Assembly: GCA_949292335.1 (NCBI GenBank)
Contig: CASEYY010000007.1
Span: forward strand, 1-49,870
DNA from: an uncultured Pseudomonadota bacterium
GTDB taxonomy: Bacteria; Pseudomonadota; Alphaproteobacteria; RF32; CAG-239
Length of the DNA: 49,870 bases
Reading direction: 5' to 3'
This document shows positions 1-49,870 of this stretch, piece by piece (the stretch's first letter is position 1; each line of letters starts with the position of its first letter). Both the position numbers and the translations under genes were made by a program. A model generated the notes under the pieces. That model saw only the letters and a program-made list of their open reading frames with translations. It was not told where the DNA came from and ran no database searches.

Positions 1-2
1 AC

Positions 3-1043
3 GAATTATTAGAAACTCCGGCAGAAGGCATAGCCACTGAAAATGAGGAAACTAAAGAAGCAACAACTCTAAAAAATAATGAGGAAGCAGGTAAATCTTT
101 AGAAAGCGAGATTAAAAAGGCACTTAAATCCCTTAAAGATCAGAAACTTTCCAAAGAAGAATATGAAGCAATTTATGAGAATGCTTTTAAGGAGGCTCAA
201 TCTCTCTTGGAAGCAGACTTAAAATTGGCTGAAAAATTTAAGAATCTGCCAACTGAGGATGGTTTTAGAAGCGATAAGTATAAATTGAAAGGAGGAGAAA
301 CCGCAACAAAAACTAAAACTAGAATTTTGGAGATAGAATATGGCTTAAAATATAAACAAGCATGGGAAATTCAGCAGATTGATAAAGATTTGGTTGAACA
401 AACCATCACCGAAGCCCGTAAACAAGGTGAGTTACCAACTAGAAAATTAGCCTTAAAAATAGCGCGTAAAAAACGCTCTGAGGAGAATAAGTGGAAGAAA
501 CTGATAGAAAAACAAAAATCTTTTGCAGACATACATCAATCCGAAGCCATAAAGCTTGATGGGGATAAATATAACATCATTTATGCCAATCCGGTGTATG
601 AAAGCGAAGAGAGCGACAAGACTTTGGCTATATCCATTGAGGAAATGAAAAAGTTGCAGATTCCATCAGATGATAACGCTGTTTTGTTCCTGTGGACGAC
701 ATCAGAGGATTTAATTTCATCCTTAGAAGTTGTTTCGGCCTGGGGATTCACTTACCGAGAACACGCCATTTGGGACTTTGTAAAAACGAAGAAAACTCAT
801 TTTTGTTTTGAAGCCAGACACAAAGTTTTATTGGTCGCAACTAAGGGAGATAGCCTTCCAGAACCGGAATTAATCAAAGCATCAGTTTTTCAAGAACGGA
901 GCGAAAGAACAGATTTGAAACCAAGATATTATTATGAGGTCATCGAAAGGATGTTTCCCAGTGGAGCTTATTTGGATGTTTTTGCCAAAGAACCTTTCAA
1001 TTCCAAATGGACAACATTTTTTAACAACAAAGAAGAGGAGTAA
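3..1043 (+). CDS. MT-A70-like methyltransferase domain protein, 5' end outside window, altered catalytic motif
   Basis: The frame is open to the first bases of the window, so the true start lies upstream; the first internal candidate is a TTG at 207 with no need to invoke it. The N-terminal part is Lys/Glu-rich and probably helical. The last ~160 residues follow the MT-A70 pattern of N6-adenine methyltransferases: a strand ending in the catalytic box, then an ExxxLxxP-like segment, VLFLWTT, a WGF element, a conserved HKVLLVATKG segment, and a C-terminal RMFP...YLDVFAK stretch. The normal catalytic box (DPPW) reads NPVY here, so acidic Asp and the second Pro are lost. This could be an inactive or regulatory subunit, as METTL14 is for METTL3, or a decayed gene. 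It lies 5 bp before a cytosine methyltransferase gene, so the two are probably co-transcribed. Family call fairly sure; activity doubtful. Confidence 0.72.
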   Translation, partial: ELLETPAEGIATENEETKEATTLKNNEEAGKSLESEIKKALKSLKDQKLSKEEYEAIYENAFKEAQSLLEADLKLAEKFKNLPTEDGFRSDKYKLKGGETATKTKTRILEIEYGLKYKQAWEIQQIDKDLVEQTITEARKQGELPTRKLALKIARKKRSEENKWKKLIEKQKSFADIHQSEAIKLDGDKYNIIYANPVYESEESDKTLAISIEEMKKLQIPSDDNAVLFLWTTSEDLISSLEVVSAWGFTYREHAIWDFVKTKKTHFCFEARHKVLLVATKGDSLPEPELIKASVFQERSERTDLKPRYYYEVIERMFPSGAYLDVFAKEPFNSKWTTFFNNKEEE

Positions 1044-1048
1044 TACCT

Positions 1049-2182
1049 ATGAGAGAAATTAAAGCAGCAGTTATGTTTGCAAATGCAGGTATTGGCGAGT
1101 TTTATGCTCGCCATGCCAATGTGAAAGTTGTGGTTGCAATTGAGTTGGAGACAGACAGAGCAGATTTATATAAGAGCATTTATCCTTATTGCGAGGTTAT
1201 AAATGGCGATGTAACCAAACCTGAAGATATGGAGAGATTCTTAAAAAAATGTCAGGAAGAAAATGTGGAGTTATTGCTAGCGAGTCCGCCTTGTCAGGGA
1301 CACTCCAAAGCAAACCAAAGTGAAAACAAGGATGAGGATATTCGCAATCGTTTGGTTTTAAACGTTACACAAACTATAGATGCTTATCCCTTTAAAAATG
1401 TGCTCATAGAAAATGTTCCTGATTTTTTAGATTACCAATCGGATACAATTTTACCTGAATTTGGAGGTTTAACAGTTAGAGAATATTTAGAAAAATTTTT
1501 TGCGGAGAGGAATTTTAAGGTGGATATCAACCAATATGTTAATGCGCGTGAATATAGCGAAACGCCACAAAACCGTACGAGAGCGATTGTTCTTGCTTCA
1601 AAAATTTCCAACTGGAGCTTGCCACCTAAGTTACCAAAAGAGAAGTGGAAAACCATAGAGGATGCCATTGGTGATTTGCCAAGTCTAGAATCTGGAGAGC
1701 GAGGAATAATAAAATATGAAAACGATCCTGATTGGAAAGATAGGTTAGACATCCTTAAGTATCATAATGCTCCCTATTGGAAAGAAAAGGATGTTAAGAT
1801 AATGCAGCATACAGCAACGGGCTGTTCCGCTTTTGACAATCTGCCTCCGTATAGACCGACAAAGAAAAACGGCGAACCTAAGGAATATTATCGCTCAGCT
1901 TACAGAAGACCAAAGTGGGATGACGCTTTCCCGTGCGTTCTTCAAGGTTCAGATGGTATGGGAGGTATGGTAACATGCCATCCCGGAAGAAAATTGGCCG
2001 ATGGAACCTATAGTGATGCGCGAGCATACACAATTTTAGAGTTGCTAAGAAGTTATGCCTTACCGGACGTTTTTCCTTTTCCTGCTTGGGCTAGTGATGA
2101 TGAAAACTTACTGAGAGATGTTTTGGGGGAGGCTTTCGCACCGCTTTTAGTAAAAAATATTTTGCTAAATATGCCTAGATAA
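1049..2182 (+). CDS. DNA (cytosine-5-)-methyltransferase
   Basis: Transfers a methyl group from SAM to carbon 5 of cytosine in DNA. Of 377 residues, motif I is FANAGIGEFY (about 9-19), motif IV is SPPCQG with the nucleophile Cys82, motif VI is ENV at 121-123, motif VIII is QNRTR at 174-178, and motif X is the C-terminal GEAFAPLLVKNIL. The variable region before motif X (about 185-330) would hold the target recognition domain. A GAGGAG Shine-Dalgarno at the end of the preceding gene supports the ATG at 1049. No restriction enzyme gene follows: the next 0.6 kb is non-coding and then comes tRNA-Glu, so this is either a solitary methylase of a mobile element or its partner lies left of the window. 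The target site cannot be read from sequence. Confidence 0.9.
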   Translation: MREIKAAVMFANAGIGEFYARHANVKVVVAIELETDRADLYKSIYPYCEVINGDVTKPEDMERFLKKCQEENVELLLASPPCQGHSKANQSENKDEDIRNRLVLNVTQTIDAYPFKNVLIENVPDFLDYQSDTILPEFGGLTVREYLEKFFAERNFKVDINQYVNAREYSETPQNRTRAIVLASKISNWSLPPKLPKEKWKTIEDAIGDLPSLESGERGIIKYENDPDWKDRLDILKYHNAPYWKEKDVKIMQHTATGCSAFDNLPPYRPTKKNGEPKEYYRSAYRRPKWDDAFPCVLQGSDGMGGMVTCHPGRKLADGTYSDARAYTILELLRSYALPDVFPFPAWASDDENLLRDVLGEAFAPLLVKNILLNMPR

Positions 2183-2199
2183 GTATTGGTGAGTAATGA

Positions 2200-2230
2200 A
2201 GGCGAGGACTAAAATTCCTTGCCTTTTTTA
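2200..2230 (+). terminator. Rho-independent terminator after the methyltransferase pair
   Basis: A 9-bp stem (AGGCGAGGA at 2200-2208 with TCCTTGCCT at 2216-2224, one G-U pair), a 7-nt loop and a run of six T residues. Confidence 0.75.
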
Positions 2231-2711
2231 TATATTTTTATTGAAATCTTTTTCCTTGATTTTGGTCTTCGCACGTAAAGGCCTTGACTAAAATTCACTT
2301 AACAAAAAAAATAATCTTATCCGGTATGGTACGGCATAGTGTGGCAGTATGGTATCCATGGAGGGTGTAGATGTCGGGCACCCTTTGTGGCGGTGGAGCT
2401 ATCCCGCGATGATGACGCCAGCCCGATATTAAGATAAAGAGACAAAGACGGTTAAATCCTTGCCTCTCTACCTGTCTGTCTATGCAGTTTTTGAACTCCA
2501 GAATTATATTGTCGTATTATTTGCCAAATCGGAGCGATAAAAACTCAATCTGTGCGTAAGTTTAGGATAACTAATAATCCCATACCTAACGAGATGATAA
2601 TTTAACTAACACATTGAAAAACAAATAAACTAAGCTGCAAAAGTTCGGACAAATTGAAAAAATGATGATTTTTGAAAATGAAACATTCGAACTTGATGAA
2701 AGCCTTGGAAA
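2231..2711. other. Gene-free stretch between terminator and tRNA-Glu
   Basis: No convincing coding frame was found; the short frames on the minus strand here run through the tRNA gene and have no ribosome binding site. The only distinct content is the GC-richer block at 2331-2430, listed separately. The 11-base string GACTAAAATTC occurs both in the terminator (2206-2216) and again at about 2286-2296. Confidence 0.5.
2331..2430. ncRNA. Candidate structured RNA or DNA element, possible pseudoknot
   Basis: A GC-richer block in AT-rich surroundings. Three helices can be drawn: AGGGTG (2362-2367) with CACCCT (2379-2384); TGGCG (2388-2392) with CGCCA (2416-2420); and TGTCGGG (2372-2378), which lies in the loop of the first hairpin, with CCCGATA (2422-2428). 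The third helix would close a pseudoknot around the first two. A 5' part (2331-2358) has near-repeats of GTATGGTA. No known riboswitch, ribozyme, tmRNA, SRP or RNase P signature was recognised, the strand is undetermined, and no -10/-35 pair was identified. It could equally be an integrase or replication site of the neighbouring element. Confidence 0.25.
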
Positions 2712-2743
2712 TAAAAGAAAAAGCAGCCATTTTCATGACTGCT
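2711..2743 (-). terminator. Terminator downstream of tRNA-Glu
   Basis: Read on the minus strand, AGCAGTCAT pairs with ATGGCTGCT (2735-2743 and 2722-2730, one G-U pair) with a 4-nt loop, followed by a T-rich run. Confidence 0.75.
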
Positions 2744-2751
2744 GTTTGAAT

Positions 2752-2826
2752 TGGTGATCCCAACGGGATTCGAACCCATATTACCACCGTGAAAGGGTGA
2801 TGTCCTAACCATTAGACGATGGGACC
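2752..2826 (-). tRNA. tRNA-Glu (anticodon UUC), CCA encoded
   Basis: On the minus strand the gene starts GGTCCCATCGTCTAATGG and ends TGGGATC-A-CCA. The acceptor stem pairs GGTCCCA with TGGGATC (one G-T), the anticodon loop is CTTTCAC with anticodon TTC, and the T-arm carries GGTTCGAATCC. The sequence matches bacterial tRNA-Glu from end to end, and the terminal CCA is in the DNA. Its 3' end faces the methyltransferase module, the usual orientation when an element has integrated into a tRNA 3' end. Confidence 0.97.
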
Positions 2827-2844
2827 ACTGGTCTGACTTAGGCT

Positions 2845-2873
2845 TATATACAGATATTTTTTTTATCGGTCAA
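2845..2873 (-). promoter_or_regulatory. Promoter of tRNA-Glu
   Basis: On the minus strand, -35 TTGACC (2868-2873), a 17-bp spacer and -10 TATATA (2845-2850), 18 bp before the mature tRNA 5' end. Confidence 0.75.
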
Positions 2874-2901
2874 GCTTTTTTTTCATTATTTTTTTATTTT
2901 T

Positions 2902-4089
2902 TTATTTTTTATCAAAACTCGGATGCAAAACCTTTATCGCATCACTCATATGTATAAGCCTTATTCCCTTCCCTGATAAACCCGGTAACCATTCTTGCAA
3001 TGCCGCATAGGTCGCTGTCTTGGGGTGACCTATGGCTATCGCATATCCGTTCTTTCTTGCCAAACCTTCTACCTTTTTTAATTGACCTAATATATATGTC
3101 TTGTCATTATTGTTATCTAAAAATACATGACGATGTGCATAGGCTATCCCCTCCGCCTCTGCCGCCTCTTCGGCTCGCGATTTGGCCGAGGTCTTGGAAT
3201 CTAAAAAGAACATCCCGCGTTTTTTTAATATCTTCATTATAACTCTCATCCGCTCAAAATCTTCGGTCAATTTGCTGCCCATGTGGTTATTTATTCCCTT
3301 TATGCCCGAAAATTTTTCAAGCATCTTTTCAAAATTGGCTCCGACTTCTTCTAAACTCATCTTGGTGGTTAAAACATCCGGTGCCGCATCTATATTACTC
3401 GAGGCCTCCATTGGCGTATGCAACATAATCTCGTGTCCCGACTTCTTGGCCGCCGCAATTTGTTCTTCAAGATTGTTCCCATAAGTTAAAAATGCTACCG
3501 TCAGCGGATAGTGCAGACTGATTATATCCGCCGTGCGTTTTTTGCTTATGCCCATGTCATCAATAACTATAACCACCTTGGGTTCCTTACCCCAATAGGC
3601 CGGCTTGTGCGGCGGTACAAAAGTAACTTCTTTTAAATGCGGCTTCTCCTCCTTGAGACTTTCATCAATAACATCATAGGGCAATTCTTCCTCATATAGC
3701 TTATCCAGCAAATTGTGCATATCGCCGTTAATTTGCAAATCAACATTATAACCGTTACCGGCTATCAATGATATTTTTTGCCGCAAATCTTCATCCATTT
3801 CACCGGTGTCCATCAAAATAATCTCCGATGAATTTCCATCCTGCTTATGATCGTCTTGTCCGGATATCTGCCAACAGTTTATATCTTCATTGTTGGCACA
3901 AAACAATTCGTATGATGAGATTTCATGCAAAACCGGTAATTCCGGCTCAGCCGTCGCTACTTGCTGCCTTGCCGCTTCTTTGCCTGATCGGAAATAAAAA
4001 AACAACATCAAACCTAACACCAACACAACCAAGAAATGCAAGCTCTTGATTAGAAAATATCTTAATTGTGTCGGTGTTAGTTTAGGCAA
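2902..4089 (-). CDS. Divergent polysaccharide deacetylase family protein (DUF610/YibQ-like)
   Basis: A 395-residue envelope protein with a short cytoplasmic N-terminus, one membrane segment (about 14-33) and a periplasmic domain. A variable linker (40-165) precedes the NodB-related divergent polysaccharide deacetylase domain, recognisable by VIVIDDMG (173-180), LHTPME (223-228), INNHMGS (266-272), FFLDS (294-298) and AIGHP (352-356). Family members are thought to act on cell-wall or surface glycans, but the substrate is not known. The start is a TTG three bases after the lysS stop, so the gene is probably translated by coupling or re-initiation from the lysS message. Family call is secure; enzymatic role is inference. 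Confidence 0.85.
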   Translation of the reverse strand: MPKLTPTQLRYFLIKSLHFLVVLVLGLMLFFYFRSGKEAARQQVATAEPELPVLHEISSYELFCANNEDINCWQISGQDDHKQDGNSSEIILMDTGEMDEDLRQKISLIAGNGYNVDLQINGDMHNLLDKLYEEELPYDVIDESLKEEKPHLKEVTFVPPHKPAYWGKEPKVVIVIDDMGISKKRTADIISLHYPLTVAFLTYGNNLEEQIAAAKKSGHEIMLHTPMEASSNIDAAPDVLTTKMSLEEVGANFEKMLEKFSGIKGINNHMGSKLTEDFERMRVIMKILKKRGMFFLDSKTSAKSRAEEAAEAEGIAYAHRHVFLDNNNDKTYILGQLKKVEGLARKNGYAIAIGHPKTATYAALQEWLPGLSGKGIRLIHMSDAIKVLHPSFDKK

Positions 4090-4092
4090 GTT

Positions 4093-5565
4093 CTAGTCTT
4101 TTCTTCTCATTGTCGGAAAGGCAATAACATCACGAATGGTTTCGGCGTCGGTAAGCAGAATCGCCAAGCGGTCAAGTCCCATTCCCATACCACCGCTTGG
4201 TGGAAATCCGTTTTCCAGGGCATTGACGAAGTCTTCATCCAGCATTTGTGCCTCGTCATCGCCCTTCTCTCTGTCGGCACATTGGGCTTCAAACCGTTCT
4301 CTTTGCTCCAGAGGATTCGATAATTCCGAGTAAGCACAGCCCATCTCCATTCCGCATACATAGGCGTCAAAATGTTCTACCAAACGCGGATTATCACGAT
4401 GGGTCTTAGCTAACGGCGATATATCTCTCGGCATATCCATTACCAATATCGGTTGTATTAAATTAGCTTCGACCTTGGCATCAAACACTTCCGAGATAAC
4501 TTTGCCCCAAGAAATGCACTCCGAAGCGTCAACTCCTACCGATTTGGCCATGGCTTGAGCCTCTTCCAAGGTGTTGGCTTCCATAAAATCTACCCCGGCA
4601 TATTCTTTGACCAAATCTATCATCGATTTCTTGGCAAACGGCTTGGCCAAATCTATTTCATTGCCTCTGAAATTTATCACGGTCGTACCCAAGACTTCTT
4701 TAGCTACAAAACGCATTAAATCGGGAATTAATTCTGCCATATCATTATAGTCGGCATAAGCCTGGTAAGCTTCCAAACCGGTAAATTCGGGATTGTGGGT
4801 CTTGTCTATACCTTCATTTCTGAAGTTACGACCGATTTCAAAAACCCTGTCAAAACCACCGACAACCAATCTTTTCAAAAACAGCTCGGGGGCTATACGC
4901 AAATATAAATCCATATCCAGCTTATTATGGTGAGTAATAAACGGCTTAGCATTGGCTCCACCCATTATGGTATGCAACATCGGAGTTTCAACTTCCAAAA
5001 AGCCGTGCTGTTCAAAATAGTGACGAACCGCCGAAGTTATGGCACATCTTTTACGAAAAATTTCTTTACTGTCTTCGTTCATTATGAAATCAACATATCT
5101 CTGACGATATCTGGCCTCAACATCGGTCAGGCCGTGAAACTTTTCCGGCAAGGCCTGCAAAGATTTTGATATAATATCAAATTTTTCGGCGGCAATCGAT
5201 AACTCACCTCGCGGCGTGCGGCGGACATAACCCGAAATACCGACAATATCTCCGACATCAAGATTTTTCAATATCTCCAAATCTTCTTCCGATAAGTGGT
5301 TCTTGTGGCAAAAAGCCTGAATCTTACCGCTGTAATCCTTAATATCAATAAACATACCGTTATTGCGAACCGCCATGGCTCGACCGGCGACTACCACTCT
5401 GTCTTCGGTATCGACACCGGCGGCCAAATCTTTATATTTTTCTTGTAAATCAGCGGCAAATGCCGTGGGTTTATATCTGTACGGGTATGGATTGTAACCT
5501 CTGTCTTGAAGATTCTTTAACTTATTGAGTCTCGATTCACGATGAATATTGCTTTCAACTGTCAT
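4093..5565 (-). CDS. lysS: Lysyl-tRNA synthetase, class II
   Basis: Charges tRNA-Lys with lysine in the cytoplasm. About 490 residues, the normal class II length. The N-terminal third is an OB-fold anticodon-binding domain ([21 protein letters not shown] region), followed by the class II catalytic core: motif 1 near the [14 protein letters not shown] region, motif 2 at [15 protein letters not shown], and motif 3 at [14 protein letters not shown] close to the C-terminus. Two ATGs are available. The upper one at 5571 touches the AGGA Shine-Dalgarno, while the one at 5565 (protein beginning MTVESN) lies 7 nt from it and is preferred. It is transcribed with the downstream deacetylase gene and divergently from lexA. 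Confidence 0.97.
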
Positions 5566-5605
5566 TTTCATTTCCTAAAAAATTTTTTATAAACAACTAG
5601 TTCCG

Positions 5606-5634
5606 ATATAAGCATATTCAAAATATTTTTTCAA
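5606..5634 (-). promoter_or_regulatory. lysS promoter with extended -10
   Basis: On the minus strand, -35 TTGAAA (5629-5634), 17-bp spacer ending in ATGC, -10 TTATAT (5606-5611). Confidence 0.6.
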
Positions 5635-5693
5635 TAACTATTTATCATCCCGATAATCTTTTAATAACCGTAAAAATTGTTGACATCAGTTAA

Positions 5694-5708
5694 GAACTAA
5701 ATTAGAAC
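5694..5708. promoter_or_regulatory. SOS box (LexA operator) of lexA
   Basis: GAAC, seven bases, GAAC: the direct-repeat operator known for alphaproteobacterial LexA. It lies 35 bp before the lexA start and just upstream of a TATAAT (5714-5719); a TTGACA stands at 5680-5685. The position implies autorepression. Confidence 0.88.
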
Positions 5709-5742
5709 ATATATATAATCACTGAAAGGGAGACTGCGTGAA

Positions 5743-6399
5743 ATGTTGACACCTAAACAATATCGTCTTTTGATGTTTATCCATAAAACCACCAGAGAAA
5801 CCGGATGTTGCCCATCTTTTGACGAGATGAAAGATGCCCTCGGCTTAAAATCCAAATCAGGCATTCATGCCCTGTTAGACGCTTTGGTCGAAAGAGGTTT
5901 TATCCGCAAACTTCCTCATAAAGCTCGGGCTTTGGAAGTGCTTAAACTTCCCAAACTCAAGCCCTCAAGCATAATTGCCGAAGAAAAAGCCAAAGAAAAA
6001 CTTGTGGCCGCCAATGATGTCGAAATTCCTCTATATGGTAAGATTGCCGCCGGTACCCCGATTGAAGCAATAGCAAACGAAACCGATAAAATATCCGTAC
6101 CGGCAGATATGATCAGAAACGGCGAATATTATGCCCTTAAAATAGAGGGAGATTCCATGATCGAGGCCGGTATTCTTAACGGTGACACGGTTATTATTAA
6201 AAAAGCCAATACGGCTCAAAACGGTGATATTGTCGTGGCTTTGGTCGATAACTCCGAAGCAACCCTCAAACAAATTAAAAAAGAAGGACAAAATATCTTT
6301 CTAATCCCCAAAAATGAGGCTTATGAAACCAGAAAACTTCCGGCATCACGCGTGAAAGTACAAGGAATATTAAGTTCGCTTATCAGAACTTATCACTAG
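5743..6399 (+). CDS. lexA: SOS response repressor LexA
   Basis: Represses DNA-damage genes and cleaves itself when RecA filaments form. The 218-residue protein has the winged-helix DNA-binding domain (about 1-65; [31 protein letters not shown]) and a C-terminal peptidase S24 domain. The scissile bond is Ala103-Gly104 (KIAAG), the nucleophile Ser138 lies in EGDSM, and the general base Lys176 in ATLK. All catalytic residues are present, so it should be cleavable. A GGGAG Shine-Dalgarno precedes the ATG. It is controlled by the GAAC-N7-GAAC box upstream and likely controls the polymerase gene at 42759, which has a GTTC-N7-GTTC box. Confidence 0.96.
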
Positions 6400-6462
6400 T
6401 TGAAAAATATTTTTTACCGCTTATCTATACTTATGGATTTTTTTTCATAAGGAGATAGTTTG

Positions 6463-6885
6463 ATGAAATTATTTAATAAAGTACTGGCTCTTGGTGCGAT
6501 TGCTTTGCTTGCTGCTTGTGCAACCGCTCAAGACTATGATAATATGCTTAATAAATATATGGGAGCGTCGCAGGCCGAAATTATTAAAAAATTCGGTGCT
6601 CCTTCGGCAGTAAAAATTATAAACGATAACACAACCGTATTGGCTTATACCAATGTTGATAATGTTTTTGTTCCTTCCGAATATTACACTTATGCTCCGG
6701 CAGGTGAGCTTTACGGGCAAGACGGCGTATTCTATCCGTTCTTGAATGATTATGATTTTGACAGCCCGTTCTGGTCACCGGGATATGAGGTCGAGTATGT
6801 CTGCAAAACCGTATTCTTGCTGCAAAATGACAAAGTTACGGCGTGGAAATGGCAAGGAAATAACTGTGTCGCGTCTGACTGGTAG
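6463..6885 (+). CDS. Small lipoprotein, BamE/SmpA-like region
   Basis: Begins with a lipoprotein signal, MKLFNKVLALGAIALLAAC, in which Cys19 would be lipidated. After it comes YMGASQAEIIKKFGAPS, which resembles the first helix of BamE/SmpA-like domains, then an aromatic-rich stretch and paired cysteines (YVCKTVF, GNNCVA). 140 residues. A frame-extending TTG at 6460 was set aside because AAGGAG (6449-6454) is spaced 8 nt from the ATG at 6463. Location is probably the inner leaflet of the outer membrane. Function is not known; the BamE resemblance is only local. It is a single gene closed by a strong terminator. Confidence 0.75.
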   Translation: MKLFNKVLALGAIALLAACATAQDYDNMLNKYMGASQAEIIKKFGAPSAVKIINDNTTVLAYTNVDNVFVPSEYYTYAPAGELYGQDGVFYPFLNDYDFDSPFWSPGYEVEYVCKTVFLLQNDKVTAWKWQGNNCVASDW

Positions 6886-6911
6886 AGAATTTCAAAGCAG
6901 ATTTACATTTT

Positions 6912-6943
6912 ATCCTGCCGTACATAATCGGCAGGATTTTTTT
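6912..6943 (+). terminator. Terminator after the lipoprotein gene
   Basis: Perfect 9-bp stem ATCCTGCCG / CGGCAGGAT (6912-6920, 6929-6937) with an 8-nt loop and a run of seven T. Confidence 0.9.
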
Positions 6944-7067
6944 ATTAAATTTTATCGGCATTAAACCAATTCTTAACCTAAATCTGTTTGACTCGATTCA
7001 TAGCAAAAACGGCAGGCGAGTCTTTTCGCTCGTAAAAATATAAAATTATAAAAGGCGTTTAAATATT

Positions 7068-7388
7068 ATGGATTTCGGATTGGATATTCAAAAAAAATTA
7101 AGACAATATTGGTTGATAGTAATAAGTTGTTTTATTGTGGTCTATTTCGGATTTCACAGTTTTTGCGGCGAAAGAAACATCTATCGATATTTTGCCTTGA
7201 AAGAAGAAATTGCTCAAGCTCAGAAAACAGCCAAACAATATTCCGAACAACTGCACAGACTGCAAAGAAAAGTGCAACATTTGTCCGATAACAGTTTAGA
7301 TATAGACTTGTTAGATGAGAGGGCTAGAGTAGTTTTAAATATGGCTGCCGATGATGAATTTATTATATTAGACAATGATGTCGACTAA
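7068..7388 (+). CDS. ftsB: FtsB/DivIC-like septum formation protein
   Basis: A 106-residue bitopic membrane protein: a short cytoplasmic N-terminus, a membrane helix (about 14-34), a coiled coil (about 40-75) and a C-terminal LDERARVVLNMAADDE segment typical of the alphaproteobacterial FtsB/DivIC family. Such proteins join FtsL and FtsQ at the division site and regulate septal wall synthesis. In many alphaproteobacteria this gene sits next to eno or pdh genes, not seen here. The next gene, convergent, is murE, also a wall-synthesis gene. The call rests on architecture and the C-terminal motif. Confidence 0.8.
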   Translation: MDFGLDIQKKLRQYWLIVISCFIVVYFGFHSFCGERNIYRYFALKEEIAQAQKTAKQYSEQLHRLQRKVQHLSDNSLDIDLLDERARVVLNMAADDEFIILDNDVD

Positions 7389-7390
7389 AA

Positions 7391-7423
7391 AAAGGCTTGA
7401 ACCTAAGGTTCAAGCCTTTTTTG
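7391..7423. terminator. Bidirectional terminator between ftsB-like gene and murE
   Basis: Perfect 12-bp stem AAGGCTTGAACC / GGTTCAAGCCTT (7392-7403, 7407-7418), 3-nt loop, A-run on the left and T-run on the right, so it can work for both convergent genes. Confidence 0.92.
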
Positions 7424-7426
7424 TAT

Positions 7427-8836
7427 CTATATGTTTTTCAATATTTCTTCATGATCACTAAAGTGCTTTATTTCACCTTTTATGTATTGGCCGGTTTCGT
7501 GTCCTTTACCGGCAACCACCAGAACATCCCCCGGCAACAGATTATCTATGGCCATTTGAATGGCTTTGGCTCTGTCTCCTATATTATAGGCTCCCGGACA
7601 TGCCGGAATAATCTCGTTTCTGATATCCTCAGCTTCTTCAAAACGCGGATTATCATCGGTTATATAAACGACATCGGCCAAATCATGAGCTATTTTTCCC
7701 ATAATCGGACGCTTACCGGAATCGCGATTACCTCCGCAACCAAAAACAACATGCAATTTGCCTTGAGTATGAGGACGCAGTGCCTGCAATACATTTTCCA
7801 ATGCATCCGGCGTGTGAGCATAATCTACGTAAACTCCGGCACCGTTAACCGTGGTGCCGACAAGCTCCAATCGGCCTTTAGCACCTTTAATCTTATCAAT
7901 ATAATGTACCACATCATCGGGCAATCCGGTCAATGCTGCCAATATTCCTAAAGCACACAACACATTCATGGCTTGAAATTTTCCGGCCAATGGAATTTCA
8001 ATACTTTTTTGTTGCCCGAAATATTCAATATCCAATCTTTGACCGTGTGGTAAAGCTTCGGAGTTTAGCAACTTTATATCTTGCCCGCCGACGCCGTATG
8101 ATATTATTTTTTGTCCTCTCTGCTCACAAACTGCGGCAATTTTGCCGTATACATCAATATCGGCATTTAAAACCGCCGTGCCGCCTTGTTTTAAATTTTG
8201 GCGGAAGAGAATCAATTTGGCATCAAGATAATTTTCAAAAGTCTTGTGATAATCCAGATGGTCGCGGGTCAAATTGGTAAAGCCCGCTACTTCGAAGGTT
8301 AACCCGCCAAGACGATTTTGGTGCAAACCATGACTCGATGCCTCTAGAATCGTATAGTTGACCCCATCGTCAGCTATTTGCTTGAGCTCACGATGCAAAG
8401 CCACATTATTGGGTGTTGTATTCGGCGATGGAATCGGGGCTTCGTTACCGACAATTAACCCCAAGGTGCCGATACTGGCGGCTTTATACCCCATCATGGT
8501 CAAGACTTGACGCACAAAATCGGCAATAGAGGTCTTGCCGTTAGTCCCGGTGATTGCGGCTAAATGTTCCGGTGTCTTACCAAAATATCTGGCAACTGCC
8601 TGTGCGTAGGTATAAGACGGATTCTCCGAGCGAATAAATTCTACGCCCTTGACTCCTTTTCCATCGTATTCTTGCGGAACAATGACCGCTACCGCACCTT
8701 TAGCAACAGCATCGGCGACATAAGCCGTATCCGGTAGCGCTCCAAATAAAAAGCCTGGCGAAACCTCCCTTGAATCGTTGGTTATCCCTTTGATTTCAAC
8801 ATCTGCTGAAGTATTTACCAATTTGTTTAATTTCAT
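7427..8836 (-). CDS. murE: UDP-N-acetylmuramoyl-L-alanyl-D-glutamate--2,6-diaminopimelate ligase
   Basis: Adds the third residue to the peptidoglycan stem peptide in the cytoplasm, using ATP. The 469-residue Mur ligase has the N-terminal UDP-substrate domain, the ATP-binding P-loop ITGTNGKTS at 95-103, and the C-terminal domain with the DNPR motif at 395-398, which in MurE marks meso-diaminopimelate (not lysine) specificity. A GAGGAA Shine-Dalgarno precedes the ATG. The gene stands alone, not in a dcw (division and cell wall) cluster: upstream is a divergent secreted-protein gene and downstream the convergent ftsB-like gene. Confidence 0.97.
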   Translation of the reverse strand: MKLNKLVNTSADVEIKGITNDSREVSPGFLFGALPDTAYVADAVAKGAVAVIVPQEYDGKGVKGVEFIRSENPSYTYAQAVARYFGKTPEHLAAITGTNGKTSIADFVRQVLTMMGYKAASIGTLGLIVGNEAPIPSPNTTPNNVALHRELKQIADDGVNYTILEASSHGLHQNRLGGLTFEVAGFTNLTRDHLDYHKTFENYLDAKLILFRQNLKQGGTAVLNADIDVYGKIAAVCEQRGQKIISYGVGGQDIKLLNSEALPHGQRLDIEYFGQQKSIEIPLAGKFQAMNVLCALGILAALTGLPDDVVHYIDKIKGAKGRLELVGTTVNGAGVYVDYAHTPDALENVLQALRPHTQGKLHVVFGCGGNRDSGKRPIMGKIAHDLADVVYITDDNPRFEEAEDIRNEIIPACPGAYNIGDRAKAIQMAIDNLLPGDVLVVAGKGHETGQYIKGEIKHFSDHEEILKNI

Positions 8837-8951
8837 TTTAATTCCTCGCTTATGTTAAAGATTATTTTAATAATTTAACTGTAAACTACTAAAAAGTATT
8901 TAATTTTTAACCTTTGTTGCATAATATTTATGCAAAAGCGGAGTAAAAAAA

Positions 8952-9416
8952 ATGAGATATGCCGCATTGTTAGCTACCATGCTGTTGGGAATTGCAGCCA
9001 AAACAGACGCTGCCGAGCTGTATTTGTTTTATAGTGCCGCCAGCGAAAATTTGGATGAGCTTGCTATTACAAAAGAAGAAACTTTTAACATATTTGACGG
9101 GGAATTCGGCCCGGCTGCCGACGAATTACCCAAGGAAGTCAAATTTGATGATTTCTATGTTGCCAAATATCCCAATCAGGATTTTGTATTTATTTTGAAT
9201 TCTTCGTTTAACTGCGGACAACTTGGCTGCAACACCTTGGTTTTTGCCAGAGACAATGACGGGTATTTAGTTGAAAAAGACGCAGTTAAGCCAGTTAAAT
9301 GCAAAATTTATGACACGGATAAATTATTATGTACCGAGGGCGGATATAAGCCTGAAGTTGAGAACAACAAAAAGCCGACCAAAAAAATATTACATTTTCC
9401 GGCTCCTACAAAATAA
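8952..9416 (+). CDS. Secreted protein of unknown function
   Basis: 154 residues with a short signal peptide (MRYAALLATMLLGIAAKTDA, cleavage likely at TDA-AEL). The mature part is acidic in its first half, has two cysteine pairs (NCGQLGCNT; KCKIYD with LLCTEGG) that could form disulfides in the periplasm, and ends in a basic tail. A GGAG Shine-Dalgarno precedes the start. No family recognised. It is read in the same direction as the next lipoprotein gene. Confidence 0.65.
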   Translation: MRYAALLATMLLGIAAKTDAAELYLFYSAASENLDELAITKEETFNIFDGEFGPAADELPKEVKFDDFYVAKYPNQDFVFILNSSFNCGQLGCNTLVFARDNDGYLVEKDAVKPVKCKIYDTDKLLCTEGGYKPEVENNKKPTKKILHFPAPTK

Positions 9417-9525
9417 CTGCTTGTTTTGCCGAAAATTTAAAAGCTTGATTTTGTAGAAAATATTGTTTATATTGGATAAAAATTGGAGTTTTTTGGACAA
9501 AATTTAATTACAAAGGGGTTTTAAT

Positions 9526-10020
9526 ATGAAGAAGTTTTTGGTGTTATTCTTGGCCGCCGTTACTTTATCCGGTTGTGCTTGCTTTGATTCTGCTGACGAA
9601 CCGATTGAGACTTATCGTACAGTTGCCAGAGCTCCTGCAGATTGCGATTACTTTGACGGCAGGACTTGCTATAAATATACTTTCCGTAAAGCTCCGGCTG
9701 TCGAGCCGGCACCGGTGTTCCGCTATCGTGAACCTTCCCGTTGTCGTAGCTGCTGCCCGCCGGTTAAAATTGTGTCCCAGCAAGCCGCTTGTGGATGCAA
9801 TTCTTGCGGATGCCAACAAAACACTTGTGCTCCTACTGTGACCGAGACCAAAGAGCCGGTTGAGGTCGTATACAAGAAAACTACAACCAGGACCGTGTAC
9901 GAGCCGAGAACTTCTGCCGAAGTATCTTATGAAACTGTCTCTTGCCCCGGTACTGGGTGTCAAAATTCGCAGGTAAGATATAGAAATTCTGACGCCGTCG
10001 TTATTGAAGAAGTTAGATAA
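9526..10020 (+). CDS. Cysteine-rich lipoprotein of unknown function
   Basis: 164 residues. The signal ends in the lipobox LSGC with lipidated Cys17. The mature protein contains clusters of cysteines (CRSCCPP and an ACGCNSCGC stretch near residue 85) and then a Thr/Glu/Val-rich tail with TTTRTVYEPR. The cysteines could bind a metal or form disulfides. AAAGGGG stands before the ATG, and a strong terminator follows. No known family was recognised. Confidence 0.72.
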   Translation: MKKFLVLFLAAVTLSGCACFDSADEPIETYRTVARAPADCDYFDGRTCYKYTFRKAPAVEPAPVFRYREPSRCRSCCPPVKIVSQQAACGCNSCGCQQNTCAPTVTETKEPVEVVYKKTTTRTVYEPRTSAEVSYETVSCPGTGCQNSQVRYRNSDAVVIEEVR

Positions 10021-10038
10021 TAAAAACCTTACCTTATA

Positions 10039-10066
10039 ACACCGCTGTTTACAGCGGTGTTTTTTT
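10039..10066 (+). terminator. Terminator after the cysteine-rich lipoprotein gene
   Basis: Perfect 10-bp stem ACACCGCTGT / ACAGCGGTGT (10039-10048, 10051-10060), 2-nt minimal loop, then seven T. Confidence 0.9.
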
Positions 10067-10139
10067 GTTGGATTAAAATGGTTTTGCTGTTGAATAAAAA
10101 TCCGGCCGGCGGCATATTATCACTTAGGGAGACAGATTA

Positions 10140-10922
10140 ATGGATGATTTTTATAAAATATTTAATCAAGACAGCTTCGAGTTTATGAAAAATATTCCGG
10201 ATGCGTCTTTTGATATGATTTTTGCCGATCCTCCCTATATGATATCAAATGTGGGAACCAGTTGCCAAAACGGCAAATTAGTATCCATAAATAAAGGTAA
10301 ATGGGACAACTGCCGCGGTGTTGAAGCTAATTTTGAATTTCATAAAAAATGGTTGGCCGAGTGCCAGAGATTACTAAAGCCGAACGGAACCATCTGGGTA
10401 TCTGGAACCTACCATAGCATTCACCCTTGCGGTTATGCCATGCAACAGTTGGGATTTCATATCCTTAACGATGTTATCTGGTTTAAGCCAAATGCCAGCC
10501 CTAACCTTTCTTGCAAATATTTTACCGCGAGCCATGAGAGCTTGGTCTGGGCCAGAAAAAACAAAAAAGCCAAACATTACTTTAACTATCAGGCTATGAA
10601 AAACGGAAACTTTCCCAAAGATTTTATTAAAAAACCAAATCACCAAATGCGTACCGTGTGGGCGATTGCCGCCACTCCTCCCGAAGAAAAGAAATTCGGC
10701 AAGCATCCGACACAAAAACCTTTGGCCTTATTAACCAGAATAATTGAAGCCTCAACTCATGAAGGTGATTTGATTTTTGACCCGTTTATGGGAAGCGGCT
10801 CGACGGGTGTCGCCGCGGTGTTGCTTAATCGCAAATTTGTCGGCGTTGATAACAATGAGGAGTACTGCAACCTCGCCAAACGACGAATTGAAGATGCCTT
10901 AAACAAAAAAGGACTGTTCTGA
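10140..10922 (+). CDS. DNA adenine-N6 methyltransferase, beta class, DpnA-like
   Basis: 260 residues. The catalytic motif IV ADPPY (Asp30-Tyr33) comes before the SAM-binding motif I (DPFMGSGSTG, from residue 214), the order of beta-class amino-methyltransferases. The middle (GTIWVSGTYHSIHPCGYA, WFKPNASPNLSC, HPTQKPLALL) follows the pattern of the DpnA and CcrM-like enzymes. It lacks the C-terminal extension expected of CcrM, so a DpnA-like enzyme acting on GATC-type sites is the nearer guess; the site is not proven. No restriction gene is adjacent. The gene sits among core genes and may serve epigenetic control rather than restriction. Its end lies 9 bp from the convergent outer-membrane protein gene. 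Confidence 0.9.
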   Translation: MDDFYKIFNQDSFEFMKNIPDASFDMIFADPPYMISNVGTSCQNGKLVSINKGKWDNCRGVEANFEFHKKWLAECQRLLKPNGTIWVSGTYHSIHPCGYAMQQLGFHILNDVIWFKPNASPNLSCKYFTASHESLVWARKNKKAKHYFNYQAMKNGNFPKDFIKKPNHQMRTVWAIAATPPEEKKFGKHPTQKPLALLTRIIEASTHEGDLIFDPFMGSGSTGVAAVLLNRKFVGVDNNEEYCNLAKRRIEDALNKKGLF

Positions 10923-10931
10923 TTTTTATTT

Positions 10932-11831
10932 TTAGAAGTGGTATCTGACACCGAAGTTGATTTCGGTAATATATTTCATAAATTCACCGTCAATCTTGGT
11001 CCAACGCCCCATTATTCTAAAGGTGAGATGCTTGCTCAACCAAATTTCGGCACCACCGCCGATACGCCATGCCCATTTGGAATCAGTAAACTTTTCACTC
11101 GTTGACCGCAAGTTATTGTACGAAGTATCTTCATAGGCCGTTACCTTAACCTTGGCCTCGGCATCATATTTGCCGACACCGACTGAGGCTATAAAATCTA
11201 TATAATCATTTATCGGAACATAGCCTAACAAATCAAGACCATAGACCTTATATGAAGTTGTGTATTCGCCGCGAGCAAACTCAGGATAATGGCTGTAACT
11301 TTCGGTATAGGTAACTTTATTATCATCAAGTGAGGTTTGGTAAAATGCTTCCAAGCCGATATATCTGAGCGGACGCCAACCGATGTTTAACGATAATGAG
11401 CTATAACTGCGATCAAGATCTTTAGTATCGGAAACATAATCTTGTCCATCGGTCAAAGCGGCATCAACCACAAAGTCAACGGTTTTGTAAGAGGAATAAC
11501 CTAAGACATAATCGGCACCTACCGATATCGACCCGATTTCGCGTTGCTGTTTGGGTTGGATTTTATGCGGAGCATAATAGTTGGTACCGGGGATATAATT
11601 ACTATTGGCAGCCGATGAGGTATTGGTATTGCCATTGCCATAACTTGTCGTTACTTGTCCGGCATTGCCGTAATTACCGGTATTGTAGCTACCGCTGTAA
11701 CTTCCGGTATTGTAGCTACCGCTGTAACTTCCGGTATTGTAGTAACCGGCATTATAATATTCACCGTAATACTGGGCGTAAGCCATTACGGGAAAAATAC
11801 TTAATGCTGTAATTACCAAAATTTTTTTCAT
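10932..11831 (-). CDS. Outer-membrane beta-barrel protein with Tyr/Gly/Ser/Asn repeat N-terminus
   Basis: 299 residues. A signal peptide (MKKILVITALSIFPVMAYA) is followed by an N-terminal extension of about 60 residues built of SYSG/SYNTG/YYNTG repeats, then an eight-strand-type barrel (about 95-299) of OmpA/Omp_b-brl character ending in INFGVRYHF, the C-terminal Phe signal used by the BAM machinery. It is a paralogue of the gene upstream: both share a GYVP/GYLP-x-D-Y-x-DF segment, VGVGKY/VGLGKY, an AWR-x-GGG segment and the same end. The two genes are 25 bp apart and probably co-transcribed. The extension probably faces outward or into the periplasm. Function unknown. Confidence 0.85.
   Translation of the reverse strand: MKKILVITALSIFPVMAYAQYYGEYYNAGYYNTGSYSGSYNTGSYSGSYNTGNYGNAGQVTTSYGNGNTNTSSAANSNYIPGTNYYAPHKIQPKQQREIGSISVGADYVLGYSSYKTVDFVVDAALTDGQDYVSDTKDLDRSYSSLSLNIGWRPLRYIGLEAFYQTSLDDNKVTYTESYSHYPEFARGEYTTSYKVYGLDLLGYVPINDYIDFIASVGVGKYDAEAKVKVTAYEDTSYNNLRSTSEKFTDSKWAWRIGGGAEIWLSKHLTFRIMGRWTKIDGEFMKYITEINFGVRYHF
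11677..11745. repeat. 27-bp coding tandem repeat
   Basis: Two perfect 27-bp units (11677-11703, 11704-11730) and a partial third, each coding for nine residues of the Ser/Tyr/Gly-rich N-terminus. Identical units suggest recent slippage and length variation. Confidence 0.85.
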
Positions 11832-11856
11832 ATATTAAAGGGTCCTTCCTTTGACA

Positions 11857-12744
11857 TCAGAACAAGAAACGAATACCAACCGAAAATTCTTGTAGATATT
11901 TAACAACATCACCGTTAACTTTTATGAAACGATACATACTTCTTAAGGCGACGCCGCGGGCGATATTGAATTGCACACCACCGCCGACACGCCATGCCCA
12001 TTGGCTTTCGCTAAAGTCAAACGACGAAGTATCAACCGCCGGAGTGCCGGTTCCACCCTCGAGATAGTTTTTCTCAAAAGTGGCCTTATTATCAAACTCA
12101 TACTTGCCGAGACCTACAAAAGCCAAAAAGTCAAAATAATCGGTAACCGGTAAATACCCGATTAAGTCAATACCATAGGCCTGATATTTGCTGACAAAGG
12201 TATTGACCATATGGTAATCGATATGACCGATAGTTTCATTATCGATTTGGGTGACGGTATTTTTGTTATAAGTGCGGTTATAAAAGGCCTCAATACCAAA
12301 ATTCTTATGCGGTCTGGTTCCAAGTACAATCCCGATATTATCTTGGTCATCAAGCATTAAATCGTTGGGTACATCCAATCCGTTAACCTGAGAAAATATC
12401 AACTCATCAAAATTGGTAACTCCGCCGGAACTTTTGAATTGTGATTTATTGTAATCGACACCGACATAATATTTATAGCTTTTGGCGGTTTGGAAAGCTT
12501 TTTTGGTCTGTCGTTCGACTTCACGCAGGTCTTTTTCCAGAGTTTTTTTATAGCCATCGAAAGTAGAATCGCAAGGGCACATAACCGTTGTACCCAAGAC
12601 TTCGGCTCCGTCGGGGCCGTAGCGGTCATCGGGGTTGCACGGACACCATTCGACATGGTACAAATCTCCGTATTCGGTAGCAAAAGATACCGGATACGGT
12701 GCTAAAAAGGCTAACAAAACAACTAACAGCCCTAACCTTTTCAT
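11857..12744 (-). CDS. Outer-membrane beta-barrel protein, paralogue with Cys-containing N-terminus
   Basis: 295 residues. Signal peptide (MKRLGLLVVLLAFLAPYPVSFA), a short N-terminal part with CPC twice (WCPCNP, VMCPCDS), an amphipathic helix (about 65-90) and a beta-barrel ending in FSVGIRFLF. The barrel matches the downstream gene in order of motifs (FGIEAFYN, YGIDLIGYLPVTDYFDF, AWRVGGG). The N-terminal domains differ: cysteine pairs and coil here, Tyr/Gly repeats there, so the barrel is a common platform with different heads. It is probably the first gene of a two-gene operon. Confidence 0.85.
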   Translation of the reverse strand: MKRLGLLVVLLAFLAPYPVSFATEYGDLYHVEWCPCNPDDRYGPDGAEVLGTTVMCPCDSTFDGYKKTLEKDLREVERQTKKAFQTAKSYKYYVGVDYNKSQFKSSGGVTNFDELIFSQVNGLDVPNDLMLDDQDNIGIVLGTRPHKNFGIEAFYNRTYNKNTVTQIDNETIGHIDYHMVNTFVSKYQAYGIDLIGYLPVTDYFDFLAFVGLGKYEFDNKATFEKNYLEGGTGTPAVDTSSFDFSESQWAWRVGGGVQFNIARGVALRSMYRFIKVNGDVVKYLQEFSVGIRFLF

Positions 12745-12944
12745 CTAAAAATCCCTTGTTAGACCACACTTTTTTATAAAATTACGGCAAGCTTATTAAA
12801 ACTACAAGTACCCCTTTAGCTTATACACAATTTTTGTGTTACGAATTTGTTAATTTTGACAAAATTTTGACATATTAATTGATAATTAACCCATTTGATG
12901 ATATTATTTGTATATATAGCATTATTTTATGAGGAGCCTTTGAA

Positions 12945-15569
12945 ATGCCTATTGATGACAGAGATACATCACCTGAGTTTGAAGCCCAAAACAATAATCA
13001 AGATCGCCGTGAATTTGTCGGAAGAGAATTTATGAGCGGAGAATTTAGCTCCCGAAAGAGTTTCAATTTCTTTCTGGATCAATATCTCAAAGGTGAGCTC
13101 ATTATTGATAACACACCTGAGAACAAAGAAAAATTATATGAGCTCTTAGGCGGCGAACAAGGCATTTTGCTAGAACAAGAAAAAATGGCCGCCAGAACAG
13201 TAAAAGATTTTGCCTCCGACCGCAAAGTCAGAGCCGGCATGGCAACTACGGGTATGGCGGTAAGCGAAAATATGGTTGAGGTTGACGGCAAAGAGCTGAC
13301 CGATGCAATCGCTTCTTATAAAAAACGCAGTGGCAAAGATGATGTGAATGATTTGATTAAAGAGGCTCAAATTGCGGCAGCAAATCGTATGCTTGAAGGT
13401 TCTCTTGATAATTACTATGATTTGAAAAAACAACTTCAATCACAAAAGGACAATCTATCTCCTTGGAAATTACGGCCGAGATTAAAAATTGAAAAGGCCA
13501 TACGCGATATGGATCCTTCGGCTTATTATTCGACAAAAGAAAATGATGCGACCAATTTAGTATCAAAATATTATTATAAAGCAAGAGGTTGGTTTGCAGA
13601 CCGAAATGATAACGCGGTCACAAGAAACACTAAAAAACTTGAAGCGGTTATGAAACTAAAAAACAAAGATGCTTCAACAAAGTGGATGAGTAAGCAATTT
13701 GGCGAAAAGCTGGGGGCTAAGTTTAAGTTGTTTTTTAGAGCTTCGGAAGAACGTTTACAAAAAAGGATATTAAAAAAAGCCAGTCAGCGAGATTTGAAAA
13801 ATTTGCAAGACAAAATTGCCGGATTTGCCGCCGAAAACTCCGGCAACCAGTATTTTGACAGGAAAAAAATTGAAGCTCAAGCTAAAAGAGCGGCTCAGCT
13901 TGAGGCTATGAGTAAAGCTTGCATTGAAAGAAGCTCTGAGTTAGGTAAATTAAAAGAAACGACTCTGGAAGCCCTAGGAGCAAAAGAATTTGACAGCAAA
14001 AACAAACCGCTCGATAAGATTAGTAAGATATTGAATGATAAAGTTGCGAAGATTCAACATCAGTTTGCCGAGGCATCGGCTAAAAATCCAAAACTACAAG
14101 CATATATAAAATTAAACGGAGGTCAGCTGCCGGAAAATGCGTTGGTTAATCGCGAAATAATTACAACCGATGCCGTTTTGCAACAGATGTGCAAGGATTT
14201 GGGCTTTGAAAGTACCGATGCTTTCTTAAAAGCACAAGGGCTGTCCGATAACGAAATTGAAAGTGTTAAACAAAAAATAACCGCTAAAAAGGTGGCTACA
14301 GAAGAAAAATCGGCCGAAGAAAGACCCGAAAACGACCAAGAAAGAACTAATCAGCAAGAACAACAAAATACAACTACTTTAGAGACAGAAGCGGCACAAT
14401 ATCAGAACCAACCCGAGGAGGTAAACGAGACTGTTTCAACCGGCAGAACCTCAAAATTGGGAAGTGAGTATAATTATGACGATAAGTTCTTTAACTTTAG
14501 TCTTGATGGTTATACCAGAGGCGACGGAGAGAATTTCTACACTTCCGAAAATGGCAATACCTTGGTTGTCGGAACCAGCAAGGATAGTAATGATTATTTT
14601 ATCTCGGCTCGTGATGCCGAAGGACAAAAGAGACCTCCGGAGGGTAATGAAATTGATGTCTTGGTAAAACAAATGGTTGCCGACGGAATTACCAATGTTA
14701 ACCTAAACGGTGATTTTGACGGAGCGACCAAAGAAGCAATGCTACAAAAATTTGCCGAGAATAACATCGTGGTAAACAATCGCGAAGAGGTAGAAAAAGA
14801 GGTTGCTCAGTGGAGGGAAACTCAAGCACAGGCAAAGACGCAAGAGCAAGAGGTAAAACAACCCGAGGCAGAGGCTAAAACATCAGAAGAGCAAGCCAAA
14901 AACAACGAAGCGAATGAAAATACTGCCGAACAATCACCTAAGGTTCAAACACCAAATACAGATAAGGTAGCGGAAGAAAAAATGAGCATTGAAAAGGTGA
15001 TGATTAATGCAGTATCAAACTCGGCCTCACAAGAAGAACAAATTAAAAAGATAAAAATGATTGAAGGTATCCAAAAAGGAGAAAAAATAGCTTTTGCCGA
15101 AATTAATGATACATTCGGTGCTAAATCGCCAGAAGCGGCATTTTTGAGAGAAGTTGCCGCGGCTAAAGAGCTTCAGGTGATGGAAGAAGCTTCGGAAATT
15201 AAGGAATGGATTAATGATGAAAAAGCCAATGCCGGTATAAGGAGTGTTCACGACATCAATAAAGTCACCATAGTTTCGACGGTAGCAAAAATAGCAGAAA
15301 ACTTTAAGGATAAAGATATAAAAGAAGTTGAAAATGATGATGCATTTAAATTATTGCCCAAATATGCCAAGCAGGGGGTTAAGAATTTGATAAGTGTTGA
15401 AAATTCAAAAGATTTGACTCCGGGGCAAAAGACGACATTACGCGGGCAAATTTTAGGTAAAGTTGTTGAGGGAAAAATGTCGACCTTCAATAAAGCAAAC
15501 TCTGGTAAGAGCAGAGCTATTAATTTACGCGAAGCCGTGAAGAATCATAATTCTGCTCGAGGTGCTTGA
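12945..15569 (+). CDS. Large unrecognised protein, charged, coiled-coil-rich, no signal peptide
   Basis: 874 residues, not recognised. There is no signal peptide and no membrane helix, so it is cytoplasmic or exported by a signal-less route. The first ~440 residues are helical and Lys/Glu/Ala-rich. A Glu/Gln-rich linker follows (about 445-505), then a compact segment (about 505-625; contains ENGNTLVVGTSKDSNDYF and VNLNGDFDGATKEAMLQKF), a second acidic Gln/Glu linker and a helical C-terminus ending in a basic tail. The arrangement of folded pieces and disordered acidic linkers resembles the other giant protein at 36777. It has a GAGGAG Shine-Dalgarno at good spacing and its own terminator. An effector, scaffold or polar-organising role is possible but unsupported. 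Confidence 0.8.
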   Translation: MPIDDRDTSPEFEAQNNNQDRREFVGREFMSGEFSSRKSFNFFLDQYLKGELIIDNTPENKEKLYELLGGEQGILLEQEKMAARTVKDFASDRKVRAGMATTGMAVSENMVEVDGKELTDAIASYKKRSGKDDVNDLIKEAQIAAANRMLEGSLDNYYDLKKQLQSQKDNLSPWKLRPRLKIEKAIRDMDPSAYYSTKENDATNLVSKYYYKARGWFADRNDNAVTRNTKKLEAVMKLKNKDASTKWMSKQFGEKLGAKFKLFFRASEERLQKRILKKASQRDLKNLQDKIAGFAAENSGNQYFDRKKIEAQAKRAAQLEAMSKACIERSSELGKLKETTLEALGAKEFDSKNKPLDKISKILNDKVAKIQHQFAEASAKNPKLQAYIKLNGGQLPENALVNREIITTDAVLQQMCKDLGFESTDAFLKAQGLSDNEIESVKQKITAKKVATEEKSAEERPENDQERTNQQEQQNTTTLETEAAQYQNQPEEVNETVSTGRTSKLGSEYNYDDKFFNFSLDGYTRGDGENFYTSENGNTLVVGTSKDSNDYFISARDAEGQKRPPEGNEIDVLVKQMVADGITNVNLNGDFDGATKEAMLQKFAENNIVVNNREEVEKEVAQWRETQAQAKTQEQEVKQPEAEAKTSEEQAKNNEANENTAEQSPKVQTPNTDKVAEEKMSIEKVMINAVSNSASQEEQIKKIKMIEGIQKGEKIAFAEINDTFGAKSPEAAFLREVAAAKELQVMEEASEIKEWINDEKANAGIRSVHDINKVTIVSTVAKIAENFKDKDIKEVENDDAFKLLPKYAKQGVKNLISVENSKDLTPGQKTTLRGQILGKVVEGKMSTFNKANSGKSRAINLREAVKNHNSARGA

Positions 15570-15610
15570 TAATATCATTGCAACCAAAGACTTATTTGAT
15601 GCTTTATCCC

Positions 15611-15637
15611 AAGCCCCGAAAACACTCGGGGCTTTGG
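15611..15637 (+). terminator. Terminator after the 874-residue protein gene
   Basis: Stem AAGCCCCGA / TCGGGGCTT (15611-15619, 15626-15634), 6-nt loop, weak T tail. Confidence 0.7.
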
Positions 15638-15743
15638 TCTAAATAAAGATAGGACAATCTTGCAATATTTTAGTGCTTCTTCAATCAATAATATTTGAAA
15701 CTTAGTTGCAGCGGGCAGTTTATCTTGTGATAATATGCGCTTA

Positions 15744-15779
15744 CAAAAAAATCCCCCGCCCTATTACCAGAACGGGGGA
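15744..15779 (-). terminator. Terminator of the giant cysteine-rich protein gene
   Basis: On the minus strand, TCCCCCG pairs with CGGGGGA (15773-15779 and 15752-15758), followed by a run of seven T. Confidence 0.85.
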
Positions 15780-15830
15780 AAATTACCTATAAACCATCTG
15801 TATAAAATCAGATAAGGTTAAAGGAAGTGG

Positions 15831-18800
15831 TTAAAATTTGTCCCATGCTTTGATAGTTTTATCGCTCCACTCTAGTTCTTGCCATCCTCCGCTACCGTCT
15901 TCTACTTCTTCTATTCCCCAATCTTTCCAGTTTTTATCACCTTTGTTGTCATCACTGCGTCTACGAATGTTACCACCATTGTAGTTATCAACACAGAAAT
16001 AAAAATGGCAAGTTACACCTTTGTCATCCCAGTCAGTGCAAAAATCAATTCTTTTATCGGCAGGCACTGTTGAAAATTCTGCAGTATCGCATCTACACAT
16101 GCTCCAATTGTAATGCACGCCATCGTCATCTATGCACTCCTCGCCTTCTGTAATTATCTTACAAGTACCACCTATAAATCCATTCGTTGTCATTTGAGGA
16201 GATTTTGTACCGGATATCCTTCCGTAATCGAAACAAATAGGTCCCTCTAATGTACCATCACGAAGTTGAGTTATTATACTTTCATTTGCTCCTTTTTCTA
16301 GGCAACTGTTAGGTTTGTTATAAGATGCTGGACATGAACATTTAGTATATAAATTCAGCGGGAGCCATATATCTCTCTCCCAAGAAGCATTAATAGATGC
16401 TCCAACCTCACTTAGCTCCAAAACAGATGAGTCTCCGTCATTTAAATTTGCACTTTTTACTCCGCACGTCTCACTATCATAATATGTAACATCTTCTTTT
16501 AAATCTACTGAGCATTTGTAATATATTTTATGTTCGCACCCTGCAATAAATGTTGCATTATAGCCATGGCCACATTTCTCTTTTACTCTATTATACACTC
16601 CTGTCTCACCCAAAGCAGATATCATCTGCTGAACACTATCATATTTACCAGCAAACTCTTTATAGACTTCCGTATCTATGGTAATATCGCATCCGCACAA
16701 TCTTTCTGCTGCATAATATGTATCGTTGTCTTTTGGGTCTTTGCAGAATTGTGGACCTGTATATGTTTCATCGACAGATAAGCCTTTACCTGTGCAATAA
16801 GCCTCGGCATCATTGGAATTTAATCCGTTCGATGTATCAAATAGGTCTGCATCACAAGGGCATGCGTTATAGAACTTTTCGTTGGTATCTCCTCTATGAC
16901 AATACTGCTGCGGAATTATGTGTACTGCAGCATCACAACTTGAAGCCGGAATGTTGTAGTCATTAGGGCATGAACAACTTTCAAAGTATTCATCACCAGA
17001 ATAATAAGACGAACCATCGACATTAGTAAATCGGTCAATACAAGAGCCTTTACCAATAACAGTGTTGTTAGCGTCGGGTTTATTATCTGCGCCTTTAAAC
17101 TGATTACATATTACCATCTCATCTTTTTTACAGAGACATCTGTCATAAAGATCTGTTCCGTTAAGACTACAAGAAGTTAAACCTGCCTGATCATAACTGT
17201 TATTATCGGTACATGGCAGAGTAAACTGCGGTTTACACATACAACCTTTGTAGTAGGTATCGTTGGTTTTTAGTCCGCCTTCACTGGTGGGAACAACTCC
17301 TCTGACCACACATGAACCTTCGTTCACATTAACCATGGCACCTGGTTCGGCATTACAATCAGCAGCCGTTACCGAATATTCCTGTGTACAATCGCAACCT
17401 TTATAAAACTTTGAGGCATTTATTTGGCAATAATCATTCTCATAACCAGAGGGCAGAACCTCGCCGGCAGATGCTCCGGAGCATGAATATTTGTATTCAG
17501 AGGCACATTCGCAACTCTTATAATACTTGGTTCTGGTTTCTTGGGTTGAGGTAGAGGTTGCGCCGGTATCGGGATCGGTGGTGGTAGTGGTTGAAGTTTC
17601 TACAACTTCACAGTAATCATTGCCGCTGGGCGGAACAATACCTTTGTTGCCGGTCTCTGATGCCTGACAAGTATATTTATATTTGGTGCGGTCACATTCG
17701 CAAGTAGAATAAACCGTGGTGCCAAAACTACCGTCTGAATTCAGAGGTGTACATTTTTTGCCTTTGGTGGCATTTTGGGTATCGCAAGTTTTGTAACTAC
17801 TGGGACAAGGACAAGATTTGTAGAGCTTGTTGCCGTTTTCATCAATGCAGGATTCGCCTAAATATGCCGGATCATAACCGGAACAAGAATATTTGAAGCC
17901 ATTGGTCAAACAATTGTTGGTATCGCGGCAAGAAGCATATTTAACCACACTGGCAGAGGTTGATGAACCATCTTCGCCGGTGCTTGTCGTGGTTGAGGTA
18001 CAGCTACCACCCTCGCCGATTTGGGCAGAGGTACAAACCTTATAAGTCTCTTCTTGGAACGGAGTACAATTAGCAGCCGAAGCATTACATTCGCTCCAAT
18101 AGGTTACCTTACTGCCGTCGGCATTGGTTTGTGTACATTTATCCCCACTACCGCCTTCGCAAGCTTGCCAGTTACTCGGGCATTTACATAAGTATTTGAT
18201 AGTCTGCTTGCCTTCGGCATCGGTTGATACACAGGGCGAATAGCTTTCTTGATTGGTATCACAAGCGGTAACATGTCCGGGGGTGCATTCGTTGGTCTCA
18301 GGTTTGGTGCATTCTTTGTAATATTTTACCCCATTGAGTTCGCAGTAATTGCCGACGCCAACCTCACCTTCGCCGCAAACTTTGTCATAACCATTGGCAC
18401 AGGTGCAAGATTCATAATAGGTGGTGTTGTCACGAGTGCAAGGATTTACACCAATCTGCAGCGGACCTGAGCAGGTTTCGGTTGCCAAGGAAGTACAGTT
18501 TGTTTGGGCTTCACATTTTTTGTAATAGGACACACCTTTGAGATTGCAGGGTTCGCCAACACCAACCTGACCGGTAGGACATACTTTATACTCTGCCGGA
18601 CAAGAGCAAGCCTTGTAGCCACCGACATTACCTTGATTGTCTTGACAAGCCTGACCAACCGGAATTAGCGGAGAATCACATTTTTCGGTATATTCCCAAG
18701 TACACTCTATAACCGAACATTGGTAGTATTTCTTGCCGCAGCCGTTATCTTTCCATACGCCGGTAGGTTTTTTGCCGCCGGGACAACCATAGTAGTTATC

Positions 18801-21800
18801 GGCCCAGTTTTCGGGTAATTCATCGGGCACACATTGACAAGACTTATACTTGCCGTTGCAAGCGGTGCCGACGCCTTGATAACGACCGCTGCCGTCTTCA
18901 TCACAAACTTCGGTATATTCGGCTGAGCATTCACAATAAGGATATAACGGCAAGCTCTGACCAAGTTTGAGATAGCCTTCATCTACCGCTTCGTTAACCG
19001 AAGAATCTCTACGCATAAAGTCTGAGGTTATTTCTTGCTGACAAGCGTTACCGGAGAGCAAACCGCCACAGTTGTATTTATGATGTTTGTAAGCGCTGGC
19101 ACATAGGCACTCTTTCCAGGTCTTTTTACCATTAATGATTACATAATCGCCGGTTAAATCATGACGAACACCGCAGTTGGCCGTGGTATATTTAAACTCG
19201 GTCGGGTCATAATAGCAGTTGTAGGCTCTTTTATATCCGGTATCGGCTCCGTATTCGCACAACTGAACCGAAATTCCGGGTCCATGTTTGGAAGCACATT
19301 CGTTTTCGCTGTTAACTACGGAAGTGATGGTCATGGAAGTAACTTTTTCGCCGTTTATCATGACATTTTTGCCGCATTCACTCAACTCTTTGAGAATTTT
19401 GCAAGCACCGTTAAGATAATGCGGACGACCGTTTTTCATCAGTGTCGAACCATCACCGTATTTGCAGAAATTATCACCATCGGGTTTTTCATAAGGATAA
19501 TCGCAGGGATCAGTATAGGTTGAGCTATCACAGCTTACTTGCCATTTTTCGACACCATCTAAGGTACATTTCACTATTTCGGCTCCGGAGCCATAGGTAT
19601 TTACCAACTCTTGATATTCTTTAGATCCTTCTTCTATGGCTATGGTTGAGCTTTCTTCGGAGCATTCGGCAAAGCTACATGCACTGTAATAGGTAATATC
19701 ACCGGAGCGGCACATGGTGGCATTTTCGGCCGGAAGCTGATTCGCTTCCGAGCACTCAACGAAAGCTGCCGGACAATAGCATGGATAAACTAAGGTATTA
19801 TTGGCAGAGCAATAAGCCTGACTTTCAAAACCAAACTTAGCACCATTCCCCATCTCCATTTTGCATAAAGTAGAGGTTGGGGTTGATTCTTCGGAACTTA
19901 GGTATCTGTAGGCTCCGTCTTGGGCTGTATCGGCTAATAGGACATCACATCTGGCAACGCAGTCGCGATATTTGAGATTGTCGTTGCCTTCTAAATCACA
20001 AGTTATACCACTGGGCTCGGCAGTATAGTCCTCTGATTTGATTTCTTTGTTGGCATTTTCAACCGTAACATTTTGGACATCACAAAAGTTTTCATCTTCT
20101 TCAGTTGCTGCCGGATCATAATAAGTGCTTAGGCATTTGCAAGCTGTACGTTGGTTGGCATTTTCGTCATTGCAGGTAAAGTCAAGCTCGCCACCGATAA
20201 ATTGGCAATCTTCTTCACTATAATAAAGCGGACGGTCAGAAGGGCAAAAACGCATATATTCGGCATATTTGCTATTACCAATATCATAACGACAAACAGC
20301 TCCGGAACCGGTATAATTATAGACACATTCACGATACTCATCGGTCATACTGCCGTCTTCGTTTGTGCCGAACTCTTCACTGCACCACTCGTTGAGGGTT
20401 TTAAAGTTTGGAGGGCAGGCACAAATATATTTTTCTTCTTTGGTACCTGTCTGGGTACACATTTCCGGATTATCGTTTCCACCTCTGACACCGGACGGAT
20501 AAACGCCGACATTGGGACAATCATTGGTGGTATCGGAATATTCTTTGGCATATTCGGTGCCACAAATATAGTTACAATTTTTGTATTTGGTTATGGGAAG
20601 ACCATTTTCATCGGTATCGTAAGTACAAGCGGTGCCACCACGTTCTTTGGTGGAATCTTCACAAGTGGTGCCATAGTTATAGGGACATCTACATAAATAT
20701 CTGAGACCAGCTGCCGTATAGCTTCCATCTTCTGCTGCTTCATAACATTGGATTGCATTAATGGAGGATGTATCATCACCGCTGACTTTACAGTTATTTT
20801 TATCATCTTGCACTTCTTGGCCATCCGGACATTTTAAGACATAGCCGGTATATTTAATATCAGCTTCGTTACCGGTCTGAACTTTGAGAACTGTACAAGC
20901 GGTACCATATCCGACATAGTCGGTCATACAATCGTATCCTGAGACTATCTCGTCGGCATTGGCAGCACACCATTCTGCTTTGGTTTTATACTCCGCTGGG
21001 CAATCAAAACTTTCATAAACAGTTTGGTTATACATCTCATCTGCCGGATAAGTTTGACAAGTTTTGCCAACACTAACGATATAATTGTCGATACAACTAT
21101 CTATATCTTCGTAAGTTTCGGAACCAATTGTAATTTTAAGCCCAAATGCATGGTTCTCAGAGCAGAAATCTCTTTTGGTTTTCCAACCGGTCGGACATGT
21201 ACATCCAGCATAGACTTTGTTATTGGGATCGGTTTGATATGAACATAACCTAGGCTCACCATTAACCTCTGTACATTTGGTTGTTGCCTCTTCTAAAGAA
21301 GAGTACGAGTGACTACAATAGGTACAAACCGTTTTTAATTTGTTAAAACCGTTTGCATCTTGGTATACACACTCTTCTTCCAAATCTTCGTTGTCATATG
21401 TATTCTCACATCCTTCACTAGGTCTATCTATCACTTGATATATAGACATTAAATAGTTGCAGGAGGTGTCTCGGCTCCAATCATCACATTTTTGTATAAT
21501 ATTTCCGTCGGCATCTTTGTCCAATATACATTCATTGGAACTACAATAAGATTGTTGTAAGCAATTTTCATAATCAGCTTGGTCAGCACAAGACTCTTCT
21601 TTGGTTATGTAATCAGTACCACAACCTGTGCATTTATAGAAGTATGTATCTTCATCGTCGGTGGCATTTACTCTGAAATGGCAATCTTCAGATCCTCCTC
21701 CTTCAAACGGCTTACAACTCGAGTTATTTCCAAGATCATACCCTTTACAATAAAAGCCAACATAACCAATTTTAGAACCTTGTTTACATGCGACAGGGGT

Positions 21801-22688
21801 GCGTAGGCTATATTCAGAAGCAATATCTGTCGTATGATAGCCTTCATTCTCCTTTGCTTCGACCAACGCTCCGCAGGTTTGCAGAGTGTCATAACTACAT
21901 GTAAAGGCCAAACACATTAAGCTATCTTCACCACACTGCACCTGACAAGGAATTGCAGCATGCTCATTCGCGGGATCATCTTCGTTGCACATATCCGAAT
22001 CTGTACTTGGCCCACTATAATTTGATGCGGGACAAGCGATGAGAGATTTGTAGTGTTTTTCATCCGATGGATCTACATATCCATAATACCTAATACTTTC
22101 ATCTCGAGAGTTGGTACAAGTTCCTAGTGTTGCATTATAGTCATCGGCTTTAGTAAAAGAATCACTGCTAAGACTCTTATCGGTGAAGGATTGTATTAAT
22201 CCTCGGTAGAGACACATTGAAATATCATTGTTAGATAATACAGTTTTTCCGTTGCTACGATTGTTGCCATAACACAGATCAATAACTCCGACATCAATTA
22301 TTTTTTTTGCTTCTTCAAGTTCAAAGATAGAATCATTGTATATGAAGTTGTCTGGACACAGATCAAGCATTATATCGGTTTGACCATTGCAGCATTCGTA
22401 TTTAGCACAGTCTGTTGGACTATTATAATTAGGTCCTGCAAACTCACATTGCGAGTAATGATATATATAATTATTAGGGCACGTAACTGGAGATTTACAA
22501 CCAACGGAGGGGCCGTCCGATGCTTGTGGGGCTTTTTGTTGCGGAATCGGGGTTTGTCCATAGGTCGTGGCACGAACGGCATAATTCGTGTCTGATAACG
22601 AGGTGACTGCTGCATAGCCTATGCCATGCAGACTTATTAATGCAGAAATACCTAAAACTATCTTCCATATTCTCGACATTTTGCCCAT
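15831..22688 (-). CDS. Giant secreted cysteine-rich repeat protein
   Basis: 2285 residues, not matched to a named family. An N-terminal signal peptide (MSRIWKIVLGISALISLHG, cleavage near GYA-A) sends it out of the cytoplasm. Nearly all the rest is a chain of modules of roughly 35-60 residues with the pattern C-x-C-P/A-x2-Y-x(3-6)-C ... G-x2-C ... Y-Y-x-S/K-C. At least 22 Cys-x-Cys doublets can be counted (for example ACSCPAEYKVC, SCTCANGYDKVC, SCECASEYKYSC). Thr/Ser-rich spacers interrupt it in the middle. No membrane anchor, sortase signal or barrel is seen at the C-terminus. The cysteines are probably disulfide-bonded, giving a long stalk or surface fibre. An AAAGGGG Shine-Dalgarno lies just before ATG 22688; the in-frame ATG at 22679 is an alternative start. 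It forms a single-gene unit with its own promoter and terminator. Confidence 0.88.
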   Translation of the reverse strand: MGKMSRIWKIVLGISALISLHGIGYAAVTSLSDTNYAVRATTYGQTPIPQQKAPQASDGPSVGCKSPVTCPNNYIYHYSQCEFAGPNYNSPTDCAKYECCNGQTDIMLDLCPDNFIYNDSIFELEEAKKIIDVGVIDLCYGNNRSNGKTVLSNNDISMCLYRGLIQSFTDKSLSSDSFTKADDYNATLGTCTNSRDESIRYYGYVDPSDEKHYKSLIACPASNYSGPSTDSDMCNEDDPANEHAAIPCQVQCGEDSLMCLAFTCSYDTLQTCGALVEAKENEGYHTTDIASEYSLRTPVACKQGSKIGYVGFYCKGYDLGNNSSCKPFEGGGSEDCHFRVNATDDEDTYFYKCTGCGTDYITKEESCADQADYENCLQQSYCSSNECILDKDADGNIIQKCDDWSRDTSCNYLMSIYQVIDRPSEGCENTYDNEDLEEECVYQDANGFNKLKTVCTYCSHSYSSLEEATTKCTEVNGEPRLCSYQTDPNNKVYAGCTCPTGWKTKRDFCSENHAFGLKITIGSETYEDIDSCIDNYIVSVGKTCQTYPADEMYNQTVYESFDCPAEYKTKAEWCAANADEIVSGYDCMTDYVGYGTACTVLKVQTGNEADIKYTGYVLKCPDGQEVQDDKNNCKVSGDDTSSINAIQCYEAAEDGSYTAAGLRYLCRCPYNYGTTCEDSTKERGGTACTYDTDENGLPITKYKNCNYICGTEYAKEYSDTTNDCPNVGVYPSGVRGGNDNPEMCTQTGTKEEKYICACPPNFKTLNEWCSEEFGTNEDGSMTDEYRECVYNYTGSGAVCRYDIGNSKYAEYMRFCPSDRPLYYSEEDCQFIGGELDFTCNDENANQRTACKCLSTYYDPAATEEDENFCDVQNVTVENANKEIKSEDYTAEPSGITCDLEGNDNLKYRDCVARCDVLLADTAQDGAYRYLSSEESTPTSTLCKMEMGNGAKFGFESQAYCSANNTLVYPCYCPAAFVECSEANQLPAENATMCRSGDITYYSACSFAECSEESSTIAIEEGSKEYQELVNTYGSGAEIVKCTLDGVEKWQVSCDSSTYTDPCDYPYEKPDGDNFCKYGDGSTLMKNGRPHYLNGACKILKELSECGKNVMINGEKVTSMTITSVVNSENECASKHGPGISVQLCEYGADTGYKRAYNCYYDPTEFKYTTANCGVRHDLTGDYVIINGKKTWKECLCASAYKHHKYNCGGLLSGNACQQEITSDFMRRDSSVNEAVDEGYLKLGQSLPLYPYCECSAEYTEVCDEDGSGRYQGVGTACNGKYKSCQCVPDELPENWADNYYGCPGGKKPTGVWKDNGCGKKYYQCSVIECTWEYTEKCDSPLIPVGQACQDNQGNVGGYKACSCPAEYKVCPTGQVGVGEPCNLKGVSYYKKCEAQTNCTSLATETCSGPLQIGVNPCTRDNTTYYESCTCANGYDKVCGEGEVGVGNYCELNGVKYYKECTKPETNECTPGHVTACDTNQESYSPCVSTDAEGKQTIKYLCKCPSNWQACEGGSGDKCTQTNADGSKVTYWSECNASAANCTPFQEETYKVCTSAQIGEGGSCTSTTTSTGEDGSSTSASVVKYASCRDTNNCLTNGFKYSCSGYDPAYLGESCIDENGNKLYKSCPCPSSYKTCDTQNATKGKKCTPLNSDGSFGTTVYSTCECDRTKYKYTCQASETGNKGIVPPSGNDYCEVVETSTTTTTDPDTGATSTSTQETRTKYYKSCECASEYKYSCSGASAGEVLPSGYENDYCQINASKFYKGCDCTQEYSVTAADCNAEPGAMVNVNEGSCVVRGVVPTSEGGLKTNDTYYKGCMCKPQFTLPCTDNNSYDQAGLTSCSLNGTDLYDRCLCKKDEMVICNQFKGADNKPDANNTVIGKGSCIDRFTNVDGSSYYSGDEYFESCSCPNDYNIPASSCDAAVHIIPQQYCHRGDTNEKFYNACPCDADLFDTSNGLNSNDAEAYCTGKGLSVDETYTGPQFCKDPKDNDTYYAAERLCGCDITIDTEVYKEFAGKYDSVQQMISALGETGVYNRVKEKCGHGYNATFIAGCEHKIYYKCSVDLKEDVTYYDSETCGVKSANLNDGDSSVLELSEVGASINASWERDIWLPLNLYTKCSCPASYNKPNSCLEKGANESIITQLRDGTLEGPICFDYGRISGTKSPQMTTNGFIGGTCKIITEGEECIDDDGVHYNWSMCRCDTAEFSTVPADKRIDFCTDWDDKGVTCHFYFCVDNYNGGNIRRRSDDNKGDKNWKDWGIEEVEDGSGGWQELEWSDKTIKAWDKF

Positions 22689-22732
22689 AGTACCCCTTTA
22701 ATTGTATTTTCTTTTAAATGCAATCTTGTTAC

Positions 22733-22762
22733 ATATTAGCATAACTTTACAAGCTTTGGCAA
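22733..22762 (-). promoter_or_regulatory. Promoter of the giant cysteine-rich protein gene
   Basis: On the minus strand, -35 TTGCCA (22757-22762), 18-bp spacer ending in ATGC, -10 TAATAT (22733-22738), 44 bp before the start codon. Confidence 0.55.
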
Positions 22763-22811
22763 TACTATTTCTCTATTTTTGCAACATTATTTCTAAAATA
22801 TAGACAAAATT

Positions 22812-22840
22812 AAGCCCTCATCTTTTGAAATGAGGGCTTT
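22812..22840 (-). terminator. Terminator of the RND efflux operon
   Basis: Stem AAGCCCTCAT / ATGAGGGCTT (22812-22821, 22830-22839) with an 8-nt loop, 18 bp after the RND stop codon; the minus-strand tail is TAATTTTG. Confidence 0.75.
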
Positions 22841-22857
22841 TGTCGTTTAGACAAGAT

Positions 22858-25800
22858 TTACTGCTGCGATTTGTGCTTGCCTACCGTTATCTGGTACAAG
22901 CTCTCAAATAATACATATAACAAAGGTATTACTATCAAGCCAAGTGCCGTTCCTAACAGCATTCCGTAAAACACCGGAACACCTATCGCTACACGGCTGG
23001 CTGCACCGGCACCGGTGGCCACAATCATCGGGAACACACCTAAAATAAAGGTAAATGCTGTCATCAATACCGCTCTGAACCTTTCTTTGGTGCCGACCAT
23101 TGCCGCTTTGACCAATGTTGAACCTTTTTCATGTTCTTCTTTGGCAAACTCAACAATCAAGATTGCGTTCTTACTGGCAAGACCTACCAACAGTATCAAA
23201 CCTAATTGAGCATAAATACTCAATGGCAAACCGGTGATAAACAATCCGACCAGAGCCCCCAACATGGCAACCGCAACCGAGGTCAAAACCGGCAACGGCG
23301 TAATCCAGCTCTCGTACTGGGCGACCAGAAACAAATAACCAAAGATTATCGCCAAGGTTATCAAATAACCTATCTGCCCTTGTGATGATTTCTCCTGATA
23401 ACTGATACCAGACCACTCATAACCAAAACCTTCCGGCATCGTCTTGGCTAACTCTTCTACCGCAGCCATCGCTTCACCGGTACTTACCGCCGGGTTTTGT
23501 ACCGCAGTTATCGAAGCCGACGGATATTGGTTGTAACGGCTTACTACACGCGGTGATAATACTTTGCTCAAGCTTAGCACGCTATCCAATGGTACCATCT
23601 CGCCATTTTCGCTTTGGACATGCAAATTCTTTATCGAATCTATATCACTACGGTTCTTCCAATCGGCTTGTATCATTACTTTGTTTACCTGCGTACCGAA
23701 GTTTACATCGTTGATATATGCAGAACCTAAGTAATACTGCAAGGTTGAGAATATACTCCCGATACCTACCTTCATCGCTTCGGCCTTTACCCTGTCGATA
23801 TCTACATAAATGTTCGGGGTCTTGGCCGTGTAGGTCGTGTAGGCATAGGATATCTCCGGCAACGCATTCATCTTGCCTAAAAATGCCATCAATGCCGCTT
23901 CTATCTCTTGCGGATTGTCGGTGTCCATCGATTGTAAACGGAAATCCATACCACCGCTCATACCTAGTCCCATAATTGCCGGCGGCTCAAATAATTGAAC
24001 TTCGGCTTCCGAATATTCTCCCAATATACCTCTTAAACGATTCATTATGTTGGTCGAATATAATTCATCCCCTTTCCTTTCGTTCCACGGCTTTAATACC
24101 GTAATTACCATCGCAACATTCTCGCCAGTACCGCCAATCATACTTACACCGGTAATGGCCATGACCGCATCTACTCCAGGCTCTTTCTTGATAAGAGGAA
24201 CTATCTTGTCAACAAAGGCTTGCGTCCGCTCTCGCGAGGCTCCTTCGGGAAGCTGAACATTGCCCATGATAACACCTTGATCTTCGGAAGGAATAAATGA
24301 TGTTTGGCTGATATTCAATATTCCCGCAATGACCAATAGTGCCAGTCCGTATACAACCGCTACAACGCCTATCTTGCGTCCGAATATTCCTACAATACCG
24401 GCATAGGTATCTCTGCCCTTGGTTACTACCTGGTTAAACCAAAATAATGGTCCATGCTCAACCGGTTTTAGCGGACGCAATATCGTCGCACATAATGCCG
24501 GTGACAAGGTTAAGGCATTTAATGCCGAAAATGATACCGAAACCGATATGGTGACCGCAAACTGCTGATAAATCTTTCCGGTAATTCCGCCCATGAATCC
24601 TACCGGCACAAATATCGCCAACAATACCAAGGTCGTGGCTACAATCGCTCCGGAAACCTCACTCATGGCTTGTATGGTGGCTTCCTTCGGCGTGATATTT
24701 TTTTCTTCCATCAAGGCTAAAACACGTTCAACCACAACAATCGCATCATCTACCACCAAGCCGATTGCCAATACCAAGCCAAATAATGTCAACATATTCA
24801 AGCTATATCCTAAGGCCAACATTACGGCAAAAGTGGCCAACAATGATACCGGAATGGTTAAACTTGGAACCAAGGTCGACCGCCAGTCTTGTAAAAAGAT
24901 ATAGCATACAAAAATAACCAAGGCAAAAGTGAATATCAAGGTTAAGACAACTTCCTCAATGGAGGCCGTAATGTATTTGGTCGAATCATAACCAATCAAA
25001 TAATCTACACCTTCGGGAAAGTTAGCTTTTAACCGCTCAAGCTCGGCTTTAAGATTTGTCATCGCATCCAAAGCATTGGCTCCGGTTAACTGGTTGATGG
25101 CTATTGCCACATTCGGAACTCCATTATACTTTGAAGCCGCTTTATAACTCTCTTCGCCTATCTCTATACGAGCAATATCTTTTAACTGTACCAAACCTCC
25201 CTCTTCGGCCGTACGAACGATAATGTTCTTAAAGTCTTCAACCTCATTAATACGACCTTGAGTCTGCAAAGCATAAACTATCTGCTGTTTACCGTCGCCC
25301 GGCATTGAACCGACTTTACCTAATGAGGGTTGGTAGTTCTGACCTTCAATCGCCGATACAATCTGTGCCAACGGCAAATTTAAGGCAGCGATTTTGTCGG
25401 CGTCAAGCCATACGCGCATACTTAGTCTCGCCGAATATACATTTACTTCACCGACACCATCAACACGAGCTAAGCTGTTTTTCATGTTATTTTGCACATA
25501 GTTTGCCAATTCCGAGCTGCTTAAACTGTTGTCAGGCGAAAATACCGAAACAAAGCCCAAAATGTTTGACGAACGGCTACGAACCGTCAAACCTTGCCTT
25601 TGCACCTCGGTCGGCAACATGGATGTGGCTTGTTGAATACGGTTTTGCACTTTGACTTGTGCCATGTCCGGATCGGTTCCGACCTTAAAGGTAATGGTCA
25701 ACTGGTACGAAGAATCTTCCGATGAGGAAGACATATAAATCATGTCCTCGACACCGTTTACCTGCTCTTCCAACGGAATACCGATGGTTCTCGCAACTAC

Positions 25801-25968
25801 TTCCGCCGATGCTCCGGGATAAGTCGCCGAAACAACAATCTCCGGCGGCGTAATTTCAGGATATAACGCAATCGGAAGCGAAAATACCGATATCAATCCG
25901 GCCAACGACAATACGATGGATATTACCATCGCAAAACGAGGGCGTTCAATAAAAATCCTTGAAAACAT
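22858..25968 (-). CDS. RND multidrug efflux transporter (AcrB/MexB type, HAE1 family)
   Basis: Inner-membrane proton/drug antiporter that works as a trimer with the periplasmic adaptor and a TolC-type channel. 1036 residues, the usual length. The N-terminus [20 protein letters not shown] gives TM1, and two large periplasmic loops (about 30-330 and 555-860) separate two sets of six helices. Proton-relay residues Asp407-Asp408 ([11 protein letters not shown]) fall at the same numbers as in E. coli AcrB, and the TM10 lysine is present in [16 protein letters not shown]. It follows the adaptor gene by 2 bp. No outer-membrane channel gene is in the operon, so a TolC elsewhere must be used. Confidence 0.96.
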
Positions 25969-25970
25969 TC

Positions 25971-27128
25971 TTATTTAGCCTCCTCTACCTGATTGGATAC
26001 CAAGCTGGCTCTCACTTTAGAACCATCTTTTACTTTTTGCAAACCGCTGACAATAATCTTTTCATTACCATCAAGACCTGACAAAACAATCTGCTTATCC
26101 TCAAACAAACCATCCAACTGAACTCTTCTCTCACTCACATTGCCTTCCTGATCAACAACAAAAACATATGAGCCGTTAGTGTCTTGCATTACTGCCGCCG
26201 GCGAAATAATTATCGCCGGAGTTTCTTTGGCCGATGATAATATTACATTTACATAGTTACCGGCAACCAACATCCGATCTTGGTTGGCATATTCCAAGTA
26301 AATCGGAATGGTCGCAGTATTCTTATTTACTTCGTTATTTACAAAATAAGAAACCATGTTGTCATTCAAGATACTGCCGTCTGGCAATACTAAACGCGTT
26401 TTCAATCCGCTGGTACCTAATTTTTTGAAAAATAAATTGTCTTTATCCGGAACCGAGAAAGCTACCCTTATCGGCGAGGCTTGGATTATACGAGCCAAGG
26501 TTTGAGTATTGGAACTTACATAGTTACCTTCGGTGACTTCGGCTTTACCGATTAGACCGGTTATCGGAGCTTTAATTTCGGTGTGCTTCAAATCAATCTG
26601 AGCCAATTCCAAGTTTGCTTCGGCCTGTGCTACCGCTGCTTTGGCTTGCAAATATGCACTCTCTGCCGTATCCAAAGTGGACTTGGACGCATATTGTTGG
26701 CTGCTCAAGGCTTTTTGTCTTTTGTAGTCTCTTTCGGTCTTAACCAAATTGGCCTTGGCACTGTCCAAAGCGGCCTTGCTCAAGTCAACATTGGCTATGT
26801 ATCTGTCTTGCTCAATCACAAAAAGAATATCGCCTTCTTTGACTACCGAACCTTCTTGGAACAATACTTTATCAACATAACCCGATACCTGCGGTATCAA
26901 ATCGACACTCTTAATCGCTTCTACCGAGGCTATATATTTCCTTTGCGGGGAAACATCGGTCTTGAGCACATCTTCTACCAAAACATGGGGGGTTACCATA
27001 CCGGCTCCGCCCATCATTGATGTTACCGGCGTAAGCTTGGTCTTTAGGTACCAACCTATGCCTATGCACAACATTATAACCACAAAATTAAGAACTATTT
27101 TTCTTTTCTGAATTTTGACCACTTGCAT
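25971..27128 (-). CDS. RND efflux periplasmic adaptor (AcrA/MexA type)
   Basis: 385-residue membrane fusion protein bridging the RND pump and the outer-membrane channel. An uncleaved N-terminal membrane helix (about 11-28) replaces the lipoprotein signal of E. coli AcrA: there is no lipobox. Then come the split lipoyl domain ([19 protein letters not shown] and [19 protein letters not shown]), an alpha-helical hairpin between them (about 105-185), and the beta-barrel and membrane-proximal domains. The gene starts 3 bp after the tetR stop and ends 2 bp before the pump, a tight three-gene operon. Confidence 0.95.
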
Positions 27129-27131
27129 CGT

Positions 27132-27746
27132 CTATTTCTCCACTCTAACTCCGTTTATAATCATATTAATTCCTTGGGAAACCATATAGGAAAGGTTCCT
27201 ATCCTGTTTTACTCCTAGTATGTATTTGTCTATCAAACCCTTCCAGAAACTTGTTAATATTTCCAACAATTCTTGTATGTTGGTATCTGATTTTATTTCT
27301 CCACTGTCTTTTAAATGTTGCAATGCTTCTGCTAACTTTCTATCCGGCAGCTCACACAACTCTCCAACTTCCGACCATACCTTATCAAATACCGCAGCCG
27401 ACCACTCCATACGATAGACCATAAAAAACAAAAACCTCTTAAAATCGGTGTCCTTTTCGATTATGTTGGCTCGGCTGACAACCGCTTCTCGTAATTCGTC
27501 AATCGTGGTTGGAAGCTCTTGCGGATAGAGTTTCCTTTGTGCTGTTATCTTTTGCACTATAATGGCACTTATTAAATCGGTTTTATTGCGAAAATGCCAA
27601 TAAACCGCTCCTTTGGTCAGATTTATGCGGCGAGCTATCTCATCAAATGTTGTCCGCGAAAAACCTTTTTCATAAAATGTCTGCAACGCAGAATCGAGAA
27701 TCGCCTGTCTGGTTTGTTCGGCGTCTTCCTTTGTTTTTCTTGCCAT
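27132..27746 (-). CDS. TetR/AcrR family repressor of the efflux operon
   Basis: 204 residues. The N-terminal helix-turn-helix (about 12-58; TTFDEIARRINLTKGAVYWHF with the usual YWHFRNK) is of the AcrR subgroup, and the C-terminal domain would bind drug ligands. It is the first gene of the operon and probably represses its own transcription through the inverted repeat at 27771-27793. Unlike E. coli acrR, which is divergent from acrAB, here the repressor is co-directional with its targets. Confidence 0.93.
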   Translation of the reverse strand: MARKTKEDAEQTRQAILDSALQTFYEKGFSRTTFDEIARRINLTKGAVYWHFRNKTDLISAIIVQKITAQRKLYPQELPTTIDELREAVVSRANIIEKDTDFKRFLFFMVYRMEWSAAVFDKVWSEVGELCELPDRKLAEALQHLKDSGEIKSDTNIQELLEILTSFWKGLIDKYILGVKQDRNLSYMVSQGINMIINGVRVEK

Positions 27747-27770
27747 ATCTTACTTTCCGTCCTATATTTT

Positions 27771-27793
27771 TACATACATTCGGGTGGTATGTA
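27771..27793. promoter_or_regulatory. AcrR-box-like operator overlapping the efflux promoter
   Basis: TACATACATT, CGGG, TGGTATGTA: an imperfect inverted repeat whose left arm equals the E. coli AcrR operator half-site as remembered. On the minus strand a -35 TTGATT (27812-27817) and -10 TATACA (27790-27795, 16-bp spacer) place the operator over and downstream of the -10. Confidence 0.72.
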
Positions 27794-27832
27794 TATACCG
27801 ATTTTATTAAAAATCAATAAATTTTTTGCATT

Positions 27833-28483
27833 TTAATCACAAAAAATTGCTTCGGCCGGCATTATGGCTTCTTTGATGTCATTATAAACATAATCACAAA
27901 ACCGCGTATTTGCAGCACTTATCTTGCCACCTATTCCAATGGTTACAAAACCAAGCTCTTTGGCCGCACGCAAATTCTCGCCGTTGTCTTCAAAAATTGT
28001 GCATTCCGACGCTGATAGGTTATATTTTTGCAAAAATTTTTCATATCCTTTTCCGGTGCACTTAAATGAATACTGCATATCGTGTCCGTCAAATATTCCC
28101 CTAAACAAACCCTTATCGACCCCGATTTGTTTTAGTACATCGGTTACATGCTTTTGGGTACTGTCGGTTATTATATATTTATCGTTTGGTATGCCTTGCA
28201 GCAACTTATTTAATTTTTCATCTTGCGGTAAAGAGCTGACATCCACATCGCAAATATATTCCAAAAACTCTTTCTTGGAAAAAGGGTATTCTTTTTCCAA
28301 AGCGTCGGCATCGTAATAATACCTTTCCCGCAAACTTTTTATAAGTTCTACAGCTTCCTTTTTATTTATTTGCAATTTAGTTTCAAAAAATCTGACCACC
28401 GCGGCATCAACCAATTTCTCTACGGTCTCGGATGCCTTATACAAAGTACCGTCCAAGTCAAATACATAAACTTTACCTGCCAT
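27833..28483 (-). CDS. HAD-superfamily hydrolase, pyrimidine 5'-nucleotidase-like
   Basis: 216 residues. HAD motif I is FDLDGTLY with nucleophile Asp9 and acid Asp11, motif II is the ITDS segment, and motif IV is FEDNGENL. The DLDGTLY start and the cap arrangement resemble the Sdt1/pyrimidine 5'-nucleotidase branch. The ATG overlaps the malQ stop (TAATG), so it is translationally coupled to the glycogen operon. A role in removing a phosphorylated sugar or nucleotide made during glycogen turnover is plausible, but the substrate is unknown. Confidence 0.82.
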   Translation of the reverse strand: MAGKVYVFDLDGTLYKASETVEKLVDAAVVRFFETKLQINKKEAVELIKSLRERYYYDADALEKEYPFSKKEFLEYICDVDVSSLPQDEKLNKLLQGIPNDKYIITDSTQKHVTDVLKQIGVDKGLFRGIFDGHDMQYSFKCTGKGYEKFLQKYNLSASECTIFEDNGENLRAAKELGFVTIGIGGKISAANTRFCDYVYNDIKEAIMPAEAIFCD

Positions 28484-30606
28484 TATCTCACCGCAGAAAT
28501 TGCCGCCACACAGCGAGTATATCGATCATCGCCTTTCATATCTTCCAAATCAAGCGGCAATTTGCGTCTCCAATTTGGGTATTTATCGCGATCGGTTCCG
28601 GGGAGATTTTGCAACTTATCGACACCGAAAATATCTTCAAGCTGAGCTAAAAATACCGGTGGGTTGCTCTTAGACATAAACTTCATAACCGCCTCTTCTA
28701 TCCCTTCGGGATATTGTTCTCCGTATATATAATCTCCGCTACGCAACTTATCTTGCGGCCATACTCCAGCCGCATCAAGTGCCGCCAGCAAAAACTTACG
28801 ATCGGTTTCGCGTTTATGATACATTTCGGCTTTTTCATTTAAGTCACTTAACAGACCAACCTCATAATTTAGCTCTATGTCGTAACCAAACCACCACATC
28901 TTTAGCGGGGCTATATCATGAGTTCCTACCGAAACAAAAGCATTTGACGGGTAGCTTTCCGGTTGTCTGAAATCGCCCCAACCGTAATTTAACCTTTCGG
29001 CCCATAATATGCTTAAAGCATATATGTTCTTTGATGACAGAGCCTCCAAAAATCCTTCCGGTACATTGCCTATGCTTTCTCCGACAATCATACATCTATT
29101 TAACCAACTTTCGATGGCTACAATATTTAGCATATCGGCAAAATTGTAGTATACATACGAACCGCCGTCCATGGTATCAGGAATAATATACAAACGCATC
29201 AAACTCATTACATGATCCATACGCAAAGCTCCGGCATTTTGCATATTGGCCCGCAAAATATTTATAAACGGTAAATATTTTTCTTCTTTGAGTTTGTGCG
29301 GCAAAAATGCTCCCAACTCCCACCTTTGTCCGGCCGGGAAAAACGCATCCGGCGGAGCTCCGGCACCGGCAGAGGGAATAAATAAATCATGATTGCCCCA
29401 ATATTCCGCACTGTCTTTGCCGACACCGACTGCCAAATCACGATACAAGCCTATCTTCATATTACTCGAATCAATAACTTCTTTTACCAATGCAAACTGC
29501 CTTTCGGCTTCAAACTGCATAAATTTAAAAAACTCGACCCGATCCTTATGCTCGGCTAAAAACTCTTTAACCCCGCTGGCCTTCGGTGAAGAGTATTTTT
29601 GCGGCCATGCTTGCCAACCACCCCAAACCTTATCTTTTTCGGCCTCATATATTGCTTGAAACAGTGCCAAATTTTCTAAACTCTTACCTTTGGCCGAACA
29701 ATAATCCTTATATGCCTTTTGTCGTTTTTTATCTTCTCCTTTTTGGAGCCTTGCAAAACACTGCTCCAACATTTTGACTTTAAGCGGATATACTTTTTCA
29801 TAAGCAACCAATTCGGAATCTCGTAATTCCTGCAACAGCTTTTCTATAGGCTTTTTGTCTGCCGCCGTGAACTCAGGAACCTTCTCAACATCTATGTATA
29901 TCGGATTCAAAAACTCGCGTGAAATCGAAGAATACGGGCTGGCATTCTCCGGAAAATCATGACACAAAACATTTAGCGGATTGAGCCCTATAATATCGGC
30001 TCCGGAAGCGGCACACAGTTTTACCAGTTCTGCTAAATCACTAAAATCGCCCACGCCCCAGTTGCGTTTACTCTTAACCGAATATAGTTGAACCGCATAG
30101 CCCCAGATTTTTTTGTCTTGCGGCAAATTATCATAACATCTTTCCGGTGCTATGGCTAAAACGCTGTCATATTTTTTGCCGCCCAATGTGACCTTTATAT
30201 CATAGTAGCCAATTTCCAACGGTGTGGTTATACGCAAACTTTCTTTATACAAGTTATCGTGCCGTGCCGTATCTTTCATATACTCATAATCAAGCCTCCT
30301 TACCGCACCGTCACCGCTCTTGGCTTCTATCTCAATGCCGGATAAATCTGCCGAAACAACATCTATAAACACATCATTTTGTGTCCGAACATAAATGTAT
30401 TCCAGTGCTTGCTGCCAACGCAAATTATCAAGCTTGTCTAAAGAATGATTTATTTCTTCATCGTTTGATGCTGGATATCCCATTGCCGAAGCTAAAAACT
30501 TGATGACCTTTTCGTCGACATCGTATTTTTTACTTTTCAGCCCGCCGTCAGAAAACTCCGTAGCTATGCCTAATCTGTCTGCAAGCTTGGTTAAATTTGC
30601 GTCCAT
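28483..30606 (-). CDS. malQ: 4-alpha-glucanotransferase (amylomaltase)
   Basis: Moves alpha-1,4-glucan segments between maltodextrins in the cytoplasm. 707 residues, GH77, close to the long bacterial MalQ. An N-terminal beta-rich extension (about 60-165) precedes the TIM barrel. The nucleophile Asp is in LRMDHVMSL, the acid/base Glu in VGESIGNVPEGF and the third carboxylate in VGTHDIAPL; GLYRDLAVGV and NVLCHDFPENASPYS are also diagnostic. It sits third in glgB-glgX-malQ-HAD, 10 bp after glgX, so it likely recycles short chains released by debranching. Confidence 0.95.
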   Translation of the reverse strand: MDANLTKLADRLGIATEFSDGGLKSKKYDVDEKVIKFLASAMGYPASNDEEINHSLDKLDNLRWQQALEYIYVRTQNDVFIDVVSADLSGIEIEAKSGDGAVRRLDYEYMKDTARHDNLYKESLRITTPLEIGYYDIKVTLGGKKYDSVLAIAPERCYDNLPQDKKIWGYAVQLYSVKSKRNWGVGDFSDLAELVKLCAASGADIIGLNPLNVLCHDFPENASPYSSISREFLNPIYIDVEKVPEFTAADKKPIEKLLQELRDSELVAYEKVYPLKVKMLEQCFARLQKGEDKKRQKAYKDYCSAKGKSLENLALFQAIYEAEKDKVWGGWQAWPQKYSSPKASGVKEFLAEHKDRVEFFKFMQFEAERQFALVKEVIDSSNMKIGLYRDLAVGVGKDSAEYWGNHDLFIPSAGAGAPPDAFFPAGQRWELGAFLPHKLKEEKYLPFINILRANMQNAGALRMDHVMSLMRLYIIPDTMDGGSYVYYNFADMLNIVAIESWLNRCMIVGESIGNVPEGFLEALSSKNIYALSILWAERLNYGWGDFRQPESYPSNAFVSVGTHDIAPLKMWWFGYDIELNYEVGLLSDLNEKAEMYHKRETDRKFLLAALDAAGVWPQDKLRSGDYIYGEQYPEGIEEAVMKFMSKSNPPVFLAQLEDIFGVDKLQNLPGTDRDKYPNWRRKLPLDLEDMKGDDRYTRCVAAISAVR

Positions 30607-30616
30607 TGATGTTTCC

Positions 30617-32695
30617 TTATCTTATTTCAATCAAAATTACACTCCATGACGGAACCGAGATTACTTTTCCGCCTCCCAATCTCTCCGTATCGCCAAATCG
30701 ACCGGAAGAATCCAAAAGCAAACGCCATTTGCCTCGACCAAGTCCTAAAGGTAATTTCCAGTTTACATCGTGGTAATTGGCATTGAATATTGCCAGCACA
30801 AAACCGTCGCCGTCTTTAACCAGATAGGAGATGCAATGACGATTGCCGTCGTGCCAGTCGGAATTACCGAACTCTTTGCCGTCTTCTTTATACCAGGCCA
30901 AGTCTTTATGACCTTTGTTATCAACCGTCGCTCCGGTAAAAAATAAATTGCGTTTGAAAATATCCAATCTTTTACGCAGCCTTGTCAATTTGCGAAAATA
31001 TGATATCAGTTGCTTCTGCTCGGCAGATATTCCTTCCCAGGTAACCCAGGTTATTGCGTTATCCTGACAGTAGGGATTATTATTTCCCATCTGAGTACGA
31101 TAAAATTCATCACCAAAAACCACCATCGGCGTACCAAACGACAACATCAAAGTTGCCAGCATGGCTTTAACTCTGTCGCGACGATTTGCCTTTACCAAAC
31201 GGCTATCGGTTTCTCCTTCGGCTCCCGAATTCCAGCTCCAGTTGCTGTTATTACCGTCACGATTATCTTCGCCGTTGGCACTGTTATGTTTGCCGTTATA
31301 ACTTACCAAATCATAGAGCGTAAATCCGTCATGAGCGGTAATAAAATTGACACTTGAAAATATACTGCGGTTATCATGATTAAACAAATCACTGGAGCCG
31401 GTCAATCTTGAAGCCAGCTCGGCTATTTGATATTGATCTCCTTTCCAAAAACGGCGAACATTATCACGATACTTATCGTTCCATTCTGCCCAGCCCGGCA
31501 AAAAATTGCCAACCTGATAACCGCCGAACCCTACATCCCAAGGCTCGGCTATCAATTTTACTTTTTGCAATACTTCATCTTGTGAAACGGCATATAGGAA
31601 TCCGCTGTCTTGCGAGTAATTTCCATTGCGGCGACATAGTGTGGTCGCCAAATCGAATCTAAATCCATCGACATGCATTGTCTCGACCCAATAACGCAGG
31701 GAATCCATCACTAACCTTAAGACATTATGGTTTTGCAGATTGAAGCTGGCACCGCAGCCGGTAGTGTCTACATAATATCTTTTGTTGTCAGGATTTAATA
31801 TGTAGTATGATTGGTTATCTATACCGCGGTAACATAAAGTGGGACCCAGCTGATTGCCTTCTCCGGTATGGTTGTATACCACATCAAGTATAACCTCCAA
31901 ACCGTGAGAGTGCATCTTCTTGACCATATCTTTAATCTCATTTATATCCCCGCCGGAAAGATATGACTGCTCGGGGGCAAAAAAACTAAAGCTTTCATAC
32001 CCCCAATAATTATCTATCACATATCCTCTTTTGTGCCGATTACCAAAAAAAGCATGGATAGGCAAAAACTCTACCGCAGTAACTCCTAAATGTTTTAGGT
32101 AATTAATTGTCGAATCGTCACTAAAACCGGCGAAAGTTCCGCGTTTGGAATCGGGTAAAAACGGGCTTAACTTGGTGGAGCCGCGGAGATGAGTTTCATA
32201 TATGACACTTGATGATAAATCATAGTGCGGCGAGACATCCCCCGCCCAATCATAGTCATTGTCATCTACCACTACCGACTTGGGTACATAGGGTGCGGAA
32301 TCCAGCTCCGAAAATGATAAGTCTTTGTTCGGACTGTCAATATCATAGCCAAAAATAGCCTTATTCCATATCAAAGTTCCGACCAATTTTTTTCCATACG
32401 GGTCAATCAACAGCTTGTTGTGATTAAACCTCTGCCCCATCGCCGGATTGTAGGGACCGTAAACCCGATAACCATATACGGTACCGGGCTTGGCTCCCTC
32501 AAGATATATATGCCATATATTATTTTCACTTGAAGGTATGGTATAGCGGGATATTTCTTCCGAACCGCTGCGGTTGAACAGGCATAGCTCAACCTTTGTC
32601 GCATGTGCCGAAAATAATGCAAAATTGACACCTCGTCCGTCATAGGTCGCCCCAAGCGGATAAGGCTTACCGTTAAATACCTTCAAACCTGACAT
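30617..32695 (-). CDS. glgX: Glycogen debranching enzyme (GlgX, isoamylase type)
   Basis: Hydrolyses alpha-1,6 branches of phosphorylase-trimmed glycogen. 692 residues, the usual length. The N-terminal CBM48 (about 10-100; PLGATYDGRGVNFALFSAHA) is followed by the GH13 barrel: DVVYNHTGEG, nucleophile in DGFRFDLATTL, acid/base in LIAEPWDVG, and TAHDGFTLYDLVSY. It starts 9 bp after glgB. No glgP, glgA or glgC occurs in the window. Confidence 0.95.
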   Translation of the reverse strand: MSGLKVFNGKPYPLGATYDGRGVNFALFSAHATKVELCLFNRSGSEEISRYTIPSSENNIWHIYLEGAKPGTVYGYRVYGPYNPAMGQRFNHNKLLIDPYGKKLVGTLIWNKAIFGYDIDSPNKDLSFSELDSAPYVPKSVVVDDNDYDWAGDVSPHYDLSSSVIYETHLRGSTKLSPFLPDSKRGTFAGFSDDSTINYLKHLGVTAVEFLPIHAFFGNRHKRGYVIDNYWGYESFSFFAPEQSYLSGGDINEIKDMVKKMHSHGLEVILDVVYNHTGEGNQLGPTLCYRGIDNQSYYILNPDNKRYYVDTTGCGASFNLQNHNVLRLVMDSLRYWVETMHVDGFRFDLATTLCRRNGNYSQDSGFLYAVSQDEVLQKVKLIAEPWDVGFGGYQVGNFLPGWAEWNDKYRDNVRRFWKGDQYQIAELASRLTGSSDLFNHDNRSIFSSVNFITAHDGFTLYDLVSYNGKHNSANGEDNRDGNNSNWSWNSGAEGETDSRLVKANRRDRVKAMLATLMLSFGTPMVVFGDEFYRTQMGNNNPYCQDNAITWVTWEGISAEQKQLISYFRKLTRLRKRLDIFKRNLFFTGATVDNKGHKDLAWYKEDGKEFGNSDWHDGNRHCISYLVKDGDGFVLAIFNANYHDVNWKLPLGLGRGKWRLLLDSSGRFGDTERLGGGKVISVPSWSVILIEIR

Positions 32696-32704
32696 AAACT
32701 CTCC

Positions 32705-34897
32705 TTAGCGAACGGGTTTAATAACTATGGTCGCCAGCGGAGGTAAACGAAGCTCGATTGAGAATGGCTTATAGTTGCATTCAACATTTTGTGCTTGCAT
32801 AAAACCTTCGTTTTTAACTCCACTGCCCCAGTAGTTTATATCATCACTGTTAAAAATTTCTTGATATTGACAATCTTCCGGAACACCTAGACGATAGCCT
32901 TCTCTGACCACCGGCGTAAAGTTACAAATCGCAATCAAGTAATCTCCGGGATTATAACCTTTGCGAATGTAGGCAATAACACTGTCATCGGCGTTGGAAT
33001 GATCTATCCATTCAAAACCGCGGTAGTCGAAATCTTGTTGGTATAAAGGAGCATTTCCTTTGTACATCAGATTCAAATCTCTGACGCAATTTTGCATCCC
33101 CTTATACATCGGGTAATCGAGCAAAAACCACCGTAGTCCTTCTTCGGAATTCCACTCATAATCCTGACCGAATTCACAACCCATAAACAACAATTTCTTG
33201 CCCGGATGGGTGTACATAAAGCCATAATAGGCTCGTAAATTGGCAAACTTTTGCCATTCATCACCGGGCATTTTGGAAAGCATTGAACCTTTGCCGTGTA
33301 CAACTTCATCATGAGAAATCGGCAGAATAAAGTTTTCATTAAACGCATACAACAGACCGAAAGTCAGCATTCCGTGGTGATATTTACGATGAACCGGCTC
33401 ATGAGAGATATATCGCAGAGTATCATTCATCCAGCCCATATTCCACTTGTAGCCGAAACCAAGTCCGCCCATTGATGTCGGACGAGAAACCATCGGCCAG
33501 GCTGTTGATTCTTCGGCAAAGGTTGCAGCTCCGTCAACTTGGGAATAAGCAAGTTCGTTCATACGACGCAAAAAGGCAATAGCCTCAATATTTTCGTTAC
33601 CTCCATACTGATTGGGAATCCATTCGCCGTTCTTGCGTGAATAATCCAAATACAGCATAGAAGCAACGGCGTCTACCCGCAATCCGTCAATATGATATTC
33701 TTTAAGCCAATATAATGCACTGGCACATAAAAAGTTCGATACTTCGGCACGGCCGTAATTGTAGATTTTGGTGCCCCAGTCGGCGTGTTCTCCCTTGCGT
33801 GGATCAGCGTGTTCATAGAGGTGCGTACCATCAAACTCATTAAGACCGTGACCATCTTTGGGGAAATGGGCTGGAACCCAATCCATTATCACACCTATTC
33901 CGGCTTGGTGGAATCTGTCAATCAAATATCTAAAATCATCGGGAGTTCCAAACCTTGAAGTCGGAGCAAACATCCCTATAACCTGATACCCCCAAGAGCT
34001 GTCAAGCGGATGTTCCGCAACCGGTAAAAATTCGACATGAGTGAATCCCATATTAACCACATAGGGAACCAGAGTATCTGCCAATTCCCGATAGCTCATA
34101 TATTCGTTATTTTCTTTGCGACGCCATGAACCTAAATGCACTTCATAAACCGACAACGGCTTGTCAAAAGAATTGTGTTCGCGACGATAATTCATCCATT
34201 CGGCGTCATTCCAAATATAGTGATTCAAGTCGTAAACAACCGAGGCGGTATTGGGTCTTTTTTCGGCAAAAAATGCAACCGGATCCGACTTCAAAAATAC
34301 ATTATCGTTTTGGGTTTTTATCTCATATTTGTAGAGTTCGCCCTCTCCTATTCCGGGAATAAAAATATCCCATACGCCGCAGGAGGGATGTTTACGCATT
34401 ACATTAACTCGGCCATCCCAATTATTGAAAGCACCTACCACGCTCACCCTTTTAGCATTAGGAGCCCAAACGGCAAAACTTACACCTTTTACTCCGTTTA
34501 TTTCTCTGATATGGGCACCGAGTTTTTTATACATTTCAAGGTGGTTGCCTTCGGCCAACAAGTAGATGTCCATATCTCCCAAAGTAGGCATAAAGCTGTA
34601 TACATCGTCGGCTATATAGGTATAGTCTTTATCATTGGTGATGCGAAACTTATAATCAAAATCATCAGTGCGACCGAGTTCTATCTGGTAGAATCCTCTT
34701 TCATCAAGCTTGGTCATCATGCCTAATGAGGCTCCGTTTTTATCAATAACTTCAACAGATTTTGAATGCGGTAAATATGCACGAATAAATACCTCTTTCG
34801 AGCCTTTATTTTTGTGTATTCCCAAGACCGCAAAAACATTGCCGTGATCACCGTTTATAACTGCTTCCATCTCTTCTTTTGATAATAAATTTTGCAT
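32705..34897 (-). CDS. glgB: 1,4-alpha-glucan branching enzyme
   Basis: Introduces alpha-1,6 branches into glycogen. 730 residues, the long form with two N-terminal CBM48-type domains (about 15-110 and 125-215; VSFAVWAPNAKRVSVVG). The GH13 barrel shows DWVPAHFPKDGHGL, nucleophile in DGLRVDAVASMLYLDYSR, acid/base in TFAEESTAWP, and ISHDEVVHGKGSM. It is the first gene of the operon, and its promoter lies at 34966-34994. Confidence 0.97.
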   Translation of the reverse strand: MQNLLSKEEMEAVINGDHGNVFAVLGIHKNKGSKEVFIRAYLPHSKSVEVIDKNGASLGMMTKLDERGFYQIELGRTDDFDYKFRITNDKDYTYIADDVYSFMPTLGDMDIYLLAEGNHLEMYKKLGAHIREINGVKGVSFAVWAPNAKRVSVVGAFNNWDGRVNVMRKHPSCGVWDIFIPGIGEGELYKYEIKTQNDNVFLKSDPVAFFAEKRPNTASVVYDLNHYIWNDAEWMNYRREHNSFDKPLSVYEVHLGSWRRKENNEYMSYRELADTLVPYVVNMGFTHVEFLPVAEHPLDSSWGYQVIGMFAPTSRFGTPDDFRYLIDRFHQAGIGVIMDWVPAHFPKDGHGLNEFDGTHLYEHADPRKGEHADWGTKIYNYGRAEVSNFLCASALYWLKEYHIDGLRVDAVASMLYLDYSRKNGEWIPNQYGGNENIEAIAFLRRMNELAYSQVDGAATFAEESTAWPMVSRPTSMGGLGFGYKWNMGWMNDTLRYISHEPVHRKYHHGMLTFGLLYAFNENFILPISHDEVVHGKGSMLSKMPGDEWQKFANLRAYYGFMYTHPGKKLLFMGCEFGQDYEWNSEEGLRWFLLDYPMYKGMQNCVRDLNLMYKGNAPLYQQDFDYRGFEWIDHSNADDSVIAYIRKGYNPGDYLIAICNFTPVVREGYRLGVPEDCQYQEIFNSDDINYWGSGVKNEGFMQAQNVECNYKPFSIELRLPPLATIVIKPVR

Positions 34898-34965
34898 GAA
34901 AAATTCCTTAAATTTAACAACATAATCGAAGGTGTTTTTTTGCTCTTTTTAAACACCATAAAATA

Positions 34966-34994
34966 TCTATAAAATCTTATCTTTTTAAATGCAA
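34966..34994 (-). promoter_or_regulatory. Promoter of the glycogen operon with 5' leader hairpin
   Basis: On the minus strand, -35 TTGCAT (34989-34994), 17-bp spacer, -10 TATAGA (34966-34971). The leader would begin near 34958 with a GGTGTTT/AAACACC stem (34951-34957 with 34931-34937), which could stabilise the transcript. Confidence 0.5.
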
Positions 34995-35064
34995 GCTTTT
35001 AATTAAAATCACATCAAAAATTTTACTTATTTTTGTTTTTTTCGGCATTATGTCGGATTAGCTA

Positions 35065-35092
35065 TTGACGGATAAAATTTTGTATGTATATT
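35065..35092 (+). promoter_or_regulatory. Promoter of the small DUF2934-like gene
   Basis: -35 TTGACG (35065-35070), 16-bp spacer, -10 TATATT (35087-35092), about 40 bp before the ATG. Confidence 0.55.
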
Positions 35093-35132
35093 AAATAATG
35101 TTTATTGAATTTTTTATTTGGAGTTAGTGATT

Positions 35133-35345
35133 ATGGTAAACAATGAACAAGCTATCAGAGAAGCTGCTTACTACATCTGGCAAAATGCCGGTTGTCCTTC
35201 CGGTCAGGACGAGTATTTCTGGTCAATGGCTGTTGAGCAAATCTCTAAGAATTGCAACAAATCTTCTTGCACAAAAAAATCATCTTCTTCTTGTGCCAAG
35301 AAGTCTTCTTGCAGCAAAAAATCTTCTACAAAAAAATCTAAATAA
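35133..35345 (+). CDS. Small DUF2934-like protein with Lys/Ser/Cys-rich tail
   Basis: 70 residues. The first half (IREAAYYIWQNAGCPSGQDEYFW) follows the DUF2934 helical pattern (alanine/tyrosine, IW, G-x-P-x-G, then an aromatic and W). The second half is a low-complexity tail of Lys, Ser and regularly placed Cys (KSSC, SSCAKKSSC, KKSSTKKSK), basic like histone-H1-type tails. It might bind nucleic acid or, through the cysteines, metal. ATG 35133 is preferred over an in-frame TTG at 35118 because GGAG (35120-35123) lies 9 nt before it. A single-gene unit with clear promoter and terminator, so it is probably well expressed. Confidence 0.8.
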   Translation: MVNNEQAIREAAYYIWQNAGCPSGQDEYFWSMAVEQISKNCNKSSCTKKSSSSCAKKSSCSKKSSTKKSK

Positions 35346-35360
35346 GGTTCTTTTGTAAAG

Positions 35361-35394
35361 TAAAAAATCCTCGCTCTTCAGCGAGGATTTTTTT
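35361..35394. terminator. Bidirectional terminator
   Basis: Perfect 10-bp stem AATCCTCGCT / AGCGAGGATT (35367-35376, 35380-35389), tetraloop CTTC, A-run before and T-run after; it serves both the small gene and the convergent TPR-methyltransferase gene. Confidence 0.92.
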
Positions 35395-36529
35395 ATATCT
35401 TTTGTGCCATGATTATATATCCGAAAACATTTTTATCTCCTTCTTTGCGAAGACAAATTTTTTCTTTTTTTATGGTAGAAAAATCACTATCTTTAAGCAA
35501 CTTGGTAATATAATTTTCGGAGTGAATAAAACGCGACGCGGAAGTTAAAAAATAATCTTGCTCGTTGATAGTGTTTTCCGTAATCGTAAATATAAAAATT
35601 CCCTTAGAATCCAAAATATAATGTACGGCAGAAAAAATGGAATCCAATGTGCCAAAATAGGTAAAAACATCCGCGGAAACCACTATGTTAAAAGCCACAT
35701 CGTATTTATCGAAACAATCCGAAATATCACTCTTCAATAACTGTTTGTAGATACCTTTTTTGTCTGCTTCTTGAAGCATATTTCCGGATATGTCCACACC
35801 ATATATTTCACAATCAGGCATTCTTTCTTTGATATATTTTCCACACAGTCCGCTACCGCATCCCAAATCTAAAATCCGGCAACTACCTACTACCTCTCCG
35901 GATAAGATATATTCAGCCAGGTATTCGGCTACATATTTGGGAGAACAGTATTCCAGTTCTTCCAAAACCTCATCAAAATCAGGAGCAAAAACATCAAATA
36001 AACTCTCTACATATTCTGCCTCGGATCTGGTGAAATTCTTGTCATGAAAAAATGACTTATAACACTGTTTGCAAACGGCATCATCAGGATAGCGTCCGTA
36101 CCATTTTTTTAACAATGGTTCTACGACTGCAATACCCTTTTCGTCGGAAACTTCATACACGGTATAAGCTAAATTAAGTTGATGTTCTTTAGCTCCGTTA
36201 CTTAACTCTACCGCCAGCCAACCTTCTTTGAGAGCCTCGGATAAATTTCCGATTTTTTGCCAACTTTGCGATAAATAATTGTGCCACCAAGGATTAGTGC
36301 TGTCCTTTTTAATAACCTGCAAAAATTTTTCTGCCGCCTTTTCATATTCGCCCAGTTCAAAATACGAAACCGCTAAATTGGCCAAAGCAGCGTAATGCCC
36401 CGCATCTTTTTGTAAAATTTTACGGTACAATTCGGCAGCTTCGGCAAATTTTTTTTGTTCATAAAGCAAATTCGCTTTTTGCAGCAGATCCGATATGCTA
36501 AAATGATTAACGAAGAAAAAATTAAACAT
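35393..36529 (-). CDS. TPR-repeat SAM-dependent methyltransferase
   Basis: 378 residues. The N-terminal ~110 residues form about three TPR units (LLYEQKKFAEAAELYRKIL, AVSYFELGEYEKAAEKFLQV, SWQKIGNLSEALKEGWLAV). A linker with CKQCY follows, then a class I methyltransferase domain with motif I ILDLGCGSG (219-227), an acidic motif II (IYGVDIS) and the post-I VVSADVFTYFG segment. This fusion is common in proteobacteria as 'methyltransferase domain-containing TPR protein'; substrates are protein or small molecule and not known. GGGAG precedes the ATG. It stands alone between convergent and divergent neighbours. Confidence 0.85.
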   Translation of the reverse strand: MFNFFFVNHFSISDLLQKANLLYEQKKFAEAAELYRKILQKDAGHYAALANLAVSYFELGEYEKAAEKFLQVIKKDSTNPWWHNYLSQSWQKIGNLSEALKEGWLAVELSNGAKEHQLNLAYTVYEVSDEKGIAVVEPLLKKWYGRYPDDAVCKQCYKSFFHDKNFTRSEAEYVESLFDVFAPDFDEVLEELEYCSPKYVAEYLAEYILSGEVVGSCRILDLGCGSGLCGKYIKERMPDCEIYGVDISGNMLQEADKKGIYKQLLKSDISDCFDKYDVAFNIVVSADVFTYFGTLDSIFSAVHYILDSKGIFIFTITENTINEQDYFLTSASRFIHSENYITKLLKDSDFSTIKKEKICLRKEGDKNVFGYIIMAQKI

Positions 36530-36776
36530 GTTTCTCCCTGCCTTATTTATTTTGCTATACCGTTTTTTGGTTAATATTTATATAATTGCCCCCAATATAA
36601 AAAACGGCTACTGTTTAGACAAAATATGCAATTATTTTCCTTGCCAATCAACATATTATCCCCAAAAAGGTACAATTATTTTTAAAAAAAAATCAAAATT
36701 TTGACAAAAAAGTCTTGAGCTTAGCGAAAAAATAGTGTATATATATGTCATTCATTTTTATTCGGAGAGGTTTAAA

Positions 36777-39700
36777 ATGGCAGGAAATAAAGATTTTTTC
36801 AATGAGTGGTTGGAAAATTTTGAAGACGACGATGATAAAAAATTGCGTGATCTGATGACCTTTTATAACGAAAACGGTTATTTTTCTTCACGCGAAGATG
36901 TCGAAAAATTGTATAAATCACTCAAAGACAGATTTGAAAACAACGAGTTGCAAGACAACTTTGACACCTTGAATGAACAACTCGGTAAATTGCATATCAG
37001 CAAGTTAATAACCGACAAAATCGAAATCATAAAAACCGATGAATTCGGCAGTGAAATGCTTGATGAAAATGGTAAAAACATCATTATCGAAGGCGAAGAA
37101 AGAGAACAGCATTTTGAAACGGTTGCCGAAAACATCAGAATGAAGATTTTGTTTAGGAATCTTTTGTCTTCCGATTTTGGTAAACTTTCGGAATCATCCC
37201 AAAAAGATAAGTTAAAGGATGAATTCAATAATGAATCGGCTATGGAACTGGCAATTATGGCCGGTGCCGAAAATATCAAAAAACCCGAAGGACAAGATTT
37301 CTTGAATCCGGTAGTATATGAAGATAAGCAAACCTCCGGTGTATTTGCCAAAGTAAAATCTTTCTTTAATTCCGATAAGAAAGTCCGCGTTGCGGATAAT
37401 GCATTCGTTGCATCTCATGCGGAACATTCAACCAGATTTAACGGCTTGTTGAATGTATTCTCTAATGTGTTGTCTAAAGAAACAACCAATAAAATAAAAT
37501 TAAAATTGGGCAACTCCATCAACTTTGCCAAAAAACTTTGGCAAAATAAATATAAAATCATGACTAATGTTGCCGAGAGCCTTGCTAATAATTCATTGCG
37601 TACGGTTGTAGGTATCGGTGCCAGTTTGGCCGTAACCGCTTCCGTCGGAACACTCTGGGCTGTACCGGCAGTGGCTGCTTACGGTGCCTATTCTTGGGCT
37701 TCGGGCAAAATATGGCCGATTGTTCAAGAACGGCAAAAAATGATGAAACAAGAAAACGGCGGGAAAAAACTCTGGGGAAGTTGGCTGTTTAAGAAAGACT
37801 TGTGGAACAACAAGGAAAAATGGCAAGAAGCTAAAAAAAGAGCCTTGGAAAAACCAGGATATAAGGCAAGAGTTGTTACCGGATACTTATCCGCAGGTGT
37901 TGCTTTGGTAACTTGCGGCGGATTGTCGTTATCGTGGAGCGATGCTTTAACCAACGGAATTAACGCAAAGGTCGGTATGTCTTTGTTAAATACTTTTGGT
38001 GCTTCCGGTGCACAGCTGACTGAAACTTATAATTCCATATCTGATTACAGAAATAATAAAAGTGAAGAAAATCGCAAAAATATGAATGCGGCGATTTACG
38101 GTGCAGTAGCCGGTTTGGCCGCTGCCGGTTTAGGTACATATTTTGCACTTAACAGATTGGAAGGGTCACAAACAGAGTTGCAAAATGTTGTTTCTGACAA
38201 AACTTCTCCAACCAATACCGTTAACAATGTGGTAGATACTGTAAAGAACCAAAATGCAAACCAACCGATGGTAACTGATACAACAAAAGTTACCGTTGAC
38301 ACAGTTAAAACCACTAATGACACCACTTTAGTCGAAGGTCAGCCGAAGGCGGCTCCGCAAACCGTGATTGAAGATCAACCCAAGGCTAAAGCAACTGCTC
38401 CGAAGTCTGTTGTTGAGGAGCAACCCAAGGCTAAAGCAACTGCTCCGAAGACCGTGGTTGAAGAACAACCCAAGGCTAAAGCAACTGCTCCGAAGTCTGT
38501 TGTTGAAGAGCAACCTAAGGCTGCTCCAAGAACCGTGGTTGAAGAGAATCCCGTGGTCGAAGAGAAGCCCGTGGTCGAGCAAAAAGCGGGCGATCCGATA
38601 GGCGAAGAAAAAGCTGAGCCGGCTGCCGAACAAGCTGTTGCTTCCAAGACAGAAAATCCAACGACAGACAAAGTTGTTGAACCGGAATTCGTTTTACCGA
38701 AAATGAACGAAAAAGAACAAGCTTTGTTTGATGTGCTCAAAGGCAGATACGCCGAAACTAATCCGGAAACGGCAGACAAATTGGCTGCACAAACATTACA
38801 ATCTTATCGCCAACATTTAGAGGGAGCCGAGTTTGAAAAAGCTAACTCAACGATGGTCGATACACATAATATGTTTGAAGAAAAAGAGGTCGAAGCGGCC
38901 AGAAATGAGGCTTACACGGTAGAATCCGGAGACAACAAACGTTTGGCTAAACTTAAGGGTGAAGCAAAATCTGCTTATAAAGCTGCCGAAAAAGCCGTGG
39001 AAGATTTTGCCAAAGTTGATAGACAACTGCAAGAATATTTGGAGCAACACCCCGTTGCGGAAAATGCAGATGTTGCGGTTGAAGCAAATGCCGAAAAACC
39101 CGACGTTTTAGATCCGTTAAATGCCGATGTTGAACTCTTGAAATTGCAAAAACGGCATGGCGATTTAATGAAAGATATGGTCGATAAGCAAGTAACCTCG
39201 GCAGAGTTGGATCTTGACTTACGTAAACTACAACTGCAAAAGGACTTGATTGATACCGCCAAAGAAAAGGCTGAATTGAAAAAAGACCTCAACTTGTGGG
39301 AAAAGCTGGAAAAACAAATCAAAAAACTTGATGCGGAGCTGTCAAAACTTCGCTTGGGTGAATTTGATAACGAAGCTAAAGAAAATTTGAGCGACACTCC
39401 GGTAGAAAATGTCGTACCGTCAGATAAAAATATGACGATTGCACACGAAAACCTGCAGAAATACGAACAAGCCCAGTTGCTCGACAAAGAAAAAAATACC
39501 TTACTCGGCCAACAAGAAAAGATTGTTGACAGAGTTGTCAGAGAAGAAGGTATTGAAGTAACTAAGGAAGTAGCGGAAGGTGAAACGGCAGAAAATGTTG
39601 AAGCCACAGAAAAAACCGGCAGAGAAATTTTGACGGAGGCGATTGATAAGAAAGAAACTGAAATCAATGAAATGAAGGCCGAAGTAAAAGCCATCCGCAA

Positions 39701-40295
39701 AGGCGCCCAAACCGAAGTCGAAGCGTTTAATATGGACGAATACGAAGGTTCGGAACAACAAAAAGCTGCCGGTAATATGGCTCAAGATTATCAAAAAGAG
39801 GCTCCGAGTGCAGAGACTTCCGAGAATGTATCTGCTGCAGAGACTGGCGATGAAACCATAGCTGAGACTAAACCGGAGGCCGAGGCTGAGACACAACCGG
39901 CCGAAAACGCTGAAGATGCCAAGGTTGAAGAAGCTAAAGCCGAGGAGACCCAACCGGAAAAAGCCATAGAAACCGAATTTGCCGATAATCCGTCGACAGA
40001 ATTCCACAATATGGAAAAAGAGCTTACCGACAATGCGGTTAAAATAGACAGCAAAGATGAAAACGGAGTATTAACCGTTATGTTCACGATGGAAGATGGT
40101 TCAAAGGCTTCTGTGACCAAAACTCCCAGTGGTAAGGCTATTGTATTCCACGGTGACAAGATTACTTCTTTTGCACCTGACGGAGTCAAACAGGAATATA
40201 CCAATACCGGTAAGGAATTTGTTGATACTCAGGGCAAAAAATATAATGCAACCGCATTGATACAAAATCTGACAAGTCAGAAAAACGGAAGGTAA
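36777..40295 (+). CDS. Giant unrecognised protein with membrane segments, Pro/Lys/Ala repeats and coiled coils
   Basis: 1172 residues, not recognised. The start is ATG 36777, 6 nt after GGAGAGG, rather than a frame extension at 36735 that runs through the -10 region. The N-terminal ~270 residues are acidic and helical. Hydrophobic segments lie at about 275-310, 368-387 and 438-459, so the protein is probably embedded in the inner membrane without a cleaved signal. A linker of 15-residue repeats (PKAKATAPKSVVEEQ) spans about 520-600. Next comes a long coiled-coil and Glu-rich region (600-1070), then a compact C-terminal domain (about 1075-1172; VLTVMFTMEDGSKASV). It could be a membrane-tethered scaffold or span. 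Promoter: TTGAGC, 17 bp, TATATA. It closes with a strong terminator. Confidence 0.8.
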   Translation: MAGNKDFFNEWLENFEDDDDKKLRDLMTFYNENGYFSSREDVEKLYKSLKDRFENNELQDNFDTLNEQLGKLHISKLITDKIEIIKTDEFGSEMLDENGKNIIIEGEEREQHFETVAENIRMKILFRNLLSSDFGKLSESSQKDKLKDEFNNESAMELAIMAGAENIKKPEGQDFLNPVVYEDKQTSGVFAKVKSFFNSDKKVRVADNAFVASHAEHSTRFNGLLNVFSNVLSKETTNKIKLKLGNSINFAKKLWQNKYKIMTNVAESLANNSLRTVVGIGASLAVTASVGTLWAVPAVAAYGAYSWASGKIWPIVQERQKMMKQENGGKKLWGSWLFKKDLWNNKEKWQEAKKRALEKPGYKARVVTGYLSAGVALVTCGGLSLSWSDALTNGINAKVGMSLLNTFGASGAQLTETYNSISDYRNNKSEENRKNMNAAIYGAVAGLAAAGLGTYFALNRLEGSQTELQNVVSDKTSPTNTVNNVVDTVKNQNANQPMVTDTTKVTVDTVKTTNDTTLVEGQPKAAPQTVIEDQPKAKATAPKSVVEEQPKAKATAPKTVVEEQPKAKATAPKSVVEEQPKAAPRTVVEENPVVEEKPVVEQKAGDPIGEEKAEPAAEQAVASKTENPTTDKVVEPEFVLPKMNEKEQALFDVLKGRYAETNPETADKLAAQTLQSYRQHLEGAEFEKANSTMVDTHNMFEEKEVEAARNEAYTVESGDNKRLAKLKGEAKSAYKAAEKAVEDFAKVDRQLQEYLEQHPVAENADVAVEANAEKPDVLDPLNADVELLKLQKRHGDLMKDMVDKQVTSAELDLDLRKLQLQKDLIDTAKEKAELKKDLNLWEKLEKQIKKLDAELSKLRLGEFDNEAKENLSDTPVENVVPSDKNMTIAHENLQKYEQAQLLDKEKNTLLGQQEKIVDRVVREEGIEVTKEVAEGETAENVEATEKTGREILTEAIDKKETEINEMKAEVKAIRKGAQTEVEAFNMDEYEGSEQQKAAGNMAQDYQKEAPSAETSENVSAAETGDETIAETKPEAEAETQPAENAEDAKVEEAKAEETQPEKAIETEFADNPSTEFHNMEKELTDNAVKIDSKDENGVLTVMFTMEDGSKASVTKTPSGKAIVFHGDKITSFAPDGVKQEYTNTGKEFVDTQGKKYNATALIQNLTSQKNGR
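38376..38510. repeat. 45-bp coding tandem repeat
   Basis: Three 45-bp units (38376-38420, 38421-38465, 38466-38510), nearly identical, with degenerate copies on both sides (to about 38336 and 38580). Each codes a 15-residue Pro/Lys/Ala/Glu unit of the linker. Confidence 0.85.
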
Positions 40296-40306
40296 TCCTT
40301 ACACAT

Positions 40307-40345
40307 AAAAAACACCTGCAATTTATTGATTGCAGGTGTTTTTTG
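40307..40345. terminator. Bidirectional terminator
   Basis: 12-bp stem AACACCTGCAAT / ATTGCAGGTGTT (40311-40322, 40329-40340) with A- and T-runs outside; it separates the 1172-residue gene from the convergent repeat-protein gene. Confidence 0.92.
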
Positions 40346-40346
40346 T

Positions 40347-40781
40347 TTAATATCCGAAACCGCCGATATTGGTGGGAACATAATCACCGCGGCCGTTGTA
40401 ACCATAATCAATGCGGTCATTGCCTATTTTGGTGGGAACATAATCACCGCGGCCGTTGTAACCATAATCAACTCGATCATTGCCTATTTTGGTGGGAACA
40501 TAGTCACCGCGGCCGTTGTAGCCGTACTCAACGCGGTCATTGCCAATCTTGGTGGGAACATAATCACCGCGGCCGTTGTAGCCGTACTCAACGCGGTCAT
40601 TGCCAATCTTGGTGGGAACATAGTCACCGCGGCCGTTATAGCCGTACTCAACCCGCTGTCCGTCAATTTCGGTCGGCACATATTCACCGCGACCATTATA
40701 GCCGTATCTGACATTACCGGCTTGTGCCGAAGCACAAACAATCATGCCACCCAACAAAACCGCCGTTAAAAGTTTTTTCAT
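40347..40781 (-). CDS. Secreted protein of six 20-residue repeats (YGYNGRGDYVPTKIG type)
   Basis: 144 residues. ATG 40781 (MKKLLTAVLLGG) is preferred over 40790, because AAGAGG lies 9 nt before it and abuts the other ATG. The signal peptide ends at SAQA. The whole mature protein is six units of 20 residues, consensus YGYNGRGDYVPTKIGNDRVE, the first and last units diverged. The units alternate aromatic, Gly-Arg-Gly-Asp and Val-Pro-Thr elements, a pattern expected of beta-turn or beta-solenoid repeats, and each carries an RGD tripeptide or close variant. It is probably periplasmic or extracellular. No known family recognised. Confidence 0.82.
   Translation of the reverse strand: MKKLLTAVLLGGMIVCASAQAGNVRYGYNGRGEYVPTEIDGQRVEYGYNGRGDYVPTKIGNDRVEYGYNGRGDYVPTKIGNDRVEYGYNGRGDYVPTKIGNDRVDYGYNGRGDYVPTKIGNDRIDYGYNGRGDYVPTNIGGFGY
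40370..40710. repeat. 60-bp coding tandem repeat, six units
   Basis: Period of exactly 60 bp; the four central units are nearly identical in DNA, and the outer two have drifted. All units lie inside the secreted repeat protein gene. Confidence 0.95.
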
Positions 40782-40815
40782 CTGCTTCATCCTCTTTTGC
40801 TGTTAATATGCTCTT

Positions 40816-40844
40816 ATATAAGCATTTGTTTTTCATCTTGGCAA
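40816..40844 (-). promoter_or_regulatory. Promoter of the 20-residue-repeat protein gene
   Basis: On the minus strand, -35 TTGCCA (40839-40844), 17-bp spacer ending in ATGC, -10 TTATAT (40816-40821). Confidence 0.65.
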
Positions 40845-40960
40845 GCTTATATTGCAAGATTTTCTAAATTTGATTGAAGACATATTTATTTTATTACAAA
40901 CCTCAATAAATAAATTGCAGTTTATGAAAAAATAAGATTAAATATCGGTGGAGGTATTTG

Positions 40961-41953
40961 ATGGTGGATTTCATTGATTTTTGTGCCGGAATTGGCGGCG
41001 GACGCTTAGGTTTGGAAGCCGCAGGTTTTAGATGTGTTGGTTTTAGCGAAATTTTACCATCATCTATAAAAACATATAAGACTTTTTTTGATACAACTGA
41101 AGAAATTGAGATAGGGGATTTAACCAAAGTCTCCGCAGCAATGCTTCCTGAAGCCGATCTGTTAATTGCCGGTTTTCCTTGTCAGACATTTAGTATTGTC
41201 GGAAAGAGAATGGGTTTTGATGATGAACGCGGTAAGATTATTTTTTACCTAAAAAAAATATTAGAAGAAAAAAATATAAAATATTTTATATTAGAAAATG
41301 TTAAAGGACTGGTTAATCATAATAAAGGCCAAACCTTGCGAGAAATATTGGCTTTGTTGGACAGTGCAGGCTACAATGTTACATACAGAATATTATCGAG
41401 CTTGGATTACGATTTGCCTCAAGCCAGAGAAAGAGTTTATTTTGTGGGAATAAAAAAAAGTTTACCATATTCCAAATATACATTTCCGGCTGGTAATCTA
41501 ATCAGACCTAAGTTAAAAAATTTCTTGATAAATGATGATCCTAAATTTGCTTTCGTGCGATTTGATTCTTTAGAAAAATATTTAAATAATAAATATAATC
41601 GTGGGAAATATTGCATTCCTGAATTGTTGGAAGAAGATTTTCTAATCATGGATACCAGACAAAGCGATTTTCGTTTGTATAGAGATTATATCCCCACTCT
41701 AAGAACCGGAAGAAATGGAATTCTATATGTCAAAAATAAAAAAATCAGAATATTGTCCGGAGTGGAAAGCCTTTTACTGCAAGGCTTTTATAAAAAACAT
41801 TATGATCTGGCAAAAAATATACCCAATAATCTTTTGCTGCAACAAACAGGTAATGCTATGAGTGTAAATGTTATAAAAGCCATAGCAGAGAATTTACTGC
41901 CGGTTATTAAAAAAAACGGAGAGCTAAATGGATTTAGTAAAATTGGGAAGTGA
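40961..41953 (+). CDS. Type II DNA cytosine-5 methyltransferase (HinP1I-like system)
   Basis: 330 residues. Motif I FCAGIGGGRLGLE (7-19), motif IV GFPCQTFS with nucleophile Cys74, motif VI ENV (112-114), motif VIII QARERVYF (154-161), and motif X GNAMSVNVIKAIAENL near the end. The target recognition domain would be about 190-270. ATG 40961 follows GGAGG; the TTG just before it is unlikely. The 3' end overlaps the restriction gene by 26 bp. With that neighbour it should protect host GCGC sites, if the assignment of the nuclease is right. Confidence 0.93.
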   Translation: MVDFIDFCAGIGGGRLGLEAAGFRCVGFSEILPSSIKTYKTFFDTTEEIEIGDLTKVSAAMLPEADLLIAGFPCQTFSIVGKRMGFDDERGKIIFYLKKILEEKNIKYFILENVKGLVNHNKGQTLREILALLDSAGYNVTYRILSSLDYDLPQARERVYFVGIKKSLPYSKYTFPAGNLIRPKLKNFLINDDPKFAFVRFDSLEKYLNNKYNRGKYCIPELLEEDFLIMDTRQSDFRLYRDYIPTLRTGRNGILYVKNKKIRILSGVESLLLQGFYKKHYDLAKNIPNNLLLQQTGNAMSVNVIKAIAENLLPVIKKNGELNGFSKIGK

Positions 41954-42677
41954 AACAGCAAAGGCCGGCTTTCAAAACGAACAGGATGTCGTTGATATTT
42001 TTAACACATGGAGAACAAATTATTTAGCTCAAGAATGGCTGGAAGCCATGGGGTATAACCTTGATGAAATAGAAACTGTGAGTGCCGTGAAGGTTAAGGG
42101 AAATTTTAAGGCCGATGTTCAGGTTCAAATCTCGGTGACAATAAAATTATATACACAAATCGATTGCCAAAACATACAGGTTAAGCTGGTTAGTAATAGG
42201 AAAGGATTTAACCAAATTGATAAAAGATGGCTTAAAGATTATCAAAAACTTTGGAATATTCCTCTTGATGTATTACAGATTCTACAATTTTTTACCGGAG
42301 AATTAAAACCTTATAAAAAAGGTACGAGAGATTCCAGACGAATGTTTTTGGATGAAATTGAGAAAGAAAAACAGAATCTATTATTGTCTTTTCTTAAGAA
42401 AAATAAGTATTTAATCGTAAGTGATATATTAAAAGGCAGAGGAAAATTTGCGGCCGAGTGGGTTCTTGTGATAAAAAAAATTGAAAATACAGAATGGGTG
42501 CTAAAGCCAATAAATATTGTAATGAACTATTATGCTACGGGAGACATTACAATTACCAAACAGGGTAGTATCAGAATCGGGAAAATTACGGTTCAACGCA
42601 AAGGTGGCGATGGAGGAAGAGCTACTGCCAATATGTTACAATTTAAAATAGACCCAACTGAGCTATTTGATATATAG
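41928..42677 (+). CDS. Type II restriction endonuclease, HinP1I-like (predicted G^CGC)
   Basis: 249 residues, about the length of R.HinP1I. Strings shared with that enzyme, as remembered: NIQVKLVSN-x-x-GFNQIDK, GRG-x-FAAEWVLV, and the end QRKGGD-x-GR-x-TANMLQFK followed by IDPTELFDI. The HinP1I/MspI-type active site (D-x18-QxK) appears as Asp63, 20 residues, then Gln84-Val85-Lys86. The gene begins inside the methylase gene, with GGAGAG before its ATG, so the two are coupled. HinP1I cuts GCGC; the same site is predicted but not shown. The recall was not checked by alignment. Confidence 0.85.
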   Translation: MDLVKLGSETAKAGFQNEQDVVDIFNTWRTNYLAQEWLEAMGYNLDEIETVSAVKVKGNFKADVQVQISVTIKLYTQIDCQNIQVKLVSNRKGFNQIDKRWLKDYQKLWNIPLDVLQILQFFTGELKPYKKGTRDSRRMFLDEIEKEKQNLLLSFLKKNKYLIVSDILKGRGKFAAEWVLVIKKIENTEWVLKPINIVMNYYATGDITITKQGSIRIGKITVQRKGGDGGRATANMLQFKIDPTELFDI

Positions 42678-42723
42678 TAGCATTACTCGAAGATAAAAAA
42701 TTGCGATATAAATTGCATAATAT

Positions 42724-42757
42724 TTGACATTATACGATGCTCGTTCTAACATTGTTC
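42724..42757 (+). promoter_or_regulatory. SOS-controlled promoter, LexA box at 42743-42757
   Basis: -35 TTGACA (42724-42729), 17-bp spacer, -10 TAACAT (42747-42752). The box GTTC-N7-GTTC (42743-42757) covers the -10 and ends one base before the ATG at 42759. The predicted transcription start falls at or next to that ATG and no Shine-Dalgarno is visible, so the message may be leaderless. Confidence 0.82.
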
Positions 42758-42758
42758 T

Positions 42759-43922
42759 ATGAAACGAATAATTGCTTTGATAGATTGTGATTGCTTTTTT
42801 GTTTCTTGTGAGAGAGTTAAAAACCCCTCCTTGCAAGGAAAGCCTGTTTGTGTTATGACCGGCGGCGGAGACAAAGGAATAATTGTTTCGCGTTCAAAAG
42901 AAGCCAAAGCAATCGGCGTTAAAATGGGCGAACCTTATTTTAAGACAAAAGTCGAGCATCCGGAAGCAATTTGCATTCCGGCTCATCACTCGTTATATCA
43001 CGAAATTTCACAAAAAGTTATGGGCACCATTCGCGATTTCACTCCCGATGTGGAAGTGATGTCGGTTGATGAGGCTTTTGCCGATGTTACCGGATTTAAC
43101 GAAATCCATCATACCTCTTACACCCAGTTTATTACCAATATCAGAGATGAAACTCTCAAACGCACGGGAATTCCGGTTTCAATCGGGCTCAGTTCGTCAA
43201 AAACATTGGCAAAACTGGCCAGTGACAAAGCCAAAAAGACCTCGGGAATTTATGTCATTAGGCCGGAAGTTGATAAAATTTTAACCAAAATAGGTAATGA
43301 ACAAATTGATACGGTGAGCGGAATCGGCAAAGAGAACTTTAAGCACCTTAACTATAACGGCATTTACACCATAAGAGATTTTGTTGCACGTTCTGATAGC
43401 TGGCTAAAACAAACATTCGGAGTAAACGGGGTTTCACTCAAACACGAACTTTTGGGCGAAACCGTATCTTTGGTTAATCCCTTCCCCGAGCCGCCGCAAT
43501 CGATTCAGGATACCGCCGCTTTTGCCGAATTTTCGTCCGATATAACCTTTCTCCACTCCACTTTGAGCGAACATATTCACAATGCCTCAAAAAAGCTCAG
43601 AATGTGGGACGGATATTGTTCGAATTTGGCAGTTATGCTCAGGACCAAAGACTTTGCGGTTTATCAGGTCGAAACCAAGCTTGATAAGCCTACCAATTCT
43701 GAAAGAACCTTGCGAGAAGCCGCTCACATACTCTTGGATAAACTATATAAACGCGGGGTAATTTACCGTGCAACCGGAATTACTTTATCCAAACTTAATT
43801 TCGGAAAAAGCCGGCAATTTTCTTTCTTTGATGACAATGAGCCCGAAGATGACAAACTTTCGCGGATTATTGACCAGTTGGAAAATAAATTCGGTGCCGG
43901 CATCATAAAAAGCGGGAGTTGA
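42759..43922 (+). CDS. Y-family translesion DNA polymerase (DinB/UmuC type)
   Basis: Copies past DNA lesions with low fidelity. 387 residues. Palm residues are Asp9 (LIDCDCFF) and Asp104-Glu105 (MSVDEAF), with Phe13/Phe14 as steric gate. The fingers, the helix-hairpin-helix thumb (TVSGIGKENF) and a C-terminal little-finger domain follow. The DCDCFFVSCERV start and ISRS-like VSRSKEAK segment lean to the UmuC branch, but the UmuC C-terminal extension and a umuD neighbour are missing, so UmuC or DinB cannot be decided. Its LexA box links it to the lexA gene at 5743. It lies 81 bp after the restriction gene. Confidence 0.93.
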   Translation: MKRIIALIDCDCFFVSCERVKNPSLQGKPVCVMTGGGDKGIIVSRSKEAKAIGVKMGEPYFKTKVEHPEAICIPAHHSLYHEISQKVMGTIRDFTPDVEVMSVDEAFADVTGFNEIHHTSYTQFITNIRDETLKRTGIPVSIGLSSSKTLAKLASDKAKKTSGIYVIRPEVDKILTKIGNEQIDTVSGIGKENFKHLNYNGIYTIRDFVARSDSWLKQTFGVNGVSLKHELLGETVSLVNPFPEPPQSIQDTAAFAEFSSDITFLHSTLSEHIHNASKKLRMWDGYCSNLAVMLRTKDFAVYQVETKLDKPTNSERTLREAAHILLDKLYKRGVIYRATGITLSKLNFGKSRQFSFFDDNEPEDDKLSRIIDQLENKFGAGIIKSGS

Positions 43923-44000
43923 TTTTGTTGCCTCGTATTATAAAATATGCTATCGTGCGAAACAAAATAAGAAATACCATAAACGCGGAGATGTAATATC

Positions 44001-44531
44001 GTGATATTGTACCATTACATAACAAAAGGGAATACTGCTCTAAGTGAAGGAATTTTGTCTTTAGCCAACAACCCAAAAGCTGATTTACATTATTACTACA
44101 AAAGAACCGGCGGAGAAACAACTCACGAAGGCGTTGTCAGGTGGATGGAAAGTTGTTTTGCCGGCCGAAGCCGTACTATCAGAGGATTTTCGGAGCCGAT
44201 TAAATGGACTGAGAAAAGTGAGAAAATGTTTAAGGGGTTTATTGAGGGAGCGAATTTGTTTGCCATAGATGTTTCGGCTTTGGATAAAGACGGCTTGATT
44301 GAGGCGGTTTATGTATCTCCGGCTCTGAGACCCGACTTGGATAAAGAACTATTACAAAATGTAGATGAACAATTAATTAAATTAGGTTCAATCAACGATA
44401 TTGATACTTCTCCGATTGACTGGAGTGTATGTGACGATGAACGCGGGCTTAGGTTTTCCGTGGTGCCATATTATTTGCTGGTCATAAAAGGTGGGGTTAT
44501 CCCGCCAAAATATATAACTTTGGTAAGATAA
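44001..44531 (+). CDS. Hypothetical protein, 176 residues
   Basis: Not recognised. It starts at a GTG 10 nt after GGAG, and the protein begins MILYHYITKGNTALSEGIL. It is soluble, with no signal or membrane helix. The opening LYHYI...GILSLANNP and the later LFAIDVSALDKDGLIEAVYVSP look like a small enzyme fold of the ADP-ribosyltransferase-toxin-like kind seen in accessory genes, but no catalytic signature could be fixed. It lies 78 bp behind the polymerase gene and convergent with the next gene. Confidence 0.65.
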   Translation: MILYHYITKGNTALSEGILSLANNPKADLHYYYKRTGGETTHEGVVRWMESCFAGRSRTIRGFSEPIKWTEKSEKMFKGFIEGANLFAIDVSALDKDGLIEAVYVSPALRPDLDKELLQNVDEQLIKLGSINDIDTSPIDWSVCDDERGLRFSVVPYYLLVIKGGVIPPKYITLVR

Positions 44532-44566
44532 CACTATGCTGCTGGTAGTAGAATATCTTTGAAAAC

Positions 44567-45865
44567 TCAAATTCCATTGGATGAGCGGTCTTTAGGTAAA
44601 TAATTCTTCAAAGATTTGCTATTACCCTTAGGTTGAAAGCTTATCTCTGTTGTTGATTTTCTCAAATTGTTTATTTTACTTTGAAACTCATTGGGATTGC
44701 ATAATAAGTTCGGTGTGCCTTTTTTTAATCTTTGATGCAAACGCTCAATTCTTTCTTTAGCTATGTTGTTGGTGTTTTTCATACCATTATTTTGTTGAGC
44801 ACTTTTAATGTAAGCACGCATATTTTCTGCAAAAAATTCTTTTGCATCTTCGGTAAAAAAGCTAAATTCATGCCCTCCTAAATATTTCTTTAGTCTTTTT
44901 ATGTATTTATCTTCTTTTTCACCTTTGGATCGCATGTGTTCTTTTATATTTTCTCTTAATTCTGAGTAGCTATTTCCATCTACTTTTGAACGGTTGTAAA
45001 TACGAATTTTAACATTTTCCTGTTCTTTTGATGCTGCGTCTGTATACTTAGGCAAACGGACGTCTTCAAATTTAATATCGGGAAGTGTCTTAATAGGATC
45101 TAAAAAAGCGTTGGGATTCTTACTATAGGCATTATCTATCTTTCTTGGATTAAAATGCACTAAATCTTCCTTGGTAAATTTTGATAAACTACATAAGTCA
45201 TTTTGTAATTTTTTACCACAATATTCCTCATTTGTAAGAGTTCTATCGGATGCATTTACAATTACTGCTGTTTGAAAATGCTTAGGATATTTGTCTATTT
45301 GCAAAGCCGGAGAAGAAAGGCAGCACTTGGGTGCTGATAATAGATTTTTAATCTGGTCTTGTGTAAAATTATGTTCAGATAGTTTCTTTTCCAGTATATC
45401 TTCCAGCTCTGAGATAACCATGCAACCAAAACAGTGTCCTCTAAAAACTAATTTATTGAGATTGGCCAAGTTTTGCTCGTAATTATCACTAATCATCGGA
45501 GATATTAATTGGTTATATATGGCCTCTGCATCTGATGAATCTTGTCTTCCCTCTCTACTGTTATAATCCTTAATTGCTTTGTCAGCTTTATTTTGATAAA
45601 AAGCGGTGTAAAAATGGCAACTATCCGACTTTTTGTCAGCATCAGAACCGAAAATTAGTTCTTTATTTTTCTGATTGGCCTCTTGGGCTTTTTTAGTGCC
45701 TAAATCCGTAATTTCTTTTTCATTTGCAGAGCAACACATACCAGACCCAGGAAAATTAACTATAATAACTATTTTATCATCATTTATTTTACCGTTAACG
45801 ATGCCTTTTTCGTCAACAAGCCATGTTTTTCCGATGTAATTTGTTTCTTCAATAGTGTCACTCAT
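44567..45865 (-). CDS. Unrecognised protein with possible cysteine alpha/beta-hydrolase core
   Basis: 432 residues, no signal peptide. A strand-loop KIVIIVNFPGSGMCC (31-45) could be an oxyanion loop. LVFRGHCFGCMV (139-150) looks like the nucleophile elbow G-x-S-x-G of alpha/beta hydrolases with Cys145 in place of Ser. VIVNASDRT (Asp207) and GGHEFSFF (His332) follow in the order acid-histidine expected for a triad. The C-terminal ~90 residues are basic and polar. The reading is inference from pattern; no named family was recognised. It is a single gene with a canonical promoter and AGGAGA before the ATG. Confidence 0.7.
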   Translation of the reverse strand: MSDTIEETNYIGKTWLVDEKGIVNGKINDDKIVIIVNFPGSGMCCSANEKEITDLGTKKAQEANQKNKELIFGSDADKKSDSCHFYTAFYQNKADKAIKDYNSREGRQDSSDAEAIYNQLISPMISDNYEQNLANLNKLVFRGHCFGCMVISELEDILEKKLSEHNFTQDQIKNLLSAPKCCLSSPALQIDKYPKHFQTAVIVNASDRTLTNEEYCGKKLQNDLCSLSKFTKEDLVHFNPRKIDNAYSKNPNAFLDPIKTLPDIKFEDVRLPKYTDAASKEQENVKIRIYNRSKVDGNSYSELRENIKEHMRSKGEKEDKYIKRLKKYLGGHEFSFFTEDAKEFFAENMRAYIKSAQQNNGMKNTNNIAKERIERLHQRLKKGTPNLLCNPNEFQSKINNLRKSTTEISFQPKGNSKSLKNYLPKDRSSNGI

Positions 45866-45886
45866 TTAATATAATCTCCTTTTTTT

Positions 45887-45915
45887 ATTGTAGATTATTT
45901 GACAAAACTAGTCAA
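45887..45915 (-). promoter_or_regulatory. Promoter and inverted repeat before the hydrolase-like gene
   Basis: On the minus strand, -35 TTGACT (45910-45915), 17-bp spacer, -10 TACAAT (45887-45892). An inverted repeat TTGAC-N7-GTCAA (45899-45915) covers the -35 and could be an operator. Confidence 0.65.
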
Positions 45916-45939
45916 CTTTTAAGGTGATACTTGTCATAG

Positions 45940-46914
45940 CAAAGATTTCAAGAGGAAGGGATAGTAGGTCTGGAACATAAGAATAAAAACAAAGCATCTC
46001 ATAATTGCTGCAACAAAGAACAAAAGCAAAAAATACTAAAATTAATCAAAGAAAAATATTATGATTGTGGTCCAAGTTACGCCAGTGAATTACTAAAAGA
46101 AAATGAAGAAATAGATATTAATAGAGAAACCTTACGATTATGGATGAAGGCAGAACATCTTCTCATCAAGCAACGGAAAAGAAAGCCTTACAGACAAAGG
46201 AGAGAACGCAAAAATGCCTTTGGAGAGATGTTGCAAATTGATGGATGTTTCGATTATTGGTTTGGTCGAGATAATAAAAAATGTTGTTTAATCAATTTAA
46301 TAGATGATGCTACTTCATATAATTTGTGCTGTTTTGATGAAGAAGAAACAATACGTGCCGCAGTGATTGTTTTGTGGCAATGGGTAAAAAAATGGGGAAT
46401 TCCCCAATCTATTTATGCTGACCGAAGAAATGCTTATATCAATTATGATTTAACTGAAAGTAATAACTTTTTTGGTAATTTATGTAAAAATCTAAAGATA
46501 AAAACTATTCCGGCTTTTAGCTCTCAAGCCAAAGGGCGTGTTGAACGTTCTAATCAAACTCATCAAAATAGATTAATACCTAAATTAAGATTGAATAATA
46601 TCACAACTATTCAACAAGCTAATAAATACATTAAAAATTATTATCTTCCTTGTCACAATAAAAAGTTTGCCTCTCCAATAATTGAAAATGTCCACAGAAA
46701 ACTTCCTGACAATGCTAAACTCGATGATTTTTCTTATGAGATATCGTTGCGTAAGGTCAATAATGATTGGACGATAAAATATAAGACTAAAACCTATCAA
46801 ATCTTACGTAAAAATTTCTGTCCTGCAAAATCAACTATCTTTGTTAAAGAAACTTTTAGCGGTAAAGTTATTCTTCTATTTAAAAATTCTGAATTATCTT
46901 ATATTATTGTATAA
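45940..46914 (+). pseudogene. ISNCY-family transposase, 5'-truncated
   Basis: The frame is open from after a TAG at 45937-45939 to 46914, 324 codons, longer than the part beginning at ATG 46144. The text before that ATG (RFQEEGIVGLEHKNK, then KILKLIKEKYYDCGPSYASE and NRETLRLWM) is clearly transposase. A DDE integrase core follows: QIDGCFDYWF, YADRRNAY, and GRVERSNQTHQNRL with the Glu. The N-terminal helix-turn-helix normally found before RFQEEG is missing and is not present in the other frames upstream. The element is therefore an inactive remnant. Confidence 0.82.
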
Positions 46915-46958
46915 GCAATTTTTATTCCATTGTGTTGGATTTCATAAAAATTGCTTAT
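46911..46958. terminator. Perfect 15-bp inverted repeat at the end of the ISNCY remnant
   Basis: ATAAGCAATTTTTAT (46911-46925) and its exact reverse complement (46944-46958) with an 18-nt loop, overlapping the transposase stop. It may end transcription from the element or block read-through into it. Confidence 0.6.
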
Positions 46959-47140
46959 ACTTTCTTTCCTCTAGTGTAACATTTTAACTTTGGAATAACA
47001 GGATTAAAACTTATCGTTTTCTGTTTATTAGACCATCAGAGAATGAGGAACTTTAATTTTTCGGTACGAATATCGTTTTTTTCGAAACAATGCACCAGAC
47101 GTCAAGAAAATGAGTTTTTTATAGTATATCACATAAAAAT
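46959..47140. other. Gene-free AT-rich stretch
   Basis: Together with the flanking hairpins this is about 270 bp without a gene. No coding frame, promoter or repeat was recognised; the right boundary of the ISNCY element probably lies here but was not located. Confidence 0.4.
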
Positions 47141-47172
47141 AAAAAGAGCCCAAACTCAAAGAGCAAGGACTC
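47141..47172 (-). terminator. Terminator of the TcmP/three-Cys operon
   Basis: On the minus strand, GAGTCC pairs with GGGCTC (47167-47172 and 47146-47151, one G-U pair), followed by a T-rich tail. Confidence 0.6.
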
Positions 47173-47184
47173 GTAAAGTTGTAG

Positions 47185-47922
47185 TTAAACAACCCTCTTA
47201 GGCATTTCTCTATATGTTTCATTATCTAATAAATGCCCATTTTCTTTTTTAGAGCGTTTTTTCATATCTTCCCCCCAAGTACCCCATTGTTTAAAGTAAA
47301 AAGCGATATCTTGTTCTTCGCACTGATTACGAATATTTATCGCCCATTCTTTTTTCATAGGTCTTGCTTGTAGGCCGCTTTCTCCACCAACAATAATCCA
47401 ATCAATACCTGAAAAGTTGACTCGTCCTAAATCCTCTAATAAAGGTTCAATAGATAAAAATTTAATAGAAACATTTTGAATTGATTTTAAGAAATCAATA
47501 CGAGGAAGTCCTTCCTTTCTGTTTTCAACAGTTACTCCAAGCCATACATTTTCAGGAACTTTTCGTTTTTTAAAATATTCAGCCATTATATTTGCTCTTT
47601 TAGTTAATACTTGAAATTTATGCCAGTGAGCCTTTTGTATCGTATCAAAAACAGAATCTATGAAGTTAAATGGTACTTTCTCATGAAATAAGTCACTCAT
47701 TGAATTTACGAAATACATTGTTGGTTTTTTATTATGCAATGGCTCCAATAAACGTTGCGGCTGTAATGTTAATTTGAATCCGTCTTCATATCCTTTCATT
47801 CCCATTGCTTGTAGTCTTCTGGCCATAACTTCGGCATAGCAGTGTTTACAACCACTGCTAATTTTTGTACATCCTGTTATAGGATTCCATGTTTCTTCTG
47901 TCCATTCAATTTTGCTTACCAT
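47185..47922 (-). CDS. Three-Cys-motif protein, phage Gp37/Gp68 (DUF5131) family
   Basis: 245 residues. Begins KIEWTEETWNPITGCTK and carries the diagnostic Cys18-x6-Cys25-x2-Cys28 (GCTKISSGCKHCYAE), read as a radical-SAM-like iron-sulfur site. Other family marks: YFVNSMSDLFHE, KFQVLTKRA, VWLGVTVENR, FLSIEPLLEDLG, WIIVGGESG and FYFKQWG. These proteins occur in phages and mobile islands, often next to TcmP, as here, 2 bp after the tcmP stop. The reaction is unknown. Its presence between two mobile-element remnants suggests transfer. Confidence 0.93.
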   Translation of the reverse strand: MVSKIEWTEETWNPITGCTKISSGCKHCYAEVMARRLQAMGMKGYEDGFKLTLQPQRLLEPLHNKKPTMYFVNSMSDLFHEKVPFNFIDSVFDTIQKAHWHKFQVLTKRANIMAEYFKKRKVPENVWLGVTVENRKEGLPRIDFLKSIQNVSIKFLSIEPLLEDLGRVNFSGIDWIIVGGESGLQARPMKKEWAINIRNQCEEQDIAFYFKQWGTWGEDMKKRSKKENGHLLDNETYREMPKRVV

Positions 47923-47924
47923 AA

Positions 47925-49010
47925 TTATCCCTCCGTACTAAACAGAGCCTTACAAAGATTGTCTTTATCATACTTATAATCAAGATATAAATGTGTCTTA
48001 TTATGTTTTCTATCATCAAAATACTTAATAAAGACTTTATTGCCAAGATTATTCATAATTTCTTGGCGCAATTCCTTTGGTGCTATGTTATTATTTAAAG
48101 CCCAATTATACAGTTCAATATTATTCATTGAGCGTTTTTTTAATTCGTCAACAACTTTTCCTAGTGTTGTCCATGGAAGTGGTAACAACGAAATTTCTTT
48201 TTCTTCTTCATTATGTAATGTGTTGTAACCTGCATTTAGAAATGCATCGATTCCTTTTTTGTGTTTTGTAATAAAAAATAAACAGTATGAATTGCAACCA
48301 TCTTTAAGTAAGTAGTATGCACAAAAATAGTCTCTTCTTATTTTATTTCTTATTTGCTCTGCAAAATCACTTTCACTTGAGACATTTGTAATTCCATAAC
48401 TGTGCAAAAATTGATTAATTTTCTCATTTCCAATATCCTTAAACCTATGTAAATGAGAAATAGGAACAAATAATAAAATTTCTGTTCCAAAGCAATTGGA
48501 GTTGTTAAATATTTTATCAATATGCTCTTTATGAAATGGATAATTAAAGGGATCTATAAAAAATAAATTACACCCTTGTTTGGCCTCTTTACTGTTTAAA
48601 TAATTGTCTAAAAACTCAAAAGCATCTTGTTGTGACAATTGTATGAAAGGAAAATTAATAAGATTTTTATTTAATTTAGCAAAATTATCCTGTTGCAATT
48701 CATTTCCAATATATTTGACACTTATTTCTGGAACTTTTTTCAAAATATTCTCTAATTCTCGGCAAATAATAATTGGACTTCCATCTTCTCCTGAAACAAA
48801 TGATCCTGTTCCGGCATAAGCATCAATGATTTTAATATTTATATATTTCGCAGATACAGATAATATAGCTAAATATGCTGATAAATATTTCTGTAAAATA
48901 TTCAATTTTTGTGTAGTGTGTTGAGCTTGTCTATCAAAAAACTTTTGATCTTCTTTTCTTTGCTTAGCAAGATTGTTAAATAGATCAAGTTGAGGAGATT
49001 TTTTTGCCAT
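47925..49010 (-). CDS. tcmP: Three-Cys-motif partner protein TcmP
   Basis: 361 residues. The N-terminal HTTQKLNILQKYLSAYLAIL segment is typical of the family. A Rossmann methyltransferase-like core follows, with IIDAYAGTGSF (61-71) resembling SAM motif I and FFIDPFNYPF (150-159) in the place of motif IV, then a helical C-terminus with a small domain (about 285-345). TcmP is defined by its pairing with the three-Cys-motif protein, which is the next gene. Its activity is undetermined: nucleic-acid modification is the usual guess because of the fold and phage context. First gene of the two-gene operon. Confidence 0.88.
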   Translation of the reverse strand: MAKKSPQLDLFNNLAKQRKEDQKFFDRQAQHTTQKLNILQKYLSAYLAILSVSAKYINIKIIDAYAGTGSFVSGEDGSPIIICRELENILKKVPEISVKYIGNELQQDNFAKLNKNLINFPFIQLSQQDAFEFLDNYLNSKEAKQGCNLFFIDPFNYPFHKEHIDKIFNNSNCFGTEILLFVPISHLHRFKDIGNEKINQFLHSYGITNVSSESDFAEQIRNKIRRDYFCAYYLLKDGCNSYCLFFITKHKKGIDAFLNAGYNTLHNEEEKEISLLPLPWTTLGKVVDELKKRSMNNIELYNWALNNNIAPKELRQEIMNNLGNKVFIKYFDDRKHNKTHLYLDYKYDKDNLCKALFSTEG

Positions 49011-49094
49011 ATCAAATAACCTTTATTTATTGTATATAATATCTAAAAAAAATATCAATGTCAATTATTTTGTTTCATATTTGTTCTATCCTGA

Positions 49095-49250
49095 CTATTC
49101 CTCTAAGTTAGTGTAGTTAAATTGAACGTTCATTGAAATATTTGCTAATAAATCAGTTTCTAATTTAAATTCTTGCTCTACATCCATTTCTATGTCCATT
49201 AGTAATTTTATTTCGTCTCCAACTGTATCGTGTGCCACTCTGACTTGCAA
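49095..49250 (-). pseudogene. Short acidic coding remnant
   Basis: An open frame of about 51 codons with protein-like composition (contains LLMDIEMDVEQEFKLETDLL) ending at TAG 49095-49097. The only full-length start is a TTG at 49248-49250 with no good ribosome site, and a stop lies five codons further upstream. The 320 bp between tcmP and the next frame hold nothing else that could be recognised. It is probably the tail of a gene cut by rearrangement, or a small antitoxin-like gene; this cannot be decided. Confidence 0.3.
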
Positions 49251-49330
49251 GGTAAAATGTAATTATATTCTTTTTATCTTTAAGAAAAAAACATTGGAGT
49301 TAATAAAAGGGTGATGAATGATATATCAAA

Positions 49331-49552
49331 TTAATTTTCTATAATTTCTTGATATTTGTGATTATGTTGTAAAAATGTCTTAGCTAATTGATATGTGTGC
49401 ATTGTTGGTTCGTAATATTCTGGAGTAAGCAAAAGTTCGAAATTCATCGCGTTGTGATCACCAATAAAATAGCCTCCCTTGTTGATCTGTACCCCATAGA
49501 TTGGACAAATAAAAAAAGCACCCTTGTGATCTGTACCCCATAGATTGGACAA
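49331..49552 (-). pseudogene. Gene fragment fused to IS end sequence
   Basis: The last ~45 codons (FELLLTPEYYEPTMHTYQLA and following) look like the end of a real protein. The first ~30 codons are merely the two tandem copies of an IS terminus read through. So this is probably the 3' part of a gene interrupted by the IS3-family element. No family recognised. Confidence 0.35.
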
Positions 49553-49563
49553 ATAAAAAAAGC
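49476..49563. repeat. Tandem duplication of IS3-family element terminus
   Basis: A 36-bp string containing TGTACCCCATAGATTGGACA and AAATAAAAAAAGC stands at 49484-49519 and again at 49528-49563, a 44-bp period. The inner copy borders the transposase gene, so TGTACCCC is the likely start of the element's terminal inverted repeat, and the outer copy is an extra end. Confidence 0.8.
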
Positions 49564-49575
49564 CCCGAGGGGGAG

Positions 49576-49869
49576 TTAAGAAGGAGAGCTAAGCAAATGG
49601 CATCGGCGTTGAGCCGGTGTCATTTTGTTTAAGCTCCACTGACAACGTTCATTATTATAATAATAGATATAATTTTCAACTTTAATTTTGAGCTCATCAA
49701 AGGATTGACAAGATTTGAGGTCAACCTCATCTTTCAAGTGTCCGAAAAAACTTTCAATCGGGGCATTATCCAAAAAATTTCCCTTTCTTGACATACTTTG
49801 CGTTACACCTAACTCTTTGAGTTTGTTGACATAATTTGGATGGGTGTAATGCCAACCTTGGTCGGAATG
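49576..49869 (-). mobile_element. IS3-family transposase OrfB (DDE), C-terminal part, runs off the window
   Basis: The frame is open to the right edge of the window and reads HSDQGWHYTHPNYV, then SMSRKGNFLDNAPIESFFGH, LKDEV, and YYNNERCQWSLNKMTPAQ. These are the second Asp and the final Glu (IESFFGHLKDE) of the DDE core of the IS3/IS150 group. Intact in the visible part; the stop at 49576-49578 is followed by the terminal repeat. The rest of orfB, and orfA, would lie beyond 49870. Confidence 0.9.
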
Positions 49870-49870
49870 G

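Follow-up and report, generated by a model that had tools for sequence, protein, structure and literature searches.

What kind of protein is the 2285-residue, cysteine-rich chain encoded in a 49,870-nucleotide stretch of DNA (the window) from an uncultured alphaproteobacterium, and what might it do for the cell? The sequence-only reading that drew attention to it gave the right coordinates and length (Table 1) and left the strand unstated; the plus-strand frame over the same interval contains many stops, and the coding strand is the minus strand. The protein has a pI of 4.4, a mass of 248 kDa without its signal and 180 cysteines, which make up 7.9% of its residues (histidine, 0.8%), with none in the first 60 positions. 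It bears one signal peptide and, in line with the earlier statement that no anchor is seen, no second membrane segment or other strongly hydrophobic stretch, the best 19-residue KD value from residue 31 on being 1.04. The ATG is preceded by AAAGGGG. The gene had also been credited with its own promoter and terminator: hairpins are indeed found on both sides, while the promoter-like site is weak, and with 26 promoter-like sites in the region against 20.9 (sd 4.1) in shuffles, and 6 terminator-like sites against 5.8 (sd 2.4), we regard a promoter of its own as plausible only.

Table 1. Features of the window and of two retroelement loci in sister genera (coordinates are those of the window unless a locus is named)
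Feature	Position	Strand	Basis
Cys-module protein gene (2285 aa)	15831..22688	minus	ORF from ATG to stop (22688..15831), Cys statistics, module parse
Signal peptide, about aa 1-26	22611..22688	minus	hydrophobic stretch about aa 7-30; N-termini of relatives; cleavage near YAA/VTSL, by eye
N-terminal part, about aa 27-750	20439..22610	minus	32-64% identical to L024; 81-93% to L086/L023, pS 0.12-0.28
Conserved core, about aa 751-1800	17289..20438	minus	78-98% identical to L024, 89-97% to L086 (150-residue windows)
Hypervariable C-terminal part, about aa 1801-2285	15834..17288	minus	identity falls from 45 to 33% (L024) and from 62 to 37% (L086)
AlphaFold2-modelled stretch, aa 1196-1534	18087..19103	minus	mostly beta-hairpins
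Terminator-like hairpin after the Cys-module gene, 12 pairs and T tract	15752..15779	minus	terminator scan
Hairpin between RND and Cys-module genes, terminator-like on both strands	22812..22839		scan
Weak promoter-like site TTGCCA-18-TAATAT, TG before second hexamer	22733..22762	minus	promoter scan
RND efflux permease	22858..25968	minus	family match; upstream neighbour in 16/24 loci
RND periplasmic adaptor	25971..27128	minus	family match
G423 retroelement, L113 (G423:C40)	RT 1522-2820; small gene 3081-3431; target 3594-4148		
G362 retroelement, L114	RT 2632-3948		

The body of the protein is a real array of four-cysteine modules, far above what shuffled sequences produce. Parsing recovered 33 modules that account for 1367 residues and 132 of the 180 cysteines (48 lie outside the parse), whereas the same parse on 200 shuffles with the cysteines kept in place averaged 13.6 modules and never exceeded 21. 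The module follows approximately C-P-x2-[YFW]-x(2-6)-C-x(8-20)-C-x(10 or more)-[YFW]-x2-C, often with a glycine three places before the third cysteine, and measures about 30-57 residues, its cysteines being mostly 5-17 apart among recurrent Tyr, Pro and Gly. Across 17 proteins, successive modules are linked by one residue (185 cases) or by five (32 cases); with the next module beginning after a single residue, the CxC doublets mostly represent module junctions. The motif counts vary in weight. Neither the 22 CxC doublets (shuffle mean 14.2; reached in 39 of 2000 shuffles) nor the 24 GxxC motifs (32 of 2000) say much alone, and the counts of CxCP (9), CxC with an aromatic residue four places on (CxC-x3-aromatic; 16) and Y[YF]xxC (8) were each equalled by none of 2000 shuffles. 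The claim of at least 22 CxC doublets within a repeated cysteine-module pattern thus holds. In addition, CC (1) and CxxC (2) are strongly depleted relative to shuffle means of about 14, which is more in keeping with structural disulfides than with metal or redox sites of the CxxC kind. The module alignment comprises 57 sequences, obtained from 278 modules of which 151 passed the canonical filter and 114 remained after dereplication. All four cysteines are kept in 257 of 257 distinct ungapped matches (123 gapped ones were set aside) because the profile demands them, so that cysteine pairing is not inferable from cysteine-losing modules.

The whole protein has no match in Pfam, NCBIfam, PHROG or the PDB, and the module profile retrieved no PDB entry at E 10. 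A match of the whole chain to a characterised family, which would have spoken against the earlier verdict of no known family, is thus not found in these four collections, and the accompanying description of a secreted, disulfide-type chain agrees with the signal peptide and the cysteine statistics, the disulfides being putative. Searches of the 2285 residues likewise returned no PF07603 (Lcl_C) domain, no toxin family in Pfam or NCBIfam and no recognised binding domain in the same two collections. The protein is nevertheless not an orphan: among 39 genomes, it matched 15, all of them within the 23 searched from its own genus (its own included), and none of the 16 from other genera; two of the 15 (G005 and G018) have no module match at E 0.01. 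Three named records match. Two carry the label Alphaproteobacteria, one of these being from roe deer caecum; the third is labelled uncultured proteobacterium. The module itself reaches further, being detected at E 0.01 in 69 of 153 genomes of the family and in 13 of its 16 genera. At E 0.001, only the source genome was recovered from a class sample of 289 genomes and from an overlapping phylum sample of 299, although the class sample held three more genomes of the family (G006, G194 and G290), all of which miss this cut. Within the source genome, all 11 module-profile matches fall inside the 2285-residue protein. The protein core found no relatives in IMG/VR, plasmids or phages, and the literature matches listed include no paper on the cysteine-module family. 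The module family is therefore lineage-restricted, found only in one family of uncultured Alphaproteobacteria.

Between relatives, the giant gene has a conserved middle and fast-changing ends. The C-terminus is the most divergent part, or among the most divergent, in all eight pairs compared (pairs that share members), and the N-terminal part is clearly more divergent than the core in six of them, the exceptions being window/L086 and L031/L032. Here L086 is the same record as L023, which was dropped where L086 was used; L026 (same as L024) and L082 (same as L025) were dropped too. A frameshift was rejected as the cause of the C-terminal difference to L023/L024, as the DNA itself diverges. The conserved middle with its fast-changing ends suggests a surface fibre pressed to vary, a pattern of change that probably marks an adhesin, a surface antigen or a phage receptor.

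We conclude that alleles of the giant gene have been exchanged, since synonymous divergence (pS) is not expected to rise through amino-acid selection by itself. In the pair L029/L030, five neighbouring genes are 99% identical with a pS of 0.11 (0.04-0.28), whereas the giants are 81% identical with a pS of about 0.7 (0.38-0.81 per window, and 0.49-0.81 from aa 150 on). Along the greater part of the upstream flank, the DNA profile of this pair stays at 0.95-1.00, with two 300-nt windows at 0.83-0.87; it drops at the start of the giant gene and runs at 0.55-0.89 within it: another allele stands beside a nearly identical upstream flank. For window/L086, nine neighbours average 91% amino acid identity and a pS of 0.53 (0.43-0.63), against which the first 450 codons of the giant, at 0.12-0.23, form a recently shared stretch (rough Fisher P 8e-34, from rounded counts); the next 1350 codons lie at 0.28-0.46, and identity is 37% from aa 1950. 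In L028/L088, two neighbours are 97% identical and the giants 57%. Most clades of the RND and giant trees agree by eye, the clearest conflict being the grouping of L027 with L088 in the giant core (0.95) versus L028 with L088 in RND (0.99), which indicates that exchange is local rather than rampant and takes place between close relatives.

Throughout this divergence, the cysteine frame is retained. In 38 windows below 60% identity, drawn from seven pairs, 417 of 441 cysteines are kept, or 405 of 439 when the C-C score is lowered to 4 and 412 of 456 when cysteines on either side are counted. Tyr (247/380, 65%) and Gly (276/462, 60%) follow, then Trp (58%) and Pro (55%), and the remaining fifteen residues are kept at 24-48%.

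Two relatives carry additional C-terminal sequence beside the giant gene. In L032, the gene is followed by a reversed, cysteine-rich frame of 217 aa (7380-8033), and the two are linked by a 40-nt inverted repeat, 95% complementary (6631-6670 and 7994-8033): one arm lies in frame at codon 2052 of the giant, the other over the opening codons of the reversed frame. The two alternative ends are 34% identical over 76 residues, the repeat included. An invertible C-terminal cassette would have this appearance, and we treat the arrangement as a candidate; L032 comes from a draft genome (310 contigs, 86% complete), and the repeat could alternatively be a one-off rearrangement or an assembly effect. Such a cassette was seen in one of the 23 loci with downstream sequence, the window included, that sequence covering just 400-1500 nt in some of them. 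In L034, a single 18-nt repeat reaches into the giant gene with one arm, and no cassette was noted; some 6-9 kb from its giant, this locus also encodes two other cysteine-rich proteins with signal-like starts and N-termini unlike that of the giant (184-1986, 600 aa with 9.3% Cys; 2143-4614, 823 aa with 6.8%). In L029, a direct copy of the last ~96 aa of the giant, 86% identical, lies at and after the stop (1140-1427) and looks like a displaced C-terminus. The window contains no such copy, and no inverted repeat of 18 nt or more between 14000 and 23500; nor does the C-terminus occur a second time in its genome.

In sister genera, the module occurs in shorter, secreted-looking proteins encoded by multigene sets. 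The genome G423 has 48 module matches at about 20 places, although some places at contig ends may belong together as parts of a single split gene. Many matches in G423 (for example C17, C30, C9 and C26) and G424 (C24 and C26) are close to a contig end, an outcome to be expected of near-identical dispersed copies. Of 19 sister-genus module proteins scanned, three, all from G423, contain Lcl_C (PF07603) over the cut-off, two more (G423 and G415) contain it below the cut-off and 14 gave no match at the thresholds used. Where present in the G423 proteins, the domain follows the cysteine modules. Several G362 module proteins end in WSSSE...RPV, which is Lcl_C-like by eye with no Pfam call at E 0.01. 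G423 also has a diversity-generating retroelement, with an RVT_1 match at 9.7e-22, a template repeat and a small gene that we take to be Avd-like. All 20 positions at which the adjacent variable repeat departs from the template are template adenines, and the adjacent target, 184 aa seen to the contig end, resembles by eye the Lcl_C part of the module protein L107. Template-like stretches occur in 9 of 20 module frames tested from G423 and G362; in six, the differences are adenine-biased (P <0.02 each, uncorrected; for example 20/24 and 15/18 against shares of 0.43 and 0.34, P 6e-5 and 3e-5, uncorrected) and in three others they show no bias. These module proteins thus look like present or former retroelement targets, or paralogues of such targets. 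No RVT_1 match was found in the source genome or in G001, and the window has no stretch within 12 non-A mismatches of the templates from the two relatives.

The place of the giant gene is conserved in one clade, yet not obligatory. In 16 of 24 loci, the RND permease is followed, after 141-178 bp, by the giant gene on the same strand; seven have a giant without RND in the stretch fetched, and L034 is cut before the RND position. RND is thus probably not an obligatory partner. Downstream in the window lie orf874, on the opposite strand, and then two OMPs, so that the next same-strand gene is an OMP. Elsewhere in the window, 12945-15569 encodes a large, cysteine-poor neighbour without a convincing Pfam match, 80% identical in close and 30-34% in farther relatives, and 36735-40295 a further large, cysteine-poor protein with no convincing Pfam match. 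A 147-aa protein (40347-40790) has a signal-like start and then a repeated YGYNGRGDYVPTKIGNDRV unit, a C5 cytosine methylase stands beside an R.HinP1I-type restriction enzyme as a likely R-M pair (40958-42677), and a DUF5131 protein (E 1.5e-103) adjoins a 361-aa protein without a Pfam match at E 0.001 (47185-49010).

A check for DsbA/DsbC homologues, proposed with the disulfide idea, revealed two DsbA-fold proteins in the source genome. Neither DsbB nor VKOR was found there, which leaves DsbA reoxidation unexplained and makes oxidation of the chain plausible but incomplete. A route across the outer membrane was found neither by the secretin search (no PF00263 in the source genome; control rings in 6 of 14 genomes) nor by inspecting the giants' C-terminal tails by eye, where no shared sequence was seen. 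The AlphaFold2 model of aa 1196-1534, built on an orthologue alignment, has a low pTM of 0.36. Foldseek returned no significant fold match for it; judged by their titles, TNF-receptor, SCR or EGF chains make up 10 of the top 11 PDB matches and 26 of the 50 listed.

On balance, we favour the view that the giant is a disulfide-stapled exported rod with variable ends, most likely a surface-exposed adhesin or antigen. Sec would export the chain, which would fold and become disulfide-linked in the periplasm and may then be displayed as a long rod of some 33 or more four-cysteine beta modules stiffened by disulfides. A conserved central shaft would carry the fast-changing ends, and these ends, or in one species pair nearly the whole gene, would be replaced by homologous exchange between related bacteria, with the cysteine frame kept so that any allele still folds. 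The pressure to vary could come from phages, host immunity or rivals. The surface fibre or adhesin proposed by the sequence-only reading thus gains indirect support from the hypervariable ends, the allele exchange and the Lcl_C domain behind the module in a sister genus; nothing was seen in favour of its other suggestion, a shell protein.

Among the alternatives, we give most weight to a spacer or scaffold that never leaves the cell, being exported by Sec, acquiring its disulfides in the periplasm and spanning or bracing that compartment. The signal peptide as the only targeting feature seen, the missing secretin and the tails without a common C-terminal signal would suit such a protein, but why a hidden protein should have hypervariable ends and exchange whole alleles is hard to see, and the module accompanies Lcl_C domains in the sister genus, so that we consider this reading unlikely. 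The same rapid change of the C-terminus, together with the reversed alternative end in L032, could also be expected of a weapon resembling a polymorphic toxin, in which a stalk presents a changing tip as the effector. The ends, however, keep the cysteine frame, no toxin domain was found, the next same-strand gene in the window encodes an OMP, and the N-terminus varies as well in six of eight pairs; this is the least probable of the explanations considered.

That the cysteines serve instead to bind metal, as a metal or thiol buffer, is an idea prompted by their abundance and by the RND pump next door, and CxC pairs do occur in metallothioneins. The depletion of CxxC and CC, the wide cysteine spacing amid recurrent Tyr, Pro and Gly, the low histidine content and the RND permease itself, which passes the cut-off for the drug-type TIGR00915 and falls short of the one for the metal-type TIGR00914, make a buffer very improbable. 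Comparably slim are the chances of a many-headed protease inhibitor composed of Kazal-, WAP- or EGF-like modules. The C-x-C-P-x2-Y motif resembles that of Kazal domains, a Kazal_CFAI match occurs on L065 (E 0.046), and WAP (E 0.0084), EGF_Pikachurin (E 0.019) and Kazal_2 (E 0.24) each match one of the 57 modules; yet these last three sit among equally weak matches to unrelated families, Kazal_CFAI is under the cut-off, each module has four cysteines, the PDB search was empty and neither the 57 modules nor the whole protein gave a convincing Pfam match to Kazal, EGF or WAP.

Beyond the surface-exposed rod that we favour, a wider and more tentative possibility is that the private four-cysteine module is the common shaft of a lineage-wide variable-surface system. 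Allele exchange, joined in at least one species by DNA inversion, would swap the ends of the giant fibres, and a diversity-generating retroelement would rewrite the tips of the sister genera's short stalks. The cysteine frame might accept nearly any sequence in its loops, like that of the variable surface proteins of parasitic protists. Long chains of disulfide modules are common in animals and protists and, to our knowledge, unusual in bacteria. As the scaffold for fast-changing ends, a module confined to one family would provide these uncultured bacteria with a recognisable surface antigen or phage receptor, and its cysteine frame would serve as a natural case of loop tolerance. Existing metagenome reads allow a direct test of the allele-exchange signature.

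Several known systems invite comparison. The small disulfide-held modules recall animal TNF-receptor, SCR and EGF chains, a likeness that the modelled fold may echo through its Foldseek titles, none of them significant. An in-frame inverted repeat with a reversed alternative C-terminus, as in L032, is reminiscent of shufflons and other invertible surface-gene switches; it is a candidate known from sequence in one of 23 loci, and the window has no such repeat. Targets of diversity-generating retroelements with DUF1566/Lcl_C domains are paralleled by some module proteins of the two sister-genus genomes, with their adenine-biased template-like stretches, whereas the source genome has no reverse transcriptase and the window no template-like stretch. 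A CdiA-like polymorphic toxin would have a C-terminal toxin domain with an immunity gene; no toxin family in Pfam or NCBIfam matched the giant, and the genes that come next are two OMPs and, on the opposite strand, orf874. Lcl, the Legionella collagen-like adhesin, is described as an extracellular, trimeric, lollipop-shaped GAG binder and type II secretion substrate whose CTD is without disulfides (PMC11162425). Like the G423 proteins, in which PF07603 follows the cysteine modules, it joins an exported stalk to a domain; in contrast to Lcl, the window protein showed neither PF07603 nor a collagen repeat, and no secretin was found in its genome. The Mobiluncus adhesin and SiiE share with the giant the character of very long, repeat-built exported proteins. 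The former is reported to repeat Ig-like domains where the window protein repeats a four-cysteine module, and SiiE to leave by type I secretion. A giant repeat-built surface protein is thus a known kind; the module and its way of varying look new.
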